Positions 1 through 64,000 of a stretch of 64,000 nucleotides of DNA are shown here, piece after piece. The position numbers and the translations under genes are program-made. Within the stretch, counting starts at the first letter, position 1; every line of letters starts with the position of its first letter. Below the pieces are notes generated by a model that saw only the letters and a program-made list of their open reading frames with translations, was not told the DNA's origin and ran no database searches. Source of the DNA: Candidatus Saccharimonadota bacterium (GTDB lineage Bacteria; Patescibacteriota; Saccharimonadia; Saccharimonadales; Saccharimonadaceae); NCBI GenBank assembly GCA_028286285.1, contig JAQBRV010000004.1, positions 62,001 to 126,000 on the forward strand, written 5' to 3'.

Positions 1-64
1 TGCTAAACTATATAGTAAATAGTCTGATTGAATCTCGTCGAGAGACCCTGCAAGGAGAAAAACA

Positions 65-295
65 ATGAACATCGATATTATTCTGCAAATAGCGACCGTT
101 GGTTCGGGTGTTTTGATGGTTCTTTGTATTCTTTTACAGCAACGAGGAGCTAGCCTCGGGGCTGGATTCGGTAGTTCAGGCGAATTGTTTACGACCCGTC
201 GCGGCTTTGACAAAAACTTATTTGAAACCACGATTATCCTAGCGGTGATCTTTATCGTCTCTATTTTGGCTGGTTTACTCCTGCCAAACGCGTAA
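65..295 (+). CDS. secG: Protein translocase subunit SecG
   Basis: SecG is the small accessory subunit of the SecYEG channel in the cytoplasmic membrane. The 76-residue product has two hydrophobic segments (about 8-24 and 55-72) separated by a Gly/Ser-rich loop containing RGASLGAGFGSSGE, the typical SecG arrangement and length. The start is set by an AAGGAG site eight bases upstream. The gene sits 12 bases ahead of a large extracytoplasmic solute-binding protein gene, so the two are probably cotranscribed. Confidence 0.9.
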   Translation: MNIDIILQIATVGSGVLMVLCILLQQRGASLGAGFGSSGELFTTRRGFDKNLFETTIILAVIFIVSILAGLLLPNA

Positions 296-307
296 GGATA
301 GGAGATT

Positions 308-2086
308 ATGGACGACGACAAAAATAGTTGGCGCAAATTTCAACGGCCGAGCTTCAATAGTAAGTCGGTGGCAAAACGCGCCAAAAAAGCTGAATCAGCA
401 ACTATCCGTCACGCCCGCAAATTTATTTCTAAGCGGCTCGATAATGTTCTTGAGGTGCGCCGTCATGTCGCCATCTGGCTCGGTGGCGTCGCTGTCCTCA
501 TCATGACAGTGGGGTTGCAGCTGGTCTGGTCGCAAACAAGCTACACCACTGAGACGGGGGCGAATGGTGGCGTTTATGCCGAGGCGACACTGGGTGAGGT
601 TAACACACTGAACCCCCTTTACGCTTCTACAAACTCCGAACGGTCGGCTCGCCGTCTCATCTTTTCGTCATTGTTAACGTACGATACGTCCGGTCATCTC
701 AATATGGATGTAGCAAAGAGCCTGGCGATAGATCCCCAAGGTACGACCTATACGGTCACACTTAAGGACGGTATCAAATGGCATGACGGCACCAATCTTA
801 CTGTCCAGGATGTAGCGTTTACGATTAATCTGATTAAGAATCCTGATACCCGCTCCTCGCTCCGGCCAGAATGGCAAGACGTAGTAGTTACGGTTCCTGA
901 TGACAAGACGATAGTCTTTACTTTGCCCTCATATGCACCATTTCCGCACGCTCTGACATTTCCTATTCTCCCAAAACATGAGTTGGCTGATGTTCCACCG
1001 GCAAACTTACGAGAAAATGCATTTAGCGTGAACCCAATCGGCAGTGGCCCATTTGCGGTTCGTTTGTTACAATCTGCCTCAGATCACAAAATCGTCAACA
1101 TGACGGCATTCCAGCACTATTTCAAAGGGAGACCGAAACTAGATCGTTTCGAGATTCACGCATTTGGATCGTATGCAAAAGTTGAAGCAGCGCTTCGGTC
1201 GGGTCAGGTAACAGCCGCTATACTGTCAGACGCCAGCTGGCTGAGTAAAGCGACAAGTTATACATCGAAGAATGCTGCCGTCAACAATGGGGTTTATGCT
1301 TTACTAAACACAGCTCAACCTCACTTGAGGGATCTGGCGGTGCGTCAAGCTTTGCAGCGTGGGCTCAATGTCGAGAAGTTACGCCAGACTGTCGCACCTG
1401 GTCAGTATCCGCTTGATCTGCCGTTTGTGCGCGGACAACTGCAAGATGACGGGACGCTGAAAGCTGCATCATACGATCCTGCCGAAGCAGGACGGCTACT
1501 TGATAGCGCTGGCTGGAAACTGGATGGCGCGGTTCGCAAGAAAGATGGGCAGCCATTGACCCTCAGCCTCGTCACGACTGATAATATCGAGTATAAAAAA
1601 TCAATCGAGTTTATGAAAAAAGATTGGCAAGCACTCGGTGTCGAGACAAACGTCACTGTGGTTAACATCGGTGATCCCCGCGAAGACTTTACTCAAAACG
1701 TATTGCAACCACGCGCTTACGATGTGTTGGTGTACGAGCTCGAGATTGGCGCTGATCCCGATGTGTATGCCTATTGGCATTCATCACAAAGCACACCCCG
1801 AGGACTCAACTTATCTATGTATGCTAATGGGGTCGCCGATGATGCTCTAACGAGTGCCAGGGCACGCATCGAACCAAGTCTGCGCGCTCTCAAATACAAA
1901 GCCTTTGCCAAGCAGTGGCTGAGCGATGTTCCTGCTATCGGACTCTTCCAGTCAAATATAAAATATGTCTCACGCCAGCAATCAACCGCTCTTGAGCCTG
2001 GTCAAAAATTGGTCTCGCCGTATGATCGCTACGCCAATGTTATCTACTGGACAGCTAGCAATACATCAGTTTACAAGACACCATAA
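308..2086 (+). CDS. ABC-type peptide solute-binding protein, family 5
   Basis: The 592-residue product has a basic cytoplasmic N-terminus, one membrane segment at about 55-75 and then a long extracytoplasmic domain. The start of that domain (EATLGEVNTLNPLYA) and the motif DGIKWHDGTNLTVQDV match the family 5 peptide/nickel-binding proteins (SBP_bac_5, OppA/DppA type). There is no lipobox cysteine, so it is probably anchored by the uncleaved membrane segment. No permease or ATPase gene is adjacent in the window, so the transporter partner and ligand are unknown. A start at 308 is supported by AGGAG just upstream. Confidence 0.85.
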   Translation: MDDDKNSWRKFQRPSFNSKSVAKRAKKAESATIRHARKFISKRLDNVLEVRRHVAIWLGGVAVLIMTVGLQLVWSQTSYTTETGANGGVYAEATLGEVNTLNPLYASTNSERSARRLIFSSLLTYDTSGHLNMDVAKSLAIDPQGTTYTVTLKDGIKWHDGTNLTVQDVAFTINLIKNPDTRSSLRPEWQDVVVTVPDDKTIVFTLPSYAPFPHALTFPILPKHELADVPPANLRENAFSVNPIGSGPFAVRLLQSASDHKIVNMTAFQHYFKGRPKLDRFEIHAFGSYAKVEAALRSGQVTAAILSDASWLSKATSYTSKNAAVNNGVYALLNTAQPHLRDLAVRQALQRGLNVEKLRQTVAPGQYPLDLPFVRGQLQDDGTLKAASYDPAEAGRLLDSAGWKLDGAVRKKDGQPLTLSLVTTDNIEYKKSIEFMKKDWQALGVETNVTVVNIGDPREDFTQNVLQPRAYDVLVYELEIGADPDVYAYWHSSQSTPRGLNLSMYANGVADDALTSARARIEPSLRALKYKAFAKQWLSDVPAIGLFQSNIKYVSRQQSTALEPGQKLVSPYDRYANVIYWTASNTSVYKTP

Positions 2087-2117
2087 CTTCAGTATAATCA
2101 TTCAAGTTCCCTCGTGT

Positions 2118-2204
2118 GCGCCGGTGGCGGAATTGGTAGACGCGTCAGCTTGAGGGGCTGGTGTCCTTCGGGACGTGGAGGTTCAAGTCCTCTCCGGCGC
2201 ACCA
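2118..2204 (+). tRNA. tRNA-Leu (GAG)
   Basis: A 7-bp acceptor stem (GCGCCGG with CCGGCGC), a D-arm, an anticodon loop TTGAGGG giving GAG, a long variable arm as in class II tRNAs, a TTCAAGT T-loop and an encoded CCA end are all visible. It is the first of three clustered tRNA genes. Confidence 0.95.
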
Positions 2205-2212
2205 AATTAATA

Positions 2213-2238
2213 AGATGTCCTCTTAGGACGTCTTTTTG
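2213..2238 (+). terminator. Intrinsic terminator after tRNA-Leu(GAG)
   Basis: An 8-bp stem (AGATGTCC with GGACGTCT, one G-T pair) is followed by a run of five T. A TATAAT box just downstream (2252-2257) starts the next tRNA transcript. Confidence 0.8.
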
Positions 2239-2267
2239 ATTAGACCTCTGGTATAATATCCAAGGAT

Positions 2268-2341
2268 GGCGCGTTGGCGGAGCAGTTACGCAGCGGTCTG
2301 CAAAACCGCGTAGACGGGTGCAACTCCCGTACGTGCCTCCA
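2268..2341 (+). tRNA. tRNA-Cys (GCA)
   Basis: The acceptor stem GGCGCGT pairs with ACGTGCC, the anticodon loop CTGCAAA gives GCA, and CCA is encoded. The discriminator base is U, as expected for tRNA-Cys. The T-loop reads TGCAACT instead of the canonical TTCRANY, and the D-loop has AG where GG is usual (see findings). It is followed four bases later by tRNA-Leu(TAA). Confidence 0.93.
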
Positions 2342-2345
2342 TTTT

Positions 2346-2431
2346 GCGCGGATGGCGGAATTGGTAGACGCGAGGGACTTAAAATCCCTTGTCCAAAAGA
2401 CGTGCGGGTTCGATTCCCGCTCTGCGCACCA
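2346..2431 (+). tRNA. tRNA-Leu (TAA)
   Basis: The acceptor stem GCGCGGA pairs with TCTGCGC, the anticodon loop CTTAAAA gives UAA, there is a long variable arm, the T-loop is TTCGATT, and CCA is encoded. Its last 18 bases are repeated 129 bases downstream. Confidence 0.95.
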
Positions 2432-2560
2432 TAGAAAAGGTAGTCCCACGGGGCTACTTTTTCTATGGTTCTGGGGAATTGAACCCGCCGGGTTTGTGTA
2501 GCGAGCAGCGGCGAAGCGGAAATAGGAAGCGAAGCGACCGCCTTCCCGCTCTGCGCACCA
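2414..2560. repeat. 18-bp direct repeat of the tRNA-Leu 3' end
   Basis: The last 18 bases of tRNA-Leu(TAA), TTCCCGCTCTGCGCACCA (2414-2431), occur again unchanged at 2543-2560. The intervening 111 bases contain a terminator and a GCGAAGCG-rich stretch. The second copy is followed by its own terminator. Duplication of a tRNA 3' end is the usual footprint of an integration, here apparently a nearly fully deleted one. Confidence 0.7.
2431..2466 (+). terminator. Intrinsic terminator after tRNA-Leu(TAA)
   Basis: The near-palindrome pairs AGAAAAGGTAG with CTACTTTTTCT around a TCCCACGGGG loop. It starts right after the tRNA CCA and supplies a T-rich 3' side. Confidence 0.7.
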
Positions 2561-2570
2561 AAACTGACGA

Positions 2571-2599
2571 AACTCGACTCATTATAGTCGAGTTTTTTC
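2571..2599 (+). terminator. Intrinsic terminator
   Basis: A 9-bp stem (AACTCGACT with AGTCGAGTT), a 6-base loop and six T. It follows the second copy of the tRNA-Leu 3' end and is probably the original terminator of the tRNA operon. Confidence 0.85.
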
Positions 2600-2658
2600 T
2601 TTGAAAATGCTATAATAAGAGCATAAATAGTACGGTAAAAATAAGGGGATTATAAGAA

Positions 2659-3228
2659 ATGGAACTATTATGGCTGTGGATCATCCTGGGAGTACTCGTT
2701 GTACTCGGCATCTTCCTATGGGCGACATACAATGCACTGGTAACGCTCAAGATCCGAGTTGATGAAGCCTGGAGTGACATTACCGTTCAGCTGAAACGAC
2801 GTCTGGATCTTATCCCAAACCTCGTCAATACTGTTCAGGGCTATGCGGCACACGAAAAAGGTGTGTTTGAAGCTGTCACTGAAGCCCGTGCCAATGCACT
2901 GAACGCTAAGGGTGTGAAAGAGACCGCTGCGGCCGAAAACCAATTCGAGTCCGCGCTAAAAAGCCTATTCGCCGTCGCTGAGGCCTATCCAGACCTCAAA
3001 GCTAGTCAGAACTTTGTAGAACTCCAAAACGAGCTGGTCGACACCGAAGATAAAATCCAAGCTTCTCGCCGTTTCTACAATGGTGGTGTGCGCGACCTCA
3101 ACACCAAGATTGACCTGTTCCCAAACAATCTGTTCGCTGGCATGCTTGGCTTCAAGAAGCGCGAGTTCTTCGAGCTTGAAGACGCCGAAATGGCACAAGC
3201 CGAAAAACCAGTCGACGTTAAGTTTTAA
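2659..3228 (+). CDS. lemA: LemA family membrane protein
   Basis: The 189-residue product has an N-terminal membrane segment (about 3-24) followed by the helical LemA domain, with the family signatures YNALVTL, VDEAWSDITVQLKRRLDLIPNL split over residues 29-54, and SRRFYN. LemA has no settled biochemical role. It is very often encoded beside the HtpX protease, as here (21-bp gap), which suggests membrane quality control. A TATAAT box lies at 2610-2615. Confidence 0.93.
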   Translation: MELLWLWIILGVLVVLGIFLWATYNALVTLKIRVDEAWSDITVQLKRRLDLIPNLVNTVQGYAAHEKGVFEAVTEARANALNAKGVKETAAAENQFESALKSLFAVAEAYPDLKASQNFVELQNELVDTEDKIQASRRFYNGGVRDLNTKIDLFPNNLFAGMLGFKKREFFELEDAEMAQAEKPVDVKF

Positions 3229-3249
3229 TCACTAGAGGCATCATCTCTC

Positions 3250-4127
3250 ATGTATAACGCTATTGCCGCCAATAAACGCAACACGGTCCTCATTATGGCC
3301 GTGTTTGTTGGTATCATTGCCGCCATCGGCTACGCGGTCAGTCTGGTCTATGGCGATTCATCAATCGCCATCTGGGTCGTTGGCGGCGCAGCTGTTTATG
3401 CCCTCATTCAATACTTTGTCGCCAGTAAATTAGCACTGGCTGTTACTGGTGCAAAAGAAATTGAAAAGCGGGATAACCCCCGACTCTATCGTATCGTTGA
3501 AAACCTCGCCATTACCACTGGTATAACAACCCCAAAAATCTATCTGATCGACGATCCGGCACCAAACGCCTTTGCGACCGGTCGCGACCCCAAGCATGCA
3601 GTTGTGGCAGCTACTACTGGTCTGCTGGATATCATGGACGACCGAGAACTCGAGGCCGTGATGGCGCACGAAATGGGGCATGTTCAGAACTACGATATTA
3701 GAGTCAGCATGATTGCCTTTGGTCTGGTGAGCGCTATCGGCATTCTCTCCGATATTGCCATGAGAATGTTTTTCTTTGGTGGTGATCGCGACAATAATAA
3801 CATCAATCCAATCATGCTGGTCGTCGGTATCATTCTAATTATCCTGGCACCAATCATCGCGGCCATCATTCAAATGGCCGTCAGCCGTCAACGTGAATAC
3901 TTGGCCGATGCCACCGGCGCGTTGACGACTCGTGATAGCGAGGGTCTGGCCAGCGCTCTCGAAAAGCTGCGAGTGCATGGTCGTCCGCTTCAGCGTCAAA
4001 ATAGCTCGACCGCCCACCTGTTCTTTAGTAATCCGCTTAAACCCGGTACATTCGCAAAATTATTCAGTACTCATCCACCACTGGAGGATCGTATTGCCAG
4101 GCTGCGTCAGAATGCGAGTACATTTTA

Positions 4128-4128
<1 letters not shown>
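3250..4128 (+). CDS. htpX: HtpX-like membrane zinc metalloprotease
   Basis: HtpX is a membrane endopeptidase that degrades misfolded membrane proteins. The 292-residue protein shows paired N-terminal membrane segments (about 16-33 and 38-55), the metal motif HEMGH at residues 140-144 and the third ligand Glu216 in QREYLADATGAL, followed by the conserved C-terminal STHPPLEDRI. Two further hydrophobic segments lie between the motif and Glu216. It is cotranscribed with lemA, and its stop overlaps the next start (TAATG). Confidence 0.95.
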
Positions 4129-7230
<3,102 letters not shown>

Positions 7231-7232
7231 TC

Positions 7233-7466
7233 ATGCCAACGATTACACCGGGAATCTACATTCATTACAAATCTGACGACATGCGTTATGAGGTTTTCGG
7301 TGTCGGTCGTCACAGTGAAACGGGAGAACATTTCGTGGTGTATAAGCCACTCTACGAAACTGAGGGCGAGCAGCCTGATTTTTGGGTGCGGCCATACGAT
7401 ATGTTCGTCGAAGATGTGACAGTCGATGGTAAAACGATCCCACGATTTAGGAAAATCGATGAGTAA
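7233..7466 (+). CDS. DUF1653 small protein
   Basis: The 77-residue protein matches the DUF1653 family: a GIYIHYK start, a central HSETGEHFVVYKPLY segment and WVRPYDMFVEDV. Members are small beta-rich proteins of unknown role. The gene follows ligA by two bases and its stop overlaps the next start (ATGAGTAA), indicating translational coupling. Confidence 0.85.
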   Translation: MPTITPGIYIHYKSDDMRYEVFGVGRHSETGEHFVVYKPLYETEGEQPDFWVRPYDMFVEDVTVDGKTIPRFRKIDE

Positions 7467-7836
7467 GATTCAAAAAACCAAAGCCGCCGTAAAGAAAAGT
7501 AGCATTGGTGTACTCGGTGGGCTGGTGGTGGTTCTTGGGCTTATCATGGTGCCATATCCTGGCCCTGGCTGGCTGGTCGTGTTTGCGGGGCTGGCTATCC
7601 TGGCCACCGAATTCGATAGTGCTCGGCGGGTGCTTGATTTTGCGAAAGGCAAGTATGACGGATGGCAAGCCTGGCTGAAGCATCAACGTATCATTACCCA
7701 ACTTCTCTTCTGGCTGCTAACATTCGCTATCGTCGTACTCACCATCTGGCTGCTCAACGGCTATGGTATTATAAACGATCTTTTCCACCTGGGCTGGGAT
7801 TGGGTGCGCTCGCCGCTGCCGTTTTTCTCCAACTAA
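7459..7836 (+). CDS. PGPGW-motif membrane protein (TIGR02611-like)
   Basis: The 125-residue product has a basic N-terminus, a membrane segment containing the hallmark PYPGPGWLVVFAGLAILATEF (PGPGW motif, about residues 34-54) and a second membrane segment near 78-98. This is a widespread small membrane family without known function. A start at 7459 is preferred because it overlaps the upstream stop codon. Confidence 0.8.
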   Translation: MSKIQKTKAAVKKSSIGVLGGLVVVLGLIMVPYPGPGWLVVFAGLAILATEFDSARRVLDFAKGKYDGWQAWLKHQRIITQLLFWLLTFAIVVLTIWLLNGYGIINDLFHLGWDWVRSPLPFFSN

Positions 7837-7868
7837 AATACCTCGCCGTTTGAAGGGCGAGGTATTTT
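7835..7868. terminator. Bidirectional intrinsic terminator
   Basis: A 13-bp stem (AAAATACCTCGCC with GGGCGAGGTATTTT) around a 7-base loop, with A and T runs on both sides. It lies between the convergent PGPGW gene and the RRM gene and can serve both. Confidence 0.9.
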
Positions 7869-7886
7869 ATTGGGTTTGGTAGTAAA

Positions 7887-8219
7887 CTACCAGCTACGCT
7901 GACGGAATGAACCGCCACCGTTACCGCCGCCACCGTTGCCGCCGCCGAAGTCACGCTTTGGGCGATCTTCCTTTGGACGAGCAAGGCTAACGTTGATAGC
8001 GCGACCATCAAGCTCTTTGCCATCAAGTTGGTCAACAGCTTTTTGGTTGTTAGCTTCGTCGACAAATTCAACGAATCCGAAACCTTTACTGCGACCGCTA
8101 TCACGATCGGTAATAACACGCGCACTTGAAACTTCACCGATTTGCTCAAAGTGAGCTTTCAGGGTGTCGTCGTTAGTTGCGTATGCTAAGCTACCGATAA
8201 ATAGGTTAGTTTGTGCCAT
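7887..8219 (-). CDS. RRM-type RNA-binding protein, glycine-rich tail
   Basis: The 110-residue protein has one RNA recognition motif with RNP2 NLFIGSL (residues 4-10) and RNP1 SKGFGFVEF (about 43-51), then a tail rich in Gly, Asn and Arg. Bacterial and cyanobacterial Rbp proteins of this build bind RNA and are often cold-induced. The ATG at 8219 is chosen because it begins the conserved domain. The upstream in-frame extension encodes no conserved sequence. The untranslated leader may be long, which would suit post-transcriptional control. Confidence 0.92.
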   Translation of the reverse strand: MAQTNLFIGSLAYATNDDTLKAHFEQIGEVSSARVITDRDSGRSKGFGFVEFVDEANNQKAVDQLDGKELDGRAINVSLARPKEDRPKRDFGGGNGGGGNGGGSFRQRSW

Positions 8220-8598
8220 AAAATGGATAACTCTTTTCTTGTTACTGATTTCGTCAGATCGACCCATGCGGCGAACTTTTTCAAGAAAGAGTATCCTTAT
8301 AAGAAGGAAACACTCGCTTCGCGTATGCTTCTGAACGTACCTATTTAAGCATGATTCTGAGAAAAATACTAGCATAAGCTTGAAATTTCGCCCGGGTTGG
8401 AGCATACTAAACTATAAGCTGGTACGCTCATGGGGTACCGCGTAGCGTTAAAATAAACATGAGAACATACAAAACCGTGCCCCGGGTGGGCGCGTAGCAG
8501 CTTCATTGAATTGGCCTCACTCTCGGTGGGGTCAATTCTGTTGAGTGGGACTCGCAAGCTGCTTGTGTTTAGGCGGAGTGTGATGGTATTATTGCTTC
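8220..8598. other. 379-bp intergenic region with a three-way-junction fold
   Basis: No convincing coding sequence is seen. It holds the divergent promoters of the RRM gene and of the membrane protein at 8599. Bases 8496-8563 can form a three-way junction on either strand: a closing stem AGCAGCTT (8496-8503) with AAGCTGCT (8556-8563), a 13-bp hairpin (8508-8520 with 8526-8538, loop TCTCG) and a small GAG/CTC hairpin (8543-8553). This may be an unrecognised small RNA or part of a long RRM leader. Confidence 0.5.
8587..8592 (+). promoter_or_regulatory. Leaderless -10 box of gene 8599
   Basis: TATTAT preceded by TGG (extended -10) and followed by six bases before the ATG at 8599. No Shine-Dalgarno site fits. 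Confidence 0.7.
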
Positions 8599-9069
8599 AT
8601 GAATGAAGAAACCCAACCCAACTCAACCAATCGTGCCAATAGAGCCACCAAGAAAACATACGTACTTGTAGTTGTCAGCGTCGTAGCTGCAATCGTTGTC
8701 CTGTACGGACTAGCGTCGTTTGCTTTGGGTCTCTGGCCTTTTAATACCGCTCAAACAAGCGAAACTACTCCATCTAAATCAAGTCCTAAGATCTCCATGC
8801 AAGCACCGGTGATTGATCCCAGCACAAAAGTACTACATACCAGTACGACAATCGACACAAAAGAACAGGGTAGCTGTACGTTGACGCTTTCAAACGAGAA
8901 GAATAAATATGTACTCAAGAACACAACCGAAGGAGTTAGTGGCAAATCTGGTTGTCTCGACTGGAATATCGGAACAGGCAGCATTTTAGCTGGCGATTAT
9001 GATGTTTCTATAAGCTTTGATAGCAAGACCCAAAGCTCGACAGTTACATCAAAAGTTACTATCCCGTAA
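8599..9069 (+). CDS. Single-pass extracytoplasmic protein, unknown
   Basis: The 156-residue product has a charged N-terminus, one membrane segment (about 21-46), a Ser/Thr/Pro linker and a small beta-rich outer domain with two cysteines (in GSCTL and SGCLDW) that could form a disulphide. No family was recognised. The mRNA appears leaderless and ends at a hairpin terminator. Confidence 0.75.
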   Translation: MNEETQPNSTNRANRATKKTYVLVVVSVVAAIVVLYGLASFALGLWPFNTAQTSETTPSKSSPKISMQAPVIDPSTKVLHTSTTIDTKEQGSCTLTLSNEKNKYVLKNTTEGVSGKSGCLDWNIGTGSILAGDYDVSISFDSKTQSSTVTSKVTIP

Positions 9070-9098
9070 GTCTCTTCGCTTGAAAAGAGATAGTTAAG

Positions 9099-9130
9099 AA
9101 TGGTTTGTAGCTTTAGCTATGAACCATTTT
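9099..9130 (+). terminator. Intrinsic terminator
   Basis: AATGGTT pairs with AACCATT, extended by TGTAGC with GCTATG around TTTA, followed by TTTT. A smaller hairpin (9071-9090) lies just after the stop codon of the upstream gene. Confidence 0.75.
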
Positions 9131-9315
9131 GCTTAAAGACAGTTCAACGAAGGTAAGGTCCGGTCTCCGAAGTCGCAACGTAGTTATCAGAGTCCGCAGC
9201 TCCTGGGTAGGGGACGTAGGCTATTTAACCCTGTAGGTTAGTCAGTCGGATCATCCACGGTCTCCAACTCTACCCATATGCGTTACATGCCATAGGCTTT
9301 GCCCACTACGCTCTA
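9131..9315. other. Unassigned non-coding stretch after the pilin-like gene
   Basis: All six frames are broken by stops. The composition (GC-rich, with repeated CGGTCTCC and several short complementary blocks such as GTCC with GGGAC and GGGTAG with CTACCC) suggests a structured RNA rather than decayed coding sequence. It lies downstream of the minus-strand pilin-like gene. No known RNA family was recognised. Confidence 0.35.
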
Positions 9316-11244
9316 TTAATTGGTCGAATAGGTTCCACTATTGACGTTGCTTTCCACGGTGCCATCGCTGTGGTTCCCACCATTGAGCGCGTCATAGTGT
9401 TTCGCGTAGCAATTTGACGCATAGATGTATACAACATAGCTTGTAGCGCTGGCGAGACTACCTAGTGTATGTGGTGATGACACAGTCTCACCGGCCATCA
9501 TAGAACCGGTACCGTCGGCTCGCTTATATCTAACCTGTGAATATGATGCTGCAGAGCCAATATTCCACGATATATCGAAGGAGTTAGTTGTTGCAGCTGA
9601 CTTTGCGAGTGAACCAGGTGGGTTTGGTACAGTCGTGAAACCGCTCGCCGAACCCGAAGTGCTGTAGCCAGACTTTGAAATGGTAATATTTCGGCTATTC
9701 CAGCAACGGTCAAGACCAGTTCTCGTGCATCGATAGTTGTTACCTGATGTGTTGACTATACTTCCACACGATATGGTGCCCCCCGAACTTGGATTGTAGA
9801 CATCAATGGCGTAGCCTGCAGTACCAGTGAGCTGAGTCGCTGTCCAGTAAATGTTCAGATCACCAGTTTTATCTATGTCTGCACTAGCAAAAGTCAATGA
9901 CGTTGGCGGATCTGTTGTGGCGGTTGTCGTGCCTGCCGCTCCGTCACCGTAGTTATTTGAGGGTGTGACTTTGATGTAGTATAGGGTGCTAGCTGCGAGA
10001 CCAGTTATACTACAGCTTGTTGAGGAGATTGAACTACAGGCCGTACTGGCATAAGTAGTGGTAGTGCCATAGTTAACTCTATACGTTGGTGCAGCACAGC
10101 CGCTCGGCGTTGACGAAGCAGTCCAGCTAACCTGTATACCCGATGATGAAGATGGCGACGCGTTAACAGTAGGCTGGCTGGGACCAGAGCTACATGATGG
10201 TGCGCTTGCTGAAGTCGTTGCCGAAGCACTTCCGGTTGCGGAGCCGTATGTATTTGAAGCTGTAACCGAAAACGTATATGTGGTGCTGGCGGCTAGGCCG
10301 GTGACAGTACACGGTGAAGAGCTACATGATGAGGCATTACCACCCCCCGAGACGGAGTAGCTTATAGGTGCCGTGCCGCTTGATGCTGACCAGCTTACGC
10401 TAATTGATGATGAAGACTGGGTTGTTGCAGTTACTGATGGAGCTGAAGGTGCAACTCCTACGGTAGTTGGGTCTGTGTACGCGGAAGTCGTACCAGAGGC
10501 AGTGCCCGCTGCATTCGTCGCAACGACACGGATGTAATATAACGTTCCTGGCCCACTCGGAACTAGTCCCGTAAGATTACAGGACGTTGATGACGTTGAC
10601 GCACATGCCGTGGAGCTGTACGAAGTTGTCGTACCGTACTGGACGGTATAAGTGATCGGGCTTGTGCCCGTTGATGCACCCCACGAAATGCTTATCGACG
10701 TCGTGGAGGTTCCTGACGCGCTGACAACTGGTGCCGATGGTGCCACGCTCGGTGGCGCGACAACGCCCACATAATCAGATCCCTGCCTATTAGTGATCGT
10801 CACAGGTAGACCGGTTGCTTCAGTAATATATTGAAGTTGAAAACTATCACAATACCCATTAGGGTCAGACTGACAGGACGCTCCGGCTGGACTGCCGGCG
10901 TAAGTAACTCTAGTTGTGGTCGGACTACTCGACGATAGAGCAGACGTATTAGCTGTTCCCGTAGGAAAAACGAGCGTATCAGCATCCTGGATATTTAACT
11001 TCTGCTTCACTGCACTAAGTGGCTGATCAGCCAGCGAGGCAACTGAAGGGTATTCCTTATTCTTGTCGTAATATTTTTCAAGTGCCTCAGATATGACTGT
11101 TGCTTTTGAGCTCCGTGCGTCATCGCGTGCATTCTGCTGGACTGAGCTATATCCAATAATAGACATTGTCGAGATGATGCCAATAACAACAATAATGACC
11201 AACACTTCAATGAGTGTAAAAGCTCTCGTTTTAAAAGTATTCAT
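9316..11244 (-). CDS. Type IV pilin-like protein with fibronectin III repeats
   Basis: The 642-residue protein starts with a short basic leader and the prepilin methylation motif RAFTLIEVLVIIVVIGI, the usual Gly before the cleaved Phe being Ala. A pseudopilin-like helix and EKYYDKNKEYPS region follow, then five fibronectin type III-like repeats (signatures APSAPVVSASG, APSAPSVTATT, PSQPTVNASP and two weaker ones). Major pilins are about 150 residues, so this is more like a pilus-borne adhesin. The longer upstream frame is rejected: TATTAT lies six bases before the ATG at 11244. Confidence 0.85.
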   Translation of the reverse strand: MNTFKTRAFTLIEVLVIIVVIGIISTMSIIGYSSVQQNARDDARSSKATVISEALEKYYDKNKEYPSVASLADQPLSAVKQKLNIQDADTLVFPTGTANTSALSSSSPTTTRVTYAGSPAGASCQSDPNGYCDSFQLQYITEATGLPVTITNRQGSDYVGVVAPPSVAPSAPVVSASGTSTTSISISWGASTGTSPITYTVQYGTTTSYSSTACASTSSTSCNLTGLVPSGPGTLYYIRVVATNAAGTASGTTSAYTDPTTVGVAPSAPSVTATTQSSSSISVSWSASSGTAPISYSVSGGGNASSCSSSPCTVTGLAASTTYTFSVTASNTYGSATGSASATTSASAPSCSSGPSQPTVNASPSSSSGIQVSWTASSTPSGCAAPTYRVNYGTTTTYASTACSSISSTSCSITGLAASTLYYIKVTPSNNYGDGAAGTTTATTDPPTSLTFASADIDKTGDLNIYWTATQLTGTAGYAIDVYNPSSGGTISCGSIVNTSGNNYRCTRTGLDRCWNSRNITISKSGYSTSGSASGFTTVPNPPGSLAKSAATTNSFDISWNIGSAASYSQVRYKRADGTGSMMAGETVSSPHTLGSLASATSYVVYIYASNCYAKHYDALNGGNHSDGTVESNVNSGTYSTN

Positions 11245-11250
11245 AGCATC

Positions 11251-11256
11251 ATAATA
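11251..11256 (-). promoter_or_regulatory. Leaderless -10 box of pilin-like gene
   Basis: On the minus strand TATTAT ends six bases before the ATG (11244). Confidence 0.65.
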
Positions 11257-11351
11257 TCGAAATACTAAACAAAGCACAAGAAGCTTGGGTCTCGGCGGGT
11301 TCTCCTGTCCGCTGGAACTTTTGTCGACCACTTGGTATACTGTTCTAGTTT

Positions 11352-11428
11352 GGGGCATTAGCTCAGTTGGCTAGAGTGCTTCCATGGCATGGAAGAAGTC
11401 AAGGGTTCGAATCCCTTATGCTCCACCA
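11352..11428 (+). tRNA. tRNA-Ala (GGC)
   Basis: The acceptor stem GGGGCAT pairs with ATGCTCC and has the G3-U70 alanine identity pair. The anticodon loop ATGGCAT gives GGC. D- and T-loops are canonical and CCA is encoded. TATACT (11336-11341) precedes it by ten bases. Confidence 0.95.
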
Positions 11429-11459
11429 TTTAATCACTACGAGAATAATCACTAAAAGT

Positions 11460-11506
11460 AAAAGCCATTGCGGTAGGAACATCTTACTCCGTGCAATGGC
11501 TTTTAT
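11460..11506 (+). terminator. Intrinsic terminator after tRNA-Ala
   Basis: A 12-bp stem (AAAAGCCATTGC with GCAATGGCTTTT) with a 21-base loop. Complementary A and T runs make it usable in both directions. Confidence 0.7.
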
Positions 11507-11632
11507 ACTTGCTTGATCTCGGTGATTTCACAACCTCAATGTTCTCGTTTACGCGGAACTCTACGATATGGCCTGCATTCGCAAGCGCATCTGTAGAGTT
11601 TTAGTGCTTATTGCTGCTATACTGCATTCGTA

Positions 11633-12166
11633 ATGAGAGTAAACCAAACAGCAGACAAACTAATAGTGACCGAAACTGGACTTTGGCGCCTGAGCGATGC
11701 ATTTATCTATATCGTCCTTGTATACCAATTGCTTAGCAAGACGACTCTAGTCGATGTCTGGTGGGCTAGCTTGCCAGTAGCAACAGCCATTATCGGGTTT
11801 GCAGTCTACAACATTATTTCGTACAAGAGCTATCGCCTAGAGCTTGTTCCAGCCGGGCAATGTACTCTAATCGTTAAGAACGTGGTCGGCAAAAAAAGCA
11901 TCATGACATTTAATACGTCAGAGGTGGCAAAGGTGAATCTTGACGAAACTCTCCCCGCCCTTACTAGTTATACGATGCATATCGGCAGTAGTATTGAGTT
12001 CGTGTTTCTTGACGGCAGAGAGATTGTTGTAAGCGATTCACAGATGCATTTGTTAAACCCATTAAATTATTTACTCATGCCGTTTATTGGGAGAATGCCT
12101 GATAAGTATATAGAGCATGTTGCAGCCTTTGTGCAGAAGCCGCTATACCACAGTAACTTTCATTGA
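11633..12166 (+). CDS. Two-helix membrane protein, possible PH-like fold
   Basis: The 177-residue product has two closely spaced membrane segments (about 21-36 and 45-63), then a beta-rich cytoplasmic domain (YRLELVPAGQCTLIVKNVVG). This resembles bacterial PH-domain membrane proteins in layout only. TATACT lies nine bases upstream of the ATG, so the transcript is probably leaderless. Function unknown. Confidence 0.7.
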   Translation: MRVNQTADKLIVTETGLWRLSDAFIYIVLVYQLLSKTTLVDVWWASLPVATAIIGFAVYNIISYKSYRLELVPAGQCTLIVKNVVGKKSIMTFNTSEVAKVNLDETLPALTSYTMHIGSSIEFVFLDGREIVVSDSQMHLLNPLNYLLMPFIGRMPDKYIEHVAAFVQKPLYHSNFH

Positions 12167-12200
12167 CGCTTACGCTTTACTGCTGTATATATAATGTATA

Positions 12201-13085
12201 ATGATGAGCAAACTTTTTGTGGGTAGAATGCAGCGATTAGCCGATCAGAAGACGAGCTATTCTCGAGCCTTTGCTCTCCCGACAATCCTTATCGCATCGA
12301 CAGTTATGCTCATCGTCCTACTTGCAGCAGTGCAGGCAACTGTCTCCACTAATAATGCAATCAACAACCAATACATCGATAAGATTGGCAAAGAAGCCGC
12401 TGAGTCTGGTATTACTATGGCAGAAGAATGCTTAACACTAAACGGCTCAATTACATGGTCAAGTGCTACTCCACTGAAACCTAACACCGACTGTAATGGT
12501 GCTGATCTCGTAACCTGCACCGATACTAGTACGGCCGCCGCTTGTTATGTTCTTGCTTCCACTAACTACCGAAGCAGCTTTACTGTCGGAGTTATTTTGA
12601 GTGGTACCACCCCAACTGATTTCGATGCCAAGGGTATTGTTAGTACTGTTCGTACCTCGAGTTTAGGAGTGGCAAGTCAGAGCAACTACAGTATAAAATC
12701 AAACTTCACACAAGGTTTATTGGAGAGTGTAGGCGTACTCCCGCAGAGTATCGCTTTCGATACCTACCCGGCGAGTAACGGCACGGTTGCCACACCTTCA
12801 CTTTGTGGCGTGACCGACGCTGGTGCAGTCTGGTGCTCAGGTTACGCGAATCCTGGCAGTAATGGTCTAGATGCCAAGTTCGGTAACATAGCGTTCAAGG
12901 GTGCCGGCACTCTCACATGCTATACCACTTCCCCCGTAAACGCCGGGTCGTGTACGAGCACATCTGGAACCATGTATCTCGCCAACCTCAGTGATGCCAC
13001 TAATGGTATATTTAGAGGTAAAGTCATGAATAATGCGACCCCGACCACAACTACATATGATTTGACGCAGTCACTATCGTATTAA
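12201..13085 (+). CDS. PilX-like pilus-associated protein
   Basis: The 294-residue protein has a prepilin-like N-terminus, SRAFALPTILIASTVMLIV, with the same RAF context as the pilin-like protein at 9316, followed by the segment QYIDKIGKEAAESGITMAEE seen in PilX-like minor pilins. The rest is a cysteine-containing secreted domain (at least eight Cys, probably disulphides). TATAAT ends five bases before ATG 12201 and eight before ATG 12204, so either may be used. Confidence 0.7.
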   Translation: MMSKLFVGRMQRLADQKTSYSRAFALPTILIASTVMLIVLLAAVQATVSTNNAINNQYIDKIGKEAAESGITMAEECLTLNGSITWSSATPLKPNTDCNGADLVTCTDTSTAAACYVLASTNYRSSFTVGVILSGTTPTDFDAKGIVSTVRTSSLGVASQSNYSIKSNFTQGLLESVGVLPQSIAFDTYPASNGTVATPSLCGVTDAGAVWCSGYANPGSNGLDAKFGNIAFKGAGTLTCYTTSPVNAGSCTSTSGTMYLANLSDATNGIFRGKVMNNATPTTTTYDLTQSLSY

Positions 13086-13137
13086 GTGGATTTGTGTTAT
13101 TATTGACAAATAGGAAGCCCGCTACGGGCATTATTTT

Positions 13138-14961
13138 ATGCAAGACCCAAAACATATTCGTAACATCGCCATTATTGCTCACGTGGACCATGGAAAAACC
13201 ACCATGGTTGATGGGTTATTGAAACAGAGCAATACTTTTCGTGATAACCAAGCCGAAATGAGCCAAGATCTGATCATGGATAGTGGCGATCAAGAGCACG
13301 AGCGTGGTATTACCATTACGGCCAAGCAAACGTCGATCTACCACGATGATTATAAGATCAACATCATCGACACCCCAGGTCACGCCGATTTCTCCGGTGA
13401 AGTCGAACGCACCTTGAACATGGCCGACGGTGTTCTATTAGTCGTCGATGCTCAGGAAGGCCCGATGCCACAAACCAAGTTCGTGCTTTCTAAAGCCCTC
13501 GAACTTGGACTAAAGCCAGTCGTTATTATTAACAAGATCGATAAACCATCACGCCGCATCGCCGAGGTAGAGGATGAAGTATCAGACCTCTTCTTAGAAC
13601 TGGCCGTCGATGACAGCCAGCTGCACTACCCGGTCTATTTTGCGATTGGCCGCGAAGGCAAAGCCTGGAAAGAACTACCAGATAACCCGAGCGAGCACGC
13701 AGACCTCACACCGATCTTTGACGCTATTGTCAGTGACATCCCAGCACCAAGTGTCGATACTGACGGTACACTGCAACTGCTTGTGACCTCGCTCCAGTAC
13801 GACTCATTCCTTGGTAAATACGCCATTGGCCGTATCACGCGCGGCAAGGTAGCCAAGAACCAACAAGTCGCGCTCATTAAACGTGATGGCACCCAGATCA
13901 ACACTAAAATCGACAAAGTATTCGGCTACCGTGGCCTCAACCGCGAAGAAATTGATGGCGCGAGTGCTGGTGACATCGTTGCCTTAACTGGTATTGCTGA
14001 TGCTCATATTGGTGAGACGATTACGGACAAAGACAATCCTGAAGCATTGCCAGTGATCGACATTGAAGCTCCAACGCTCAGTATGTACCTCGGCCCCAAC
14101 ACTAGCCCGATGAAGGGCAAAGAAGCCGAGTTCAATACTAGTCGCCAGATCGGTGACCGCCTCAAAAAAGAACTTGAAACCAACGTGTCTCTGCGTGTCA
14201 AAGACGAGGGGATTGGCTTTGTGGTGTCTGGTCGCGGTGAACTACACCTCTCAGTCCTAATTGAAACCCTACGCCGTGAAGGCTTTGAATTTGAAGTTGG
14301 CCGCCCGCAAGTAGTTACCATCGAAGAAGATGGTCAAACCAAAGAACCAGTCGAAGAGCTGCTAGTGGAAGTCGGACCTGAATTCCTCGGCGCCGTCAGC
14401 CAAGAACTCGGTACTCGCCGGGCCGCTCTCGTGAAGCAAGAACAAACCAGTAGTGGTACATCACGTTCTACCTACCTGTTGCCGACGCGTGCCATGATTG
14501 GTCTGCGCAACCTGCTGCTGACTGCTACCAAAGGAACCGTCATCATCAACAGCCTGCCACACGGTTACCAGCCACTCGGACCGAAGCTACAACAAACCCG
14601 TAATGGTGCGTTGGTTGCGACCGAAACTGGATCAACCACCGCGTACGCCCTCGACATGGCTAGTGCTCGCGGCGAACTCTTTGTCGGCCCTGGCACGACA
14701 GTCTACCAAGGCATGATCGTTGGTGTTTACAACCGCCAGGGTGATCTGGACGTCAATGTTTGTCGTGGTAAACAGCTGACGAACATGCGAACCTCATCGA
14801 GCGATGGTACCGTGCAGCTGACACCATTTACCGACCTAAGTCTTGAACAATCAATTGATTTTATTGAAGACGACGAATTGCTAGAGGTGACACCAAAATC
14901 AGTCCGCCTTCGCAAGCGTCACCTCGACCCTAATAAGCGCAAACGCGCCGCCAAAAACTAG
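13138..14961 (+). CDS. typA: Ribosome-associated GTPase TypA/BipA
   Basis: TypA/BipA is an EF-G-like GTPase that binds the ribosome and affects 50S assembly and stress translation. The 607-residue product shows G1 AHVDHGKTT, the switch II G3 DTPGHADF, G4 NKID, elongation-factor domains II, III and V, and the BipA-specific C-terminal domain (MRTSSSDGTVQL). Length and order match the family. A GCCCGCTACGGGC hairpin precedes the start. Confidence 0.97.
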   Translation: MQDPKHIRNIAIIAHVDHGKTTMVDGLLKQSNTFRDNQAEMSQDLIMDSGDQEHERGITITAKQTSIYHDDYKINIIDTPGHADFSGEVERTLNMADGVLLVVDAQEGPMPQTKFVLSKALELGLKPVVIINKIDKPSRRIAEVEDEVSDLFLELAVDDSQLHYPVYFAIGREGKAWKELPDNPSEHADLTPIFDAIVSDIPAPSVDTDGTLQLLVTSLQYDSFLGKYAIGRITRGKVAKNQQVALIKRDGTQINTKIDKVFGYRGLNREEIDGASAGDIVALTGIADAHIGETITDKDNPEALPVIDIEAPTLSMYLGPNTSPMKGKEAEFNTSRQIGDRLKKELETNVSLRVKDEGIGFVVSGRGELHLSVLIETLRREGFEFEVGRPQVVTIEEDGQTKEPVEELLVEVGPEFLGAVSQELGTRRAALVKQEQTSSGTSRSTYLLPTRAMIGLRNLLLTATKGTVIINSLPHGYQPLGPKLQQTRNGALVATETGSTTAYALDMASARGELFVGPGTTVYQGMIVGVYNRQGDLDVNVCRGKQLTNMRTSSSDGTVQLTPFTDLSLEQSIDFIEDDELLEVTPKSVRLRKRHLDPNKRKRAAKN

Positions 14962-15012
14962 TCACCGCAAAACTTGTTGTCCTCGGGATGATATCTTGCT
15001 ACACTTCTAGTA

Positions 15013-15822
15013 ATGGATACGTGGCTCATTCTTATTATTGCGACAACCGCAGGTAGCTTACTTTCACTTATTGGTGGCGTCTATTTGCTCTATGGAAAAT
15101 GGGCGACTACGAAATTGCAGCGGATTGCGGTACCCTTTGCCGCCGGAGCGTTGCTGGCCGCCGCCTTTTTAGACGTGCTTCCCGAAGCACTCGAAATCGG
15201 TGAGATCAAGTCCGTCCTTATCGCCACGCTATGTGGTTTCTTATTCTTTTTTGTACTGGAACGAAGCCTGAGCTGGTTCCATCATCACCACGAAGAAGCG
15301 GAAGCCCACGGTCACACGCAGCGGAATGTCTGGCTGATTGTGATTGGTGATACACTACACAACTTTCTGGATGGCCTGGCGATCGGTGCCGCCTTCCTGA
15401 TTAGTCCCGCCACGGGTATCGTGACGACAATTGCTATTGCTGCCCATGAGATCCCGCAAGAGCTCGGTGATTTCGGACTGATGATGTCCAAAGGTATGCG
15501 AAATTCTCGCGTGCTTCTGGTGAATATTCTGAGCGCACTGGTGACGGTGCTAGGAGCTTCATTCGTATTCGGCTTCGGCAGTGAATTGCCGGTACCGGAG
15601 TGGGAACTACTCGCAGTGACGGCTGGCTTCTTCCTCTACATCGCTGCAAGTGATATTATCCCCACGATTCACGCCGAACCTCGCCGCCGTGTTGCCAATA
15701 TTCAGACAATTGTCCTTATTGTCGGGGTTATCTTTGTTGGAGTAACGTCACAAATTGCTCATTCGTACATCCCGCATGACGACCATCACGTCGATACCAC
15801 GCATGAAAACCACAACAATTAG
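15013..15822 (+). CDS. ZIP family metal transporter
   Basis: The 269-residue membrane protein has about eight hydrophobic segments, a His-rich cytoplasmic loop (HHHHEEAEAHGHTQ, about residues 93-106) and the two ZIP metal-binding helices GDTLHNFLDGLAIGAAFL and AIAAHEIPQELGD. Members import zinc, iron or manganese. The C-terminus is again His-rich. It stands alone between typA and the trehalase gene. Confidence 0.9.
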   Translation: MDTWLILIIATTAGSLLSLIGGVYLLYGKWATTKLQRIAVPFAAGALLAAAFLDVLPEALEIGEIKSVLIATLCGFLFFFVLERSLSWFHHHHEEAEAHGHTQRNVWLIVIGDTLHNFLDGLAIGAAFLISPATGIVTTIAIAAHEIPQELGDFGLMMSKGMRNSRVLLVNILSALVTVLGASFVFGFGSELPVPEWELLAVTAGFFLYIAASDIIPTIHAEPRRRVANIQTIVLIVGVIFVGVTSQIAHSYIPHDDHHVDTTHENHNN

Positions 15823-15863
15823 CGATTGCGCCCTGCAAGCACAAGCTTTATAGTGGTAGACAC

Positions 15864-17429
15864 ATGGTGAAGCTCCCAAATAGTGATACTTTGAAGTCGA
15901 CCTTCGTAGCAACGACTGGTGGCTTAGTGAAACCGCAGAAAAGCCCTGACGAGGGACTCGGCGAGTTATTTGGAGACGTCCAAAAAAATCGTGTCTACGA
16001 AGACGGTAAAACCTTCGCTGATCTGGTGCCGCGACGTCGTATGAAACAGATTCAACAGGAGTACTTGCTGGAGAAGCAAGACCCCCATTTCGATCTGCAC
16101 GACTTCGTCAACCGCCATTTTTATGCTTTTGGCGATCATGAGGCGTCATATAAAACTGATCCTGGAATGACCGTTTCTGAGCATATCTCCGAACTGTGGA
16201 CGGTGCTCGAAAAACGCAATCGCCGTGACCGTGGCTCACTCATCGCATTGCCGTATCCCTATATCGTGCCGGGCGGTCGGTTTAAAGAGCAGTTCTATTG
16301 GGACAGTTACTTTATCATGCTAGGGCTGGCCAGTGAGGGCAAGTGGGACGTGATCGAGGGCATGATGAAAAATTATGCCTATATGATCCGAAAGTTTGGC
16401 TTTATTCCAACCGCAAACCGCACCTACTTCTTGAGTCGCTCGCAGCCGCCATTCTTTTCGCACATGGTTCGACTACTAGCGCGGCATAAAGGCAAGCAGG
16501 TATTGGTAGAATATTTGCCTTACATGTTACTCGAATACCGTTTTTGGATGAAAGGAAGAACCAAGCTAGCTAAGCGGGAGCATAAGGCCTTTGCGCGCGT
16601 GGCGGAGATGCCAAATGGAGTATTACTAAACCGCTACTACGATAACAAATCGACTCCGCGACCGGAATCACTCCACGAAGATACTGAAACAGCTAAAAAT
16701 GCGGCTGATCGCGAGACTGATCGACTCTTCCTTCACTTGCGAGCTGGGGCTGAATCGGGCTGGGATTTCAGCTCGCGTTGGTTTAAGAATCCGACTGATA
16801 TTCGGACGATTCACACCGCCGATGTGATCCCGATTGATCTCAATTGTTTGCTGTATCAACTAGAGCACACGATTGTTGAGGCGTACCAGATTATCAAGCA
16901 GCCAATTCTGATGCGTCCGTTTATGGCAGCCGCCCAACGGCGTAAAAAGACTATCATGGACTACTCATGGAATGAAGAGAAGCAATTTTTTTTCGATTAT
17001 AATTTCCACGAGGGATCGCAAACACCCCATGTCACGCTGGCAGGAGTCTTCCCTCTTTTTGCCGGTATCGCTACCACCGCCCAAGCGCGTGGCGTGGCTG
17101 AAGTGATTAAACGAGATTTCCTGAAAAAGGGTGGTCTGATCACCACATTGACCGACAACGGTCAGCAATGGGATGCACCAAACGGTTGGGCACCACTGCA
17201 CTGGATCGTGATTCAGGGGTTGCGCAATTACGGCTATCATACACTCGCCAACCAAATCAAGAAGCGTTGGATAAAAACCAACCTCAAAGTTTTTACTCAG
17301 AAGCGTAAGCTAGTCGAAAAGTATAATGTGATCGATACCTATCATCTCGGTGGCGGTGGCGAGTACCCATTACAGGACGGTTTTGGCTGGACGAACGGTG
17401 TCCTCGAGGCTTTGCTCGCCGAGAAATAG
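15864..17429 (+). CDS. Trehalase family glycoside hydrolase (GH37)
   Basis: Trehalase splits trehalose into two glucose units. Both family signatures are present: PGGRFKEQFYWDSYF at about 136-150 and QWDAPNGWAPLHW near 433-445, with a C-terminal GGGGEYPLQDGFGWTNGV. No signal peptide is visible, so the enzyme should be cytoplasmic. A TATAGT box ends nine bases before the ATG. It is followed by a glycosyltransferase gene, suggesting a carbohydrate pair. Confidence 0.93.
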   Translation: MVKLPNSDTLKSTFVATTGGLVKPQKSPDEGLGELFGDVQKNRVYEDGKTFADLVPRRRMKQIQQEYLLEKQDPHFDLHDFVNRHFYAFGDHEASYKTDPGMTVSEHISELWTVLEKRNRRDRGSLIALPYPYIVPGGRFKEQFYWDSYFIMLGLASEGKWDVIEGMMKNYAYMIRKFGFIPTANRTYFLSRSQPPFFSHMVRLLARHKGKQVLVEYLPYMLLEYRFWMKGRTKLAKREHKAFARVAEMPNGVLLNRYYDNKSTPRPESLHEDTETAKNAADRETDRLFLHLRAGAESGWDFSSRWFKNPTDIRTIHTADVIPIDLNCLLYQLEHTIVEAYQIIKQPILMRPFMAAAQRRKKTIMDYSWNEEKQFFFDYNFHEGSQTPHVTLAGVFPLFAGIATTAQARGVAEVIKRDFLKKGGLITTLTDNGQQWDAPNGWAPLHWIVIQGLRNYGYHTLANQIKKRWIKTNLKVFTQKRKLVEKYNVIDTYHLGGGGEYPLQDGFGWTNGVLEALLAEK

Positions 17430-17460
17430 ATAACCAGCGTGGTATAATGGATATATAGTG

Positions 17461-18648
17461 ATGAAAAAATCTATGAATATTGCCATCATGGTGCGAGCGT
17501 TTATCCCAATGCCTCGACCTAGCGATATGATCTACGCTCCTATCGATCTTGCTGTCGCTATCGCAAAGGGGTTAGGAGCACGCGGTCACAAGGTTACACT
17601 CTTTTCTCCACTGGGCACTGAAGTCTACGGGGAAAATATTACCGTCGAATCTATGAATCTGCGACCCCTGGTACGGCGTCAGTCGGAGTTTGATGATCTG
17701 CTCAACAACACCGAGCTGCTGGCTCATGGTCAGCCGTGGCTCTGGGATCGTTACATGGTGAACGAGATGTATCGGCGCGCCGATGCTGGTGAATTTGATT
17801 TACTCTATTTCCATCATCCCGAATCGGCTCTGTCGGCCGCACCTGAACATCCGCTAGTACCGACCGTCTACACACTAAATGACCCAATCTATCCGTGGTA
17901 CAAAGAATTATTCGAACTATTCACGAGTCCGAACCAGCACTTTATCTCGATTTCCAACAATCAGCGTCGCGATGCGCCAGATTTGCCCTACCTTGCAACG
18001 GTTTATAACGGTACCGATATTTCCTTGTTTGATTTTTCTGAGGAGCACGAAGAATATCTGTTATTCTCAGGTCGTATTACGGCCGAAAAGGGTGTGCGTG
18101 AAGCAATTCAGATCGCCACAGAGTCAAAGCACAAACTGCTGATTATTGGCCCGATCAACCACGGTAGTCAGGACTACTTTGACCAGCACGTTAAACCTCA
18201 TTTGAATGAAAACATTCTCTATCTTGGCCGCATGGATCAAGATCAGCTCGTGAAATATTACCAAAAAGCCAAAGCCTTGCTGACACCAGTGCAATGGGAA
18301 GAGCCGTTTGGTCTTACCACGATTGAAGCTATGGCTTGTGGCACACCAGTCATCTCACTCCACCGTGGTGCTGCACCTGAGATTGTCGAAGACGGCAAAA
18401 GCGGCTTTGTGGTGCACGGCATCAATGAAATGGTCGAAGCGGTCGGCAAAGTCGATCAGCTTAGGCGACAGGATTGCCGTAAGCGCGTCGAAGAGATTTT
18501 CTCTTACGAAACCATGGTTGATCACTACGAAACAGCTTTTATGAACCTACTAAACAGCGATGCATCAATCGGACAACTAAAGCCAACTGATCGTTTGAAA
18601 AAGACTATCAAAAAAGTTCAGCACAGTCTGAATGAAATTATAAAATAG
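17461..18648 (+). CDS. GT4-type glycosyltransferase
   Basis: The 395-residue protein has the GT-B fold signatures of family 4: an N-terminal Rossmann half with a Gly-rich LGARGHKVTLFSP, LLFSGRITAEKGV in the middle and the donor-binding PFGLTTIEAMACGTPVIS in the second half. The acceptor sugar is unknown. A TATAAT box lies at 17443-17448. A GTG at 17458 directly precedes the ATG. The last bases overlap the convergent rarA gene by 11. Confidence 0.9.
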   Translation: MKKSMNIAIMVRAFIPMPRPSDMIYAPIDLAVAIAKGLGARGHKVTLFSPLGTEVYGENITVESMNLRPLVRRQSEFDDLLNNTELLAHGQPWLWDRYMVNEMYRRADAGEFDLLYFHHPESALSAAPEHPLVPTVYTLNDPIYPWYKELFELFTSPNQHFISISNNQRRDAPDLPYLATVYNGTDISLFDFSEEHEEYLLFSGRITAEKGVREAIQIATESKHKLLIIGPINHGSQDYFDQHVKPHLNENILYLGRMDQDQLVKYYQKAKALLTPVQWEEPFGLTTIEAMACGTPVISLHRGAAPEIVEDGKSGFVVHGINEMVEAVGKVDQLRRQDCRKRVEEIFSYETMVDHYETAFMNLLNSDASIGQLKPTDRLKKTIKKVQHSLNEIIK

Positions 18649-19813
18649 TCTCGTCTTTTAGCTCATCGGGCAAAAAACCGTCACTCGGTTTGAAGTCTGC
18701 TTGCCATTTGTAGTCTTTGTTATACCCCAGATCCTTCATGAGCTTGGTCGGTGCGTTGCGCAGGTGAAGCGGCACGGCCGCATCGGGGTATTGCTTGGCC
18801 AATGTCTGAGCTTTATGCATAGCGTCGGTGGTTTGGCGTGATTTTTCACTTTTGGCGAGTGCCGCCGCGACGTGGAATAAGATGTAGCTACTCTCGGGCA
18901 TACCGACGCGCTCGACGGCCTGAAAAGCATTGAGTGCCAGCCCCAGAGCGCCGTTACCAGCCAGGCCGATGTCTTCACTGGCAAATATGACCATTCGCCG
19001 GGCAATGAATTTCGGATCTTCGCCGGCATCAATCATGCGCGCCAAGTAATACAGGGTGGCATCGGCGTTGCTGCCACGCATACTTTTTATGAAGGCTGAG
19101 ATGACATTGTAGTGCATGTCACCTTTTTTATCGTAGCCCGGCACACGCTTTTGAGCGGCTACCTTTACTACGTCGGGTGTGACTTTGGGTTCATTCATAC
19201 TCAGCGCTAGCTCCAGATTGCCAAGCGCCACGCGGGCATCACCACCCGACAATTCTGCCAAGTAATCGAGGGCAGCCGGGGTGACGAGCTTGGTCTTTTT
19301 CTCGTCTTTGAGGGCGCGTTTTAGGATTGAGATTACCTCATCCTTGGTGAGTGGCTCCAGTACGAGCACGCGACTACGTGACAACAGTGGGTTAATGACT
19401 TCAAAGCTCGGATTCTCAGTCGTTGCGCCTATGAGGGTGATCAAACCCGACTCGACATGGGGCAAAAAGGCATCTTGCTGGGCTTTATTGAAACGGTGGA
19501 TCTCATCGACGAAGAGAATTGTTCGCAGTTGTAAGTTCCAGTTCTGCCGTGCGTGTTCGACCACGCGTTCAACATCCTTTTTACCACTGGTGACGGCCGA
19601 CAGTTCAATAAACTCGGCGTCGACTTCTTTGGCAATGATTCGAGCCAGGGTGGTTTTGCCCGTTCCAGGCGGACCCCACAAAATCAAGCTAACGGGTTCC
19701 TTGCTGCGCACAATTTGTCGTAAAATCTCCCCATCACCGAGTAGATGTGTTTGTCCAATCACTTCATCAAGGGTAGTCGGGCGCATCCGTTCAGCCAGGG
19801 GTATTCGTTGCAT
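18638..19813 (-). CDS. rarA: Replication-associated recombination ATPase RarA
   Basis: RarA/MgsA is a clamp-loader-like AAA+ ATPase acting at stalled replication forks. The 391-residue protein has Walker A GPPGTGKT (47-54), Walker B FVDEIHRF, sensor 1 GATTENPSF and the C-terminal MgsA tetramerisation domain (MRGSNADATLYYLARM). The minus-strand TATAAT ends six bases before the ATG, so its mRNA is probably leaderless. The promoter is back-to-back with that of ddl. Confidence 0.95.
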   Translation of the reverse strand: MQRIPLAERMRPTTLDEVIGQTHLLGDGEILRQIVRSKEPVSLILWGPPGTGKTTLARIIAKEVDAEFIELSAVTSGKKDVERVVEHARQNWNLQLRTILFVDEIHRFNKAQQDAFLPHVESGLITLIGATTENPSFEVINPLLSRSRVLVLEPLTKDEVISILKRALKDEKKTKLVTPAALDYLAELSGGDARVALGNLELALSMNEPKVTPDVVKVAAQKRVPGYDKKGDMHYNVISAFIKSMRGSNADATLYYLARMIDAGEDPKFIARRMVIFASEDIGLAGNGALGLALNAFQAVERVGMPESSYILFHVAAALAKSEKSRQTTDAMHKAQTLAKQYPDAAVPLHLRNAPTKLMKDLGYNKDYKWQADFKPSDGFLPDELKDETIL

Positions 19814-19819
19814 ATCTCC

Positions 19820-19825
19820 ATTATA
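19820..19825 (-). promoter_or_regulatory. Leaderless -10 box of rarA
   Basis: TATAAT on the minus strand ends six bases before the rarA ATG. It overlaps the upstream region of the divergent ddl gene. Confidence 0.7.
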
Positions 19826-19846
19826 CCTTGTATGATGAGGCTACAG

Positions 19847-20872
19847 ATGCAACGACCAACCGTATTGTTACTTTTCGGCGGGGAATCATCGGAGCATGAG
19901 GTCTCGATCTCTTCAGCGCGCAACGTCTACGCCGCGCTTGATGACACAAAATTCGATGTAGTGCTGTGCTTTATCGACAAACAAGGTAAGTGGCATTTAT
20001 TGACCGATCTCGGCATGACCATCAGCACGCACGATGCCCCTCAGTTGGTGCCAGCACTCGGCTCAGCTTGCTTTATGACAGTACCTGCCAGCCATATGAT
20101 CAAACCAGACGTTATCTTGCCGGTTCTGCACGGCAAAAATGGTGAAGACGGCAGCGTGCAGGGTCTGGCTCAGCTGCTTCATATCCCGATTGTGGGTTGT
20201 GACATGACAGCCAGTGCCATTTGTATGGATAAACTCGCGACCAAGCAGATTTTAGCTGCTAACGATATACTGATTGTCGACTTCGAAGTTCACCGTCAGG
20301 GTGAACCGAAGCCTGACTTTGCCGTACTCAGTGCAAAGCTCGGTAATTCGCTGTTTGTGAAACCAGCTAGGGCAGGAAGTTCAGTCGGTGTGAGCAAGGT
20401 CACCTCTGAAACCGAGCTCGACCGAGCGCTCAACATCGCCCATCAGCATGACACCGTTGTCCTGATCGAACGTGGCATTATGGGACGTGAGATCGAGGTG
20501 GCGGTGCTCGGTAACCCACCGAAACATCAGGCCAGCCGCCCCGGTGAAATTATGGCAGACGGTGAGTTTTATAGCTACGATTCGAAGTATTCGAGTACCA
20601 GTGGCTCAACGGTAACTATTCCGGCCGAGATGAACGACGAGACTGAACAACGCATCCGCGATCTGGCGCTTCGAGTCTACGCACTTCTCGGATGTAAGGG
20701 ACTTGCGCGTGTCGATTTCTTCCTGCTTGATGATGGGACGGTTTATCTCAACGAGGTGAATACGATCCCAGGCTTTACCAACATCAGCATGTATCCCAAG
20801 CTATGGCGTCAGGCCGGTCTCGGCTATCCGGAGCTTATCGAGCGCCTAATTAGTGACGCGCTCGACGCATAG
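19847..20872 (+). CDS. ddl: D-alanine--D-alanine ligase
   Basis: Ddl makes the D-Ala-D-Ala dipeptide used for peptidoglycan. From the ATG at 19847 (341 residues) the N-terminus QRPTVLLLFGGESSEHEVS fits the family. The ATP-grasp features LPVLHGKNGEDGSVQG, KPARAGSSVGVSKV and YLNEVNTIPGFT are present. In-frame ATGs at 19832 and 19835 are possible, but TATGAT (19831-19836) overlaps both and ends ten bases before 19847. Confidence 0.94.
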   Translation: MQRPTVLLLFGGESSEHEVSISSARNVYAALDDTKFDVVLCFIDKQGKWHLLTDLGMTISTHDAPQLVPALGSACFMTVPASHMIKPDVILPVLHGKNGEDGSVQGLAQLLHIPIVGCDMTASAICMDKLATKQILAANDILIVDFEVHRQGEPKPDFAVLSAKLGNSLFVKPARAGSSVGVSKVTSETELDRALNIAHQHDTVVLIERGIMGREIEVAVLGNPPKHQASRPGEIMADGEFYSYDSKYSSTSGSTVTIPAEMNDETEQRIRDLALRVYALLGCKGLARVDFFLLDDGTVYLNEVNTIPGFTNISMYPKLWRQAGLGYPELIERLISDALDA

Positions 20873-20945
20873 GGCATAGCCCCACGGCGTATTGGCAAAT
20901 GCATGTAACTCTAGTAGAATATACAGAGTTGCATGCAACCTACCT

Positions 20946-21021
20946 GGCTCTTTAGCTCAGTTGGTAGAGCAGAGGCTTGAAGAGCCTTGTGTCCCCAGTT
21001 CGAGTCTGGGAGGAGCCACCA
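20946..21021 (+). tRNA. tRNA-Phe (GAA)
   Basis: The acceptor stem GGCTCTT pairs with AGGAGCC, the anticodon loop TTGAAGA gives GAA, the D-loop AGTTGGTA and T-loop TTCGAGT are canonical, and CCA is encoded. Confidence 0.95.
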
Positions 21022-21057
21022 AAATAAACCCCTGACCTCGTGTCGGGGTTTTATTTT
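21021..21057 (+). terminator. Intrinsic terminator after tRNA-Phe
   Basis: AAAATAAACCCCTGAC pairs with GTCGGGGTTTTATTTT around CTCGT. It is symmetric and also faces the minus-strand gene at 21100. Confidence 0.9.
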
Positions 21058-21099
21058 AGCGTCTCACCCGAAACAAAGTGTAGCGATGTCTGGAGACCC

Positions 21100-21363
21100 T
21101 TAGTCCTTTTTGTTCCTCCCCTCAGACGAAATCTTCCTCCTCGTCTTCTTTCCCCATCCAGCAAGCTTTACAATCGCTTTTCTTGTAAATTCAATACTCT
21201 TTTTGGCCCACCACGTAATCGGATCCCAAAACCAATTAGACACCCGCTTGAGTAAGAATGCCTTTTCGTCTGTCTTTCGTTGAATTTTACCGGCAAGGTA
21301 GGGTGAGATAATCCCAACAACGAATATGACGACACCAACGATAATGAGTAGTATACTGCCCAT
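21100..21363 (-). CDS. Small membrane protein, unknown
   Basis: The 87-residue product has one long N-terminal hydrophobic segment (about 2-24) followed by a strongly basic amphipathic tail (KKTRRKISSEGRNKKD end). No family recognised. TATACT on the minus strand ends six bases before this ATG, which decides it over upstream in-frame starts. Confidence 0.65.
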   Translation of the reverse strand: MGSILLIIVGVVIFVVGIISPYLAGKIQRKTDEKAFLLKRVSNWFWDPITWWAKKSIEFTRKAIVKLAGWGKKTRRKISSEGRNKKD

Positions 21364-21369
21364 GTATAT

Positions 21370-21375
21370 AGTATA
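21370..21375 (-). promoter_or_regulatory. Leaderless -10 box of gene 21100-21363
   Basis: TATACT on the minus strand, six bases before the ATG. Confidence 0.65.
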
Positions 21376-21430
21376 GGCCTCACATTGTTGAAATTCCATC
21401 ACTGTTAGTCTATAATCTGTGAAGTAATAT

Positions 21431-21506
21431 GCGGGTGTAGCTCAGTTGTTAGAGCGCTTCCTTGCCAAGGAAGAGGTCGAGAGTTAGAGTCTCTTCACCC
21501 GCACCA
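21431..21506 (+). tRNA. tRNA-Gly (GCC), integration site
   Basis: The acceptor stem GCGGGTG pairs with CACCCGC, the anticodon loop TTGCCAA gives GCC, and CCA is encoded. The D-loop is AGTTGTTA (U at 19) and the T-loop TTAGAGT (A at 56), replacing the near-universal G19-C56 pair by U19-A56. No terminator follows the CCA; instead the 3' end of a serine recombinase gene runs antisense through the tRNA, so this is the left attachment site of the adjacent element. Confidence 0.9.
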
Positions 21507-23149
21507 CGAACGAAATCATTGGCATCAACGAACCCTTTCCAGGGTTCGCTTAGTTTATAAGACACTTGTGACCCCTTACGGAAGTCTCCATTCGCTGCCG
21601 TAATCGTAAAGTTAGAGAAGAAAATACGCAGTAGTGTATCCATAGTCTGCATGTTGCGTATTTTACCCAGTATAACGGGGGTAGATTCAAAAAGTTTGAG
21701 GTATTCTTCAAAGGTTGGAATTGAGTTTTTTACGTTGTCACGTAGTCTCAGATTCTTTTGATAATCACTCCTTAACACCTCGATTTCCTTCGTGTACTTG
21801 TCGAGGTCGTAGTGAGCTTTAAGCTCAGGGTTATCCCTAATGAGAACTTTTGTCTGCTCGTAAGCCCTCTCCTTATTTGCTGCCACAGTCCTTAGTCTGC
21901 CTATGGCGCTATCGAACTCAGCCTTCTTCGCCTCAACGGTCTTTTCGGCTCGTTTAACGAAGTCTGCGTAATTACTATTTGTTACAAAGAGGTAATCAGC
22001 AAAGAACTTCTGTGCAGCGTTAATCACCAACTCAGCTCTTGCCGATCTACCTTCCAACTCGCACCCTTCAGTTTCGCATTTATAGTAGTAGCGAGCGTTT
22101 TTAAGATTCCCTTCAGCGTCCCTCTTATTGATAAGCATGGAGGTCAAAGTCTTCTGGCAATGACCGCAGTATACTCGTCCGTTGAGCAATTTCGCTCGAA
22201 TTGTGCCACCACGGGGTCTCTGGCGAGCTGATATTTTAGTAACACTAAGCGGGTCAATCTTATTAATCTTGAAGAACTCCTCTGCGGTTATCATAGGTGT
22301 AAAACCGTATGTTTCCATCAGGTCAACGTGATTCTTACCCCATGCATGGATTCCAGTACTGTGAGGGTCTCTCAGTAGCTTCGACACATCATCTTTACTC
22401 CAGACGTGAGGTACTGGTTCGGCTCCCTGGCGCTTCTGGACAGTATAACCCTGCTCATTTATCCATTCTCGTATATCTTTCTGGGATTTTCCAGCAAGTG
22501 CCATTTCAAACATATGCTTAACCTTAGTGAAGTTTACTGGGTCGGGTTGGAAGTATCTGTCTGAATCGACAGTATATCCGTGCTTGAATTTCCCGATAAA
22601 CTCAGCGCCCTCAATAGCACGAGCATTACCCCTATCCACAGACTCCGCCAAATGTTCCGAGTACTGCTTCGCCATGACGAATGTTATCCCGAGCAGCATC
22701 TTACCTGCGGGGGTGTTCTCAAAAGTAAAGGTGGGGAAGCGCAGGTCTTTTATCAAACCCCTATCTACGAGGTCGATGATTGCTCCTGCCTCTTTCATAT
22801 TTCGGGATAGCCTATCAGGATGCCAAGCAATAACACCGTCAATATGTCCCAATTCTATATCTCGTATCATTTCTTTGAACCGTTCACGGGTATCCGCTAT
22901 TTTGGCTGAATAGCTTTCTTGATATACCTTAAATACATTTAGAGGATTAGATTCATCGGCAGCGACGACCCTTTCCATGCAGTCTTTTATTTGGTCTTCT
23001 ATAGAGGAAGATTGTCTGTCTTCGCTGGTTGTTGACTTCCTCGCATATAACCCATACCTTACAGTATTTGTGTCGACCTCACTTGGTCGCCCAGGTTGAC
23101 CTGCAAGTAAGAAGTCGAGTAATTGCTTTCTGTCTTCGCCTTGTTCCAT
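21449..23149 (-). CDS. Large serine recombinase (site-specific integrase)
   Basis: The 566-residue product has an N-terminal resolvase domain with the catalytic serine in YARKST (Ser39) and arginines in HPDRLSR, a recombinase domain, a zinc-ribbon-like segment (CGHCQ, then CETEGC), a coiled coil near 380-470 and a C-terminal region. Its last 18 codons lie inside tRNA-Gly, so the present C-terminus (after DANDFVRGA) is antisense tRNA. The element's own tail probably survives at 29245-29358. A minus-strand TATAAT ends seven bases before the ATG. Confidence 0.93.
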   Translation of the reverse strand: MEQGEDRKQLLDFLLAGQPGRPSEVDTNTVRYGLYARKSTTSEDRQSSSIEDQIKDCMERVVAADESNPLNVFKVYQESYSAKIADTRERFKEMIRDIELGHIDGVIAWHPDRLSRNMKEAGAIIDLVDRGLIKDLRFPTFTFENTPAGKMLLGITFVMAKQYSEHLAESVDRGNARAIEGAEFIGKFKHGYTVDSDRYFQPDPVNFTKVKHMFEMALAGKSQKDIREWINEQGYTVQKRQGAEPVPHVWSKDDVSKLLRDPHSTGIHAWGKNHVDLMETYGFTPMITAEEFFKINKIDPLSVTKISARQRPRGGTIRAKLLNGRVYCGHCQKTLTSMLINKRDAEGNLKNARYYYKCETEGCELEGRSARAELVINAAQKFFADYLFVTNSNYADFVKRAEKTVEAKKAEFDSAIGRLRTVAANKERAYEQTKVLIRDNPELKAHYDLDKYTKEIEVLRSDYQKNLRLRDNVKNSIPTFEEYLKLFESTPVILGKIRNMQTMDTLLRIFFSNFTITAANGDFRKGSQVSYKLSEPWKGFVDANDFVRGAGEETLTLDLFLGKEAL

Positions 23150-23156
23150 TCATGAC

Positions 23157-23162
23157 ATTATA
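23157..23162 (-). promoter_or_regulatory. Leaderless -10 box of the recombinase
   Basis: TATAAT on the minus strand, seven bases before the recombinase ATG at 23149. Confidence 0.65.
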
Positions 23163-23193
23163 AGGCTTTTATAATAGTTAGAGCTACTTTAGG

Positions 23194-23325
23194 CTATAGA
23201 ATAATTCGCACACCATCCAGAATCAGATAGGGTTTTTCCTCGGATTCATCGACTAGCAAATAGGAATCCAAGATTTGTACAACCTCAGAAATATCGACTG
23301 TTTTGGTTTTATTGGAGTTCTCCAT
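23194..23325 (-). CDS. 43-residue small protein upstream of recombinase
   Basis: An ATG-started frame of 43 codons reads MENSNKTKTVDISEVVQILD and ends in PYLILDGVRIIL. The composition is protein-like (acidic, helical, strand-like C-terminus). It is codirectional with the recombinase, 44 bases upstream. The position would suit a recombination directionality factor or small regulator, but nothing in the sequence proves this. Confidence 0.45.
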   Translation of the reverse strand: MENSNKTKTVDISEVVQILDSYLLVDESEEKPYLILDGVRIIL

Positions 23326-23478
23326 ATGGAGTCTTTTGCAAGACTTCCATGGTGAGAATCTTTAATGGTAGCGTAAAAAATATCGTGTATCTTTTGTACT
23401 ACTTTCACTATCCATTATAGGCTTTTTTCAACATTTTGTAAATGTTTTTATGCTTATTATTCATAATAATTACCACTG

Positions 23479-23838
23479 TTAATCCACTGTAGATTCATAC
23501 CTAGGCATAAGTCTACTAATAACGATTGGCTCCCGTCTCAAAACTTCCTGTGAAACAGCTCCTCGTTCCTGCTGATCGGCGAGCCAACCGATGGCTTGCA
23601 TGTTGCCTTGGAGTGCCTTATGAACGGTCGCTAGTACGACTGCTTTGGCGTAAGTCATTGATTTACCCTCAGTCAATTCGGCAATACTGCTTTTGGCGAG
23701 CACACTGCTATCAGCTTCTTGGTCGAGTAGTTCCTGAACAATCGTGGACATATTTTTACTGCCAGGTTTGCGACCTGATGGATTGCCTGATTGTCCTGGT
23801 GGCCAGGGTGTTAAATTTGGATATTTTTGTGTTTTCAT
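23479..23838 (-). CDS. DUF5681-like protein (terminase-small-subunit-like N-terminus)
   Basis: The 119-residue protein begins MKTQKYPNLTPWPPGQSGNP followed by SGRKPGSKN, the motif of DUF5681 proteins found in phages and mobile elements. The remainder is helical (MTYAKAVVLATVHKALQGN). The family may bind DNA. TATAAT lies 12 bases upstream of the ATG. The mobile-element context supports a role in the element rather than the host. Confidence 0.7.
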   Translation of the reverse strand: MKTQKYPNLTPWPPGQSGNPSGRKPGSKNMSTIVQELLDQEADSSVLAKSSIAELTEGKSMTYAKAVVLATVHKALQGNMQAIGWLADQQERGAVSQEVLRREPIVISRLMPRYESTVD

Positions 23839-24001
23839 GTGTCTATTCCTATTATAGCTAATTGGTTATTTCTCATCTGTTAGTTGCATTGTCCTGTAAC
23901 GCATTCTAAGGCGATTTAAGAGGTTTTAACGCGCGAAATGAGTATAGGGTCATCTTTATGTTTTGCCTCTGTTACAGGTGGCGTTTTTGGCAATTATTTC
24001 G

Positions 24002-24007
24002 TATAAT
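24002..24007 (+). promoter_or_regulatory. -10 box of the structured RNA
   Basis: TATAAT, placed about seven bases before the first paired base of the RNA fold at 24014. Confidence 0.6.
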
Positions 24008-24011
24008 AGCA

Positions 24012-24151
24012 AGGCTTAGACAAAATAATTCACGCCAAATTAGCATTCTTGTGATTGCTACGGTTTATGCGATAAAAGCAGCCGTAGCAAAACCCAGAAG
24101 CGTAAGCCGAAGGGCGTGATGGTCTAAGCAACCCGCTACGGTTGCTTTTTT
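24012..24151 (+). ncRNA. Structured RNA with intrinsic terminator, attenuator-like
   Basis: Nested stems are visible: GCTTAGAC (24014-24021) with GTCTAAGC (24122-24129); TCACGCC (24030-24036) with GGCGTGA (24113-24119); TTGCTACGG (24055-24063) with CCGTAGCAA (24082-24090). It ends in a terminator AGCAACC/GGTTGCT (24127-24146) plus six T. CCGTAGC can alternatively pair with GCTACGG inside the terminator loop (24135-24141), and AGCAACC recurs at 24158-24164 just before the next gene, giving competing folds. It may be a cis attenuator of the gene at 24184 or an independent small RNA. No known class was recognised. Confidence 0.65.
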
Positions 24152-24183
24152 GTTTCTAGCAACCGTTCAGCAGAAAAGTTGCT

Positions 24184-24843
24184 ATGACAAATACGACATC
24201 TCACAATCCATGGCAAAACCTCAAGCCACTCTATGTCTTACCAGAAGACTTTGCTGTGATTGCGGGTCATCGAAATTATTCTAACTTACGACTTGATGCG
24301 TTACCGAGTCAGGTGATTGGTGGTCTCGATAAGGCGGAAGTTATCTTTCTACTGTTAAATCCTGGCTTTAGCGAGGGTGACATTACTGTTGACCTACAAA
24401 TCCCTCATTTTGTTGCAGCTAATCGCCTAAACCATATAGACCCATATGGTTCGCCATTCTACTACTTCAACGGTGGCTTAGAGCGAACGGGAGGCTATAA
24501 GTGGTGGAAAAGAGTACTTAATCCTTTAATGCAGGGCGGTGTGACAGAGGATATGTTAAGGGAAAAGATTATGACGATTGAGTTTTTTCCGTATCATTCG
24601 AAAGATTGGATGGATTTACCCCAAGTTCCTTCGCAGCAGGTGGCGTTTGACTTAGTGCGCGAGGCTATTAAAAGGAAGAAGACTTTGATTATTCGTAGCC
24701 CCCAAAGATGGCTAGAAGTAATACCCGAATTAGCCACATATCCTTATGTAACATTCAGGAGCAATCTAAACGTAACGGTGTCGCCCAAGAACGTAGGCGA
24801 AGTGAACTTCAACAACATAAAGAATCTTATAATGGGAGAATAG
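24184..24843 (+). CDS. Uracil-DNA-glycosylase-fold protein (distant)
   Basis: The 219-residue product has a motif VIFLLLNPGFSEGD (about 53-66), like the first active-site loop of the uracil-glycosylase superfamily, and a downstream IEFFPYHSKDW. These are typical of UDG-like proteins found in mobile and defence regions. Which base, if any, it excises cannot be told. It is the first gene after the structured RNA and is followed two bases later by the gene at 24846. Confidence 0.55.
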   Translation: MTNTTSHNPWQNLKPLYVLPEDFAVIAGHRNYSNLRLDALPSQVIGGLDKAEVIFLLLNPGFSEGDITVDLQIPHFVAANRLNHIDPYGSPFYYFNGGLERTGGYKWWKRVLNPLMQGGVTEDMLREKIMTIEFFPYHSKDWMDLPQVPSQQVAFDLVREAIKRKKTLIIRSPQRWLEVIPELATYPYVTFRSNLNVTVSPKNVGEVNFNNIKNLIMGE

Positions 24844-24845
24844 TC

Positions 24846-25223
24846 ATGAACGAAGAATACAAGCTCATACCACTCCAGAAAACGCAATCAATTCCAGTAA
24901 GTTGGAGGTTCACTCAGGAAGAATACGATAACATGGCCAAAGGTCATCGCTCTAACTGGTGTGTATTCTTGCGTGACGATGTTGTGCATGTTTGCCGAAT
25001 TGGAGGAGAAGAGTTTTATCGGTTTACGGTAAGTAAGACTGGCGATGGGGTCTATGCGACCGACGACCTAGAAGCATATATACCCGATGACTTCTATGAG
25101 TCTGCAAGGCAGCATGGATGGACAGACCAGGAAATCGAACGACACCAAGCAGAGTTGAGAGAGTCTGTGATTGAAGAGACTGTTGGATTACTTGCAAGTT
25201 ACTTCAATATCAATACGGCTTAA
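24846..25223 (+). CDS. Hypothetical protein in element unit 1
   Basis: The 125-residue protein is acidic and soluble, with a beta-rich first half (VHVCRIGGEEFYRFTVSKT) and a helical C-terminus. No family recognised. The ATG at 24846 follows a GGGAG site and starts two bases after the preceding stop, so it is cotranscribed with the UDG-like gene. Its end overlaps the convergent gene at 25220 by four bases. Confidence 0.65.
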   Translation: MNEEYKLIPLQKTQSIPVSWRFTQEEYDNMAKGHRSNWCVFLRDDVVHVCRIGGEEFYRFTVSKTGDGVYATDDLEAYIPDDFYESARQHGWTDQEIERHQAELRESVIEETVGLLASYFNINTA

Positions 25224-26092
25224 AAACCGTATTTTTCTTGTAGCTCAATGTATTTTTTATCGTGCGACTTATCAATGTCGCGGAATATTTTAAGTTCGAC
25301 GCCTTTTTTGAGCTTTTGAGTTCGATTAACGATTTGAAGGAATGCTACTAAGAACTTGTAGGCTGTTTGTGCAGCACGTACAGTTTCATAAATTGGCGCA
25401 TCTAATCTAATTTCGAGATAGGCTTTTGGCTCAATCCTGCTGTTATTCATATTACCTAATACAGTCGAGTGAGTATCGCCTGAAAGAATAGAATAAACGC
25501 CACGGTAATCAAATTGGGTCAGTGTTTTATAATCGGGATTCTTGGCTAAATTAGAATCATCTATTTTTTTCAAACGTGCGAGAAGTGATTTGTATGAATC
25601 AAGTCTGATAGTGGGATGTGACTCACTGAACTTTTCTAGCTCAGCTCTTCGTCTGGCGATAGTCCTGGTTATAGCTTCATCAGAAATAGTTCTTTTCCAA
25701 GTTTCAGCGTTTGGATAAGCCGCACGGAGTCTTTGAACATCTGTCCATGTGCCTAATTGCTGCTTGGATTCCGAAGCAAGTCTAATCTTTAAGTTGATAT
25801 TAGACACTTCTAGGTTGATAAAATCGTATTCTGCTAACGTCTCCCACATAGAGCGAATCAGTATGTTGCTTGCGTTGCCTTGGTTGGCTCTAGTTAACGC
25901 AAGAATAGCATCTGCTCTCTGATATAAAGCACTAAAAGTGTTATAGCGAATAACCGTCTTAGCTTTAACATAGTGCTTGTAGCTGGCTGACTCGAGCAAT
26001 TCCTTAGCAAATCCGAGTAAACTTTCGAGGTCTGAAATTACCTCGTCTCTTAGCTGATTAGTATCTCTTACATATTCTGTTTCACTTGTCAT
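25220..26092 (-). CDS. DUF5677 family protein
   Basis: The 290-residue all-helical product has the DUF5677 features RSMWETLAEYDFI and YSILSGDTHST, with conserved Arg, Glu and His. Family members are common in defence islands, but their activity is unestablished. The ATG at 26092 is preferred to the upstream frame because the promoter elements (minus-strand TATTAT/TATAAG at 26103-26111) lie within the longer version. It is divergent from the HEPN operon and shares an overlapping promoter with it. Confidence 0.75.
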   Translation of the reverse strand: MTSETEYVRDTNQLRDEVISDLESLLGFAKELLESASYKHYVKAKTVIRYNTFSALYQRADAILALTRANQGNASNILIRSMWETLAEYDFINLEVSNINLKIRLASESKQQLGTWTDVQRLRAAYPNAETWKRTISDEAITRTIARRRAELEKFSESHPTIRLDSYKSLLARLKKIDDSNLAKNPDYKTLTQFDYRGVYSILSGDTHSTVLGNMNNSRIEPKAYLEIRLDAPIYETVRAAQTAYKFLVAFLQIVNRTQKLKKGVELKIFRDIDKSHDKKYIELQEKYGF

Positions 26093-26104
26093 AGCTCTAA
26101 GCCT

Positions 26105-26110
26105 TATAAT
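26105..26110 (+). promoter_or_regulatory. -10 box of the HEPN operon, overlapping divergent promoter
   Basis: TATAAT on the plus strand ends six bases before the ATG of a 12-codon leader frame. The same bases contribute to the minus-strand box of the DUF5677 gene, so expression of the two units should be mutually linked. Confidence 0.6.
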
Positions 26111-26116
26111 AGCAGT

Positions 26117-26155
26117 ATGTTGTTGAGTCAAATAACCAGATGGAATAACGAATAA
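26117..26155 (+). CDS. 12-codon leader peptide coupled to the HEPN gene
   Basis: The frame encodes MLLSQITRWNNE and its TAA overlaps the next ATG (TAATG). Its ATG lies six bases after TATAAT, so it would be the leaderless first frame of the mRNA and would deliver ribosomes to the HEPN gene, which has no Shine-Dalgarno site. It is too short to be judged by composition. Confidence 0.5.
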   Translation: MLLSQITRWNNE

Positions 26156-27156
26156 TGAATAACTCGCGACGGCTTCCGAGCTATATAGTCCCTATGGAGG
26201 AAATTGTTCTCGATAAATTACGCGTTATTCCCGCCGAGCCGGTAATCGTAAATGATGATTGGCAAAGAAATCACAGGTCTGGCTCGATAATCATTGAAGA
26301 AGATGGCCATAATGGTCTGATTGATAATTGGGTATACTTCCATGCACTCCTGGCGGATAGCAGACTACCAGTTTATGCGCTCCATGCAAAGGGTGAAGAA
26401 GCGAGCAGTTTTCAGATTAACGAGTTCGATAATGAGGATAATGTAAATTTAGTTCCGAGAGTCATAAACTTCGACTCGGAAGATTTGTTACCAGCAGTGT
26501 ATTTGGACTACGAGGAGCCACCAGAAGTTTCTTACAAAAAGGCTTATGATGCCTATATAAAACAAGGTAACGTATACTTTTCAGCACTAAAAAACTACTT
26601 CGTCGCGCAAGACATTAACTTTAATAAACGACTACGTAACATAGACAACTCATATTGGCAGATAGTAATGCTGGTGTCGACCTTGGAAGCATTGCTACCT
26701 CCTCCTGTATTTTGCAAAGGTAAATGCGAGACATGCGGTAAGGGTCTATCCCATGTGTTGAATGACCCTGGTAAAGACTGGAACGAACTACTCTTTAACA
26801 AAATTACGGATAAAAAGATAAGAAAACAATATAGGGATGTCTTAGATGAAGCACGTTATAAGATTCGCAACGACACCGTACATAACGGCTTAGCACCTGG
26901 AAACACTTTTTGGAAGTCACCTTCTCTACCTGATGGCGTTACGGAGTATACAACCACGAAGTCTCTCGAAAAATATAAAACAGACAGATATTCTTTAGAA
27001 AGTTTTATCGACCAATTGAAACAAGTCTGTAGGTACTTACTATTAAATCAGTTCATCGTGTGCGACATATTTCCATCGCTGAAAGGGATAGAAGTGCATA
27101 GCTTTTCCGCAACATCAACCGAGTCGAATTTTACAATGAATATAGAGATTAATTAG
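26155..27156 (+). CDS. Apea-like HEPN domain protein
   Basis: The 333-residue protein has an N-terminal beta-rich region and a C-terminal helical domain containing WQIVMLVSTLEALLP (about 168-182), three cysteines (187, 191, 194) and the HEPN motif R-x4-H in KIRNDTVHNG (Arg238, His243). Apea-like HEPN proteins such as ApeA are RNases that arrest translation during phage infection. That role here is inferred. It heads a three-gene operon with gaps of only 11-12 bases. Confidence 0.7.
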   Translation: MNNSRRLPSYIVPMEEIVLDKLRVIPAEPVIVNDDWQRNHRSGSIIIEEDGHNGLIDNWVYFHALLADSRLPVYALHAKGEEASSFQINEFDNEDNVNLVPRVINFDSEDLLPAVYLDYEEPPEVSYKKAYDAYIKQGNVYFSALKNYFVAQDINFNKRLRNIDNSYWQIVMLVSTLEALLPPPVFCKGKCETCGKGLSHVLNDPGKDWNELLFNKITDKKIRKQYRDVLDEARYKIRNDTVHNGLAPGNTFWKSPSLPDGVTEYTTTKSLEKYKTDRYSLESFIDQLKQVCRYLLLNQFIVCDIFPSLKGIEVHSFSATSTESNFTMNIEIN

Positions 27157-27167
27157 GAGGAATTAAG

Positions 27168-28454
27168 ATGCCAACAGTTAACGGAAATATATATCCTGAC
27201 TTAAAAATACATCCATCAGCAAATGAGATATTTCGAATAGCGTTGCTGAGTGTCGATGAAGAGCATTTGTTTGAAATGATGAAAAAGCTGGATGTTCTAA
27301 AATACTACTTAAGTGACATAGGCGTGGGATTCGAAATTGAAGTGAATGTGGTCAATAGCGTAGCAACCGACTCTCGAAAAGAAGAGCTTGGCTATAAGGT
27401 TTTCGATGACCTTAATAATGAGAAGGAGGCGGTTCTTTCATATGCAACAACCAATAATATCGATTTGATTTATTCGGATGACGAGTCATTCATTCGTGAA
27501 TTGTACGCGGCGGGCAAGCCGTTTCAGTATGCCGATAGTTTGCTTCAACTCGAAAATGAGATTGATGCATTTGTAGCTGGAAAGAACGTAGCTTGGGATT
27601 TTAATCATCCTCTATGGAATGCGTCATGGTTTTCAAAATATATTGAGATTCAACCGTTAATGGGTAATCTAAGGGAACTCCACGACTCAACTCAAAGACT
27701 TAATTATACGCCACAGCAATCAACATACGTTAGAGCCTTGCAGCACAAAGCAATGCAGCTTAGGCACAGTGAAGAAATTATATTGTCGCTCATTCAGAAG
27801 AAGAATTATGCGGAACGTAATTACATGCGGACTGATTCATATGGCTATGAGAGCTATTATGACTATTCTTTTGAGATAGACTTTCAACTTACTAATTTTT
27901 ACATTCTGCTTTCAGGAACTTTCGATATTATTGGTAGATTGCTTACGAGCCTTTACGATATTAAGGGTAAAGATATTCGCCCGAACATAGAGCATGCAAA
28001 CTTCTTAAAAGTTTTGGAGTCTAAGAATAAAGATTTGTATGATTTTTATTCCGAAAAAGAAATGAATAACTGGATGGTATGGATTAAGCGAAAACGTAAC
28101 TATGTAGCCCATGAATCCGAAGCCAGTTACACTACAGTGTATAAGGCTAAAAAACAGAAGATTTCGGACGCCGATATTGAAAAGAAAGTTAACGCGATGC
28201 AGAAGTGGGACGGCATTCGCTTGCTAGCGGGCGAGCAGTATGTTGAATCTCAGAAAGAGTTTGCAAGACATATTGTTAGGATGCATGAAGATAATGAGGT
28301 TTATACAAAAGAGGCAATGCAGGTAAACTATTATGATTCAGCGGAAAAAGAAGATGCCACAATGCTCTTCCATCCTCTTGTTGATACGAAGGCTGACTAT
28401 GATAAATATGAATCTCTCATTGATAACACCGCGAGGATATTGCTAGGGAAATAG
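27168..28454 (+). CDS. Second HEPN-type protein of the defence operon
   Basis: The 428-residue product carries WIKRKRNYVAHES near residues 306-318, an R-x4-H motif (Arg310, His315) in the helical setting expected for HEPN ribonucleases. Residues 225-260 hold an aromatic-rich segment. The N-terminal 130 residues are a separate alpha/beta region of no recognised family. An AGGAGG site precedes the ATG by six bases. Two HEPN proteins in tandem suggest a heteromeric nuclease or toxin-antitoxin pair, not shown. Confidence 0.6.
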   Translation: MPTVNGNIYPDLKIHPSANEIFRIALLSVDEEHLFEMMKKLDVLKYYLSDIGVGFEIEVNVVNSVATDSRKEELGYKVFDDLNNEKEAVLSYATTNNIDLIYSDDESFIRELYAAGKPFQYADSLLQLENEIDAFVAGKNVAWDFNHPLWNASWFSKYIEIQPLMGNLRELHDSTQRLNYTPQQSTYVRALQHKAMQLRHSEEIILSLIQKKNYAERNYMRTDSYGYESYYDYSFEIDFQLTNFYILLSGTFDIIGRLLTSLYDIKGKDIRPNIEHANFLKVLESKNKDLYDFYSEKEMNNWMVWIKRKRNYVAHESEASYTTVYKAKKQKISDADIEKKVNAMQKWDGIRLLAGEQYVESQKEFARHIVRMHEDNEVYTKEAMQVNYYDSAEKEDATMLFHPLVDTKADYDKYESLIDNTARILLGK

Positions 28455-28466
28455 TCCACAAATCAT

Positions 28467-29255
28467 ATGAAGTCTACAATAAATTCACATTTGGTCTCAC
28501 AGGTTTTACTGCGTCGATTTGCAGTTAAAAACGATGAGGATAAATGGGTTACTATTCAACACGATAAAGACCAAGGCAGTGAATCGATTAAAGAGGTTGA
28601 ACATGTTGCTTGCAAGGAGGTGCCGCGTAAGTTAATTCAGCTACTAGAAGCAGAGTGGTCGGATGAAATTGAAAAACATGCAAATAAAGCAATCAATAGT
28701 TTGGCTCATCATAATTGGACAGAAGCGCATTTTGCTACCATTAAAGACCTAATAGCACTTCATCTTATTCGTTCACAAGCATTCCAAATGGTTGAAGACA
28801 ATAAAGATGACTTGATGAATAGAATTAAAGTAATCCGAGACGAAGCGATGGAAGAAAACCCTGAACTTAGCGATGTATTTAACTATCTATATGAGAAAGA
28901 AGCTAGAGACGCTACATTGGATGTATCTATCGGGGTCTTGGTTGAATACATAAGAAAAACTCGTGATTTTCTCACTAAGCCAGAAATCGGTCTTGATATT
29001 GGATTCGCTCCAGAAGGTAAGGAATTTATTATTGGCGAGGTGCCTGTCATCTCTATTTTTAAAGATGGTAAAATAGCACCAATAACCGACGCAAAGTATG
29101 TCGGTATGCCAATAACGCCAAAAATAATCGTCACCCTTAAAACGAAGCCGACTAGAGACAAGCCAGTAACGTTGACACCAACCGAAGTTGACCGTGTGAA
29201 CCAGCTTCAAATGAAACATACATATAAAGTATTCTTTTCGAAGCCTAGTAAATGA
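28467..29255 (+). CDS. DUF4238 family protein
   Basis: The 262-residue protein starts with the DUF4238 pattern SHLVSQVLLRRFAV and has the later EFIIGEVPVISIF motif. Family members are frequent in defence islands, with unknown biochemistry. It ends the HEPN operon. Its stop overlaps, on the other strand, the stop of the orphan recombinase tail. Confidence 0.72.
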   Translation: MKSTINSHLVSQVLLRRFAVKNDEDKWVTIQHDKDQGSESIKEVEHVACKEVPRKLIQLLEAEWSDEIEKHANKAINSLAHHNWTEAHFATIKDLIALHLIRSQAFQMVEDNKDDLMNRIKVIRDEAMEENPELSDVFNYLYEKEARDATLDVSIGVLVEYIRKTRDFLTKPEIGLDIGFAPEGKEFIIGEVPVISIFKDGKIAPITDAKYVGMPITPKIIVTLKTKPTRDKPVTLTPTEVDRVNQLQMKHTYKVFFSKPSK

Positions 29256-29358
29256 TTACTGTCGCGGACGGTTGGCTTAACGGGATTGATGGCACTGCGT
29301 TGTATACGTTATCGATGATGTACTCGAAAAGTTTAAGTAGATTCTGTTCGGTTGCACC
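29245..29358 (-). pseudogene. Orphan recombinase C-terminal tail 1 (right end of unit 1)
   Basis: On the minus strand 38 codons run from the GCACCA motif (Gly-Ala) through GATEQNLLKLFEYIID to VIIY and a stop. It has no start and is not joined to a recombinase body. It aligns with two other tails at 33056 and 33712. The tail is probably the element's original recombinase C-terminus, separated when the element integrated. Confidence 0.7.
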
Positions 29359-29371
29359 AATTAAATATGAG

Positions 29372-29803
29372 CTATCTAGCTCTTATTATTTTACAATTAG
29401 AACAGACACCTTGAATTTCCAACTGGTGCGACGTGTTTGTGTATCCATACTTTTGAGTAACTTTATTAATAAAACGTTCTATCTCACCATGTTCATGGAC
29501 TGAGATTAACTTTCCGCATTTGATGCAACTAATATGATGATGGTGTTCTATAAAAATATCAGATAGTTCGATTTTATACTTCCAACCAATCTGAATTTTA
29601 TGTACAATCCCGAGCCCGATAAATAACTCTATAACACGATAAATACTAGTACGATTAATTTTAGAGTTGATTCGACTTTCTAACTCTTGCATAGTCCGAG
29701 GTTCACTATTCAAAAGAGCAAGAAATACGGTTTTGCGAGCATTTGTAACGAAGACATTATTTTTTCGAAGAGTTTTTTCCAGTAATTCGATGCTATTATC
29801 CAT
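29372..29803 (-). CDS. Fur/Zur family metalloregulator
   Basis: Fur-family proteins repress promoters when bound to Fe, Zn or other metals. From the ATG at 29803 (143 residues) it shows a winged-helix domain (NRTSIYRVIELFIGLGIVHK), the metal motif HHHHISCIKCGK with a CxxC, and a second C-terminal CSNC, matching four-cysteine structural zinc sites. It is divergent from the SDR-COG0523 operon, and a palindrome abuts its start. The neighbours favour a Zur-like (zinc) sensor, by inference. Confidence 0.85.
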   Translation of the reverse strand: MDNSIELLEKTLRKNNVFVTNARKTVFLALLNSEPRTMQELESRINSKINRTSIYRVIELFIGLGIVHKIQIGWKYKIELSDIFIEHHHHISCIKCGKLISVHEHGEIERFINKVTQKYGYTNTSHQLEIQGVCSNCKIIRAR

Positions 29804-29830
29804 GTTGCAATATTGTATACAAATTGCAAC
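29804..29830. promoter_or_regulatory. Palindromic operator at the Fur/Zur-like gene
   Basis: GTTGCAAT and ATTGCAAC arms are separated by 11 bases that include the palindrome TTGTATACAA. A partial third copy (ATTTGCAA) follows at 29832-29839. The site ends exactly at the regulator ATG and covers its -10 region (TACAAT), which suits autorepression and control of the divergent operon. Confidence 0.65.
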
Positions 29831-29870
29831 AAATTTGCAATCTACATATTTCTCACTTACGATGATAGAT

Positions 29871-30746
29871 ATGAATAAAAAAGCACTTATAGTCATAACT
29901 GGAGTTAAGTTTAGCGAAGTAAAACGAGACTTTTCAGCAAGAGACTACATTACATATATTGAGCATGATAATAAAAAATATAAGATGAATGCGGCAGCAG
30001 GTGTGGTACGTCAACTAATTAATGACTATGAAATAATCTGTACCGGTTACAGTGAACTTGATGGTGATATTTTAGCTTCAGCTTTTGGATTAAGCAAAGA
30101 TAGATTCTTCACGACTAACCTACTGAATAAAGTAGAAACTGATGAATTCGTTGAAGCAGTAGCTGATTTGAAGACTGACCTAAACATTTCTGTACACCTA
30201 GTGCACTATGGTGGAGCATCAGATACAAAAACAAAACTACCTAACGACAGCTTACTCGCTCATACCTGGGACTTAAAAGCAGAAGCATTGCCGGCACTGA
30301 TTGAAAACAATTGTGTAACTCTTATTAATATCCTTCAGTCTATGAAGAAGCATGAGATATTTGAAGGACAGTCTATATCAAAAGTATTGTTCATCTCTGC
30401 AGCTGCTGCGGTGCGAGCTAAGCAAATGCTCGGACTTGATGTTGCTCAGAAAGGTGCGGGTCATGGTTTAATTCGAACTATTGCTCTTGACCTGACACCT
30501 GAGAATATTTTCGTAACAGAAATTATGCCTGGTAGTACTGACACTGGTTTCTTTGACAATGACTACTCACTGGATACAGCTGTGGAAGTAACAAAACGAC
30601 TAGGTTATGAAAACACTCGCGACACTTACCCAGTATTCACAGCAGAGCAAATAGGTGATGCAGCTAAGTACACACTTGATGCCAATTGTAACGTCAGAGA
30701 GCTTGTCCTATTGCCGTATGGCCAGTTCCCTCATCTAGGGGCTTAA
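29871..30746 (+). CDS. Short-chain dehydrogenase-like protein, atypical active site
   Basis: The 291-residue product shows the C-terminal SDR pattern KGAGHGLIRTIALDL and EIMPGSTDTGFF, but the N-terminal dinucleotide Gly-rich loop is poorly conserved. The position of the catalytic Tyr, four residues before the conserved Lys, is Asp (LDVAQK). It may be a non-catalytic or altered-function SDR. The ATG at 29871 is chosen because the upstream frame crosses the operator. It is followed four bases later by the COG0523 gene. Confidence 0.65.
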   Translation: MNKKALIVITGVKFSEVKRDFSARDYITYIEHDNKKYKMNAAAGVVRQLINDYEIICTGYSELDGDILASAFGLSKDRFFTTNLLNKVETDEFVEAVADLKTDLNISVHLVHYGGASDTKTKLPNDSLLAHTWDLKAEALPALIENNCVTLINILQSMKKHEIFEGQSISKVLFISAAAAVRAKQMLGLDVAQKGAGHGLIRTIALDLTPENIFVTEIMPGSTDTGFFDNDYSLDTAVEVTKRLGYENTRDTYPVFTAEQIGDAAKYTLDANCNVRELVLLPYGQFPHLGA

Positions 30747-30750
30747 TCTT

Positions 30751-32337
30751 ATGAGTCGGGAGAATTTTGAAGTCATATCTCTGCTTGGGCCACTTGGTTC
30801 AGGCAAAACGACGACACTTAACAATCTGATTGAAAAGGTGCCTTTAGCTGATAGCTATGCTGTCGTTGTGAATGATGTTGGAGAAAATAATGTCGATGCG
30901 CAGCGTATATGGGACCATCCCGCGAATCGGAGCGAGAAGATTATCCCTCTCACGGCAGGTTGTATTGGTTGTAGTGATGTCACACAGTTTAGGGAAGCAT
31001 TAGAAAAAGTACACGACGCAGGCGTCAATGTATTATTTATCGAACCGACTGGGATTGCTCCTGGTAATGAAATTGTGGATGTAGTCGAGTCGAGTGGGTT
31101 TAATCTTTCGGTTCTGACCCTTGCTAACGCACGTACAATTGAGCGTGATATGAAGTGGCAAGTACTGCCGAGTCAATTGGCTGTTGCAAATATTGTAGGG
31201 ATTACTCATATACCTGAAGGCAGCGACAATGCTGAAGTAATGGACACCGTGCTTGACCAACTGCCTCCACTTGCTGACGATGTCACTGTTGAACTAATTA
31301 AGCCTGGGGATACAAACTATTTTGAGATTCTCGCAAATTTGCGCGGTATGGATAAGCAGCTCAGGCTAGGCCGTCAAACACTACATGTTGTATCTGACCA
31401 TGACCATCATCACGACGATGATTGTAGCGGACACAATATTAGTGCTAAATCTTATCGCCTGCGTCCTGATGCATCGCTTGAGGCTGTAAAACAGTTACTT
31501 ATGCCTTACACTCAGAGTGACATTCCACTCTTACGCGCCAAGGGGGTGATTGGGGGTATGCGTTTCGACGTTGTAGGTGATGAATGGAAAATCCAACCTG
31601 ATGAAAGTAGCTTGCAAAGTATGAATGTCATATTCGCTGACCATATGCCAGCCACATTTCTTGATGCTGTACATGATTTATCTGAAACTCAGGAACGTGT
31701 ACTCATATCGGGAGATAAAAAGTCAGTCGTTAAATCAGTCAGTGATTTGCCCGTAAAAGAACGATTGGAGATTGTTAATGAACGAGTGAGGCAATACCCT
31801 CATCCAATTAGTCCTATGCATGGTGAAATCATCCCAGACTGTGAAGCGGATGAAGGATATGAAATAGCCTTCTGGGGCAACAAAGATGATATGCCCGATG
31901 ATGCGAAGCATCTAACCATGTCTGCATATATTTCATTTAGACTTGAAGGTCTCCACGAATTACAGCATCACAGCGAAAAGATAGCCAACTTTGACGCTAA
32001 GGCAGCCTACTGGGTAAGGAGATTTGGTGCGACGCTCGGCTACAATAGTTATTACTTAAGTGACTATATTCCTGAAGACAGCCTAAGTAGGATACGGGAC
32101 GTAAATCCTGCACGAATGCTTTGTAATGGCTTGATGGCATTAGATAAATTTACATTCGACGAAGGCCGAGCAGAAGAAAAGCCTGAATTTGTTGCAAGTG
32201 TTATGCGAGCTGCATACGAGAATGATGACGTAACAATGAAAGAACTTGAAACACTAAAGGTATATATGCTGAAAATTTCAAAGGATAATGAAGACTTTGA
32301 ATCACGATGGAAAACTACTTTCTCATTCGTTGACTAA
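30751..32337 (+). CDS. COG0523 (CobW/ZNG-like) metal-chaperone GTPase
   Basis: COG0523 GTPases deliver metals, often zinc, under starvation and are commonly Zur-regulated. The 528-residue protein has Walker A GPLGSGKTTT, a CIGC motif in TAGCIGCSD (the usual motif is CxCC), the EPTG switch region, a His/Asp-rich metal loop DHDHHHDDDCSGH and a CobW C-terminal domain. It has a C-terminal extension of over 150 residues not usual for the family (family length about 320-400). Its position beside a Fur/Zur-like gene agrees with a zinc role. Confidence 0.82.
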   Translation: MSRENFEVISLLGPLGSGKTTTLNNLIEKVPLADSYAVVVNDVGENNVDAQRIWDHPANRSEKIIPLTAGCIGCSDVTQFREALEKVHDAGVNVLFIEPTGIAPGNEIVDVVESSGFNLSVLTLANARTIERDMKWQVLPSQLAVANIVGITHIPEGSDNAEVMDTVLDQLPPLADDVTVELIKPGDTNYFEILANLRGMDKQLRLGRQTLHVVSDHDHHHDDDCSGHNISAKSYRLRPDASLEAVKQLLMPYTQSDIPLLRAKGVIGGMRFDVVGDEWKIQPDESSLQSMNVIFADHMPATFLDAVHDLSETQERVLISGDKKSVVKSVSDLPVKERLEIVNERVRQYPHPISPMHGEIIPDCEADEGYEIAFWGNKDDMPDDAKHLTMSAYISFRLEGLHELQHHSEKIANFDAKAAYWVRRFGATLGYNSYYLSDYIPEDSLSRIRDVNPARMLCNGLMALDKFTFDEGRAEEKPEFVASVMRAAYENDDVTMKELETLKVYMLKISKDNEDFESRWKTTFSFVD

Positions 32338-32366
32338 TGTATTTGCTATTATAGAATGATACTTCT

Positions 32367-33059
32367 ATGGTGAATAAAAACGTAAATATAAATTTAGTAG
32401 TTCAAAGTACTGCGACGATAAGCGATACTTGTATGTCTGTGTTTTTCGAACATCCGCCAGGTTTCGTGTATGAACCTGGAGATTGGATAGACTTAAATTT
32501 CAACGATGGCAATCCTAGAGGTGGCATTACCTACTCACTTTCATCATCGCCGACAGAAGACAATTTGTCTGTTACATTCAAACTCGGAATAAGTCCATTT
32601 AAGAAACGTCTGCAGTCGCTTGAACCAAATGACACCATGTTTATAAGCCAGTATGGTAATGATTATGGATTTCACTTAAAGGAAAACCGTTCAAGTGTTC
32701 TTATCGCAGGAGGAATTGGCATAGCACCATTTAGAAGCATGATAAAAGAGATGTACGATACAGATAATAAGAATGACGTGCAGCTTATATATCTAAATAA
32801 GGACACGGCTTTTGTTTTTGCCGACGAGCTCAGCTTATGGGAAAAACAACTTCCTAATATAAATGTGAAATATATTATTACAGAACAACTTAGCCGCAAA
32901 AAACGTGAGAAGCTACTTATTCCAATGATAGATAAAAATGCGCATCACTATTTTATTGCTGGTCCTGAGGCAATGGTAGAATCTACCGAACACTTATTAA
33001 TTGATGATATGGGAATTAGTGTAAAAGACATACGTATTGATAGCTTCGGTGGTTATTAA
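32367..33059 (+). CDS. Ferredoxin reductase-type FAD/NAD(P)-binding protein
   Basis: The 230-residue product has the flavin-binding RxYS-like GITYSLSSSP, the nucleotide-binding IAGGIGIAPFRSM and the C-terminal YFIAGPEAMVEST. The terminal FGGY replaces the usual aromatic tail. It would transfer electrons between NAD(P)H and an unknown partner. It ends the metal-cassette operon, and its stop overlaps the stop of orphan tail 2 on the other strand. Confidence 0.82.
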   Translation: MVNKNVNINLVVQSTATISDTCMSVFFEHPPGFVYEPGDWIDLNFNDGNPRGGITYSLSSSPTEDNLSVTFKLGISPFKKRLQSLEPNDTMFISQYGNDYGFHLKENRSSVLIAGGIGIAPFRSMIKEMYDTDNKNDVQLIYLNKDTAFVFADELSLWEKQLPNINVKYIITEQLSRKKREKLLIPMIDKNAHHYFIAGPEAMVESTEHLLIDDMGISVKDIRIDSFGGY

Positions 33060-33208
33060 TAGATAATCGTAACTTTTCTTTCTAACACCTTTTTATTAAG
33101 CTCTTTAGAAACAGATGTAGTCAGGGTTTGTAAATTATCGTTTTGTAGTTCGAGAGGGTTCTCGTATATATAATCTAAAAGTTTGAGGAGTGTCTGTTCA
33201 GGCGCACC
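33056..33208 (-). pseudogene. Orphan recombinase C-terminal tail 2 (right end of unit 2)
   Basis: Fifty-one minus-strand codons begin at the GCACCA motif with GAPEQTLLKLLDYIYEN and end in KVTIIY and a stop. It aligns with tails 1 and 3 mainly at amino-acid level (LLKL, IIY-stop), with different third bases, so it was once under coding selection in a different recombinase. Confidence 0.7.
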
Positions 33209-33225
33209 AATTTTAGCAATTTGTC

Positions 33226-33249
33226 AAATACGCTTTCGGGCGTATTTTT
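33226..33249 (+). terminator. Terminator after att motif 2
   Basis: AAATACGC pairs with GCGTATTT, followed by T. It sits 17 bases after GCACCA, the spacing expected for a tRNA terminator. Confidence 0.75.
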
Positions 33250-33263
33250 GCTATTATTATCCT

Positions 33264-33701
33264 ATGATAAATACCAATAAGCCCGTTCAAGATTTTCTCG
33301 CAACATTAGACGAGGATACGTTAAAAGATAGCGAAATTCTTTTCGAGATAATGCAACGAATAAGCAATGCTGAGCCTAAAATATGGAATGAACATACTAT
33401 AGGTTTTAGTTCATATCATTATAAGTATGACAGTGGTCGCGAGGGAGATAGCCAAATACTTAGTTTTTATCCTAGGAAGGCTAAAATCACCATTTACCTA
33501 ATGGATGGGACAGCGCGCTACGCTACATTATTAGATAAGCTAGGTAGTCATACAACCACTGGATACTGTGTTGTGGTCAAAGGCCTTGGTGATATAGAAC
33601 TATCTGTTCTTGAAGAGATTTTGCAGCAGTCTTACGACTATATAAAGTCAATATCTCAAACAGGATCTGTAGACAGAATTTTATGGAAGACTGAAAAGTA
33701 A
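33264..33701 (+). CDS. DUF1801 (YdhG-like) protein, cargo of unit 3
   Basis: The 145-residue product has the DUF1801 pattern (VQDFLATLDEDTLKDSEILF, then PKIWNEHTIGFSSYHYKY and a C-terminal helix). The fold is related to iron-chaperone frataxin-like YdhG, but function is unknown. The ATG at 33264 lies six bases after TATTAT. Two other DUF1801 genes occur at 33943 and 52444. Confidence 0.78.
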   Translation: MINTNKPVQDFLATLDEDTLKDSEILFEIMQRISNAEPKIWNEHTIGFSSYHYKYDSGREGDSQILSFYPRKAKITIYLMDGTARYATLLDKLGSHTTTGYCVVVKGLGDIELSVLEEILQQSYDYIKSISQTGSVDRILWKTEK

Positions 33702-33711
33702 TTACTTACCG

Positions 33712-33825
33712 TTAATAGATAATCCTTTCCCTAATTTCGCTATTTATTGGGATAGATGGTGAGCCTGAAAGTTGCCCATCTACGAGCACCCCAAAGAGTT
33801 TAAGTAAATTCTGTAGCTCCGCACC
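33712..33825 (-). pseudogene. Orphan recombinase C-terminal tail 3 (right end of unit 3)
   Basis: Thirty-eight minus-strand codons from GCACCA: GAELQNLLKLFGVLVDG to ERIIY and a stop. It is the same length as tail 1, again with IIY-stop. Confidence 0.7.
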
Positions 33826-33843
33826 ACTGTTATCATGCAAGAT

Positions 33844-33867
33844 AAAACACCTTTCCGGGTGTTTTTG
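33844..33867 (+). terminator. Terminator after att motif 3, probable native tRNA-Gly terminator
   Basis: AACACC pairs with GGTGTT and five T follow in all. It begins about 20 bases after the last GCACCA, so it may be the original terminator of tRNA-Gly, pushed 12 kb away by the insertions. Confidence 0.65.
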
Positions 33868-33942
33868 TTATTATTGGTTACAGAGCTACGTACGATCAAT
33901 AGCTGGATACATACCAGTAGCCGTAAGCAGGATAGAAATTTT

Positions 33943-34284
33943 ATGAATGAAGAAGTAACGCAGTATATACAAAAAACACAGGCATGGCAGATAGAAGTGT
34001 GCAATACATTGCGTGATCTCGTATTAACGAATGTGCCTAATGTAGAAGAACGGTTGCAATACGGCAAGCCACACTATCTAAAGGATGGAAGTTATCTGGC
34101 GGTAATCCATGTAAGCAAAGACAAGGTGTCATTCATGTTGTTTAATGCAACCAAAATTCCCGAAGTAAAAGGCTTCTTACGCTCAATGGGTAACGGCGAT
34201 CGTAAAACAGTTGATATTCGTGATGGGCAATCAGTTGACTACGAACAGCTCGCTAATCTAGTGCGTAAAGTCAGCCAGGTATAA
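33943..34284 (+). CDS. DUF1801 family protein
   Basis: The 113-residue protein has the core VPNVEERLQYGKPHYLKDG and FMLFNATKIPEVKGFL of DUF1801 proteins. The ATG at 33943 starts the conserved domain. The upstream in-frame extension reads through the tRNA-like terminator and is rejected. Function unknown. Confidence 0.75.
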   Translation: MNEEVTQYIQKTQAWQIEVCNTLRDLVLTNVPNVEERLQYGKPHYLKDGSYLAVIHVSKDKVSFMLFNATKIPEVKGFLRSMGNGDRKTVDIRDGQSVDYEQLANLVRKVSQV

Positions 34285-34497
34285 AAAACAAAGCTTCAGC
34301 CACATTAGAACCCCTCATTGGTGAATCGGAATACATAATGTATAGCCGCTAAGTCTTTTCAGTTTATATATTTTTTTATATTAGAAGAATTAATAGTTAG
34401 AAATACGTCTACTACGCAACACCATCCTAATTGTGTTTGATTAATAATAATGCTAACTTATTTAAAGAAGCTTATTAATTAAGAAAGGGTGTTTGAA

Positions 34498-34878
34498 ATG
34501 TCTAAATATGTTGATGGTTTTGTGTTGGTCGTGCCAAAAGGGAAAGAAGTAGAATACCAAAAGATGGCAGAAATGGGACGGGATTCATGGATGAAGCACG
34601 GTGCGCTTCAATACTTTGAATGTAGAGGTGATGACCTAAAGCAGCAAGAAATGGGTGATGAAAAGTCACGTGCTTATTCCGAAATGACAGGCGCAACAAG
34701 TGACGATAATGTGTGGTTCTCATTTATTGTTTTCAATTCTAGGGAGCACCGCGACGAGGTAAATAAAAAGGTAATGGATGAGATGAGTGAAGCTTATCAA
34801 GAACAAACTGACTTTATAATGCCGACTGACATGACGAAAATGGCATATGGTGGGTTTGAGGTAGCAGTCGAAGGTTAA
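34498..34878 (+). CDS. DUF1428 family protein
   Basis: The 126-residue product matches DUF1428 (YVDGFVLVVPKGKEVEYQKM, GALQYFECRGDD and MAYGGFEVAVEG at the end), a ferredoxin-like-fold family of unknown role. An AGAAAGGG site precedes the ATG at 34498 by a few bases. A GTG nine bases upstream is a less likely start. Confidence 0.85.
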   Translation: MSKYVDGFVLVVPKGKEVEYQKMAEMGRDSWMKHGALQYFECRGDDLKQQEMGDEKSRAYSEMTGATSDDNVWFSFIVFNSREHRDEVNKKVMDEMSEAYQEQTDFIMPTDMTKMAYGGFEVAVEG

Positions 34879-35032
34879 AGGGCTTAGTCGGCCGAAGTTA
34901 CAGTGTAGATCGTAGGACTTACTTATTATTTAAAATACTCTCTGTATGGGATAGCCAGGAGTTTCCTCCATAAAGCCAGTTCTTCCCTGATCTCGTGTAA
35001 AACTAATGTGTAGTATTGCACCATTGAAATAG

Positions 35033-35056
35033 TCTCGGTTCATCCGAGGCTTTTTC
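35033..35056 (+). terminator. Intrinsic terminator
   Basis: GTCTCGG pairs with CCGAGGC around TTCAT, followed by five T. It lies nine bases after another GCACCA (35019-35024) but without a recombinase-like tail. Confidence 0.75.
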
Positions 35057-35074
35057 AATGCTATGATGGAAGCA

Positions 35075-36007
35075 ATGAATGTTCACTTCATCTGTCGTGG
35101 CAATGTCTTGCGCAGCCTTATTGCCGAAACATACCTCAAGTCGTTAAACATAAAAGATGTAGAAGTTATTTCCAGCGGAACAAACGTTAATTGGAACGAC
35201 CCCCAAGAGCGCAAATACTTTGCCCATACGTTAGCCGTTCTAGATAGACATGGCATCAAGTCTTTCGCAAAATCGATACCAGAGCAGTTAACCCAAGCTC
35301 GGATAGATGCAAACCATGACATTGTAGTTCTAATGAATCAGCGAGTTGTTGATGAAGCTTCCAGGATTGTTGAGCTGCCTAAGAATACTCTTAGCTGGGC
35401 GATCATCGACATCGGTGAAGGTCATCGAACTGACGCTAAGGGCCGTGAATCATATGAAGAAGAAATATACCAAGAAATAACACGGAAAGTAGATAGTCTA
35501 TTTTCGGATCAATCAATAATTGATAAAGTAGTAGATATGGATTCAAGACAATCTAATCTAAAAAGAATGGACAACGTCGGCATCGTTGTGGAGTCACTCG
35601 ACGAAGTCGTTTCTTTTTTCGAAGAACTTGGTTTACAGCTCGAAGGAAAAGGGATAGTCGAAGGAGAATGGGCTGGGCGGGTCACTGGACTAGGTGATCA
35701 AAGTGTCGAGGTTGCTATGATGGTTACCCCTGATGGACATAGCAGATTGGAACTATCGCGGTTTCTTACCCCACCCGTAGTTGCTGACCATCGCAACGCT
35801 CCAGTGAATGCTCTTGGCTATCTACGTTCTATGTTTACCGTCGAAGATATTGACGATACGGTCGCTAGACTGCAAAAACACGGTGCGGAGCTTGTGGGTG
35901 AGATAGTTCAGTACGAGGACGTATATCGCCTGTGTTACATCCGTGGCCCAGAACAAATCCTGATTGGACTAGCAGAAGAACTCAAAGCAGGAACGACGGA
36001 CAAATAG
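35075..36007 (+). CDS. Fusion of LMW phosphatase-like and VOC (glyoxalase-like) domains
   Basis: The 310-residue product has an N-terminal low-molecular-weight phosphotyrosine-phosphatase fold with the P-loop CRGNVLRS (C-x5-R, residues 7-13) and a C-terminal VOC domain from about residue 167 (RMDNVGIVVESLDEVVSFFE, then NALGYLRSMFTVEDID). The combination is unusual. The P-loop replaces the common CRS with LRS. TATGAT lies six bases before the ATG, so the transcript is leaderless. Substrate unknown. Confidence 0.75.
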   Translation: MNVHFICRGNVLRSLIAETYLKSLNIKDVEVISSGTNVNWNDPQERKYFAHTLAVLDRHGIKSFAKSIPEQLTQARIDANHDIVVLMNQRVVDEASRIVELPKNTLSWAIIDIGEGHRTDAKGRESYEEEIYQEITRKVDSLFSDQSIIDKVVDMDSRQSNLKRMDNVGIVVESLDEVVSFFEELGLQLEGKGIVEGEWAGRVTGLGDQSVEVAMMVTPDGHSRLELSRFLTPPVVADHRNAPVNALGYLRSMFTVEDIDDTVARLQKHGAELVGEIVQYEDVYRLCYIRGPEQILIGLAEELKAGTTDK

Positions 36008-36172
36008 GCTATCACGCCTCTTGCTTGCAAGACTTTTGAGTTTATACGTATCAAGTTTATTGTTATTTAGGGTTAGAAGGTTTCGTTTTTGGTATGAGAC
36101 CTCCCGATTCTCGACAGCTTCAAATTTGCTGATACACCTCGAAAAAACACGCACACCAAAAGCAATGAGAGT

Positions 36173-36282
36173 ATAATAAGTAGAGTAGACCATTGGGTTC
36201 ACCCGAGGGTCGACGGAGTGGCAGCGTCATCTTTGGGATACCCCGATTGGCCTCTGGGGTAACTATAAGGTGGAGGTATAGC
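36173..36282 (+). promoter_or_regulatory. clpC promoter and structured leader
   Basis: TATAAT (about 36173-36178) is followed by a leader of about 100 bases with hairpins GACG/CGTC and TACCCC/GGGGTA, ending in a GGAGG site eight bases before the clpC ATG. Long leaders are exceptional in this window, so the leader may regulate translation. No CIRCE-type palindrome was seen. Confidence 0.5.
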
Positions 36283-38985
36283 ATGGCTAACGGTATATGC
36301 GATATTGACAAGCAACGGTCGGCAACTCATACGGTGCGAGTGAAGCAAAATGGTCGAGAGGTAACTCTTGAGCTGTGCGCCGAACATTACAACCAACTCC
36401 GTTCCCAGCAAGCTCGTACCTCTCCGTTCGAATCTCTCTTTTCCGATAGCTCTTTTGGCAATTTTTTTGGTGATGATTTTCCAAGTTTTGCTTCTCAGCT
36501 CGGCTCGCCACTCCCCAGGGAACGCGAAGCCACCAATATAGAAGAGTTTATTTCCGAAAATACCAAAGAAATCATTCAGCAAGCTGCTGAAACTGCCGTC
36601 AGGTTTGGACGTCGCGAGGTGGACACCGAACATCTGCTATATGCCTTGGCTGACAGCGACGTCGTGCAGGAGATCTTTAAGCAATTCAAGCTAAAGAGCG
36701 AAGATATAAAAGGCTATATTGAAGCCAACTCACCAAAGGATAGCAGTAAAACTCTCGACGAAGAAAAAGTCGAAGTCACCGTCTCGCCACGTGTCAAACA
36801 GGTACTCGAGCAGGCCTTTGATAGCTCACGCCAGCTTGGTCACAGTTACGTTGGGCCAGAGCATCTGCTGATTGGTCTGCTGCAAGAAGACGAAGGTATG
36901 GCGGGTGATATTTTGCGTAAATATGGTCTGACCCCAGAGAGTCTGCGCCAAAAAATTGTCAAAGTCGTCGGGCAGGGTGCCGAAGAGGGTCGAGTGGAGT
37001 CCCAGTCGACCACGCCGCAACTCGATAAATACTCCCGTGATCTTTCGCACCTGGCTCGTCAGGGCAAGCTCGATCCGGTGATTGGTCGCTCCAAAGAAAT
37101 CGAAACCACGATTGAAATACTGGCCAGGCGGACAAAAAACAACCCGGTGCTGATCGGTGAGCCGGGCGTTGGCAAAACGGCCATTGTCGAGGGTTTGGCG
37201 CAGCGCATCGAAAGTGGCCGCGCGCCTCAGGTATTACAGGGTAAGCGTGTAGTGGAGGTAAATCTGAACGCCATGGTAGCTGGTAGTAAATACCGCGGCG
37301 AATTTGAAGAGCGTATTAAAGCCGTGCTGGATGAAATAATCGCTCACCAGGACGAATTGATTATATTTATCGACGAGCTCCACACCGTCGTTGGTGCCGG
37401 ACAGGGCGGCGGTGAAGGTGGTCTTGATGTCAGCAATGTCATCAAACCAAGCTTGGCTCGTGGTGAACTGCACCTTATCGGCGCTACGACGCTTAGCGAG
37501 TACCAAAAATATATCGAAAAAGATGCTGCCCTGGAACGACGCTTTCAGCCAGTGCTGGTACCTGAACCAACGGTTGAGCAGACCATCGAGATATTACGTG
37601 GCCTGCGGGATAAATATGAGGCGCACCACAAGATAAAGATCACCGATGAAGCAATCGTGGCGGCGGCAGAGCTGTCGGATCGCTACATTGCCAACCGTTT
37701 TTTGCCTGATAAAGCCATCGACCTGGTCGACCAAGCGGCCTCGCGTGTGCGCATCGGCGCTGATACCTACGATCAGGATATGGCCGAACGTGAAGATGAG
37801 ATTAAACGACTGAAACGCGAACGTGACTATGCCGTCAACCACAAACAGATGGACAAAGCCAAAGATCTTGCTGGTCAGCTCAAGAAACTTGAGGATAAAA
37901 AGGAGACGTCGACTGGGCGCTGGCAGGCCAAGCGTGGCGTCACGTCCAAATCGGTATTGGTTGAGCATATCGCGCAGGTAGTGTCATCAATCACGGGCAT
38001 TCCGGTACAAGAACTGACGCAAGAAGAAAAAGATAAATTACTCAAGCTTGAACAGCGCCTGCATGAGCGGGTTATCGGCCAAGACCAAGCGGTTGAAGCG
38101 GTGTCCGATGCGGTGCGCATGTCCCGAGCCGGGTTGAGCGAGGGGAGTAAGCCGATTGCGACGCTGATGTTTCTGGGGCCGACTGGCGTCGGTAAAACGG
38201 AACTGGCCAAAGCCCTGGCATACACTGTTTTTGGTGACGAGGATGCTATGATTCGAGTCGACATGAGCGAATATATGGAGCGGCACAGCGTGGCTCGTCT
38301 GATTGGTGCACCTCCAGGGTATGTTGGCTATGAAGAGGGGGGACAATTAACCGAGCGTGTCCGCCGCAAACCGTACAGTGTGCTCTTGCTTGATGAAATC
38401 GAGAAAGCCCACCCCGACGTCCACAATATTCTGTTGCAAGTCTTTGATGATGGCCGGCTGACCGACGGCAAAGGCCGTGTGATTGATTTTACGAATACTA
38501 TCATCATTGCGACATCCAATGTCGGTGCCCATATTATTGCTCAGGATCTAGTGCTTAAAAAAGTTGAACGAAAACCCTACGCCGAACTCAAAGAAGACGT
38601 TATGGAGGTGCTGCGGCAGCATTTCCGCCCTGAGTTTTTAAACCGGATAGACGAAGTGATCATTTTTGAAGCCCTCGACCAGGAGCAAATTGAACAAATC
38701 GTGCGGCTACAGCTAGAGCGCGTCAAGCGGATGGCGAGAGGGCAGGGGGTTGAGATTACGTTTGAGGGCTCGGTGGTGAGACACCTGGCTAAGACCGGCT
38801 ATATGCCAGAATATGGTGCTCGTGAGCTCCGCCGCCAGATTAAGAGCGAAATCGAAAACCGTCTGGCTAAAGAAATCCTCAAGGGCACGATCAGTGAGGG
38901 CAGTATGGTGACGGTAATCCATGACACCAAAAAAGGTATGCTTTTGAACCCCGCCAAATCAAAGGCTAAAAAAATTAATATATGA
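36283..38985 (+). CDS. clpC: ClpC-type AAA+ chaperone/protease ATPase
   Basis: ClpC unfolds substrates for ClpP. The 900-residue protein has Clp N-domain repeats (about 85-235), Walker A GEPGVGKT (about 292) and GPTGVGKT (about 632), the family M-domain and a C-terminal D2-small domain. An extra N-terminal module ([21 protein letters not shown]) resembles the McsA/ClpC zinc-like element found in some Gram-positive and actinobacterial proteins, with Asp in place of one Cys. The start at 36283 is set by GGAGG. Confidence 0.95.
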
Positions 38986-38998
38986 TAGGATATTTTAT

Positions 38999-39601
38999 AT
39001 GAGAAAGATTGTTGTACTCACATTTGTTTCACTCGATGGCGTCATGCAGGCGCCAGGCGGGCCAGAAGAAGACACCTCGGATGGCTTCCAGTATGGTGGT
39101 TGGACCGTTCCTTATTTTGATGAATTTTCAGGCAATATAATGGGTGAACAAATGAGTATGCCATTTGATTTATTGCTGGGTAGAAAAACATATGATATAT
39201 TCGCTGGGTATTGGCCGAAGCAAACAGGTGAGATAGCCGACCCGTTTAACAAAACGACCAAATATGTTGTTTCGCACTCGGCACTAAAACTTGACTGGGA
39301 AAACTCCGTACTCATTGACGGAGATGTCGTCGCGAAGCTAAAAGAGCTGAAGCAGCAGGACGGGCCAATGCTCCAGGTGCATGGAAGCGGCAACATGATC
39401 CAAACTTTGCTCAAGAACGACCTCGTTGATGAACTATGGCTAAAGACATTTCCTATAACGCTCGGCGAAGGCAAACGCTTGTTCGCTAGTGGCACCATGC
39501 CGGCGGCATTTGAACTAATCGAGTCCAGAATCTCGCCAAGTGGTGTCATTTTCGCTAATTACAAACGAGCTGGCGGCATCAAAACGGGCTCATTCAACTA
39601 A
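38999..39601 (+). CDS. Dihydrofolate-reductase-like RibD C-terminal family protein
   Basis: The 200-residue product has the family motifs VSLDGVMQAPGGPEED, LLGRKTYDIFAGYW and the C-terminal LVDELWLKTFPITLGEGKRL. Such stand-alone RibD_C proteins (YyaP/YwjB type) probably reduce a small molecule with NADPH; the substrate is unknown. A second family member is at 53592. Confidence 0.88.
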   Translation: MRKIVVLTFVSLDGVMQAPGGPEEDTSDGFQYGGWTVPYFDEFSGNIMGEQMSMPFDLLLGRKTYDIFAGYWPKQTGEIADPFNKTTKYVVSHSALKLDWENSVLIDGDVVAKLKELKQQDGPMLQVHGSGNMIQTLLKNDLVDELWLKTFPITLGEGKRLFASGTMPAAFELIESRISPSGVIFANYKRAGGIKTGSFN

Positions 39602-39645
39602 GCAATTTCTATTTTATTCGCAATTCGGCTATGATAAGTATAAGT

Positions 39646-40938
39646 ATGTTTAAAAAATACATCCAAAAAAAGCTCGAAAAATATGTTCAGCAATACTTCC
39701 TCAAACATCCAGAGGTAAAACTGGTTGTAGTGGCGGGAAGCGTCGGTAAAACCAGCGCCAAGACAGCCATTGCAACCGTGCTGGCTGGTCGCTATCGAGT
39801 ACGACTCCACGAAGGTAACCATAATACTGGCGTCAGTGCGCCGTTAGCAATCCTCGGGATTGACTACCCAGGCAATATCAAGAGTATTGGGGCATGGCTG
39901 TCGGTCTTTCGGGCGGCAAAAAAGCGCATTAATGATCCAGCCGATGTTGACGTGATCGTGCAAGAGCTCGGAATTGACCGCGTGGGTGACATGGCACTGT
40001 TTGGTGCCTACTTACGACCGGATATCGCCGTTGTGACCGCTGTCACGCCGGAACACATGGAATTTTTTAGCAATATCGAAACAGTGGCGCGCGAAGAACT
40101 ATCGGTGGCGAACTTTTCGAAACTAGCGGTTATCAACCGTGATGATATCGAGGGGCGGTTTGCGGATTTCCTGACAAACCCAGCTATTGACACCTACGGC
40201 ACAACTGCTGCCGCCGAATACCGATTTGAGATCCAGGAATTTACGCTTGCAGGCGGGTACGTCGGTAGCTTGTTTGCACCAGAGTTCCAAACTCCAGTCC
40301 CGGCGACGATTCACTTGGCGGGTGAGCACAGTCTGCGTCCGGCTATGGCGGCGGCAACCGTCGCGATCAAGCTCGGCATGTTGCCGGCTGACGTTGCAAC
40401 GGGTCTGGGGAATGTTCGGGCTGTGCCGGGACGAATGAGTATTCTCCGAGGAACTAATGATTCGACGATTATTGACGATAGTTATAATTCAAGCCCGGCG
40501 GCAGCTCACGCCGCGTTCCAGACGCTCTACGGTATCGAAGCGCCGCAGCGAATCGCGATTTTGGGTAGTATGAATGAACTCGGCGCCACCTCGGCTGATG
40601 AGCATGCCAAGCTCGGCGCCTTGTGTGACCCAAATTTACTATCGTGGGTCATTACCATCGGTGAAGAAGCCGAAAAGCACCTGGCGCCTGCCGCACGAGC
40701 TCGTGGCTGTCAGGTGAAAAGTTTCCGATCAGCTCTAGAAGCGGGTGGATTTGCCCACAGCGTGCTCGAGGAAAAAGCGATTGTCTTGGTCAAGGGCTCG
40801 CAGGGTGGAATTTATGCCGAAGAAGCCATCAAGGTTATTCTCCATGAAACCCACGAAGATCATCAGTTAGTACGTCAATCACCAGAGTGGCTGGAGACGA
40901 AACGCGCCTACTTTACTCAGCTTTCTGAAGCGTCGTAA
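39646..40938 (+). CDS. murF: MurF-like Mur ligase
   Basis: Mur ligases add amino acids to UDP-muramic acid peptides; MurF adds D-Ala-D-Ala, the product of the ddl gene seen at 19847. The 430-residue protein has the ATP loop AGSVGKTSAKT, HNTGVSAPLAIL, a central domain with RPDIAVVTAVTPEHMEFF, and a C-terminal domain with DDSYNSSPAA, the MurF pattern. The carbamylated lysine region is less clear. An ATG at 39631 overlaps the TATGAT box, so 39646 is preferred. Confidence 0.82.
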   Translation: MFKKYIQKKLEKYVQQYFLKHPEVKLVVVAGSVGKTSAKTAIATVLAGRYRVRLHEGNHNTGVSAPLAILGIDYPGNIKSIGAWLSVFRAAKKRINDPADVDVIVQELGIDRVGDMALFGAYLRPDIAVVTAVTPEHMEFFSNIETVAREELSVANFSKLAVINRDDIEGRFADFLTNPAIDTYGTTAAAEYRFEIQEFTLAGGYVGSLFAPEFQTPVPATIHLAGEHSLRPAMAAATVAIKLGMLPADVATGLGNVRAVPGRMSILRGTNDSTIIDDSYNSSPAAAHAAFQTLYGIEAPQRIAILGSMNELGATSADEHAKLGALCDPNLLSWVITIGEEAEKHLAPAARARGCQVKSFRSALEAGGFAHSVLEEKAIVLVKGSQGGIYAEEAIKVILHETHEDHQLVRQSPEWLETKRAYFTQLSEAS

Positions 40939-40990
40939 TAAGGCAGCCGCATTCTTTCGCCCGCCTCTATAAATAAGGGGCGGGTTTTGC

Positions 40991-40996
40991 TATAAT
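40991..40996 (+). promoter_or_regulatory. Leaderless -10 box of leuS
   Basis: TATAAT with an upstream TGC (extended -10), eight bases before the leuS ATG. Confidence 0.75.
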
Positions 40997-41004
40997 TGGC
41001 CTAT

Positions 41005-43446
41005 ATGAAGCGTTACAATCCGTCGGATATCGAACAGAAATGGCAGGATAAGTGGGAGCAGGACGGCACCTACGAGGTTGACCTGACTGACTCTACCAAG
41101 CCGAAATACGTTGGCTTTAGTATGCTGCCCGGCATCACTGGTGCGGGTATTCACATTGGCCACGGCCGCACCTTTCAATTTAGCGATATTAAAGTCCGCG
41201 CCAAGCGTCAGCAAGGTTTCAATGCCTATCACCCCATCGGCTGGGATTCGTTCGGTTTGCCAGTCGAAAATTATGCCATCAAGATTGGCAAAAAACCGCG
41301 CGAAGCTCACGATGAGGCTCTGATAAATTTCAAGAAACAGCTGAAGCGACTGGGCTATAGTTACGACTGGTCAAAAGAGACAAGCACGGCCGACCCGTCG
41401 TATTACCGCTGGACTCAATGGATCTTCAGCCAACTGTATAAACATAATTTAGCCTACCAAAAAGAAAGTCCGCAGTGGTGGTGTGAAACCGACCAAACCG
41501 TACTGGCCAATGAGCAAGTCGAGGCTGGTAAATGTTGGCGTTGTGGTAACCCAGTTACCAAAAAGAATCTGAAACAATGGTTCTTCAAGATCACTGAATA
41601 TGCCGATGAAATGCTGGAAGCCACCGATGATCTGGACTGGACTGATATGGTCAAAACCATGCAGAAGAACTGGATTGGCAAGAGCCAGGGTGCCGAGATC
41701 GACTTTACAGTTGAAAATCGTGACGAACGTATTACGGTGTTTTCAACCCGACCCGACACCTTATTTGGCGCGACGTTCCTCGTACTGGCGCCCGAACACC
41801 CGTTAGTCATGTCACTCACTAATGATGAAACTAAAGAAACGGTCGAAGCCTACGTCGAGCAAGCAGCCAGGCAGTCTGAAATCGAGCGCATGAATGATAC
41901 CCGCGAAAAAACCGGCGTCTTCACCGGTAGCCACGCGATTAATCCAACCACGGGTGAAAAAATTCCGATCTGGGTTGCTGATTATGTACTGGCAGGCTAC
42001 GGGACTGGTGCAATCATGGCAGTGCCAGCACATGATGAACGCGACGGCGCATTTGCTGAAAAGTTCAAGTTGCCAATAGTTGAAGTGATTGAAAAGCCGA
42101 ATCACGAGACTGCGCGTTATGACGGCGAAGGTATTCTAATCAATTCAGGTGCTTTTGATGGCATGCCAACCAGCGAGGCTCGCGAAGAGATTGTTGCTTG
42201 GCTCGAACAGCAAAGTAGCGGCCGTACGAAGACGACGTATAAAATGCGCGACTGGCTGATTAGTCGTCAGCGCTATTGGGGTGCGCCGATTCCGATCATC
42301 CACTGTGACGAGCATGGCGCCGTGGCCGTCCCTGACGATCAACTGCCAGTTATTTTACCCGAAGTCGAAGACTTCAAACCCAAGGGCGGAGCGACATCGG
42401 TTCTGGCCTCAGTCGAGGACTGGGTCAATACTACCTGTCCGACGTGTGGCAAGCCAGCCAAGCGCGAAACCGATACGCTGGACGGCTATGCCTGTAGTAG
42501 TTGGTATTTCCTGCGCTACATCGATCCGTTTAATGACACAGAAGCCTGGAGCCCCGACGTCGCCAAGCACTGGCAGCCGGTCGATTTTTACAACGGTGCC
42601 GATCATGCAGTAGCTCACCTATTATATTCCCGTTTTTGGATGCGCTTTTTCTACAAACAAGGCTGGGTGCCCGATCCCGAACCGTTCAAACGAATGATGT
42701 ACAATGCTTACATCATGGCACCTGATGGTCGAAAAATGAGCAAGAGCCTGGGCAATGTGATTGATCCGATGGAAATTATGGACAGTGGCTATGGTGCTGA
42801 CAGTCTGCGTGTCTACGAAATGTTCATCGCGCCCTACGACATGGACGCACCGTGGGATACTCGTGGCGTGCCCGGTACCTATCGATTCTTGAACCGTGTC
42901 TGGACGCTGGCTCAAGAATATATCGAAGGCAATGAGATAGAGATCGATCAAAAGGGCGTCTCGGAAATCTTAGCCGTCGCTCACAAAACGAACAAAAAAG
43001 TCACCGAGGATATCGAGCACGATAAATTTAACACCGCCGTTTCCAGCATGATGGAAGCCGTCAATAGTTACTATAAACTGAAAGAAACCTACGGCATTGG
43101 CAAGTCGGAAGCTTGGACGGTCGCGATCGAAAGCTTACTTCAGATTCTAGCGCCATTTGCGCCGCATATCACCGAAGAGTTGTGGCACGAGGTGGGTCAC
43201 GAACAGACGATCCATGTCGACGCCTGGCCAGCCTGGGACGAGAAATACCTAGTAAGCGATACGATGACGATCGTGGTGCAGGTGAATGGTAAACTGCGTG
43301 CCACACTTCGGATGCCGAAAGACGCCACCAAAGAAGAAGTTGAGACAGCTGTACTAGCCCACGCAAATGTCACCCTCGTTATGGGTGACAAAAAACCGAC
43401 CAAGGTAATTTATGTCCCTGGCCGGCTGGTCAATATCGTTATTTAA
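41005..43446 (+). CDS. leuS: Leucyl-tRNA synthetase
   Basis: LeuRS charges tRNA-Leu. The 813-residue class I enzyme has HIGH (50-53), KMSKS (about 578), the CP1 editing domain (TRPDTLFGATF, and GTGAIMAVPAHDERD) and zinc-type cysteines (CWRC; CPTC). It is slightly shorter than E. coli LeuRS. A TTG start nine bases upstream is possible but overlaps the promoter. Confidence 0.97.
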   Translation: MKRYNPSDIEQKWQDKWEQDGTYEVDLTDSTKPKYVGFSMLPGITGAGIHIGHGRTFQFSDIKVRAKRQQGFNAYHPIGWDSFGLPVENYAIKIGKKPREAHDEALINFKKQLKRLGYSYDWSKETSTADPSYYRWTQWIFSQLYKHNLAYQKESPQWWCETDQTVLANEQVEAGKCWRCGNPVTKKNLKQWFFKITEYADEMLEATDDLDWTDMVKTMQKNWIGKSQGAEIDFTVENRDERITVFSTRPDTLFGATFLVLAPEHPLVMSLTNDETKETVEAYVEQAARQSEIERMNDTREKTGVFTGSHAINPTTGEKIPIWVADYVLAGYGTGAIMAVPAHDERDGAFAEKFKLPIVEVIEKPNHETARYDGEGILINSGAFDGMPTSEAREEIVAWLEQQSSGRTKTTYKMRDWLISRQRYWGAPIPIIHCDEHGAVAVPDDQLPVILPEVEDFKPKGGATSVLASVEDWVNTTCPTCGKPAKRETDTLDGYACSSWYFLRYIDPFNDTEAWSPDVAKHWQPVDFYNGADHAVAHLLYSRFWMRFFYKQGWVPDPEPFKRMMYNAYIMAPDGRKMSKSLGNVIDPMEIMDSGYGADSLRVYEMFIAPYDMDAPWDTRGVPGTYRFLNRVWTLAQEYIEGNEIEIDQKGVSEILAVAHKTNKKVTEDIEHDKFNTAVSSMMEAVNSYYKLKETYGIGKSEAWTVAIESLLQILAPFAPHITEELWHEVGHEQTIHVDAWPAWDEKYLVSDTMTIVVQVNGKLRATLRMPKDATKEEVETAVLAHANVTLVMGDKKPTKVIYVPGRLVNIVI

Positions 43447-43812
43447 TTATTTCTTGGGTGGGAACGGGGTAACGTGAATATCGGTCTCTGTGTTAGCGTC
43501 AATTGCGTCACACATGTTGTTTGACAGCGCCAGCTCGTCACCGGGGGTGAGGTTACCGGAGCGGACACCGCTGTTAATCGCCTTGATCTCATCAAGGCGC
43601 TCGTTCAGACTTTGTCCAGCTTCGTTGTTCTTGGCTGCCACGGCAATCGCACTCAATGTATTGCCACCGACAATCCTCACCGTACAGCCGATTTCGGGAA
43701 TGCGAGAAGCGTCGGAATCAGAGGCGCAGGCATTTAGGGCGATGCCACTAAGAAGGACACCGGCGGTACCAAGGGTTAGTCTGTTTAGTGTGTCACGAAA
43801 AATTTCACTCAT
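43447..43812 (-). CDS. LysM-like lipoprotein
   Basis: The 121-residue product has a hydrophobic N-terminal segment followed by a lipobox-like SGIALNAC (Cys29), so it is probably a lipoprotein. The rest is one LysM-like domain (TVRIVGGNTLSAIA to LTPGDELALSN), which normally binds peptidoglycan. A minus-strand TATTAT ends six bases before the ATG. It is convergent with leuS, with only one base between the stop codons. Confidence 0.78.
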   Translation of the reverse strand: MSEIFRDTLNRLTLGTAGVLLSGIALNACASDSDASRIPEIGCTVRIVGGNTLSAIAVAAKNNEAGQSLNERLDEIKAINSGVRSGNLTPGDELALSNNMCDAIDANTETDIHVTPFPPKK

Positions 43813-43818
43813 CTTCTT

Positions 43819-43824
43819 ATAATA
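43819..43824 (-). promoter_or_regulatory. Leaderless -10 box of LysM lipoprotein
   Basis: TATTAT on the minus strand, six bases before the ATG at 43812. Confidence 0.65.
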
Positions 43825-43926
43825 CCATTTATGTTATTAAAAGTCAATGTTTCTTGAGAAATTATGACAGATTCGGTATAATGAACCTAAGTTTAGTAAC
43901 AACAACCTGAAAAGGAGAACATTAGC

Positions 43927-44076
43927 ATGGCAGAGCCAAAGAAACAGTCCAGTCCACGCAAAACTGGTACTCGTCGGAGTCACCTCGTGTTAAAACTCGC
44001 ACGTCGTGTCAACGCCTCGTCACCGGTCAAGGTACGCACTACCAAGCGTGAAAACAGTAAAACACTGACAAAATAG
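43927..44076 (+). CDS. rpmF: Ribosomal protein L32, cysteine-free
   Basis: This 49-codon gene begins with the L32 pattern AEPKKQSSPRKTGTRRSH and is highly basic. Typical zinc-binding L32 has CxxC pairs after this segment; none remain here, and the protein is about ten residues shorter than usual. AAGGAG lies nine bases before the ATG and TATAAT at 43877-43882. It heads the nusB-nudix-rnc cluster. Assignment rests on the N-terminal motif. Confidence 0.75.
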   Translation: MAEPKKQSSPRKTGTRRSHLVLKLARRVNASSPVKVRTTKRENSKTLTK

Positions 44077-44122
44077 CGCCTTACGGCGCTGCTTAACATT
44101 AAAGAAAGAACCAACGTACGTT

Positions 44123-44581
44123 ATGGCCTCAAACCGACACCTCGGACGAATCGTCGCTCTACAGACTCTGTATGAGTATGAGTTTCGTACTCAATCAGGC
44201 GATACATCGGTTGCAATCGATGAAGTTTTAGGGCGCAACCTCGAACGGTATGAATCAGCGATCGACGACAAAGATTTCGTCTCCGAGCTAGTGAGTGGCG
44301 TGCTGAAAGAGCAGGCCGACCTCGATAGCAAGATTGCGCCAATCGCTCCCGAGTGGCCGATCGATCAGATTGCTCGGATCGATCGCAACATTATTCGTAT
44401 CGGTCTGTTTGAGCTGCTTCACCGCGCGGAGCTGGTCCCACCCAAGGTAGCGATCAACGAAGCGGTTGAGCTTGCTAAAGCATTTGGTTCTGATAATTCA
44501 AGTAAATTCGTCAATGGCGTGCTCGGCACGGCTTATCGAACGCTTGTTGAGGGAATAACCGATGCCAGCACCAAAGTTTGA
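44123..44581 (+). CDS. nusB: Transcription antitermination protein NusB
   Basis: NusB, with NusE (S10), promotes antitermination in rRNA operons. The 152-residue all-helical protein has the N-terminal RIVALQTLYEYEF and the C-terminal VAINEAVELAKAFGSDNSSKFVNGVLG signature, split over residues 113-139. It lies 46 bases after rpmF and overlaps the Nudix gene by 20 bases. Confidence 0.95.
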   Translation: MASNRHLGRIVALQTLYEYEFRTQSGDTSVAIDEVLGRNLERYESAIDDKDFVSELVSGVLKEQADLDSKIAPIAPEWPIDQIARIDRNIIRIGLFELLHRAELVPPKVAINEAVELAKAFGSDNSSKFVNGVLGTAYRTLVEGITDASTKV

Positions 44582-45056
44582 TCATCTTAAGAAATATTTC
44601 AACCGCAAGAAACCATCTATCCAAGAAATTGTCCGCGAACCAACCTCTGGTGGGATTGTTTGGCGCCGTAATGATGACGGCGGAGTAGAGATTCTGCTGA
44701 TTCAGGATGCTAAAGACCGCTGGACGATACCGAAGGGTCACATCGAACCCGGTGAAACCGCGCAACAAACAGCCAAACGTGAGATCGGTGAAGAAGCCGG
44801 CCTCGAAGATACCGATGTCCAAGGCTGGCTTGGGAAGATCCATTTCCGCTACCGTCGTGTCGATAAATTGGTCCTGATGACGACGCAGATCTATCTCGTC
44901 AAAGCGCTTGGTGACACCAACGCCATTAAGAAAGAGGAATGGATGAACGGGATTAAATGGTTTTCGTTTCACGACGCGCTAGACGCGATTGAGTATGAGG
45001 ATATTGGTAAGCTGATGCTCCTCGCTATGAAGAAAATACGACAGGAAAATCTATGA
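44562..45056 (+). CDS. Nudix hydrolase
   Basis: The 164-residue protein has a full Nudix box from GHIEPGETAQQTAKRE to IGEEAGL (59-81), the Mg-dependent nucleotide-diphosphate hydrolysis motif. The substrate is not predictable. It overlaps nusB by 20 bases and rnc by four (ATGA), so the three are translationally linked. Confidence 0.92.
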   Translation: MPAPKFDHLKKYFNRKKPSIQEIVREPTSGGIVWRRNDDGGVEILLIQDAKDRWTIPKGHIEPGETAQQTAKREIGEEAGLEDTDVQGWLGKIHFRYRRVDKLVLMTTQIYLVKALGDTNAIKKEEWMNGIKWFSFHDALDAIEYEDIGKLMLLAMKKIRQENL

Positions 45057-45772
45057 CTGGTATGCAAACTGCACCCTACCAAGACTTTGCCCGCGAGGTG
45101 CTAGGCTTTGAGTTCAAGAATCTGGATCTATTGATCACCGCTTTAACGCACCGTAGTTACGTCAATGAGCACAAAAAAAGTGTCACTCAGCACAACGAAC
45201 GTTTAGAATTTTTGGGCGACGCCGTGCTGGAATTGGTGGTGACTGACTATCTGTATAATAATTACGCCGAGCCCGAAGGCATCCTGACCAGCTGGCGAGC
45301 GGCGCTAGTGCGGACAGAGAGTATCGGGGAAGCGGGGGAGCGTATGGGCTACGAACACCTGGTTCGCATGAGCAAGGGCGAGAAAAGCGGCAGTACTCGC
45401 GCCCGGCAGCAGATTCTCGCCAATGCCTTCGAAGCCGTCATCGGAGCAGTCTATCTAGAGCGCGGCTACGCGGATGCAGCGGTGTTTATTGAGAAGTTTA
45501 TCCTTTCTAAGCTGAATACAATCCTGAGTTCTGGTAGTTGGCGCGATCCGAAATCGCACCTGCAAGAAGTCTCGCAGCGAATCGATGGTCATACGCCACT
45601 CTATAAGGTTCTCGAGGAAATCGGGCCAGACCACGACAAGATATTTACACTTGGTGTTTATGTGGGCAGTAAGCTGATGGGCAAAGGCACCGGTCCGAGC
45701 AAGCAAGCCGCGCAACAACAAGCTGCCCAAGCGGCTCTGATCGCCTACGGTCAAGACACGAAAACAGATTGA
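45053..45772 (+). CDS. rnc: Ribonuclease III
   Basis: RNase III cuts double-stranded RNA in rRNA and mRNA processing. The 239-residue protein has the signature ERLEFLGDAVLELV, the second catalytic region (LANAFEAVIGAVYLERG) and a C-terminal dsRNA-binding domain (DPKSHLQEVSQ to GPSKQAAQQQAAQAAL). It overlaps the Nudix gene by four bases. Confidence 0.96.
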   Translation: MTGMQTAPYQDFAREVLGFEFKNLDLLITALTHRSYVNEHKKSVTQHNERLEFLGDAVLELVVTDYLYNNYAEPEGILTSWRAALVRTESIGEAGERMGYEHLVRMSKGEKSGSTRARQQILANAFEAVIGAVYLERGYADAAVFIEKFILSKLNTILSSGSWRDPKSHLQEVSQRIDGHTPLYKVLEEIGPDHDKIFTLGVYVGSKLMGKGTGPSKQAAQQQAAQAALIAYGQDTKTD

Positions 45773-45851
45773 CATCCACCTCATAAAAAGGTAGAATTGG
45801 TCAAGAGTTATTATTAGTTTTAAAGAGAGAAGTAAGGAAAGTTAATTATTT

Positions 45852-46283
45852 ATGCTCGCGATTCGTTTGCAACGTGTCGGTCGTAAGGGATTCCCCGTCT
45901 ACCGCCTCGCCGTCCAAGAAGCCCAGCGCCACCCAACCAGTGGCCGCGTGGTTGCCTATGTTGGCAGCTACAACCCCCACACTAAAGATGCCACCGTGCA
46001 GGTAGAGGTTGCTCAGAAATACCTCAATAACGGCGCTCAGCCATCACCACGTGTGGTTAAGCTGCTAAAAGATGCTGGTGTCAAGCTACCAAGCTGGGTT
46101 AAAGAAGCTGAAACCAAAAGCAAAACGATTCGTCACGCCGATAAGCTTCGCAAGAATCAGCCAAAAGTGGAGACACCTGAAGTTGAAGAAGTTCCAGCGG
46201 AAGTACCTGCAGAGGAACCAATCGTCGAAGAGCCAACTGTAGCGGCACCTACCGAAGAAGCCCCTGAAGCAGAAACAAAGTAA
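45852..46283 (+). CDS. rpsP: Ribosomal protein S16 with acidic tail
   Basis: S16 is a 30S assembly protein. Residues 1-80 match S16 (MLAIRLQRVGRKGFPVYRL, then YVGSYNPHTK). The C-terminal 40 residues form a Glu/Pro/Val-rich extension beyond the usual 80-90 residues. The order rnc-rpsP-khpA-trmD agrees with the common bacterial rpsP-trmD neighbourhood. Confidence 0.95.
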   Translation: MLAIRLQRVGRKGFPVYRLAVQEAQRHPTSGRVVAYVGSYNPHTKDATVQVEVAQKYLNNGAQPSPRVVKLLKDAGVKLPSWVKEAETKSKTIRHADKLRKNQPKVETPEVEEVPAEVPAEEPIVEEPTVAAPTEEAPEAETK

Positions 46284-46304
46284 TATTCTTTACTAGAGCG
46301 GATC

Positions 46305-46337
46305 AAAACATCCACCATCTCCTGGTGGATGTTTTTT
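46305..46337 (+). terminator. Intrinsic terminator after rpsP
   Basis: AAAACATCCACCA pairs with TGGTGGATGTTTT around TCTCC, ending in T6. Confidence 0.9.
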
Positions 46338-46392
46338 CATGTTACAATAAAATTACGATAGTAGTTAGTGACCGAGCGACAAAGGAGGGCAT

Positions 46393-46785
46393 ATGTCGAC
46401 AATAGACCAGCAATTCGTAGAGTATATCGTAAAATCACTCGTGGGACATCCCGATGACGTGGTAGTTGAACGTTTGATTGATGAAAAAGGTGTCCTACTG
46501 ACCCTAACCGTGAACCCAGAAGACCTTGGCCGCGTCATCGGTAAACGCGGTGTGACCGCACAGAGTCTCCGCACCCTCCTACGTGCGCTTGGCACTAAAA
46601 ACGATGCTCGCTACAATCTCAAAATCATCAACAATGATGATGAGCGTGAAAACTATACAATGTCATCAGACGACAGTAGTGACGAGCCTGTGAAAAACTC
46701 ATCAGATGAGCCTGTGGAAAACGAGTCAGACTTTGCAAAGAATTCTCGAAAAGAGCTTGCAGAACTCGATGATCTCGATATATAA
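46393..46785 (+). CDS. khpA: KH-domain RNA-binding protein KhpA
   Basis: The 130-residue product has a type II KH domain (residues 1-77) with the GRVIGKRGVTAQSLRTLL loop, as in KhpA/YlqC. A Ser/Asp/Glu-rich C-terminal tail of about 50 residues, including a repeated SSDEPV segment, is additional. KhpA acts in RNA metabolism and cell division in other bacteria. A GGAGG site precedes the start. Confidence 0.92.
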   Translation: MSTIDQQFVEYIVKSLVGHPDDVVVERLIDEKGVLLTLTVNPEDLGRVIGKRGVTAQSLRTLLRALGTKNDARYNLKIINNDDERENYTMSSDDSSDEPVKNSSDEPVENESDFAKNSRKELAELDDLDI

Positions 46786-46871
46786 TCATAACTAGTTCAA
46801 TAGATACTCTAAGAACTGCGAGAGAAGCTCATGCGAGCAAGCCACACCAGGTTTGAGAGCCTTATATGTTA

Positions 46872-46902
46872 TAAAAACCGCCTAAACTATGGGCGGTTTT
46901 TA
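46872..46902. terminator. Bidirectional intrinsic terminator
   Basis: AAAAACCGCC pairs with GGCGGTTTTT, serving khpA and the convergent gene at 46922. Confidence 0.9.
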
Positions 46903-46921
46903 TATTGTAGACAGTTGCAGC

Positions 46922-47242
46922 CTAGCCGAGGAAAAAGAAGTAACTAGCACCAGCGACGACACCAACCGTGACACTAGAAATAATGATCGCAAATTTGATC
47001 GCGGGATGATGGGATGTTTGAGTCGGCTTTGCTAACACGCCAGAACTCGGCTTGACTAGTCGACTACTGTCGGCTGTGCTCTCTGAGTCGCGATCGATAT
47101 TGGCATGCGTTTCGGGCACGACGACCGGATTGGGTGCGTCCTGTGGTTTTAGGAACGGATCGACAGGGTTCAGTGTCAGCTTCTTGGCTTGTGCCAAGAT
47201 ACGTGCCTCGTCGTTAATTGTCTGGTTTGGTTCAAACTCCAT
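46922..47242 (-). CDS. C-terminally anchored membrane protein, unknown
   Basis: The 106-residue protein has a hydrophilic N-terminus (about 80 residues) and one C-terminal membrane segment (IKFAIIISSVTVGVVAGASY). No family recognised. It is divergent from trmD. The ATG at 47242 is preferred because TATACT lies 11 bases upstream; the longer frame starts within that box. Confidence 0.65.
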   Translation of the reverse strand: MEFEPNQTINDEARILAQAKKLTLNPVDPFLKPQDAPNPVVVPETHANIDRDSESTADSSRLVKPSSGVLAKPTQTSHHPAIKFAIIISSVTVGVVAGASYFFFLG

Positions 47243-47313
47243 ATGCTTTAGCAAGTATACCATACGGGACGGTAGGATTGGTAAACTGCACCTCTATAAG
47301 GTAGACTAAAAAG

Positions 47314-47973
47314 ATGAGAAAAATACAAGTTATCACTCTGTTTCCTGAAATGTTTACTGGAGTACTGGGCAGCTCCATGATGTGGAAGGCTCAAAAAGAA
47401 GCAGTAGTGGAGTTTAGCATTATCAATCTGCGTGATTTTGGGATCGGTCCGCGCCAACAGGTTGACGATACTCCCTATGGCGGCGGTGACGGTATGCTCC
47501 TGAAGCCGGAACCTTTGTTTGCGGCGGTCGCTAAGGCTAAAGAGAGCGATCCAGAGGCGATAGTGATACTCACAACCCCTCGCGGCCAGCGCTGGAAGCA
47601 GTCGCTTGCCAAAGAGTGGGCGGATGACGGACAAGGTCTTATTTTCATCTGTGGTCGTTACGAGGGCTACGATGAACGGATCGTTAGCCTCGTCGATCAG
47701 CAGGTGAGTGTGGGGGATTACGTACTGACGGGCGGCGAACTGCCAGCGATGACGATTATCGATAGTATTGTGCGACTTATTCCCGGGGTGCTGGGCGGCG
47801 AAACTAGTGCAGAGATTGAAAGCTTTTCAGACGGTGAGACGTTGGAGTTCCCGCAATATACCAGGCCAGCCGAGTTTCAGGATATGAAAGTCCCCAAGGT
47901 GCTGTTGAACGGCCACCACGGTGAGATTGCCAAGTGGCGCGCCCAAAATTCTTTCAAAGCCGATCAACAATAA
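47314..47973 (+). CDS. trmD: tRNA (guanine-N1)-methyltransferase TrmD
   Basis: TrmD methylates G37 of tRNAs next to the anticodon. The 219-residue SPOUT protein has VDDTPYGGGDGMLLKPEP, the knot motif ICGRYEGYDERI, and IGDYVLTGGELPA-like VGDYVLTGGELPAM. Full domain order is present. Confidence 0.97.
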   Translation: MRKIQVITLFPEMFTGVLGSSMMWKAQKEAVVEFSIINLRDFGIGPRQQVDDTPYGGGDGMLLKPEPLFAAVAKAKESDPEAIVILTTPRGQRWKQSLAKEWADDGQGLIFICGRYEGYDERIVSLVDQQVSVGDYVLTGGELPAMTIIDSIVRLIPGVLGGETSAEIESFSDGETLEFPQYTRPAEFQDMKVPKVLLNGHHGEIAKWRAQNSFKADQQ

Positions 47974-48000
47974 AAAACTCCCCCACGAAAGGGGAAGTCT
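47972..48000. terminator. Hairpin terminator, stronger on the minus strand
   Basis: ACTCCCC pairs with GGGGAAGT. The T-run (six T) is on the minus-strand side; the plus-strand side is only TCTCTT. This suggests a minus-strand transcript upstream at 48002-48115 as well as trmD read-out. Confidence 0.65.
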
Positions 48001-48001
48001 C

Positions 48002-48109
48002 TTAGATGTTGTGGTGGATATCGTAGAGCGATGTGTCACATATTTCTGTGGTGTTTGTTTTTGTAACTTCGCTGTCTTTGATAGTACTTGACCCGGTCCT
48101 AAAGCACAA
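48002..48109 (-). CDS. Candidate short protein between trmD and 48155 (uncertain)
   Basis: A minus-strand frame of 35 codons from a TTG ends in EICDTSLYDIHHNI just before a minus-oriented terminator. TATATT (48115-48120) precedes the TTG by five bases, the leaderless spacing used elsewhere here. There is no ATG and the peptide is short, so this may equally be a small RNA or chance. Confidence 0.25.
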   Translation of the reverse strand: MCFRTGSSTIKDSEVTKTNTTEICDTSLYDIHHNI

Positions 48110-48142
48110 GCACAAATATAAAAAGTACAACAACTTTGATGG

Positions 48143-48148
48143 TATACT
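48143..48148 (+). promoter_or_regulatory. Leaderless -10 box of gene 48155
   Basis: TATACT with TGG upstream, six bases before the ATG. Confidence 0.7.
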
Positions 48149-48154
48149 AAGCAT

Positions 48155-48652
48155 ATGCAATTTGCGAAAGCCTCGAATGTGAAGAAGCCAAAACAACTGT
48201 CGGTCGTGGCGGCGTCACTGTATTTGGCGGGATTTTTTACTATCGCCGCGGTGTTGCAGCTGTTTGCATTTGAGTCATATCCAGGTGTTATTCAAAGCTA
48301 CGGGTTGCCATTTGCAGATGGCTTTGCCTTGCCTCTCGCAGCGCTTGTCGTTGTTCTTGAAGTCTTTGCGATACCGTATTTACTGTGGATGAAACTGAGT
48401 CCACCGATGCGCCTCGTGAGTATGATCAGTGGTTGGCTAGCACTCGCCTATTGGTTGGGTGTAGGGATTTGGCAAGGTATTGTCGATTTCACTATCGCGA
48501 ATGCTGGACTATTTGGTGCGAAGCTTTTAATGCCGCAAGGACGCTGGCTGGTTTGCTACTGCGCGGTCTTGCTCATCCTCATGATATACGTCGTTTGGAA
48601 CATGCCACCATCAGTGCTACGCAAGAAGCCGCTTGCAAAACCCACCCACTAG
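48155..48652 (+). CDS. Four-helix membrane protein, DoxX-like layout
   Basis: The 165-residue product has four hydrophobic segments (about 17-37, 54-74, 86-106 and 130-150) and a basic C-terminus. The pattern resembles the DoxX/MauE-type family (AGFFTIAAVLQLFAF, then a second helix with VLEVFAIPYLL). Function unknown. Confidence 0.65.
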   Translation: MQFAKASNVKKPKQLSVVAASLYLAGFFTIAAVLQLFAFESYPGVIQSYGLPFADGFALPLAALVVVLEVFAIPYLLWMKLSPPMRLVSMISGWLALAYWLGVGIWQGIVDFTIANAGLFGAKLLMPQGRWLVCYCAVLLILMIYVVWNMPPSVLRKKPLAKPTH

Positions 48653-48692
48653 CGATACGATAAGGTTATATTAAGCAAGTGGAGGTAAGAGT

Positions 48693-49244
48693 ATGGAACT
48701 TGTCAAGAAACTAGAAGTAACACTCGCAGGATGGTATAAGCAGGTACCATTTCATTTGCCAGTCGGCGGACGTAAATGGCTATCAGAAAACGTATGGTGG
48801 ATCGTGCTCATTGGTGTGATTGCGGGCGCGTTAAGCATTATCGCCAGTGTACAAGCTTTTTTGTGGGCCGAGCAGGTCTCGCGCCAATATCGTGAATCGG
48901 TTTTGTACTACGGCATTACGCCAACGGTGAACGATTCTATGGCAATGACAGTTGTATGGGTGAGCGTGTTGTTTTATGTCGCCGTCATCGTACTAGAATT
49001 GCTGGCTATTAGTCCACTCAGGGCGCGTAAAAAACGAGGTTGGAACCTGCTGTTTTTAGCGATGCTCGTCAGCGCCATCTCGGGAGTAGTGATAGCAGTT
49101 CTTCAGACAAGCGTCGGCAGCCTGCTCGGTACCGCTCTGGGACTAGCGATCGGTGGCTACTTCCTGTTTGAGATCCACTCTCACTTCGGTGGTGCACAGA
49201 CAGTCAAGAAGGCTAAACCAGCACCCCATACTGCGAAGAAATAG
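48693..49244 (+). CDS. Multi-pass membrane protein, unknown
   Basis: The 183-residue product has four hydrophobic segments (about 29-50, 84-108, 117-137 and 143-157) and an N-terminal amphipathic region. A GGAGG site precedes the start by seven bases. It lies 40 bases after gene 48155 and is probably cotranscribed with it. Confidence 0.7.
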   Translation: MELVKKLEVTLAGWYKQVPFHLPVGGRKWLSENVWWIVLIGVIAGALSIIASVQAFLWAEQVSRQYRESVLYYGITPTVNDSMAMTVVWVSVLFYVAVIVLELLAISPLRARKKRGWNLLFLAMLVSAISGVVIAVLQTSVGSLLGTALGLAIGGYFLFEIHSHFGGAQTVKKAKPAPHTAKK

Positions 49245-49264
49245 TAAACCGCTTTTCAAAAGAT

Positions 49265-49293
49265 GAGCCGTCAAATTGTGACGGCTCTATTTT
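49265..49293 (+). terminator. Intrinsic terminator
   Basis: GAGCCGTCA pairs with TGACGGCTC around AATTG, followed by TATTTTAT. Confidence 0.88.
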
Positions 49294-49389
49294 ATAGATG
49301 GTATTTATCGCGGGCTCAATAACAACGCCCTTGCTTTTTACGCGAAGAAAAGTAAAGATAGAAGGAGGAAAGTAAGGGATTACATAACT

Positions 49390-50532
49390 ATGAGACAACG
49401 CACGACTATCGTTTGGCTAGGCTCAATCACCGCGCTAGCACTTGCAGGAATTTCGGGATTGCTGCTCACAGACCAGACAACTATTTTTCGTGTTACGATA
49501 ATCTTATCAGTTGCGGCTGCGTTACTGAATCTATTGGCTATTCCGTTTTTCCTCGTTGGATTGAAACGTTTCAAGACCGAATTGCGACGGGCGTACATAC
49601 TGCTTTGTGTTGGGATTGGCATCTTTGGGCTTGCTCAAGTACAGTTGCCACTTGTTAATCTGTTTCACGCGAGTGCTTGGGTTAACACCGGCGCCGTGGC
49701 TGTACCGTATCTGATCGGTGTCATCTGTATATTTTGGGGTGTGCGGCTACTAGCTGGACTACTGTCGATCAAAACCCTCTGGACTTCGGGGTTACTGGCA
49801 CTATTCGCAACGGTAGTTGTCTCGCTAGCGGCCTCATTTTTGCCGCATGTCACCGTGGCGACTGATGAGCTATCGTACGACATAGCTTTGATGCTGAGCA
49901 TCTGGAATTCGGTATTTATAACCTTCGCCGCGGTACTTGCTTATAAAGTGCGTCAAAAGATTGGTGAGTCATATACCCACTCAATAAACTGGCTGTTTCG
50001 GGCGCTGGTGATCTTGTCGTTTGCTGGCTGGCATTATTTTGCTACGCAGCTCCTGTTTACCGCGGGTGATTGGTATTATGACTATAGTTTTGCTATAGTC
50101 CCGTTCTTAGCCGGAGCCTTTGCACTGGTGATCGCAGGATTCACTTTTGATTCGATTGACGTACGTCGCCGAGAGGGCGCCGTCATTCCGTTGCCTGCCC
50201 TTGCGACAGCACCGAAAGAAGCGCTGACAACAACACTATCACCATCACAAGAACTCGAGGTGGTGTTATATGTGACGAATCTCGTATCGAATCCGACTGA
50301 TATCGACACTGCGCTGAGCGAAATTCATCAGATCGCCTCGAGGACACAACTAGGACGAGCTCCATCGCTTGAAGACCAAAAGAGAGTTGATTCGATCTAC
50401 TTAAGGCTCGAAGATTACTTGCTGCATCGGGATCCGCTACGAGTGTTTACCCGCGATGAACTGCACGGACGTATCGCTCACAGATTTAGGCTTAGTAGCA
50501 CAGTCAAAACGACCCTATGGCCCCAGAGTTAG
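49390..50532 (+). CDS. Seven-helix membrane protein with cytoplasmic tail
   Basis: The 380-residue protein has about seven or eight membrane segments in residues 1-260 and a soluble helical C-terminus of about 110 residues (from APKEALTTTLSPSQELEVVL). The layout resembles bacterial sensor-type 7TM proteins, but no output domain is recognised. AGGAGG lies about 18 bases upstream, unusually far from the ATG. Confidence 0.65.
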   Translation: MRQRTTIVWLGSITALALAGISGLLLTDQTTIFRVTIILSVAAALLNLLAIPFFLVGLKRFKTELRRAYILLCVGIGIFGLAQVQLPLVNLFHASAWVNTGAVAVPYLIGVICIFWGVRLLAGLLSIKTLWTSGLLALFATVVVSLAASFLPHVTVATDELSYDIALMLSIWNSVFITFAAVLAYKVRQKIGESYTHSINWLFRALVILSFAGWHYFATQLLFTAGDWYYDYSFAIVPFLAGAFALVIAGFTFDSIDVRRREGAVIPLPALATAPKEALTTTLSPSQELEVVLYVTNLVSNPTDIDTALSEIHQIASRTQLGRAPSLEDQKRVDSIYLRLEDYLLHRDPLRVFTRDELHGRIAHRFRLSSTVKTTLWPQS

Positions 50533-50546
50533 CAGTAGCTTGAAGT

Positions 50547-50813
50547 TTATAGAGAAGCAGGATGCTGAACATCAGCTTGGAGCTCTCGAGCTAATGCTTG
50601 CGTATCAACATCTTCGGCTATAGCAAGGGCTGCGTTCGTTTCGATGATCGCTCGTATACAGTCATTGTACTGTCGGCTAATATCATTAAGGGCTACGCTC
50701 AGCGTCCCAAGTTCACCCTGTAGAGCTTTTCGACGGCGTATCAAAGCCTCCGTACCAAATAATTCAATAATTTCGCCGTTTGCGACTGGATGATGGATCA
50801 CTTCGACAGACAT
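50547..50813 (-). CDS. Small helical protein, unknown
   Basis: The 88-residue product is mostly helical and probably coiled coil (about residues 25-65). The ATG at 50813 has AAAAAGGTG a few bases upstream, which decides it over the longer frame. It is convergent with the gene at 49390. Confidence 0.55.
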   Translation of the reverse strand: MSVEVIHHPVANGEIIELFGTEALIRRRKALQGELGTLSVALNDISRQYNDCIRAIIETNAALAIAEDVDTQALARELQADVQHPASL

Positions 50814-50898
50814 CAGCACCTTTTTTAGATTGTTAAGCAAAGTATATACCTGGGGCATATACTTTACAATACGGATCTTGCTCGTACACTACTCAGGT

Positions 50899-51879
50899 TT
50901 ATTTACTGCTGCTCATCACAGCTTGAGCAACGGCTGTTAACGAATGTGGTCCGATACCTGTCGTGAAGATACTGTCACCAGGATTACGAGACTGGATCGG
51001 CATATTGACTGCAGTGCTGGTGTCGTTGAGGTAGCTGACATGGTCATAGCAGGTTGGTGCCTGTGGTGTGTTGGCGTAGTACCAGACCTTATGGATGTCG
51101 CCGCCAGCCAGAGTTGTTCCTATTGGCTTGTCGACGCTGTCGCAAGGTGAGCCGCCAATTGCTGTGTGGTCAGTACCAGCGGTCGTTGCCTGCGCATTCA
51201 ATCCTTGGGCGCGAAGCTCGGTCAGGAATGTGCTATTTGGCAGCATCTGCTGGCATTGAATACCACTAGGGCACCAGCTTATATTGTTGTAGCCATCGTT
51301 GACACCGTTAAAAGGTGTTGAGATGGTGACAGAATCTTGGACGTATAGGTAGGGTGGGAAGACGGGATTCTTAACCTGTACCTGGTACAACATCCAGTTA
51401 GTGATGAGGCCACCCATGGAATGCGAGACTACCTCGACAGTTTGACCCTTCGAAGAGTAGGTATCGTATATATACCACGCGAGCTGATAGGAAATGTGGC
51501 GGATGTCGGTATCATTCGTGTTACCCCCGGCCATGCCGCCCAATAAACCACTGTTTGCACCACTTGGGAAGTAGGCGCTAGGATTACCGTGTGTTTGAAT
51601 GTTGGAACCGCCACTGTCGCAAGCATAATAGTCGATGAAGTCGCTTTTACCAGTATGGCCATTGTTCTTTAGTACCGTCGAGGCTGAGGCGAATGTCTTG
51701 CTCGCATCGCCCTGCGGGCAAAGATTGAGGAGGTAGCCATGGACGAACAATGCGGGCGCATTCGCGACCCTGACCCCAGCAGCAATAGATGCAGGTGGGG
51801 GTGGTGGAGCGACAGGCGGCGCTAGGGGCGCAGCTGCAATGGTAAATGCTGTTAGTAACGCGGTGAGTCCATTATTCAT
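50899..51879 (-). CDS. Secreted lipase-like alpha/beta hydrolase
   Basis: The 326-residue protein has a signal peptide (about 1-19), a Pro-rich linker and an alpha/beta-hydrolase domain with the oxyanion motif FVHGYLLN and nucleophile elbow SHSMGG (Ser154). This is the pattern of extracellular triacylglycerol lipases and lipase class 2 enzymes. Six or more cysteines suggest disulphides. It could release fatty acids for an organism that cannot make its own lipids; that is inference. Confidence 0.82.
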   Translation of the reverse strand: MNNGLTALLTAFTIAAAPLAPPVAPPPPPASIAAGVRVANAPALFVHGYLLNLCPQGDASKTFASASTVLKNNGHTGKSDFIDYYACDSGGSNIQTHGNPSAYFPSGANSGLLGGMAGGNTNDTDIRHISYQLAWYIYDTYSSKGQTVEVVSHSMGGLITNWMLYQVQVKNPVFPPYLYVQDSVTISTPFNGVNDGYNNISWCPSGIQCQQMLPNSTFLTELRAQGLNAQATTAGTDHTAIGGSPCDSVDKPIGTTLAGGDIHKVWYYANTPQAPTCYDHVSYLNDTSTAVNMPIQSRNPGDSIFTTGIGPHSLTAVAQAVMSSSK

Positions 51880-51990
51880 CGGTTTAGTATCTCCTTAGTT
51901 ATAGAATTTACAATAACATATGAGTAAACAATTAGAAACAGTTTAAAGTTGAGGCTTCCAACTCGAATCTATACTGAGTATTATCTAATA

Positions 51991-52022
51991 ATAAAACACC
52001 GCTCCTAGGAGCGGTGTTTTAT
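51991..52022 (-). terminator. Intrinsic terminator, perfect palindrome
   Basis: AAAACACCGCTCC pairs with GGAGCGGTGTTTT with only TA between. It terminates the minus-strand gene at 52036. Confidence 0.88.
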
Positions 52023-52035
52023 ACTATCCGCATGA

Positions 52036-52242
52036 TTAGAGTTTGGTAACCCATACCACGATAGCGGCAGCGAGTGCTACTAAGACAAAGAATAGCCCTA
52101 ATCCAACTGGTGAGCCCCAGCTAAACCATGAACCCCAAGCACGCCAGTGACTCCAGTGTGCCTTTGACAGCTCACGCCACTGTTCATACTCTTCTTTGGC
52201 TTTTTTCTCTCGCTCGATTTGTTTTTCTTCGCGATCGGCCAT
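52036..52242 (-). CDS. Small membrane protein with charged helix
   Basis: The 68-residue product has a strongly charged N-terminal helix (EEKQIEREKKAKEEYEQW), a Trp-rich stretch (HWSHWRAWGSWFSWG) and a C-terminal membrane segment. AAGGAG precedes the ATG at 52242 by six bases, which decides the start. No family recognised. Confidence 0.65.
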   Translation of the reverse strand: MADREEKQIEREKKAKEEYEQWRELSKAHWSHWRAWGSWFSWGSPVGLGLFFVLVALAAAIVVWVTKL

Positions 52243-52443
52243 ATTGTTCTCCTTATTAGTTATCGACCAGCCATCTTCGATAGAATACCGCAAGTCTGTT
52301 TATGCTTTGGGCTAAAAGCCAGACCGCTTGGCGGATTTATTTCAACCTCATTATACATCATCAGACCAAATTAAAACTCAAAAACCAATCCCACAAGGAA
52401 TCGACTTTCATGGCTGGGGGTTGTGGATGTGTTTCAGGAAGAC

Positions 52444-52788
52444 TTATTTATCTACCGAAGCTTGAATGAGCTTTTTTAAGTTCTGCTCATCAATAGTCTC
52501 CCCTTCATGTAGATCGATGCCGCGCGATTTCTTTGAGTCTAAGCCATTATTAAATAATTTATGAGGGTCGTCGATTAAAGCACCGTTAAGGATGAAATTA
52601 TATTTGGTATGTGCTTTAAACGCTGACATCGCGAAGAACACCTTTCCTTCTACTAGAAAGACAGGAACGTTCCATTTCCAGTCTTCTTGTATCTCAGGCA
52701 CGGTATAGTGAATAGCTTGTCGAAAACGTACGAGGTTATTTTTTTGCCATTCAGGCAAAGAGTCTAGATATTCATCAATTTTAGTCAT
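52444..52788 (-). CDS. DUF1801 family protein
   Basis: The 114-residue protein has the DUF1801 core (YTVPEIQEDWKWNVPVFL, FAMSAFKAHTKYNFIL and RGIDLHEGETIDEQNL), a common small family that may bind a metal or act as a chaperone. It is divergent from the DUF1697 gene. Confidence 0.85.
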   Translation of the reverse strand: MTKIDEYLDSLPEWQKNNLVRFRQAIHYTVPEIQEDWKWNVPVFLVEGKVFFAMSAFKAHTKYNFILNGALIDDPHKLFNNGLDSKKSRGIDLHEGETIDEQNLKKLIQASVDK

Positions 52789-52835
52789 ATGTCTATCTTA
52801 TCAAACAAAAAGACTTCAAAGTTGGAGTCTTTAAG

Positions 52836-52841
52836 TATAAT
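52836..52841 (+). promoter_or_regulatory. Leaderless -10 box of DUF1697 gene
   Basis: TATAAT, six bases before the ATG at 52848. Confidence 0.7.
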
Positions 52842-52847
52842 GAAGAA

Positions 52848-53414
52848 ATGAATACATACGTGATACTTATGCGCGGCATCAATGTCGGCGGCAAAAATAA
52901 AGTACCGATGGCGGACCTCCGAAAATGCTTGGAGGGATTGGGATTTTCCAATGTCTTAACTTATATTGCTAGCGGTAACGTGATTTTAGAATCTGACACA
53001 CCCGCTGATGAGATAAAAGCTCAGATTGAACAGGCTTTACCCATGAGCTTCGAACTCGATAGCGAGCTTATCAAAGTTTTGGTGTTGTCGCGCAATCAGA
53101 TCCAAGCTGTCATCGATAATAAACCCGAGGGCTTCGGTGAACAGTCAGAGAAATATCACAGCGATGCCATTTTTCTGATGGGTATTGATGCAGCTCATGC
53201 TATGCCCGTATTTAATCCCCGAGAGGGGGTCGACAAAGTATGGCCAGGTGATGGCGTTGTCTACTCTGAGCGGCTTAGCTCCGAGCGCACCAAAAGCCGC
53301 CTAAGTAAAATCGTTGGTACGACGGTCTATCGGTCGATGACCATTCGCAGCTGGAATACCATAACAAAGTTGCTAGAAATACTGAAAAAAATTGATGTTG
53401 AGAGTGAAGTATAA
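52848..53414 (+). CDS. DUF1697 family protein
   Basis: The 188-residue product begins with the family signature YVILMRGINVGGKNKVPMAD and has YIASGNVIL and the C-terminal RSMTIRSWNTITKL. The family is widespread and uncharacterised. The mRNA should be leaderless. Confidence 0.92.
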   Translation: MNTYVILMRGINVGGKNKVPMADLRKCLEGLGFSNVLTYIASGNVILESDTPADEIKAQIEQALPMSFELDSELIKVLVLSRNQIQAVIDNKPEGFGEQSEKYHSDAIFLMGIDAAHAMPVFNPREGVDKVWPGDGVVYSERLSSERTKSRLSKIVGTTVYRSMTIRSWNTITKLLEILKKIDVESEV

Positions 53415-53578
53415 ATAAAAAGATTTCCGAAGATGACTTTTATGCTGTTTGCGCTTGGCTGAGGCAGATGGTGTGTTTCAGGAGAAAGATGCTACTTATC
53501 AAATGTTCTTTTCCAGGGATTAATTAGGTTTAGTATTTACTGCGTGCCGGGCAACTCTATTGAACCAAGTCGATTTGC

Positions 53579-53584
53579 TATAAT
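53579..53584 (+). promoter_or_regulatory. Leaderless -10 box of gene 53592
   Basis: TATAAT with TGC upstream, seven bases before the ATG. Confidence 0.72.
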
Positions 53585-53591
53585 TAACCGT

Positions 53592-54182
53592 ATGACAAAA
53601 ATAATTGCCGACATCACCGTTTCACTAGATGGATTCGTGGCTGGACCCGAGCAAAGTCTGGATAACCCATTGGGCAAACGCGGAGAGTTGCTCCATTACT
53701 GGATGTTCAGGGATGCCGAGCAAAATAAGCCGGAAATAAAACTATTAGGTAGTCACGAGGCGTATATCATGGGTCGGAATATGTTCGGTCCCGGTCGTGG
53801 CGAATGGGATTTGGATTGGAAGGGCTGGTGGGGCGGAGAGCCGCCGTATCACGCCCCTGTCTTTGTACTAACTCATCATAGACGTGAGTCATTGCAGCTA
53901 CAAGGGACGAGAATTACCTTCGTAAACGATGGAATTAATTCCGCTTTAGACCAAGCGCGCCATGCTGTAAAAGACGGCTCGATAGGTATAGCTGGTGGAG
54001 CAAGTACTGTCCGCCAATATATACTTGCAGGCTTAGTCGATGAGTTACGTCTCCACATATCACCCGTAATGCTTGGCTCTGGTGAGTATTTGTGGGAAGG
54101 GCTGGAACATATCAATTTTGAACAGATAGCCGGGCGGTCTACGAAACTCGTTACGCATATTAGTTACCGTATTCTAAATTAA
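53592..54182 (+). CDS. Dihydrofolate-reductase-like RibD C-terminal family protein
   Basis: The 196-residue product has ITVSLDGFVAGPEQSLDNP, AYIMGRNMFGPGRGEW and LVDELRLHISPVMLGSGEYL, the RibD_C-like reductase pattern. The ATG at 53592 is chosen because TATAAT lies just upstream; the longer frame would include the promoter. It is a paralogue of the gene at 38999. Confidence 0.9.
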   Translation: MTKIIADITVSLDGFVAGPEQSLDNPLGKRGELLHYWMFRDAEQNKPEIKLLGSHEAYIMGRNMFGPGRGEWDLDWKGWWGGEPPYHAPVFVLTHHRRESLQLQGTRITFVNDGINSALDQARHAVKDGSIGIAGGASTVRQYILAGLVDELRLHISPVMLGSGEYLWEGLEHINFEQIAGRSTKLVTHISYRILN

Positions 54183-54246
54183 TTGCATATGTATGCCTCA
54201 GCTGGGATGGGGGATATCGGCTAAAGTCTCCTCCGCTCAGACTATG

Positions 54247-54277
54247 AAAAAAGATTGAGCCGAAACTCAATCCTTTT
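54247..54277 (-). terminator. Intrinsic terminator after tRNA-Gln
   Basis: On the minus strand GATTGAG pairs with CTCAATC, with T-runs. It also suits the plus-strand gene ending at 54182. Confidence 0.85.
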
Positions 54278-54280
54278 TCA

Positions 54281-54355
54281 TGGCTGGGATGGAGGGATTC
54301 GAACCCCCGAATGCTGGTACCAGAAACCAGTGCCTTACCACTTGGCGACATCCCA
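54281..54355 (-). tRNA. tRNA-Gln (CTG)
   Basis: On the minus strand the acceptor stem TGGGATG pairs with CATCCCA, the anticodon loop TTCTGGT gives CUG, the T-loop is TTCGAAT, the discriminator is G and CCA is encoded. Confidence 0.95.
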
Positions 54356-54477
54356 TCAGTGCAGTAAAAATTGTACTATAAAGTAGCCGTTACCTCAAGG
54401 GTGCAGCTTGTTGGTGGAGCAAAAGCGGACACTTCGGGTGGCGTGTGAGTATTTTTCCGTAGTATACTGCTTATGTA

Positions 54478-54990
54478 ATGTATGAACTTCTCATCAAACT
54501 TGTCGCAGATGGTACCGTTGTCCTTATCGGATTGATTGCGATGTGGGCGTTCGTATTTCTCATCCCTCACAAGCAGAAGTTTGATGCCTATGCCCGCATC
54601 CTAATGGCCGGTTTGACTGCATTCCTTGTGGCCAAATTGATCGCTAGTATTTACCAACCCGCCATCGAACGGCCGTTTGAGCTGCTCGGTCAGGTGGCGG
54701 GTGCATCCTACCTCAATAATCCCGGCTTCCCGTCTGATCACGCTCTGTTTGCGATGACACTGACACTGGCAGTGTGGTTTGAGACAAGGCGAAAGAAATT
54801 GGCTATTTTTCTACTACTTCTAACGCTTGTGATGTGTGTCGGCCGTGTCTTGGCGCTGGTTCATACACCGCTCGATGTCATCGGGGGAGTCCTGATTGCC
54901 TGTACGGGTGCACTTTGGTATGAATGGCGGCCACTGACGATTCGAAAAAAGAAGCATAATGACACCCACTCGCATAAAACTCAAAAATGA
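54478..54990 (+). CDS. PAP2-family membrane phosphatase
   Basis: The 170-residue membrane protein has four or five hydrophobic segments and the phosphatase motifs NPGFPSDHALF (SDH, in place of PSGH) and GRVLALVHTPLDVIGG (catalytic His). Such enzymes act on undecaprenyl diphosphate or phosphatidate at the outer membrane face. TATACT lies nine bases before the ATG. Confidence 0.87.
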   Translation: MYELLIKLVADGTVVLIGLIAMWAFVFLIPHKQKFDAYARILMAGLTAFLVAKLIASIYQPAIERPFELLGQVAGASYLNNPGFPSDHALFAMTLTLAVWFETRRKKLAIFLLLLTLVMCVGRVLALVHTPLDVIGGVLIACTGALWYEWRPLTIRKKKHNDTHSHKTQK

Positions 54991-55020
54991 TATACAATAT
55001 CCTTTAGTAAAGGAGTGCAT

Positions 55021-55506
55021 ATGGTAGAAGTTGTCAGTAATACCGAACCCGCAGTCAGATGGAGCGCCTGGAGAGATGAAGTCTCAGCTCTGGCGAGTGG
55101 TGCGCTGGTTGGTGCAGCAACCTGGATTTTAACCTACGCGCTCAGTGAATACGTGATCGGACAGATCGCTTGTCGTGCCGGTAGTAGCATCATCAGTTGT
55201 GAAAGTTCTGTCTCAATTTCGGCAATGATCGCGCTCATTTTTGCCAGTGTGGCAGGATTGGTACTGCTCGTTCGGCGTCGCGTCTTTCGACCGCTTCTGG
55301 TGGTACTTGCCGCCGCCACTACTCTATGGGGAGTTGGTGCCTCATGGCTAGTCGAGCGAACGTTGTTCGACTTCGTTTTGACGGTTCTTATCAGTGCGCT
55401 AGTCTACCTGGTGTTCGCCTGGTTTGCTAAAATACGGCAATTTTGGCTTGCCCTCGGCGTCCTCATTGTATTGGTGATCGTCTTCCGACTCATGACCATA
55501 CTCTAA
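55021..55506 (+). CDS. Four-helix membrane protein, unknown
   Basis: The 161-residue product has four hydrophobic segments (about 24-48, 60-82, 87-106 and 115-140 plus a terminal one). AAAGGAG six bases before ATG 55021 decides the start. No family recognised. It ends 15 bases before rmuC but rmuC has its own promoter. Confidence 0.65.
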   Translation: MVEVVSNTEPAVRWSAWRDEVSALASGALVGAATWILTYALSEYVIGQIACRAGSSIISCESSVSISAMIALIFASVAGLVLLVRRRVFRPLLVVLAAATTLWGVGASWLVERTLFDFVLTVLISALVYLVFAWFAKIRQFWLALGVLIVLVIVFRLMTIL

Positions 55507-55509
55507 TGC

Positions 55510-55515
55510 TATAAT
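55510..55515 (+). promoter_or_regulatory. Leaderless -10 box of rmuC
   Basis: TATAAT with TGC upstream (extended -10), six bases before the ATG at 55522. Confidence 0.75.
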
Positions 55516-55521
55516 CAGAGT

Positions 55522-56592
55522 ATGGACGTTAACGGTATCTTAATTTTGGTTGCGGTGGTGCTGGGATTCGGTATTGTTATCGCGATTCTCAACCAGCGCA
55601 TGAAAGAACTTCGGGGCACGGGCGGCGTGGAGATGATTAAATCAGACGTGACTGAGCTGTCGCGCAATATTAACCTATTGCAGCAATCTGTTGGCGATAG
55701 GTTGGAAAGAAGCAGTGATGCTGTCCAGACGTCAATGCAAAAGCAGCTCAGCGAAAGTGCTAAGTTAGTAAGTGATGTAACGCAGCGCCTGGCAAAGCTC
55801 GATGAAACCAACCGACGGGTTGTTGATGTGGCTGACGAATTAAAGACGCTTCAAAATGTCTTACAGAATCCAAAACAGCGTGGTGTATTCGGCGAGTATT
55901 ACCTCGAGTCTGTTCTCGATAACATTCTACCTCCAAAGAATTTCAAGATGCAGTATAAATTTAGCGATGGCGAAATCGTTGACGCTGTTGTTTTCCTTGA
56001 AAAAGGTCAGATCCTGCCGGTAGATAGTAAGTTCAGTTTGGAAAATTACAACCGGATGGTGGGGGAAAACAATAAACTGGAACGAGCCAAGCTGCTCGCA
56101 AAAGTTAGGACTGACTTGAAGCTGCGAATTGATGAAACGAGCAAGTATATTCGTCCGAGTGAAAATACGATGGATTTTGCATTCATGTTTATCCCGAGTG
56201 AATCACTCTACTACGATCTGCTGATTGGTGATGTGGGCACGGGTTCGAGCGCCCGTGACTTAATTGAGTATGCCTTTCGGGACAAGAAGGTGATTATCGT
56301 CAGCCCCACTAGTTTTATGGCCTATCTTCAGACGGTTCTACAGGGTCTCCGTAGCCTCCAAATTGAGGAACAAGCCAAAGACATCCAGATTCGCGTCGGC
56401 AAGCTGGGGCAGCATATTGGCAAGTTCGAAGACTACATGCAAAAACTTGGCAGCTCGCTTGGCACAACGGTGAATCACTACAACGCCGCTCATAAAGAGC
56501 TTGGCAAAGTTGATAAAGATGTCGTCAAGATTGCGGCCACAACCGCTGGTGTCGACCCGCTCCTGATTGACAAACCTCAACAGGACTCATAA
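55522..56592 (+). CDS. rmuC: DNA recombination protein RmuC
   Basis: RmuC is a membrane-anchored, predicted nuclease-fold protein limiting DNA rearrangements. The 356-residue product has an N-terminal membrane segment (3-23), a coiled coil (about 30-110) and the RmuC core with GVFGEYYLESVLDNILPP, LPVDSKFSLENYNRMV and VIIVSPTSFMAYLQTVLQG. Confidence 0.94.
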   Translation: MDVNGILILVAVVLGFGIVIAILNQRMKELRGTGGVEMIKSDVTELSRNINLLQQSVGDRLERSSDAVQTSMQKQLSESAKLVSDVTQRLAKLDETNRRVVDVADELKTLQNVLQNPKQRGVFGEYYLESVLDNILPPKNFKMQYKFSDGEIVDAVVFLEKGQILPVDSKFSLENYNRMVGENNKLERAKLLAKVRTDLKLRIDETSKYIRPSENTMDFAFMFIPSESLYYDLLIGDVGTGSSARDLIEYAFRDKKVIIVSPTSFMAYLQTVLQGLRSLQIEEQAKDIQIRVGKLGQHIGKFEDYMQKLGSSLGTTVNHYNAAHKELGKVDKDVVKIAATTAGVDPLLIDKPQQDS

Positions 56593-56604
56593 GGGAGTAC
56601 AAAA

Positions 56605-56632
56605 AATATCCCGCCAGTTGGCGGGATATTTT
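56605..56632. terminator. Bidirectional intrinsic terminator
   Basis: AATATCCCGCC pairs with GGCGGGATATT around AGTT, between rmuC and the convergent aquaporin gene. Confidence 0.9.
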
Positions 56633-56647
56633 CATGATTCGCGTTTC

Positions 56648-57460
56648 TTATGCGTCTGCGTCAACACCGAGGAGATCGTTCAAGACGAATCCACCGGCTG
56701 CACCGACAACAGTTGCGAGTACGTAGATCGCGACTGGCCAGACGGAGTTAAAGTCGATAGCCTGTAGGGCAACCGCAACCGCTGGGTTAAGGATAGTCAT
56801 ACCACTGATGGCAGCGGCAGCTGAGCCAGCTACGAGAAGGGCGAGGAAGAAACCAAGTCCGATCGTAAAGGCTTTTGATAGCCGTGTAACTTGCTTGCGT
56901 GCAGAAGCGAATGCAAATCCGAAGATTGCAGCACCCATAAGCTCAGCAAGGATCAGAGTCCACTCTTTGCCAGCTGGGATAGCTGTTGCCTTAAAGAGCT
57001 CTTGAGCACCTTGTCCAAGCATCGACGCCTGGCTTGATACATCAGGAGCTTGACCGACAAATGCGTTGAGAACGACAAGCGCCAGCATGGCACCGAGGAC
57101 TTGGGCTACGATGTAGACAAGCGCTCGGACAGCAGTCATTTTACGAGTTGCCCAGGCTGCGACGGTAATCGCTGGGTTGAGGTGAGCACCTGAGGCAGCA
57201 CCAACAGCTAGAACAGCACCTACGAGTGCGAATAGCACGAGCACAGGCTGACCTTGGCTAGCGATAACAGCTGCAGCTAGTATGAATGTGCCGACAAATT
57301 CAGCGACAGCAGCGCTGACTTGTGGTGTCTTGACCGATCCAAGAACAGGTAGTCGATTTGATGATGTGGCTGATACTGCTTTAACAGTGGTTACTTTGTT
57401 AGATTTCGCTTTTGTAGTTGCGACAGACTTCTTAGAAGAAGCAGTTTTTTTAGTTGCCAT
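56648..57460 (-). CDS. MIP family aquaporin/glycerol channel
   Basis: The 270-residue protein has a Lys/Ser/Thr-rich N-terminal extension of about 45 residues, then six membrane segments and both half-pore motifs, GAHLNPAITVA and MTILNPAVAVAL (two NPA boxes). Water versus glycerol specificity is not clear from the filter residues. AGGAGG lies close upstream of the ATG. Confidence 0.92.
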   Translation of the reverse strand: MATKKTASSKKSVATTKAKSNKVTTVKAVSATSSNRLPVLGSVKTPQVSAAVAEFVGTFILAAAVIASQGQPVLVLFALVGAVLAVGAASGAHLNPAITVAAWATRKMTAVRALVYIVAQVLGAMLALVVLNAFVGQAPDVSSQASMLGQGAQELFKATAIPAGKEWTLILAELMGAAIFGFAFASARKQVTRLSKAFTIGLGFFLALLVAGSAAAAISGMTILNPAVAVALQAIDFNSVWPVAIYVLATVVGAAGGFVLNDLLGVDADA

Positions 57461-57531
57461 TGTCGTATTCCCTCCTTATATAGAAATATGGCTATAGTAT
57501 AACACAAACAATTTGAGAAAAACACAAGTGG

Positions 57532-57537
57532 TATACT
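57532..57537 (+). promoter_or_regulatory. Leaderless -10 box of gene 57544
   Basis: TATACT with TGG upstream, six bases before the ATG. Confidence 0.7.
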
Positions 57538-57543
57538 AGCTAC

Positions 57544-57783
57544 ATGGCCTTATTTGTCAATCAAAATAGCAACCGCACTAAACTGCAAGAAAAGCTCGCT
57601 GCGGAGCTGCAAGAAAAAGCGAAGAAGCGAGCCGAGATGGATGATCTTGAACGTCCTGACGGTGTCGACGACTCAGCCTATTTGAAGGGTACGAAGCAAA
57701 CAACTAGTTTAGCCTGGCTCTGGGCGCTGATTACCGTCGCCGTCATTGCTGTGATTATTTACGTTGTGATTCAGTCAAGCTAA
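57544..57783 (+). CDS. Small tail-anchored membrane protein
   Basis: The 79-residue product has a charged helical N-terminal region and one C-terminal membrane segment (WLWALITVAVIAVIIYVVI). No family recognised. It precedes pheS by 17 bases, but pheS has a separate TATACT box. Confidence 0.65.
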   Translation: MALFVNQNSNRTKLQEKLAAELQEKAKKRAEMDDLERPDGVDDSAYLKGTKQTTSLAWLWALITVAVIAVIIYVVIQSS

Positions 57784-57800
57784 CGGTATACTTGTAACAG

Positions 57801-58832
57801 ATGAAAGACATTGCAGATATTAGAGAGACGCTACTGCAGCGCTTCGATACGCTCGAAACCAAAAGCGATATCTTAAAAGCCCCCGAGCTAAAAGTGATGT
57901 TTAATGCAATTAAAGATCAGTCCGTAGAGGAACGGGCGGCGTTTGGACATGCCGTCAACCAAATACGGGTAGAGCTGCAAGCCAAAGTTGCGAGTGCCGA
58001 AGCCGCTGACGAGGTGATTGAACCACTTGACGTCACCGCACCGTGGGATGTGAATACCGGTCCGATAGCACTCCTTTCGACTGAAGATGGTAGTATCCAT
58101 CCGCTGATGCGAGAAATTACTGTTCTAGGTGATATTTTTGAACGCATGGGCTTTGCAATTGAAGGTTCACGCGAGATCGATGACCAATATCATATGTTTG
58201 AGAGCCTCAATTTCCCCAAAGGCCACCCGGCACGTGATGATTACGACACCTTCATGACTGTCGAAACTGATAAAGACGGCGAGCCACTAATCGCTCCGGC
58301 GCATACCAGCACTATGCAAAACCGTATGCTCAAAAAGTACAAAGCCAATTTAGTAGCAGATGAACCGATTGCTGTGGTCGTGCCCGACCGCGTCTTTCGT
58401 AATGAAGATCTCGACGCTCGTCACGAACATACCTTTTACCAAGTAGAGGGTGTCTATGTGGCGAAAAATGTCCACGCCGGCATGCTGATTGCGACGCTGA
58501 AAGAATTCTTGCAGGCATATTACGCCAAAGAGCTTGATGTGCGCGTGAATCCATTTTATTTCCCATTTACCGAACCGAGTTTTGAGTTTGCACTCAGCTG
58601 CCCGTTCTGTGATAAAAAAGGCTGTGGCATCTGTGGCTACGAAGGCTGGATTGAACTGCTAGGTTGCGGTATGATTCATCCGAACGTGCTGAAGGCTGCC
58701 GACATCGACCCAACTGTGTACACCGGCTTCGCCTTCGGCTGCGGCATCGACCGACTGGTGATGATGAAATACGGCATCGAAGACGTGCGCCATTTCCACT
58801 CAGGTAAATTAGATTTTTTGAGGCAGTTTTAA
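57801..58832 (+). CDS. pheS: Phenylalanyl-tRNA synthetase alpha subunit
   Basis: PheS forms with PheT the heterotetrameric enzyme that charges tRNA-Phe. The 343-residue class II protein has the N-terminal coiled coil, motif 2 (VVVPDRVFRNEDLDARHEH), the phenylalanine pocket FYFPFTEPSFE and motif 3 FAFGCGIDRLVMMKYGI. TATACT ends eight bases before the ATG. Confidence 0.96.
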   Translation: MKDIADIRETLLQRFDTLETKSDILKAPELKVMFNAIKDQSVEERAAFGHAVNQIRVELQAKVASAEAADEVIEPLDVTAPWDVNTGPIALLSTEDGSIHPLMREITVLGDIFERMGFAIEGSREIDDQYHMFESLNFPKGHPARDDYDTFMTVETDKDGEPLIAPAHTSTMQNRMLKKYKANLVADEPIAVVVPDRVFRNEDLDARHEHTFYQVEGVYVAKNVHAGMLIATLKEFLQAYYAKELDVRVNPFYFPFTEPSFEFALSCPFCDKKGCGICGYEGWIELLGCGMIHPNVLKAADIDPTVYTGFAFGCGIDRLVMMKYGIEDVRHFHSGKLDFLRQF

Positions 58833-58833
58833 T

Positions 58834-59298
58834 ATGAATGTAGAAAACATAATTCGTGAGTATATTACCAAGACGATACACATGTCCCTCGGGACTTCAA
58901 GAGATAACAAGCCATGGGTCTGCGAAGTACATTTCGCATACGACGATAACTTAAACTTGTATTTCCGATCTACGACCGACCGTCGGCATTGTCAAGAAAT
59001 CGCTGCAAATCCGAATGTAGCTGGCAATATTGTCCGGCAACATGGTGAGGGCGAGATTCCACATGGTATTTATTTTGAAGGTCAGGCGAATCTCATCGAC
59101 GACGAATCGAAATATCAAGAAATGTTTGAATATTTTAAAAAATGCCAAAATAGTGACGAAAGAATTATCGAACAAGCTAAGACGGCGGACGGCCCAAAGT
59201 TTTACAAAATTACTGTCGAAAACTGGCACTGTTTTGGTAAGTTCGATGGTGACAAAGTTCAAAAATCAAGCCTCGTTTGGAATGGTGGTTTAAAATGA
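58834..59298 (+). CDS. Pyridoxamine-phosphate-oxidase-like flavin-fold protein
   Basis: The 154-residue product has the PNPOx-like split-barrel pattern (HMSLGTSRDNKPWVCEVHFA, FRSTTDRRHCQEIAANPNVA). Members bind FMN, F420 or heme. It starts one base after the pheS stop and overlaps pheT by four bases (ATGA), so it is embedded in the pheST operon. A link to tRNA charging is not evident. Confidence 0.82.
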   Translation: MNVENIIREYITKTIHMSLGTSRDNKPWVCEVHFAYDDNLNLYFRSTTDRRHCQEIAANPNVAGNIVRQHGEGEIPHGIYFEGQANLIDDESKYQEMFEYFKKCQNSDERIIEQAKTADGPKFYKITVENWHCFGKFDGDKVQKSSLVWNGGLK

Positions 59299-61766
59299 AG
59301 GTTAGTTTAAACACGGTTAAACAATATACTGACGTCGATATTTCCGTTGATGAACTGGTGACAAAGATCAATGCCCAACTTGGTGGCGTCGAAGCGGTGA
59401 TTGATCTCGGTGCGCGCTATGAAAAAGCGACGATCGCCAAAATTGTGAAATGCGAGAAACATCCAAACGCAGACAAACTTTCGGTCTGTGAGATTGATGC
59501 GGGAACGGGTGAAAACATACAGGTTGTTTGTGGTGCACCGAATGTCCGCGAAGGGCTATTCGTCGTATGGTTGCCACCAGGTTCGACCGTACCTGCAAGT
59601 TTTGCCGACAAAGCACCGTTTGTCCTTGAAGCACGTGAGCTGCGCGGCGTGGTGAGTAACGGCATGTTGGCTAGCGCTAAGGAACTCGGCATCGGCGAGA
59701 GCCATGATGGTATCCTCGAGATTGATCCGAACGAATGGAAGCCTAGTGATGTTGAAATCAAACCAGGTACGAGCTTTGCCAGGGCCTACGGACTCGACGA
59801 CACTATCATCGACATTGAAAATAAGATGTTTACCCATCGCCCCGACCTTTTCGGGCAGCTCGGTGTGGCTCGTGAGATTGCCGGTATCCAGCACAAACAA
59901 TTCACCAGCCCCGATTGGTATAAAAAAACGGTCGAGTTTGGCAGCGGCGAGGGATTGAAGCTGGAAGTTCGTAATGATACACCCGAGATAGTCCCGCGGT
60001 TTATGGCGGTAGCGATCAAAAACGTCGTCGTTAAACCGAGCCCGCTTTGGCTCCAGGCTGAACTGGTACGACTTGGCAGTAAACCGATCAGCAACATTGT
60101 CGATGTGACGAACTACATTATGCTACTAACGGGTCAGCCGCTGCATGCATACGACTACGACAAAGTCGCGACGGGCGTGCTCGGTGCGCGAGCCGCCAAG
60201 CAGGGTGAGACAATTGCGCTCCTTAGCGGCAAAACAATTCAGCTTGATGAATCCGATATGGTAATTACTGACGGGCAGAAGTCGATTGGCCTGGCCGGCG
60301 TGATGGGCGGCGCTGAAACTGAAGTCTCTGCCGATACGAAAAATATTATCTTGGAGTGTGCGACATTCGATATGTACACAGTGCGCAAGACCAGTATGCG
60401 CCACGGCATTTTTACTGACGCCGTGACGCGTTATAACAAAGGCCAGTCACCACTACAAAATCCCAATGTACTTCATCTGGCGATGCAGTCGATTGTGGAC
60501 ACAGCCGGGGGAGAGGAGGGCAGTGAAGTGGTCGACAATAAAAACCTCAGTGCCTTTGAGGAAAAATACACGAGGCCGATCACACTCAACGAAACCTTCA
60601 TTAATAGTCGGCTTGGTCTGACGCTGGGTCACGATGAGATACGGCAGTTGCTTGAAAACGTTGAATGCATCGTCGGTGGCGAAACAGATAGTACCATCAC
60701 TCCCCCATTCTGGCGGACTGATTTGGAGCTTGCAGAAGACATCGTTGAAGAAGTCGGCAGACTCTACGGCTTTGATAAACTACCACACACACTGCCCCGC
60801 CGCAGTATCAAGCCAGCACCAAGAAACGCGGATCGTGTGTTGGCTCAAAAAACGCGTGACCGTCTGTCACGAGCAGGAGCGAACGAAGTCCTAACCTATA
60901 GTTTCGTCCACGAAAATATCATCAAACAAGCCGGGCAAGATTCCGCTCAGGCATCCAAGCTATCAAATGCGCTGAGCCCTGACTTGCAGTATTACCGTCT
61001 TAGTTTGACGCCGAGTCTGCTCAATAAAGTACATATGAATATTAAGGCTGGTTTTGATGGCTTTGCTATCTTTGAACGAAACAAAGTTCACTTTAAGGGT
61101 GAAATGGATCCTGACGAGCCAAATATTCCCCATGAAGACGAGCATATCGGACTAGTGATTGCACATGATGACAAACAGAAACCGTCAGGTTCACCGTATT
61201 ACCATGCTCTGAAGTATCTCGGCCAAATCACGAAGCTTGAGGCTGCTCAGCTGGTGCCACTGGCAAGCTTTGATTTAGCCAAAGATGAATGGGGTCGGCA
61301 GCTGACCGCTCCATATGAGCCACATCGTTCGGCGATCATTGTGAAAGATGATGAGATTTGGGGCGTGGTAGGCGAGTACAAACGCAGCGTTAAGCGTGCG
61401 TTTAAACTGCCTGATTTCACTGCCGGTTTCGAAGTGCATCAGGCTATCATTACTGAACCAGAAGTAGTGTATGCTCCACTGAGTAAATATCCGGGTTCTG
61501 AGCGTGACATTTGTTTCCAGGTGGCACGCAGCACGCCCTACGCCGACGTCGTTCGCGTCGCCGCTGAGGCTGCCAACCATGAAACGATCGACTGCTCCAT
61601 TCAACCAGTTGATATCTACCAGCCCGATGTAGGTGACACAAAAAACATCACGCTACGCCTGACATTTACCTCGCAGCAGAAGACGCTCAGCGGCGATGAA
61701 GTGACGGCACTCGTAAAAGCGGTGACTGACCGAGTTGTGGCCGAACTCAGCGCAGTCGTTATCTAA
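59295..61766 (+). CDS. pheT: Phenylalanyl-tRNA synthetase beta subunit
   Basis: The 823-residue protein has the N-terminal core, the EMAP-like tRNA-binding domain (KCEKHPNADKLSVCEID, VVCGAPNVREG), B3/B4 editing, B5 and the C-terminal anticodon-binding ferredoxin-like domain (SKYPGSERDICFQV). The ATG at 59295 is coupled to the preceding stop; the longer frame lies inside the upstream gene. Confidence 0.95.
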   Translation: MKVSLNTVKQYTDVDISVDELVTKINAQLGGVEAVIDLGARYEKATIAKIVKCEKHPNADKLSVCEIDAGTGENIQVVCGAPNVREGLFVVWLPPGSTVPASFADKAPFVLEARELRGVVSNGMLASAKELGIGESHDGILEIDPNEWKPSDVEIKPGTSFARAYGLDDTIIDIENKMFTHRPDLFGQLGVAREIAGIQHKQFTSPDWYKKTVEFGSGEGLKLEVRNDTPEIVPRFMAVAIKNVVVKPSPLWLQAELVRLGSKPISNIVDVTNYIMLLTGQPLHAYDYDKVATGVLGARAAKQGETIALLSGKTIQLDESDMVITDGQKSIGLAGVMGGAETEVSADTKNIILECATFDMYTVRKTSMRHGIFTDAVTRYNKGQSPLQNPNVLHLAMQSIVDTAGGEEGSEVVDNKNLSAFEEKYTRPITLNETFINSRLGLTLGHDEIRQLLENVECIVGGETDSTITPPFWRTDLELAEDIVEEVGRLYGFDKLPHTLPRRSIKPAPRNADRVLAQKTRDRLSRAGANEVLTYSFVHENIIKQAGQDSAQASKLSNALSPDLQYYRLSLTPSLLNKVHMNIKAGFDGFAIFERNKVHFKGEMDPDEPNIPHEDEHIGLVIAHDDKQKPSGSPYYHALKYLGQITKLEAAQLVPLASFDLAKDEWGRQLTAPYEPHRSAIIVKDDEIWGVVGEYKRSVKRAFKLPDFTAGFEVHQAIITEPEVVYAPLSKYPGSERDICFQVARSTPYADVVRVAAEAANHETIDCSIQPVDIYQPDVGDTKNITLRLTFTSQQKTLSGDEVTALVKAVTDRVVAELSAVVI

Positions 61767-61771
61767 AAAAA

Positions 61772-61791
61772 CACCCTCCGAGTGGAGGGTG
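61772..61791 (-). terminator. Intrinsic terminator of gene 61817
   Basis: CACCCTCC pairs with GGAGGGTG. The T-run (seven T) is on the minus-strand side. Confidence 0.8.
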
Positions 61792-61816
61792 CTTGAGGGA
61801 CGTGAATACTACCTTT

Positions 61817-62377
61817 CTAATCTTTGTCTGATGTATCGTGGTCAAGTTTTGTTTCGAAACTGACACCAGCGGCATCGGCCGCTACTTTAATAGCAGTTTT
61901 GTATGTCTTCACCGAGTCGTGATAGGCACGAAAGGCATCGAAGGCTTTCTGAGCTTGTGCCTTGAGGGCTTGTTTTTGCTCCTCGGTTATATTGTTCTTA
62001 TCAATGGTACCCTTCAGGTTGGCAAAGGCAGTAATCTCTGTTTTGACCGCCGTTGCTTTGGTTTTGATATCCGCCTGGAGAGCAGCTTGATTCTCAACCG
62101 TCAGGTTATTATCAGTCACAAACGCATTGAGTTTTGCCATTTTCGCATCGTGGCGGGTTTGGAAGTTCTCAACTGAGAACCAGTTCCACCATCGCGCCGT
62201 GTTGTCGGCATGGCTGTCGTTGCCACGGTCGCCCGAGCTGTGACCTGAACGTCCATCGCGAGCATCGCCACCTCCATGGGCGAGAGCAACGGTCGGGGTA
62301 AACCCGACCGCCGCGACTAGGGCGCCTGCAAACATGACTGTGTGCTTAGTGTTGATATGCGTGGTTGGAATTTTCAT
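61817..62377 (-). CDS. Secreted helical protein, unknown
   Basis: The 186-residue product has a signal peptide (about 1-33, ending in ALAHG), a Gly/His/Asp-rich linker (GGGDARDGRSGHSSGDRGND) and a long helical domain (about 65-175). GGAGG precedes ATG 62377, deciding the start over an upstream one. The helical repeat layout resembles periplasmic stress-type proteins only superficially. Confidence 0.7.
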   Translation of the reverse strand: MKIPTTHINTKHTVMFAGALVAAVGFTPTVALAHGGGDARDGRSGHSSGDRGNDSHADNTARWWNWFSVENFQTRHDAKMAKLNAFVTDNNLTVENQAALQADIKTKATAVKTEITAFANLKGTIDKNNITEEQKQALKAQAQKAFDAFRAYHDSVKTYKTAIKVAADAAGVSFETKLDHDTSDKD

Positions 62378-62590
62378 TAAAATTTCCTCCTTCTGCATTA
62401 CTTGCTATGCATATCTAATTATACCAGTTTAAGCATAAGCGAGGCACGACCGCCTCTGTAAAAAGAGCTGTTGACAACAATATAAATCAGGTTTTACATA
62501 TGAAAAAATCAGACCTGACTCAGCCTGGAATAAGCCGCGCGATCGCTTGGTGAAATGTGTGAGGGCATAGTATGATAAAGCAAGAGCAGT

Positions 62591-63532
62591 ATGAAAAAAT
62601 CACGACAACCATTCTTCACTCCCTGGCGCATTGCCATCCTTGCATGTCTGGTACTTATTATAGCTGGGCTAGGAACATTTCTACTTCTGGATGGCAAAAA
62701 TATCGCGGTGCTGAACCCTCGGGGCATCGTGGCAGACAAAGAGAAAGATTTGATTATATTTACGGTGCTGCTTGGTTCGGTCGTGGTAGTGCCGGTTTTT
62801 ATTATGCTGTTTGCTTTCGCCTGGAAGTATCGCGAGGGCAACACTAAGGCCGCAAAATATACCCCCGAAGCTGATGGCAACCGGGTGATTGAAGTTATTT
62901 GGTGGGGCATTCCGCTGATTATTATTGGAGTTCTGAGCGTCGTAACTTGGACGTCCACCCATGATCTTGATCCGTATAAGGCGCTGGAGTCTGACAAGGA
63001 GGCGGTTAGTATTCAAGTTGTGGCGCTGCAATGGAAATGGTTGTTTATGTATCCTGAGCAAGGTATTGCCACAGTTAACGAAGTCCGTTTCCCCGAAGAT
63101 ACACCGGTGAACTTTACGATTACAGCCGATGCGCCGATGAGTGCTTTCTGGATCCCAAACCTTGGTACGCAAACCTATGCCATGAACGGCATGAGTAGCC
63201 AACTGAGCCTCCAGGCGCATGAAACGGGTGAGTATCGTGGCTCCAACACCAATATTAATGGCGAAGGTTACAGTGAAATGGATTTCAAAGCTATCTCGAC
63301 CACCCGTCAGGAATTTGACCTTTGGACCAAAGCGGTAGCTGGGTCTGATAAACATCTTGATTGGACGACGTACGAACAGTTGGCACGGCCCAGCAAAGAC
63401 CAACCCGTCGTTTACTATATGCTTCATCAACCGAAGCTCTATGATATGATACGAGGCAAGTATATGGATATGAACAGCGCGTCATCAAGCAAAGATAGTT
63501 CGGGAACGATGAACCACGAGGGCATGCACTAA
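62591..63532 (+). CDS. cyoA: Cytochrome bo-type quinol oxidase subunit II
   Basis: The 313-residue product has two N-terminal membrane segments (about 14-34 and 55-78), a third near 100-120, and a periplasmic cupredoxin domain (VVALQWKWLFMYPEQGIATV, SAFWIPNLGTQTYAMNGM). The copper A cysteines are absent, as in quinol oxidases. It is followed one base later by subunit I. The operon implies oxygen respiration or oxygen scavenging using quinols that may come from other cells. Confidence 0.93.
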   Translation: MKKSRQPFFTPWRIAILACLVLIIAGLGTFLLLDGKNIAVLNPRGIVADKEKDLIIFTVLLGSVVVVPVFIMLFAFAWKYREGNTKAAKYTPEADGNRVIEVIWWGIPLIIIGVLSVVTWTSTHDLDPYKALESDKEAVSIQVVALQWKWLFMYPEQGIATVNEVRFPEDTPVNFTITADAPMSAFWIPNLGTQTYAMNGMSSQLSLQAHETGEYRGSNTNINGEGYSEMDFKAISTTRQEFDLWTKAVAGSDKHLDWTTYEQLARPSKDQPVVYYMLHQPKLYDMIRGKYMDMNSASSSKDSSGTMNHEGMH

Positions 63533-63533
63533 T

Positions 63534-64000
63534 ATGTGGGGACGACTCAGTCTCGATGCCTTACCGCACGATATGATCACCATCGGCGGCGTGGTGGGTG
63601 GTGGCTTGGCTATTTTGGCGGGCATTGCCGCACTGAAGTATTTCAAAAAATGGCGTTGGCTCTGGACAAATTGGCTGACCTCACTCGATCCGAAGAAGAT
63701 TGGCGTGATGTACCTTGTCGTTGCGACGGTCATGTTGCTGCGTGGCCTGGCCGACGCCGGTATGCTCCGCGCCCAACAAGCGGTCTTTGCGACCAGTGAC
63801 AACGGTCCGATATCGGCCGATTTATTCCAGCAAGTCTTTTCGGCGCATGGGACGATCATGATATTTTTCGTGGCCATGGGTGCGCTCTTCGGACTCTTAA
63901 ACCTCATCGTGCCGCTGCAAATTGGTGCTCGGGACGTGGCCTTTCCGTTACTCAATTCGATCAGTTTTTGGCTGTTTGTGGCTGGTATGGTGCTTATCAA
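63534..64000 (+). CDS. cyoB: Cytochrome bo-type quinol oxidase subunit I (partial)
   Basis: The frame is open to the window edge (155 codons visible). It has the subunit I features LDPKKIGVMYLVVATVMLLR, AHGTIMIFFVAMG (with a heme-ligand His) and NLIVPLQIGARDVAFP. The remainder, including the copper B ligands, lies outside the window. Confidence 0.92.
   Translation, partial: MWGRLSLDALPHDMITIGGVVGGGLAILAGIAALKYFKKWRWLWTNWLTSLDPKKIGVMYLVVATVMLLRGLADAGMLRAQQAVFATSDNGPISADLFQQVFSAHGTIMIFFVAMGALFGLLNLIVPLQIGARDVAFPLLNSISFWLFVAGMVLI

Follow-up and report, generated by a model that had tools for sequence, protein, structure and literature searches.

Integrons carry the recombinase IntI at the head of the array, a primary site, attI, and one-gene cassettes, each with an attC site at one end. 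In SCC/SCCmec, large serine recombinases (LSRs) insert at the 3' end of orfX/rlmH, and both tandem composites and units lacking a recombinase are known (PMC6243372). Suicidal archaeal tyrosine integrases of the SSV type have the attachment site within the integrase gene, so that the enzyme is changed on integrating, a possible built-in control of directionality (PMC8371274). In mycobacteriophage BPs, the attachment site lies in the repressor gene, and integration alters the C-terminus and activity of the repressor and removes an ssrA-like degradation tag (PMC4557955). Saccharibacteria genomes are ~1 megabase or less, and gene gain in these organisms is poorly understood. No report of LSR-swapped C-termini or of cassette arrays in Patescibacteria was found in open-licence full text.

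The window analysed here is a 64-kb stretch of a Candidatus Saccharibacteria genome (Table 1). Behind the 3' end of tRNA-Gly, it probably carries a chromosomal array of gene cassettes, operated by an LSR that has the attachment site in its own gene. Support for this reading is drawn from sequence comparison, namely from the site and its boundaries, recurrence across genomes, recombinase-free units common to genomes and coding constraint on the tails that close the units.

Table 1. Features of the tRNA-Gly array, in window coordinates
Feature	Position	Strand	Description
tRNA-Gly(GCC)	21431..21506	+	ARAGORN; putative target site (attB/attI-like), CCA end as crossover region
LSR	21449..23149	-	566-aa ORF; Pfam Resolvase and Recombinase domains
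Unit 1	21507..29359	.	LSR and cargo, T1 at end; from tRNA end to site at 29359
Tail T1	29245..29358	-	GATEQNLLKLFEYIIDNVYNAVPSIPLSQPSATVIIY-stop; GATEQNLLKLF...VIIY-stop; putative C-terminal codons of the free-form LSR
Recombination-site motif 1	29324..29359	+	36 bp, TCGAAAAGTTTAAGTAGATTCTGTTCGGTTGCACCA; nhmmer E 1.5e-11
Hairpin with T run after T1	29369-29382		weak, fold z -1.9
Unit 2	29360..33209	.	no recombinase; T2 at end
Tail T2	33056..33208	-	GAPEQTLLKLLDYIYENPLELQNDNLQTLTTSVSKELNKKVLERKVTIIY-stop; GAPEQTLLKLL...TIIY-stop
Recombination-site motif 2	33174..33209	+	nhmmer E 8e-9
Unit 3	33210..33826	.	617-bp one-gene cassette: terminator, DUF1801 gene 33264-33701 (Pfam), T3
Terminator-like hairpin, left end of unit 3 (after T2)	33226..33247	+	T run, fold z -4.7
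Tail T3	33712..33825	-	GAELQNLLKLFGVLVDGQLSGSPSIPINSEIRERIIY-stop; GAELQNLLKLF...RIIY-stop
Recombination-site motif 3	33791..33826	+	nhmmer E 4e-11
Terminator-like hairpin after T3	33844..33865	+	T run, fold z -1.6
Unit 4 (probable, older)	33827..35023	.	DUF1801 33943-34284, DUF1428 34498-34878; eroded GCACCA 35018-35023 at end
Unit 5 (probable, older)	35024..36007	.	hairpin 35031-35051; LMW-phosphatase and glyoxalase-like fused ORF 35063-36007

The resident recombinase is, by its domains and residues, an LSR: Pfam matches were obtained to PF00239 (1e-18) and PF07508 (6e-12), the Zn ribbon falling under the cut-off, and the catalytic S39 together with R37, R113 and R116 is invariant among 24 sequences. 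A coiled coil is predicted in the AF2 model. The first-pass annotation had placed the end of this gene within the antisense tRNA-Gly, and the ORF does enter the tRNA by 18 codons, which encode the peptide GAGEETLTLDLFLGKEAL.

The same annotation had described three minus-strand tails, all starting at GCACCA, with an LLKLF-like block and a terminal IIY, and these were confirmed by translation and by two profiles, one of the tail protein and one of the 36-bp site DNA, both built without window sequences. A six-frame search of the 64 kb with the protein profile matched T1-T3 only (E = 5.6e-17, 7.5e-16 and 6e-8; next match 0.65), and the DNA profile recovered the same three sites. Given that window-free protein and DNA profiles find exactly those three, the tails are not chance occurrences. 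The terminator-like hairpin expected after each GCACCA was also present in all three cases, that of T1 being weak. A fourth boundary, additional to those of the first-pass annotation, is eroded; there, GCACCA precedes a hairpin and a gene.

This arrangement recurs. At all ten Gly-type loci first examined (the window, L031-L038 and L040), an LSR lies at tRNA-Gly in the identical codon phase with an antisense tail 5-12 kb away, and the tRNA-Gly target is common to at least 10 further homologous LSRs. On stretches with tRNA-Gly(GCC), every one of the 32 tail sites is downstream of that tRNA on its strand, with the tails antisense; among 394 genomes the site pattern matched 25 and a reversed-pattern control none. 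The 36-bp sites resemble one another across genomes. Right half-sites vary from one unit to the next, an unusual trait in LSR sites. Arrays are short, with one to three clear tails. Phylum-wide, 25 of 30 LSR loci end in an antisense tRNA, and analogous tails have been left by LSRs at tRNA-Pro, Gln, Ile and Leu (pairwise E of 1e-10 to 1e-13 for tails of the tRNA-Pro/Gln LSRs). The 2648-bp LSR element of L119 (TM7 HOT-352) matches that of L169 (genome G261) from end to end at 98% identity; the 300 bp at the element ends are 99.7% and 97% identical, and both flanks are unrelated. Because the identity stops at unrelated flanks, both boundaries of the LSR element are fixed.

The tails behave as diverged coding sequences, as had been proposed. 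Their pN/pS is 0.41-0.47 in frame, at both ends, versus 0.78-1.67 in shifted frames (simple counts on short tails, with base composition and transition bias unmodelled), and pairs of cassette-only tails gave pS of 0.50/0.55 and pN of 0.20/0.25. An [IV]IY end is common to the tails, yet the stop codons differ (TAA 14, TAG 11, TGA 10). The LSR body and the tails covary (Mantel r = 0.52, p = 0.0055), and the coding constraint extends well past the ~33-bp site. From this coding-type evolution and the covariation, the attachment site is placed inside the LSR gene. L037 shows a short, decayed relic of an older LSR 3' end joined in frame to a newer tail. Integration is therefore supported as a step that would exchange the LSR C-terminus for antisense tRNA codons, with the original tail left behind at the distal end; for the crossover at the tRNA CCA end proposed earlier, the evidence comprises nine further loci studied at length and more later, the L037 relic, the covariation, the coding constraint and the analogues at other tRNAs.

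A mechanism can be proposed as follows. In the free circle, the LSR would end in a conserved tail of ~37-50 residues (GA..Q.LLKLF...IIY), and the element half-site would be the first ~33 bp of the tail coding sequence, adjoining GCACCA. Recombination with the tRNA 3' end would replace the tail by antisense-tRNA codons, and the tail codons would remain at the opposite end of the element. Any stretch with a tail on one side and, on the other, the tRNA or an earlier tail would then be a unit able to enter or leave at the same core. One-gene units without a recombinase would have the order terminator, promoter, gene, tail, with tRNA-Gly attI-like and the tail attC-like; since units would enter and leave at one shared core, these would act like integron cassettes. 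The LSR may mobilise them in trans, and the newest units would lie nearest the tRNA.

Several searches bear on the free and empty states. A free circle was found neither in genome nor in phage/plasmid and viral-contig searches. The first-pass annotation had called for an intact recombinase with the LLKLF...IIY end; none was found, the relic at L037 being short and decayed, and two candidates whose profile matches span both halves (G013 and G153) were rejected as decayed or not LSR. Likewise, no perfect empty site was found in related genomes. G409 and G261 are ~96% identical up to the tRNA and diverge right at its end, but G409 is not a perfect empty site because 6 kb of other genes follow its tRNA; relatives of G444 yielded no empty site. 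Viral contigs held no relative of the C-terminus plus tail, only three distant LSRs of 22-24% identity, and a phage or plasmid origin was discarded, there being no close relative in any record searched. No excision factor was identified, and searches returned no named counterpart of the tail family. An ssrA-like tag was considered as an identity of the tail; a tmRNA was found, for which ARAGORN gave no tag.

Whether the exchange affects the enzyme is a separate matter. That the tail-bearing LSR is the integration-competent form, and that loss of the tail on integration lowers further recombination, is close to an even call, leaning slightly to the negative. The alternative that the swap has no effect, in which the tail is dispensable and the site does no more than overlap the 3' end of the gene, is considered unlikely. 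It would agree with the range of integrated C-termini (3 to ~64 tRNA-derived residues across loci), with the disorder predicted (AF2 model) for residues 549-566, the part of the window LSR that the tRNA encodes, and with a recombinase catalytic body that remains undivided in the window and at most loci; it is opposed by tail constraint running well beyond the ~33-bp site, by the IIY end kept with three stops and by the covariation with the LSR body. This alternative is limited to the functional step and is compatible with a cassette array.

The first-pass annotation had viewed the array as three successive insertions, the older units having lost their recombinase. Stacking itself was seen, at L037 and at L181, where a second LSR-family element lies behind the tail. 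Unit 3, however, is 82.3% identical over all 617 bp, with no match beyond them, to unit 3 of G210 (L165:8017-8632), a distant genome of another family in which this unit likewise lacks an LSR. A second one-gene unit is also shared: unit 2 of G210 corresponds to the first unit behind tRNA-Gly in G084 (76% over 571 of ~590 bp). These are the only two cases shown of recombinase-free units common to two genomes with identical boundaries. In several genomes, one-gene units closed by a tail come immediately after tRNA-Gly, no LSR of the Gly family being present there, and at L173 and L175-L178 a cassette is found with no such LSR between tRNA and tail. Simple stacking fits poorly because each tail precedes a terminator rather than an older recombinase 3' end, the latter being seen only in L037. 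Thus, the proposal that complete LSR elements entered successively at tRNA-Gly, the older ones losing the recombinase by deletion and leaving tails as scars, is rather improbable: every deletion would have had to begin at the core, and the left ends carry terminators in place of LSR remnants. On this comparison, units 2 and 3 need not descend from recombinase-bearing elements and look like mobile gene cassettes.

As regards gene content, unit 1 carries DUF5681, an unknown, DUF5677, another unknown, a HEPN-like and a DUF4238 protein (Pfam). For the cargo, no convincing defence call came from PADLOC. Unit 2 encodes a Fur-family regulator, an SDR-like protein, a CobW/ZigA-like GTPase and a ferredoxin-NADP reductase (FNR)-like protein; for comparison, an FNR homologue (53%) lies directly behind an eroded site in G057 (L086). 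The CobW gene was rejected as a cassette marker, its relatives in only two other genomes being uninformative. DUF1428, present in unit 4, has 14 carrier genomes and follows tRNA-Gly at a distance of 1.2-14 kb in most of them. In G023, the cassette nearest to tRNA-Gly is the glyoxalase gene.

Natural transformation, together with homologous recombination at repeated sites, could also have moved the small units independently of the recombinase, the tails being true LSR scars. The likeness of the 36-bp sites between genomes and the cassettes lacking a Gly-family LSR (L173, L175-L178) would suit this, but ~33 bp of near-identity is short for such recombination, the tails diverge strongly beyond it, and the L119/L169 element stops at the core on both sides with flanking homology absent; we regard this route as very improbable. 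That the tails are chance ORFs, or repeats that have nothing to do with the recombinase, has a negligible probability and is excluded, for although an open frame is found in ~25% of random 37-codon stretches from these loci, the window-free profile matches (E to 5.6e-17), the constant place behind tRNA-Gly, the in-frame L037 relic and the LSR-tail covariation all oppose it.

The cassette system behind the tRNA suggests an undescribed, integron-like mode of gene collecting in Saccharibacteria. If the cassette-array reading is true, the array anchored at tRNA-Gly would be an integron-like gene store for these organisms, and its LSR a rare site-specific recombinase that edits its own C-terminus with every reaction it carries out, making serine-integrase directionality directly testable. 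The 'GGLDSNQ'-type peptides at the C-termini of these recombinases would then be antisense tRNA joined by integration. The rule that the LSR frame ends in an antisense tRNA with a tail at the far end could provide a simple finder and delimiter of Patescibacteria mobile elements. A broader possibility, towards which we are somewhat sceptical, is that Patescibacteria have a gene-capture system of their own, in which the C-terminal codons of a tRNA-targeting LSR double as the cassette site, every cassette has a spare tail, and the tail captured at each recombination determines how active the enzyme is or in which direction it works.

Compared with known systems, the locus resembles SCC/SCCmec and pseudo-SCC in LSRs that target the 3' end of a single conserved gene, in tandem arrays and in recombinase-less units. 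Here, however, the target is the tRNA-Gly 3' end and not rlmH/orfX, the LSR gene overlaps the attachment site and has its C-terminus swapped, and units go down to ~0.6 kb and one gene, each ending in recombinase C-terminal codons. Membership of SCC was rejected (CcrB 51 bits, cut-off 900; CcrA 35, cut-off 700; CcrC 30, cut-off 900), as was XisF in the same family test. By sequence profile, the LSR belongs with the phage integrases SPbeta YokA and A118 (PDB 9dxd, 9dxh, 4kis). To our knowledge, integrases of that type are left unaltered as proteins by their own integration, unlike the LSR described here. The likeness to suicidal integrases lies in an LSR that runs into the tRNA at the core, with the tail at the far end and the relic at L037, but the enzyme is of the serine type and only the C-terminal tail is exchanged, and the catalytic part is not split into inactive halves in the window and at most loci. 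With BPs, it shares an attachment site within a gene and a changed C-terminus, the gene being a repressor in BPs and a recombinase here. Finally, recombinase-free one-gene cassettes with exact boundaries common to genomes recall integrons, whereas the recombinase is a serine enzyme and not a tyrosine recombinase such as IntI, the primary site is a tRNA gene, the cassettes bring their own terminator, and the attC-like site would be open coding sequence for the C-terminus of the recombinase itself.

The 64-kb window, which lies on contig C2 of a 774-kb Saccharibacteria genome, carries a large serine recombinase (LSR) whose frame ends inside antisense tRNA-Gly, followed by three antisense C-terminal tails (T1, T2 and T3) that each close one block of DNA behind the tRNA (units 1-3). 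This arrangement, reported in the first-pass annotation, was confirmed by re-reading the coordinates and by profiles built without window sequences. The protein profile recovered only the three tails as significant matches in 64 kb (E = 5.6e-17, 7.5e-16 and 6e-8), and a profile of the 36-bp recombination site at their GCACCA start recovered the same three and no other significant match (E = 1.5e-11, 4e-11 and 8e-9). The hairpin reported after each GCACCA is terminator-like after T2 and T3 but only weak after T1. In an AF2 model of the LSR (pLDDT of 70-90 over most of the body; overall pTM of 0.37), the tRNA-coded residues 549-566 are disordered. Elsewhere in this genome (contig C1, 13950-14350; L235), a tmRNA missed by ARAGORN was detected with Rfam (97.8 bits); no tag peptide was called.

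Features of the tRNA-Gly array (window positions)
Feature	Position	Strand	Remarks
tRNA-Gly(GCC)	21431-21506		LSR frame runs 18 codons into tRNA antisense
LSR	21449-23149	minus	PF00239, PF07508
T1	29245-29358		
T2	33056-33208		
Unit 3	33210-33826		single DUF1801 gene plus T3
T3	33712-33825		
Eroded fourth boundary	35018-35023		GCACCA, then hairpin and fused phosphatase-glyoxalase gene

A search of 151 related genomes returned nine nearly full-length LSR homologues (42-71% identity). Eight of them are at tRNA-Gly(GCC), and the ninth and most divergent, L010, is at tRNA-Pro. A further LSR, the truncated L011, also lies at tRNA-Gly. In all nine tRNA-Gly loci taken at length (L031-L038 and L040), the LSR frame crosses into the tRNA at one and the same Gly-Ala codon pair, with an antisense tail of the form GA..Q.LLKLF...[IV]IY-stop 5-12 kb beyond; in three of the nine, the integrated frame ends directly after the crossover (GAG-stop). 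Of 41 sites over all fetched loci, the 32 on stretches with tRNA-Gly(GCC) were all downstream of the tRNA on the same strand. The site pattern matched in 25/394 genomes of the family and the reversed pattern in 0/394. Comparison shows that tRNA-Gly is the target of the LSR, that the LSR gene and the attachment site overlap, and that the tails end discrete units.

The same LSR subfamily also occurs at tRNA-Gly(CCC) and tRNA-Pro(TGG) (L166 of G153, LSR near 943-2490; L172 of G283, LSR 991-2658), which is target switching from one tRNA gene to another within one LSR family. For an intact LSR in L170 (G264; 16994-18640) whose 3' end lies at GGTGCACC, no tRNA was detected in the vicinity; this is probably a secondary integration site that has just the short core in common. 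A second LSR family, with the left end AATATTTGAATTATGAGCCGAAAGGCTC, is inserted immediately behind the CCA of tRNA-Gly or the GCACCA of a tail in L084, L160, L162, L174 and L181; over its first ~312 bp these copies are 77-98% identical to one another. Behind tRNA-Gly (1425-1500) in L082 (G064), and similarly in L063 and L067, an inverted short copy of the T-arm region (GTTCTAACTCTCGGCCTCTTC) was found at ~40-60 bp; in L082, part of the tRNA 3' end is also present as a direct copy, followed by another hairpin.

Several lines of comparative evidence identify the tails as C-termini of the recombinase. An older LSR survives in L037 as a short relic of its 3' end (KVTYKLKEPWDGFLKANELVL), to which a newer tail (GATEQNLLKLF...) is joined in frame. 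Across 35 distinct tails, the frame and the [IV]IY ending are kept with three stop codons in use (14/11/10), and pN/pS in frame is 0.47 over codons 1-11 and 0.41 over the final seven (shifted frames, 0.78-1.67); the signal is weaker in the middle, at codons 12-19 (0.71 versus 0.95 and 1.34). Tail distances covary with LSR-body distances among 12 elements (Mantel r = 0.52, p = 0.0055). In a phylum-wide sample of 259 genomes, 25 of the 30 best LSR loci terminate within an antisense tRNA, with about a dozen amino-acid types represented, and LSRs at other tRNAs have analogous far-end tails, each starting at the core of its own tRNA: GRR...EPIL...FLL-like at tRNA-Pro (L042, L049) and tRNA-Gln (L047), ...EP...YAY/YVY at tRNA-Pro (L044, L046), with pairwise E values of 1e-10 to 1e-13 among them, plus one example each at tRNA-Ile and tRNA-Leu. 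The relic, the constraint, the covariation and the analogous tails strongly support the earlier proposal that crossover at the CCA end leaves the original tail at the far end, and it is very probable that integration swaps the LSR C-terminus.

Element boundaries agree between genomes. A 2648-bp LSR element in L119 (TM7 HOT-352) and L169 (G261) is 98% identical over its full length; its end 300-bp stretches are 99.7% and 97% identical, and the 300 bp outside each side are unrelated (46%). Since identity stops at the element ends, the element runs from just past the tRNA CCA to the tail GCACCA. The suggested search for an empty site gave no clean one: the close genomes G261 and G409 match at 96% identity as far as the end of the tRNA and diverge beyond it, but G409 carries other genes there.

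The array had been read as stacked elements of which only the newest kept its recombinase. Successive tail-ended units are indeed present, but units 2 and 3 need not be elements that lost an LSR: unit 3 aligns over its entire 617 bp (82.3%), with no match outside, with the third, recombinase-free unit in the three-tail array of G210, which belongs to another family. The second G210 unit (592 bp, DUF1801) matches over 571 bp (76%) the unit that comes first after tRNA-Gly in G084, where the tRNA-to-tail stretch has no LSR. Single-gene units without an LSR are thus, by alignment, shared between genomes with exact ends. In G035, G032, G023, G036 and others, tRNA-Gly is immediately followed by small units that carry DUF1801, glyoxalase-like, OmdA-like or methyltransferase genes; at their left ends, most of these units have a terminator hairpin instead of LSR remnants. 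In G057, a homologue of the unit 2 FNR gene comes immediately after an eroded site. The window's right flank carries a DUF1428 gene that occurs in only 14/151 relatives, in most of them 1.2-14 kb behind tRNA-Gly. Taken together, the sequences support the reading of recombinase-free units as gene cassettes (terminator, gene, tail), which we consider probable. Their tails are constrained too (pN/pS of about 0.4 and 0.46, two pairs), as expected if such tails now and then rejoin an LSR. The eroded fourth boundary suggests that the array once extended to about 36 kb. The adjoining ORF (35063-36007) encodes both a low-molecular-weight phosphatase and a glyoxalase-like domain; since the glyoxalase part has a cassette gene of its own in G023, two cassettes may have fused here. 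Unit 1 cargo (24184-29255; DUF5677, HEPN-like, DUF4238 and unknown proteins) resembles candidate defense genes; it gave no match to PADLOC models.

In the model that we favor, LSR-mediated recombination between tRNA|X and tail|Y would excise or insert whatever lies between, each unit being a cassette with an attC-like tail and tRNA-Gly as the attI-like site. Such movement by an LSR acting in trans is somewhat more doubtful than the cassettes themselves, though still favored. Given that right half-sites differ between units, the left half-site (tRNA or tail) would hold most of the specificity, an uncommon situation among serine integrases and the point at which the model is weakest. A tailed LSR would be expected only in the circle. 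Because the tailed form is what selection has kept, it may be the integration-competent one and the tailless chromosomal LSR less active; this functional switch is proposed tentatively. Exchange of the C-terminus without effect on the LSR is a somewhat less likely alternative.

We found no account of the LSR-tail/cassette arrangement in the open-licence literature, and an earlier description elsewhere is possible. Suicidal archaeal integrases (PMC8371274) and BPs phage immunity (PMC4557955) show that integration can work as a switch when the attachment site lies within a gene. The closest working analogue is SCC, in which serine recombinases use the 3' end of one gene and in which composite arrays and units without a recombinase occur (PMC6243372). 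The window recombinase, however, is not a Ccr. We know of no alteration of SCC recombinases by integration. Integrons are alike in logic, but employ a tyrosine recombinase where a serine recombinase is found here.

Follow-up and report, generated by a model that had tools for sequence, protein, structure and literature searches.

Organization of the Locus

The window analyzed here is a stretch of 64,000 nt, and all coordinates are positions within it unless a genome is named. It contains three co-directional genes, termed HEPN1, HEPN2, and the DUF4238 gene:

26155–27156, forward strand: HEPN1, 333 aa, putative HEPN ribonuclease with a conserved C-x3-C-x2-C-x5-H
27168–28454, forward strand: HEPN2, 428 aa, predicted Cthe_2314-type HEPN protein, with an unclassified N-terminal region ahead of the HEPN region
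28467–29255, forward strand: DUF4238 protein, 262 aa (PF14022)

The first two genes are separated by 11 nt and the last two by 12 nt, in agreement with the spacing of 11–12 bases given in an earlier note on this DNA, and a good Shine-Dalgarno sequence lies ahead of HEPN2. That note had placed the genes at 26105–29255; the end holds, whereas the first gene begins at the ATG at 26155. The motifs it had pointed out in two adjoining genes are both present (RNDTVH at residue 238 of HEPN1 and RNYVAH at residue 310 of HEPN2), and both are kept in the nearest homologues. By itself, R-x4-H is weak evidence for a HEPN protein, because it is frequent in shuffled copies of these sequences (28% for HEPN1 and 37% for HEPN2; 2000 shuffles) and in the non-overlapping ORFs of the window (14/58). 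The narrower form, RN-x3-H, is infrequent, occurring in 2.4 and 3.0% of the copies in 2000 shuffles, respectively, and in 3/58 ORFs, two of which are the neighbors HEPN1 and HEPN2. Common descent of the two proteins is without support at this depth of comparison (profile-profile probability of 0.2).

Identity of the Three Proteins

HEPN ribonucleases cleave RNA independently of metal, with the R and H of the Rx4-6H motif placed at the dimer interface, and often act in abortive infection. HEPN2 scores 23.5 bits against the HEPN_Cthe2314 profile (PF18730), under the cut-off of 27.1, and its homologue in genome G063 (27% identity) scores 35 bits, over the same cut-off. Because the homologue exceeds the cut-off, the sequences place both proteins well in this family, and the description of the second protein as HEPN in the earlier note is supported by this match together with RN-x3-H. 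The R-x4-H motif reads RNYVAH in HEPN2, RNEFTH in the G063 homologue, and RNNISH elsewhere among the PF18730 proteins, the nearest equivalent in G469 being RKLISH. The ∼185 residues that precede the HEPN region of HEPN2 gave no confident profile match, and a single-sequence structure model of the protein was of very low confidence (mean pLDDT 35.2). Compared with HEPN_Cthe2314 (Anantharaman et al., 2013; PMC3710099), HEPN2 shares the HEPN region with RN-x3-H and has a homologue over the cut-off, but it is ∼185 residues longer at the N-terminus, falls below the cut-off itself, and is located in a mobile island. The passage of that survey cited here lists Cthe_2314 as a HEPN family, with associations given as “None detected” (PMC3710099).

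HEPN1 is quite probably a HEPN protein as well, as judged from its motif and relatives, although it may prove to belong elsewhere. Its homologue in genome G071 (55% identity) has RNNTVH in place of RNDTVH, such that IRN[DN]TVHNG, an Rx4-6H motif with a polar residue after the R, is common to both members, and C187, C191, C194, and H200 of HEPN1, possibly a metal site, are also retained. Around KIRNDxVHNG, 9/11 residues are identical (BLASTP) to a protein of G296 that itself matches the ApeA-like profile PF18739 (HEPN_Apea) below the cut-off, and over a stretch of ∼100 aa the G071 homologue aligns with this G296 protein at ∼29% identity (E 0.029, 16-protein set). HEPN1 thus resembles ApeA-like HEPN proteins in its motif, but differs from them in a cysteine-rich insertion ahead of that motif and in having no PF18739 match (none at E 1 for the protein, and none at E 10 for its C-terminal part). 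It matched no Pfam, NCBIfam, or PADLOC profile, and PHROGs yielded matches at E 0.05 and 0.2 only. In a decoy-calibrated HMM search, in which all candidates outside each profile’s own members ranked below shuffled decoys, the best of the other HEPN candidates was the G296 protein for the HEPN1 profile (rank 30) and the G469 protein for the HEPN2 profile (rank 18). This ranking disfavors a firm HEPN assignment of HEPN1, and an AlphaFold2 model built from its single sequence was of very low confidence (mean pLDDT 32.5). The earlier view of the first protein as HEPN therefore stands with respect to the conserved RN-x3-H and the weak ApeA-like similarity, but not with respect to profile matches or rank against decoys.

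The third gene, previously assigned to DUF4238, is a secure member of that family, with a match to PF14022 (52.4 bits; cut-off 27) that spans residues 7–261 of 262 and hence the full length. Three plasmid-borne relatives were found, at 20–23% identity. In the part of the work drawn on here, a single DUF4238 protein from an Escherichia coli P2 hotspot is described as conferring strong resistance to T7, the function of the domain being unknown (Rousset et al., 2022; PMC9122126). The window protein is similar to that single-gene system in its full-length PF14022 family and its setting on a mobile-element hotspot; it differs in having HEPN-like neighbors, and the likeness is one of family, not of direct alignment with the E. 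coli protein.

A Serine Recombinase Island at tRNA-Gly

The three genes lie within an integrative element, as the earlier note had held, and both of its ends can be placed, at the terminal GCACCA of a tRNA gene and at a short arm that repeats the same six bases:

21431–21506, forward strand: tRNA-Gly (GCC), integration target; terminal GCACCA at 21501–21506 is the core in common with the arms
21449–23149, reverse strand: large serine recombinase, 566 aa, with Resolvase and Recombinase Pfam domains; its 3′ end overlaps the tRNA
29331–29359, forward strand: arm 1, right end of the element that carries the three genes; core GCACCA at 29354–29359
29360–33209, no strand assigned: second segment, 3850 bp, no recombinase; Fur-type regulator, short-chain dehydrogenase, CobW GTPase, and oxidoreductase; arm 2 at 33181–33209
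33210–33826, no strand assigned: third segment, 617 bp, no recombinase; one DUF1801 gene; arm 3 at 33798–33826

The element extends over ∼21507–29359 (7853 bp, or ∼7.85 kb) and ends 104 nt past the DUF4238 gene. A long repeat of the tRNA-Gly was sought at its far end and none was found, because the common core is only GCACCA.

When genome contigs were scanned for the recombinase, 16 loci were recovered, ten of them 59–71% identical; these ten are labeled as Saccharibacteria or TM7 (eight), Patescibacteria (one), and “bacterium” (one, L058, which is probably from the same genome as G381/L046). In 9/10 of these loci (the exception being L059), the recombinase gene overlaps tRNA-Gly(GCC), and each of these nine has at its far end a conserved arm, GTTTRAG-N-A-N3-TCTGT-N6-GCACCA (a pattern that tolerates slight variation), the last six bases of which are those of the tRNA 3′ end. 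This ∼29-nt arm occurs only three times in the whole genome of the window, in one direction, with none for the reversed-pattern control. Among 50 genomes of the family, it is present in 11 (control 0), and only the window’s genome has more than one. In G008, a sequence like that past arm 2 directly follows the GCACCA of tRNA-Gly (76% over 62 nt), which is, on this alignment, the picture of an unoccupied site. Recombinase-free segments adjoin tRNA-Gly in G035 and G036, and window positions 33177–33826, which take in the 617-bp segment, are 82% identical to L054, which has three copies of the arm, one of them off the strict pattern. In 2/9 arm loci examined for tRNAs (L076 and L078), a tRNA-Gly precedes the arm by ∼540 and 730 bp; the interval leaves space for a single small gene only.

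The arrangement resembles SCC/SCCmec composite islands (Ccr), as judged from a large serine recombinase, repeated attachment sites, and stacked segments without a recombinase at a single chromosomal target. SCC elements insert at orfX, whereas the target here is the 3′ end of tRNA-Gly. The recombinase also lies far under the CcrB cut-off (51.1 bits, cut-off 900); CcrB and XisF are its best NCBIfam neighbors, both below cut-off. In the parts covered of the open-licence literature, no report was found on serine recombinase elements of Saccharibacteria.

Cargo of the Island and of Its Sisters

Between the recombinase and HEPN1, the element carries four further genes:

23479–23838, reverse strand: DUF5681 protein (PF18932, 57.7 bits), which we take to be small-terminase-like
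24184–24843, forward strand: distant Brig1-like DNA-glycosylase relative (NF047634, E 2.7e-5; 23.8 bits, cut-off 230)
24846–25223, forward strand: small partner of the Brig1-like gene, the pair being kept in G004
25220–26131, reverse strand: DUF5677 protein (PF18928, 36.2 bits; cut-off 27.1), divergent from HEPN1

The pair recurs side by side in G004 (Brig1-like gene, 41%; small partner, 24%, E 3.7e-15), within a tRNA-Gly island that has a different recombinase.

Sister cargo was scanned in 42 proteins from nine loci (42/50 ORFs listed; L060 gave none). Three of the 42 match PADLOC GajA models (best E 1.6e-295), and Pfam identifies a UvrD helicase, an Eco57I methylase, a D12 methylase, and a KAP NTPase, such that sister elements at the same site are predicted to carry Gabija and restriction-modification genes. 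PADLOC AAA-ATPase models overlap heavily, and single matches to them therefore name no system. Because the GajA and methylase genes are found alongside others (Pfam matches include aldo/keto reductase, phosphotransferase, and metal-regulator genes), defense cargo in these sisters appears frequent without being exclusive.

These observations bear on the proposal that the HEPN genes stabilize the mobile island in the manner of toxins and have no antiphage role. HEPN proteins can be toxins, according to the part of the source cited here (PMC4621449), and both genes are located on an integrative element; against this, nine proteins scanned by Pfam in and beside the element included no MNT-type antitoxin, and the sister elements have recognized defense genes. 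We regard this as the least probable of the explanations weighed here.

Distribution of the Three Genes

Relatives of the three genes are rare. Among 198 genomes of the same taxonomic family, HEPN1 is present in two (the window’s own and G071; 2/394 with a profile), HEPN2 in two (own and G063), and DUF4238 in three (own, G142 at 45% identity, and G007, a weak match confirmed by PF14022 at 53.8 bits). In a wider sample of the phylum, HEPN2 was counted in 3/379 genomes, including a weak match in G392 (E 0.007) that was dropped, as it has two stops inside. PF18730 proteins occur in 6/314 genomes of the phylum sample, three of them over the cut-off and those of G323 and G247 below it.

Each of the four homologue-bearing loci has one gene of the trio: HEPN1 in G071, HEPN2 in G063, and DUF4238 in G142 and G007. 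No second member was detected in ∼19 kb around each (tblastn, E 1e-4, a threshold below which the G007 DUF4238 gene itself falls), and with one or two homologues per gene, rare co-occurrence is compatible with such a small sample. The G071 homologue of HEPN1 overlaps a gene for a 201-aa protein with a hydrophobic N-terminus, with a serine recombinase nearby. The G007 DUF4238 gene is located in another serine recombinase element at the same tRNA-Gly. No homologue of any of the three was found at E 1e-3 in 17 further loci (L051–L067), which carry other cargo. Searches of plasmids (with HEPN1, HEPN2, and the G063 pair of HEPN2 homologue and partner), of phages (with all three genes), of genome contigs (with profile A2), and of viral contigs (with A1, A2, and A3) returned no relatives; PDB sequences gave 0 matches at E 10 for A1 and A2, and one at chance level for A3.

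The neighborhood search for conserved co-occurrence suggested in the earlier note thus recovered the nearest relatives in other elements, where they stand by themselves or beside different partners, and the three-gene system that it had envisaged does not recur: no two of the three genes were found together elsewhere in the genomes and collections searched. A true three-gene antiviral operon, which the shared direction, tight spacing, and single element would fit, is therefore very unlikely, given also that a DUF4238 protein was sufficient alone in another host, as described in the part of that study drawn on here (PMC9122126). The passages considered from the open-licence literature mention HEPN and DUF4238 together in this one study only, and there in separate places.

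A two-component system formed by HEPN1 and HEPN2 (a sensor and effector, or a hetero-HEPN ribonuclease), with DUF4238 as a separate neighbor, is unlikely but more plausible than the full operon. The two genes are adjacent with an 11-nt gap, and in G063, where the element adjoins tRNA-Gln, the HEPN2 homologue begins 4 nt after a gene whose 472-aa product has R-x4-H three times, once in a HEPN-like setting (ARRQIVHSE). Three such occurrences are within chance, however, and this partner is unlike HEPN1 (no significant BLASTP match, E 1.0), has nothing in Pfam below E 0.09, and is absent from 100 other family genomes (0/100, a match in G026, E 0.005, having been set aside for stops inside). The only homologue of HEPN1 (1/197 other genomes, or 1/393 with a profile) is also without HEPN2 nearby. 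Nor was there a recognizable HEPN neighbor, among the ORFs listed, for the other HEPN_Cthe2314 proteins over the cut-off, in G399 and G469; two genes away from the G399 gene is a ThsB-type TIR protein, a setting that appears defense-like and lacks a second recognized HEPN gene.

Proposed Role and Implications

Building on the elements, ends, sister cargo, and separate gene distribution observed above, we consider it probable (roughly 0.7) that the trio forms the distal part of the cargo of a ∼7.85-kb island and comprises independently acquired antiphage genes that do not form an obligate three-component system. That the integrative element carries defense-type genes, as the earlier note had also supposed, is well supported at the level of gene families, because the DUF4238 family has a validated single-gene antiphage member (in the part of the source cited; PMC9122126), the element encodes an apparent HEPN_Cthe2314 protein and a Brig1-like gene, and the sisters encode Gabija and restriction-modification genes. 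Separate acquisition is argued for by the single trio gene at each of the four homologue loci, by the G007 DUF4238 gene in another element at the same tRNA-Gly, and by the other cargo, with no trio homologues, of L051–L067. Some features run counter to it: the 11- and 12-nt gaps and the Shine-Dalgarno sequence of HEPN2 fit an operon of shared function, and the G063 HEPN2 homologue closely follows another R-x4-H protein gene.

With the trio read as separately acquired defense cargo, HEPN1 and HEPN2 are probable abortive-infection RNases, in which RN-x3-H would form a metal-independent active site at the dimer interface; infection would release their activity, and the resulting RNA cleavage would halt growth. 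The DUF4238 protein would be an antiphage module of its own, like the E. coli P2-hotspot protein. The three genes may share a transcript, which would be opportunistic, with insertion and co-transcription favoring the stacking of genes in place of a single complex.

A broader and more tentative possibility, which we do not favor at present, is that the trio is one load of a gene-cassette platform of Saccharibacteria, in which the tRNA-Gly recombinase would insert recombinase-less cassettes in trans, each ending in the ∼29-nt arm with GCACCA, and in which HEPN1 and HEPN2 may pair. If true, cassettes of one or few genes would let defense genes stack and exchange, as integrons stack resistance cassettes.

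The outcome is not a new three-gene immune system. The analysis instead gives precise bounds to defense cargo on a composite serine recombinase island, carried by a Saccharibacteria-type genome of ultra-small size. As an orphan protein, HEPN1 is a candidate effector; the Brig1-like gene and its conserved small partner form a candidate two-gene module. The recurrent insertion site, with tRNA-Gly (GCC), the core GCACCA, and a recognizable arm, can be scanned for further defense cargo.

Stacked attachment arms

One tRNA-Gly site in the window holds three stacked attachment arms (conserved right-end sequences), and the segments that they bound lack a recombinase, a likeness to integrons or SCC. 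Segments of a single gene also occur at two loci from compared genomes (L076 and L078).

Window 29331-29359, 33181-33209, 33798-33826: attachment arms
Window 29372-33059: genes for a Fur-type regulator, a short-chain dehydrogenase, a CobW GTPase and an oxidoreductase, between two arms

This latter gene set is likely a metal-response segment.

Gene content of islands and other loci

Window 24184-24843: distant Brig1-like DNA-glycosylase relative
Window 24846-25223: adjoining small protein gene
L047 1490-7115: tRNA-Gly island of genome G004
L047 3435-4480: counterpart of the Brig1-like gene and small partner

The adjacency of these two genes is kept in both islands, which lie at tRNA-Gly and carry different recombinases; the pair may constitute a two-gene module. 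Four additional proteins of the G004 island had no Pfam matches, and one of these (290 aa) contains RHPHAH.

L046 6432-10508: SMC/AAA ATPase gene (817 aa) and 205-aa gene, sister island
L041 3953-6652: HEPN_Cthe2314 gene, ThsB-type TIR gene and one unassigned gene

In the sister island, the ATPase gene is convergent with the 205-aa gene, whose product contains RHPFAH, and locus L058 shows the same features; these genes are possibly an unnamed defence pair. In L041, from a candidate phylum genome, the ThsB-type TIR gene lies near the HEPN_Cthe2314 gene, and this locus may represent a defence cluster.

Follow-up and report, generated by a model that had tools for sequence, protein, structure and literature searches.

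The window, by which we mean the whole 64-kb stretch of DNA analysed here (64,000 nucleotides), contains a tandem array of units lying directly behind a tRNA-Gly gene. The hexamer GCACCA forms the last six bases of the tRNA gene and recurs at the end of each unit. The features of the array are as follows:

21431–21506, plus strand: tRNA-Gly(gcc), the integration target, found with ARAGORN and Rfam; its last six bases (21501–21506) are GCACCA
21449–23149, minus strand: large serine recombinase (LSR) body in its integrated form (Pfam Resolvase 1e-18, Recombinase 6e-12, Zn_ribbon 3e-4)
21507–29359, no strand assigned: unit 1, 7853 bp, made up of the LSR body, cargo, tail 1 and GCACCA
29245–29358, minus strand: recombinase tail 1 (GATEQNLLKLFEYIIDNVYNAVPSIPLSQPSATVIIY, then a stop codon)
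29360–33209, no strand assigned: unit 2, 3850 bp, without a recombinase body, encoding Fur, an SDR-like protein, a CobW-like GTPase and an NAD-binding oxidoreductase, followed by tail 2
33056–33208, minus strand: recombinase tail 2 (GAPEQTLLKLLDYIYENPLEL...TIIY, then a stop codon)
33204–33209, plus strand: left GCACCA core of unit 3
33210–33826, no strand assigned: unit 3, a cassette of 617 bp including the right GCACCA (33821–33826)
33226–33247, plus strand: terminator-like hairpin of unit 3
33252–33257, plus strand: TATTAT, a -10-like box 6 nt 5' of the ATG (putative leaderless start)
33264–33701, plus strand: DUF1801 gene of 145 aa, the cargo of unit 3 (Pfam DUF1801, E 1.2e-7)
33712–33825, minus strand: recombinase tail 3, the coding C-terminal half of the attachment site
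33827–35023, no strand assigned: probable older unit 4, with a terminator, a DUF1801 gene (33943–34284) and a DUF1428 gene (34498–34878)

The LSR was classified as a large serine recombinase by its domains, namely the Resolvase catalytic domain, the Recombinase domain and a zinc ribbon, the last of these with a match (3e-4) that falls short of the curated cutoff. Its relatives in the PDB include YokA (9dxh, E 9e-4), and no small partner recombinase was seen adjoining it in the 64-kb window. The final 18 amino acids of the integrated body (GAGEETLTLDLFLGKEAL) are encoded by the antisense strand of the tRNA-Gly gene. The cargo of unit 1 (24184–29255) includes DUF5677, HEPN-like and DUF4238 proteins and could be defence-related. 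Unit 4 ends with a GCACCA at 35018, where no tail could be recognised. A copy of its DUF1428 gene that is very similar by eye was found downstream of the array in genome G159, after a different set of genes. Further along, positions 35063–36007 hold a fused gene with a low-molecular-weight phosphatase-like half and a glyoxalase half; in G004 each half is a gene of its own, and a single-gene cassette in G023 has just the glyoxalase as its cargo.

The initial annotation had described unit 3 as a terminator, a leaderless promoter, one DUF1801 gene and a recombinase tail between two GCACCA motifs, without a recombinase body, and this content was confirmed at 33204–33826, where no body was found within the 617 bp of the unit. 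The promoter is the exception. The TATTAT box is suitably placed, and a sigma-70 scan of unit 3 for -35/-10 pairs was at chance level, with two pairs found against a mean of 2.7 in shuffled sequences, so that the leaderless promoter rests on the spacing of the -10 box. The minus-strand reading frame of tail 3 (GAELQNLLKLFGVLVDGQLSGSPSIPINSEIRERIIY, then a stop codon) is open, begins at GGTGC and ends in IIY and the stop. The tails at GCACCA 29354, 33204 and 33821 all share one frame relative to GGTGC. In one relative, G013, a natural junction was found in which a tail directly abuts the end of a body and the pair forms one continuous in-frame reading frame (...KEPWDGFLKANELVLGATEQNLLKLFEWL...IIY, then a stop codon). 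This in-frame junction, together with the matching frames of bodies and tails, identifies the tails as C-termini of the LSR, and the LSR gene as one that contains its attachment site and is divided there when the element integrates.

To place unit 3 among related structures, a sample of one genome per species was used. The loci examined held 43 tail sites, of which 33 had a left border and were counted as units, and the 10 without a left border were left out; L078, L085 and L086 were omitted as copies of L090, L088 and L091. Units were cut at type-1 tails only, and 'body-less' denotes a unit without a type-1 LSR body. A body or body fragment was present in 15 of the 33 units, which measured 2.6–11.3 kb, and the other 18 were body-less (545–13384 bp). 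Thirteen of the body-less units, at 545–1514 bp, are too short to hold a recombinase gene of 1.7 kb. Some longer ones may contain a type-2 LSR, and tails of the second type split both the 3776-bp unit of G145 and the 13384-bp unit of G026. The order tRNA-Gly, body, cargo, tail, GCACCA, terminator was common to the 15 delimited LSR units, and the LSR stood next to the tRNA in these 15, most such loci having been chosen because they are LSR-bearing. The supposition that the LSR always adjoins the tRNA was rejected, as the type-1 LSR of G121 sits behind a tail of the second type.

The borders of the units are precise, since the motif that marks the end of the body was present at the left edge of 15/15 LSR units and 0/18 body-less units. 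All 33 units, the 18 body-less ones included, have a terminator-like hairpin no more than 70 nt from the left edge, compared with 739 of 2000 random segments. The view that these terminators are native host sequence only was rejected, as one left edge is common to cassettes with different cargo. The initial annotation had proposed to look for arrays whose units consist of a tail, GCACCA and a terminator, lack a recombinase body and differ in the single gene that they carry, and such arrays do exist in relatives. DUF1801 is the single-gene cargo in G084, G035, G159, G488 and the window; elsewhere it is OmdA (G036), glyoxalase (G023), queuosine salvage (G079), a methyltransferase (G565) or an orphan gene (G145). 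A TANNWT box ending 6–7 nt 5' of the ATG was found in 8 of 11 single-gene units examined, and of 40 units whose tail is intact, 25 have the stop codons of cargo and tail no more than 20 nt apart.

GCACCA by itself is frequent, with 68 occurrences in the 64-kb window against 30 expected, and ordinary genes might by chance come to lie between such hexamers. This explanation is refuted by the behaviour of the complete motif. When tail and GCACCA were combined in a scoring matrix, the 36 training sites scored at least 39.2 bits and the best score on the control strand, over 749 kb, was 9.9 bits. An order-level search at no more than one mismatch matched the tail DNA pattern in 29 of 392 genomes, and the reversed control pattern gave no match among those listed for the same 392 genomes. 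Tail counts were taken either at this level or with the matrix, because at three mismatches the reversed control already gives many chance matches. In the GTDB species collection the tail pattern was found in 24 stretches, 21 of them from Saccharibacteria, TM7 or Patescibacteria and one labelled 'uncultured bacterium' that is the same site as in G026. Two stretches in other phyla appear to be chance matches, with reading frames that lack the IIY end. Judged by these relatives, the genome of the window is probably also of the Saccharibacteria type. IMG/VR, searched with the tail pattern, an attP-like pattern and the LSR protein, gave no match, and thus yielded neither a viral nor a free circular copy. 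The tRNA-Gly site also occurs without any recognisable occupant. In some family members (e.g. G085, G039 and G011) a terminator and then genes of host type come after the tRNA-Gly and no tail was detected, and these loci may hold old cassettes whose tails have been lost.

Two cassettes were found in more than one array. In G488, the array consists of tRNA-Gly, an LSR unit, cassette A (592 bp), cassette B (616 bp) and further genes. Cassette B is the homologue of unit 3 and matches it at 82% identity across 615 of 617 bp, with an alignment that stops at GCACCA. G488 belongs to another family (f31, against f1 for the window), and the array neighbours of the two homologues differ. The proteins they encode are 88% identical, whereas the conserved GTPase TypA is 67% identical and LeuRS segments 50–65% identical between the same genomes, so the cassette has very probably moved horizontally. 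Cassette A, second in G488, is the sole cassette in G084, where it lies next to the tRNA; the two copies are 76% identical over 571 bp and their proteins share 92 of 116 residues, against 70% for TypA of these genomes, which makes a transfer less clear-cut in this case. A more distant relative of unit 3 (61%) was found in G415, alone behind tRNA-Gly and with a tail of the second type.

Body-less units were expected to have lost their tails. Most tails have been kept, with an intact reading frame in 15/18 body-less units and 15/15 LSR units; the tails of the remaining 3 of 18 body-less units are broken. For two pairs of homologous body-less cassettes, dN/dS was 0.29 and 0.31 over the tails and 0.21 and 0.30 over tail codons 13–37, where the two pairs combined gave a Fisher p of 2e-4 on rounded counts; for the cargo of these pairs it was 0.06 and 0.09. 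A dN/dS of about 0.3 and intact frames suggest that the tails of body-less units are still used as protein, and data from these two pairs suggest that they are reused as recombinase C-termini. A codon-position test on the tails gave p 0.04, and constraint on the attachment site at the DNA level may contribute to the low dN/dS. The attachment sites had been proposed to be protein-coding, and the conserved frames, the tail dN/dS values and the in-frame junction in G013 all bear this out.

The reading that we consider probable makes unit 3 a cassette without a recombinase, part of an accretion array that has formed at tRNA-Gly(GCC) through an LSR whose attachment site lies in its own gene. In the circular form, the LSR gene would read body, GCACCA, tail. 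Integration exchanges the halves at GCACCA, so that the body joins the 3' end of the tRNA gene and gains 18 residues of antisense tRNA, and the tail, GCACCA and the old terminator are left at the opposite end of the insert, as the anatomy shows. Repeated insertion would lead to an array. Recombination between the tRNA-body junction and a more distal tail would then excise the LSR with one or more cassettes, rebuild the recombinase with the tail of the last cassette, and release a circle able to enter a new tRNA-Gly gene. Later loss of the LSR unit would leave cassette-only arrays, such as those in G084, G035, G036 and G023. Composite excision of this kind would account both for the spread of single-gene cassettes between hosts and for the open, protein-like tail that body-less cassettes keep. 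The initial annotation had suggested that the resident recombinase mobilises cargo cassettes in trans. The cassette part of that suggestion holds up, and a cassette circle on its own may be mobilised in trans; the data fit composite excision in cis no less well. Several results count against our preferred reading. The tails of 3 of the 18 body-less units are broken, a single right-half attachment motif was sought across all units and none covers all of them, and several cassette-only genomes contain no tRNA-Gly LSR of this subfamily at E ≤ 1e-20. AACGAAWTCA is common to the LSR body ends, and ATTTTA-N4-TTTGTCAAATACGC to several DUF1801 cassettes. At L033 (12018/13173) and L091 (12979/13857) the 14–17 nt to the right of the GCACCA motifs flanking one cassette are nearly identical, possibly a trace of reuse of the right half-site.

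Unit 3 might instead be a CIME-like deletion remnant, an LSR element that has lost its body and is carried passively in composite islands, with no distinct class of cassette. CIMEs formed through decay are the accepted origin of recombinase-less tandem islands (PMC5704250), and the few broken tails are in keeping with decay. We nevertheless regard this as unlikely, since the 13 units of 545–1514 bp begin exactly at GCACCA with no trace of the body end, two cassettes recur with identical borders in different arrays, and the tail stays protein-like after loss of the body. Furthermore, when coordinates were compared by eye, no homologue of unit 3 among the matches listed sat inside a delimited LSR-bearing unit. 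Relatives in which unit 3 was always a simple deletion derivative, with no exchange of cargo, are thus not what was found. Homologous recombination between arrays could also swap cassettes without any action of the LSR, and cassettes with unrelated cargo do have tail stretches of 33–80 bp in common that offer the homology needed, in addition to the tRNA. However, the unit 3 alignment has its right border at GCACCA itself, with no match in the flank beyond it, and site-specific recombination is the better explanation for insertion behind the tRNA gene of a different genus, making this route improbable.

In integrons, too, one-gene cassettes form arrays at a fixed site and the end of each cassette overlaps the recombination site; integrons depend on the tyrosine recombinase IntI, attC hairpins and attI. 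Here, an LSR is found, the shared cassette end is the tail of that LSR, a tRNA gene takes the place of attI, and a separate -10 box is present in most of the single-gene cassettes. The proposed analogy to integrons consequently stands for the recurrence of one-gene cassettes in arrays and fails for the recombinase, which is a serine enzyme. The array is integron-like in outcome, is not an integron, and is best classed as a variant of the serine-recombinase site-specific accretion arrays. It is conceivable, though we put it forward tentatively, that this is a bacterial cassette system other than the integron in which the C-terminus of the mover is the attachment site, excision rebuilds the recombinase, and the tRNA-antisense end could switch between integrating and excising forms. 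SCC elements target a protein gene, rlmH/orfX, their ccr gene is not split by integration and their units measure tens of kb. Like the array here, SCC and its Ccr enzymes combine a serine recombinase, composite arrays at one chromosomal site and units without ccr, according to the available part of PMC3146451.

The nearest precedent is the Dehalococcoides ssrA islands, described in the sections available of PMC3146451. These are likewise tandem islands behind an RNA gene with a serine recombinase, DsiB, whose gene overlaps attL at its 3' end, and 15 of 31 have no integration module. The authors suggest that DsiB may be fully functional perhaps only on the circle or beside an island with a 3' gene fragment (PMC3146451, same sections). 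Those sections define no conserved coding tail and describe no single-gene units below 1 kb, both of which are found here, and DsiB is thought to act with DsiA and to target tmRNA/ssrA rather than tRNA-Gly. In CIME/IME accretion, recombinase-less elements bounded by att sites are moved in cis with their neighbours (PMC5704250, consulted in part), and unit 3 has this layout, lacking a recombinase, having att sites at both ends and lying in tandem behind LSR unit 1. CIMEs are described in that part as decayed ICE/IME remnants, whereas the present arrays contain many intact one-gene units, a coding att half and cassettes that recur across families. Archaeal suicidal integrases of the SSV type share with the LSR an att site inside the gene and splitting of the gene on integration, but they are tyrosine recombinases that lose the catalytic C-terminal part, and the LSR loses its C-terminal tail only (PMC8371274, in part). 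A literature search, with most subscription journals and preprints outside its coverage, found no description of such Saccharibacteria cassettes.

The genomes of Saccharibacteria are very small, and these organisms live on other bacteria. If real, a cassette platform at a single tRNA gene would indicate how they swap small adaptive genes, and if the attachment sites are kept coding because they complete the recombinase, the mobility of cassettes would be linked to recombinase function. The self-splitting gene would also be a serine-recombinase case in bacteria, against the statement in a 2021 review, seen in part, that self-disrupting recombinases are exclusive to archaea (PMC8371274); for a split serine recombinase in bacteria, the Dehalococcoides islands are a partial precedent in the text available (PMC3146451).

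A second type of tail (WCxIvDafQTsa...LsgNLl, in the frame from TGGTGC) shares the GCACCA core and likewise forms the end of cassettes; it was seen at L087 (G488), L107 and L147 (G415), L057 (G145), L050 (G026), L092 (G512) and L145 (G121). In G121 and G565, a type-1 LSR body lies directly behind a tail of this second type. More distant LSRs, about 36–43% identical, were found at L042, L043 and L044, where they end at tRNA-Pro(tgg) and not at tRNA-Gly.
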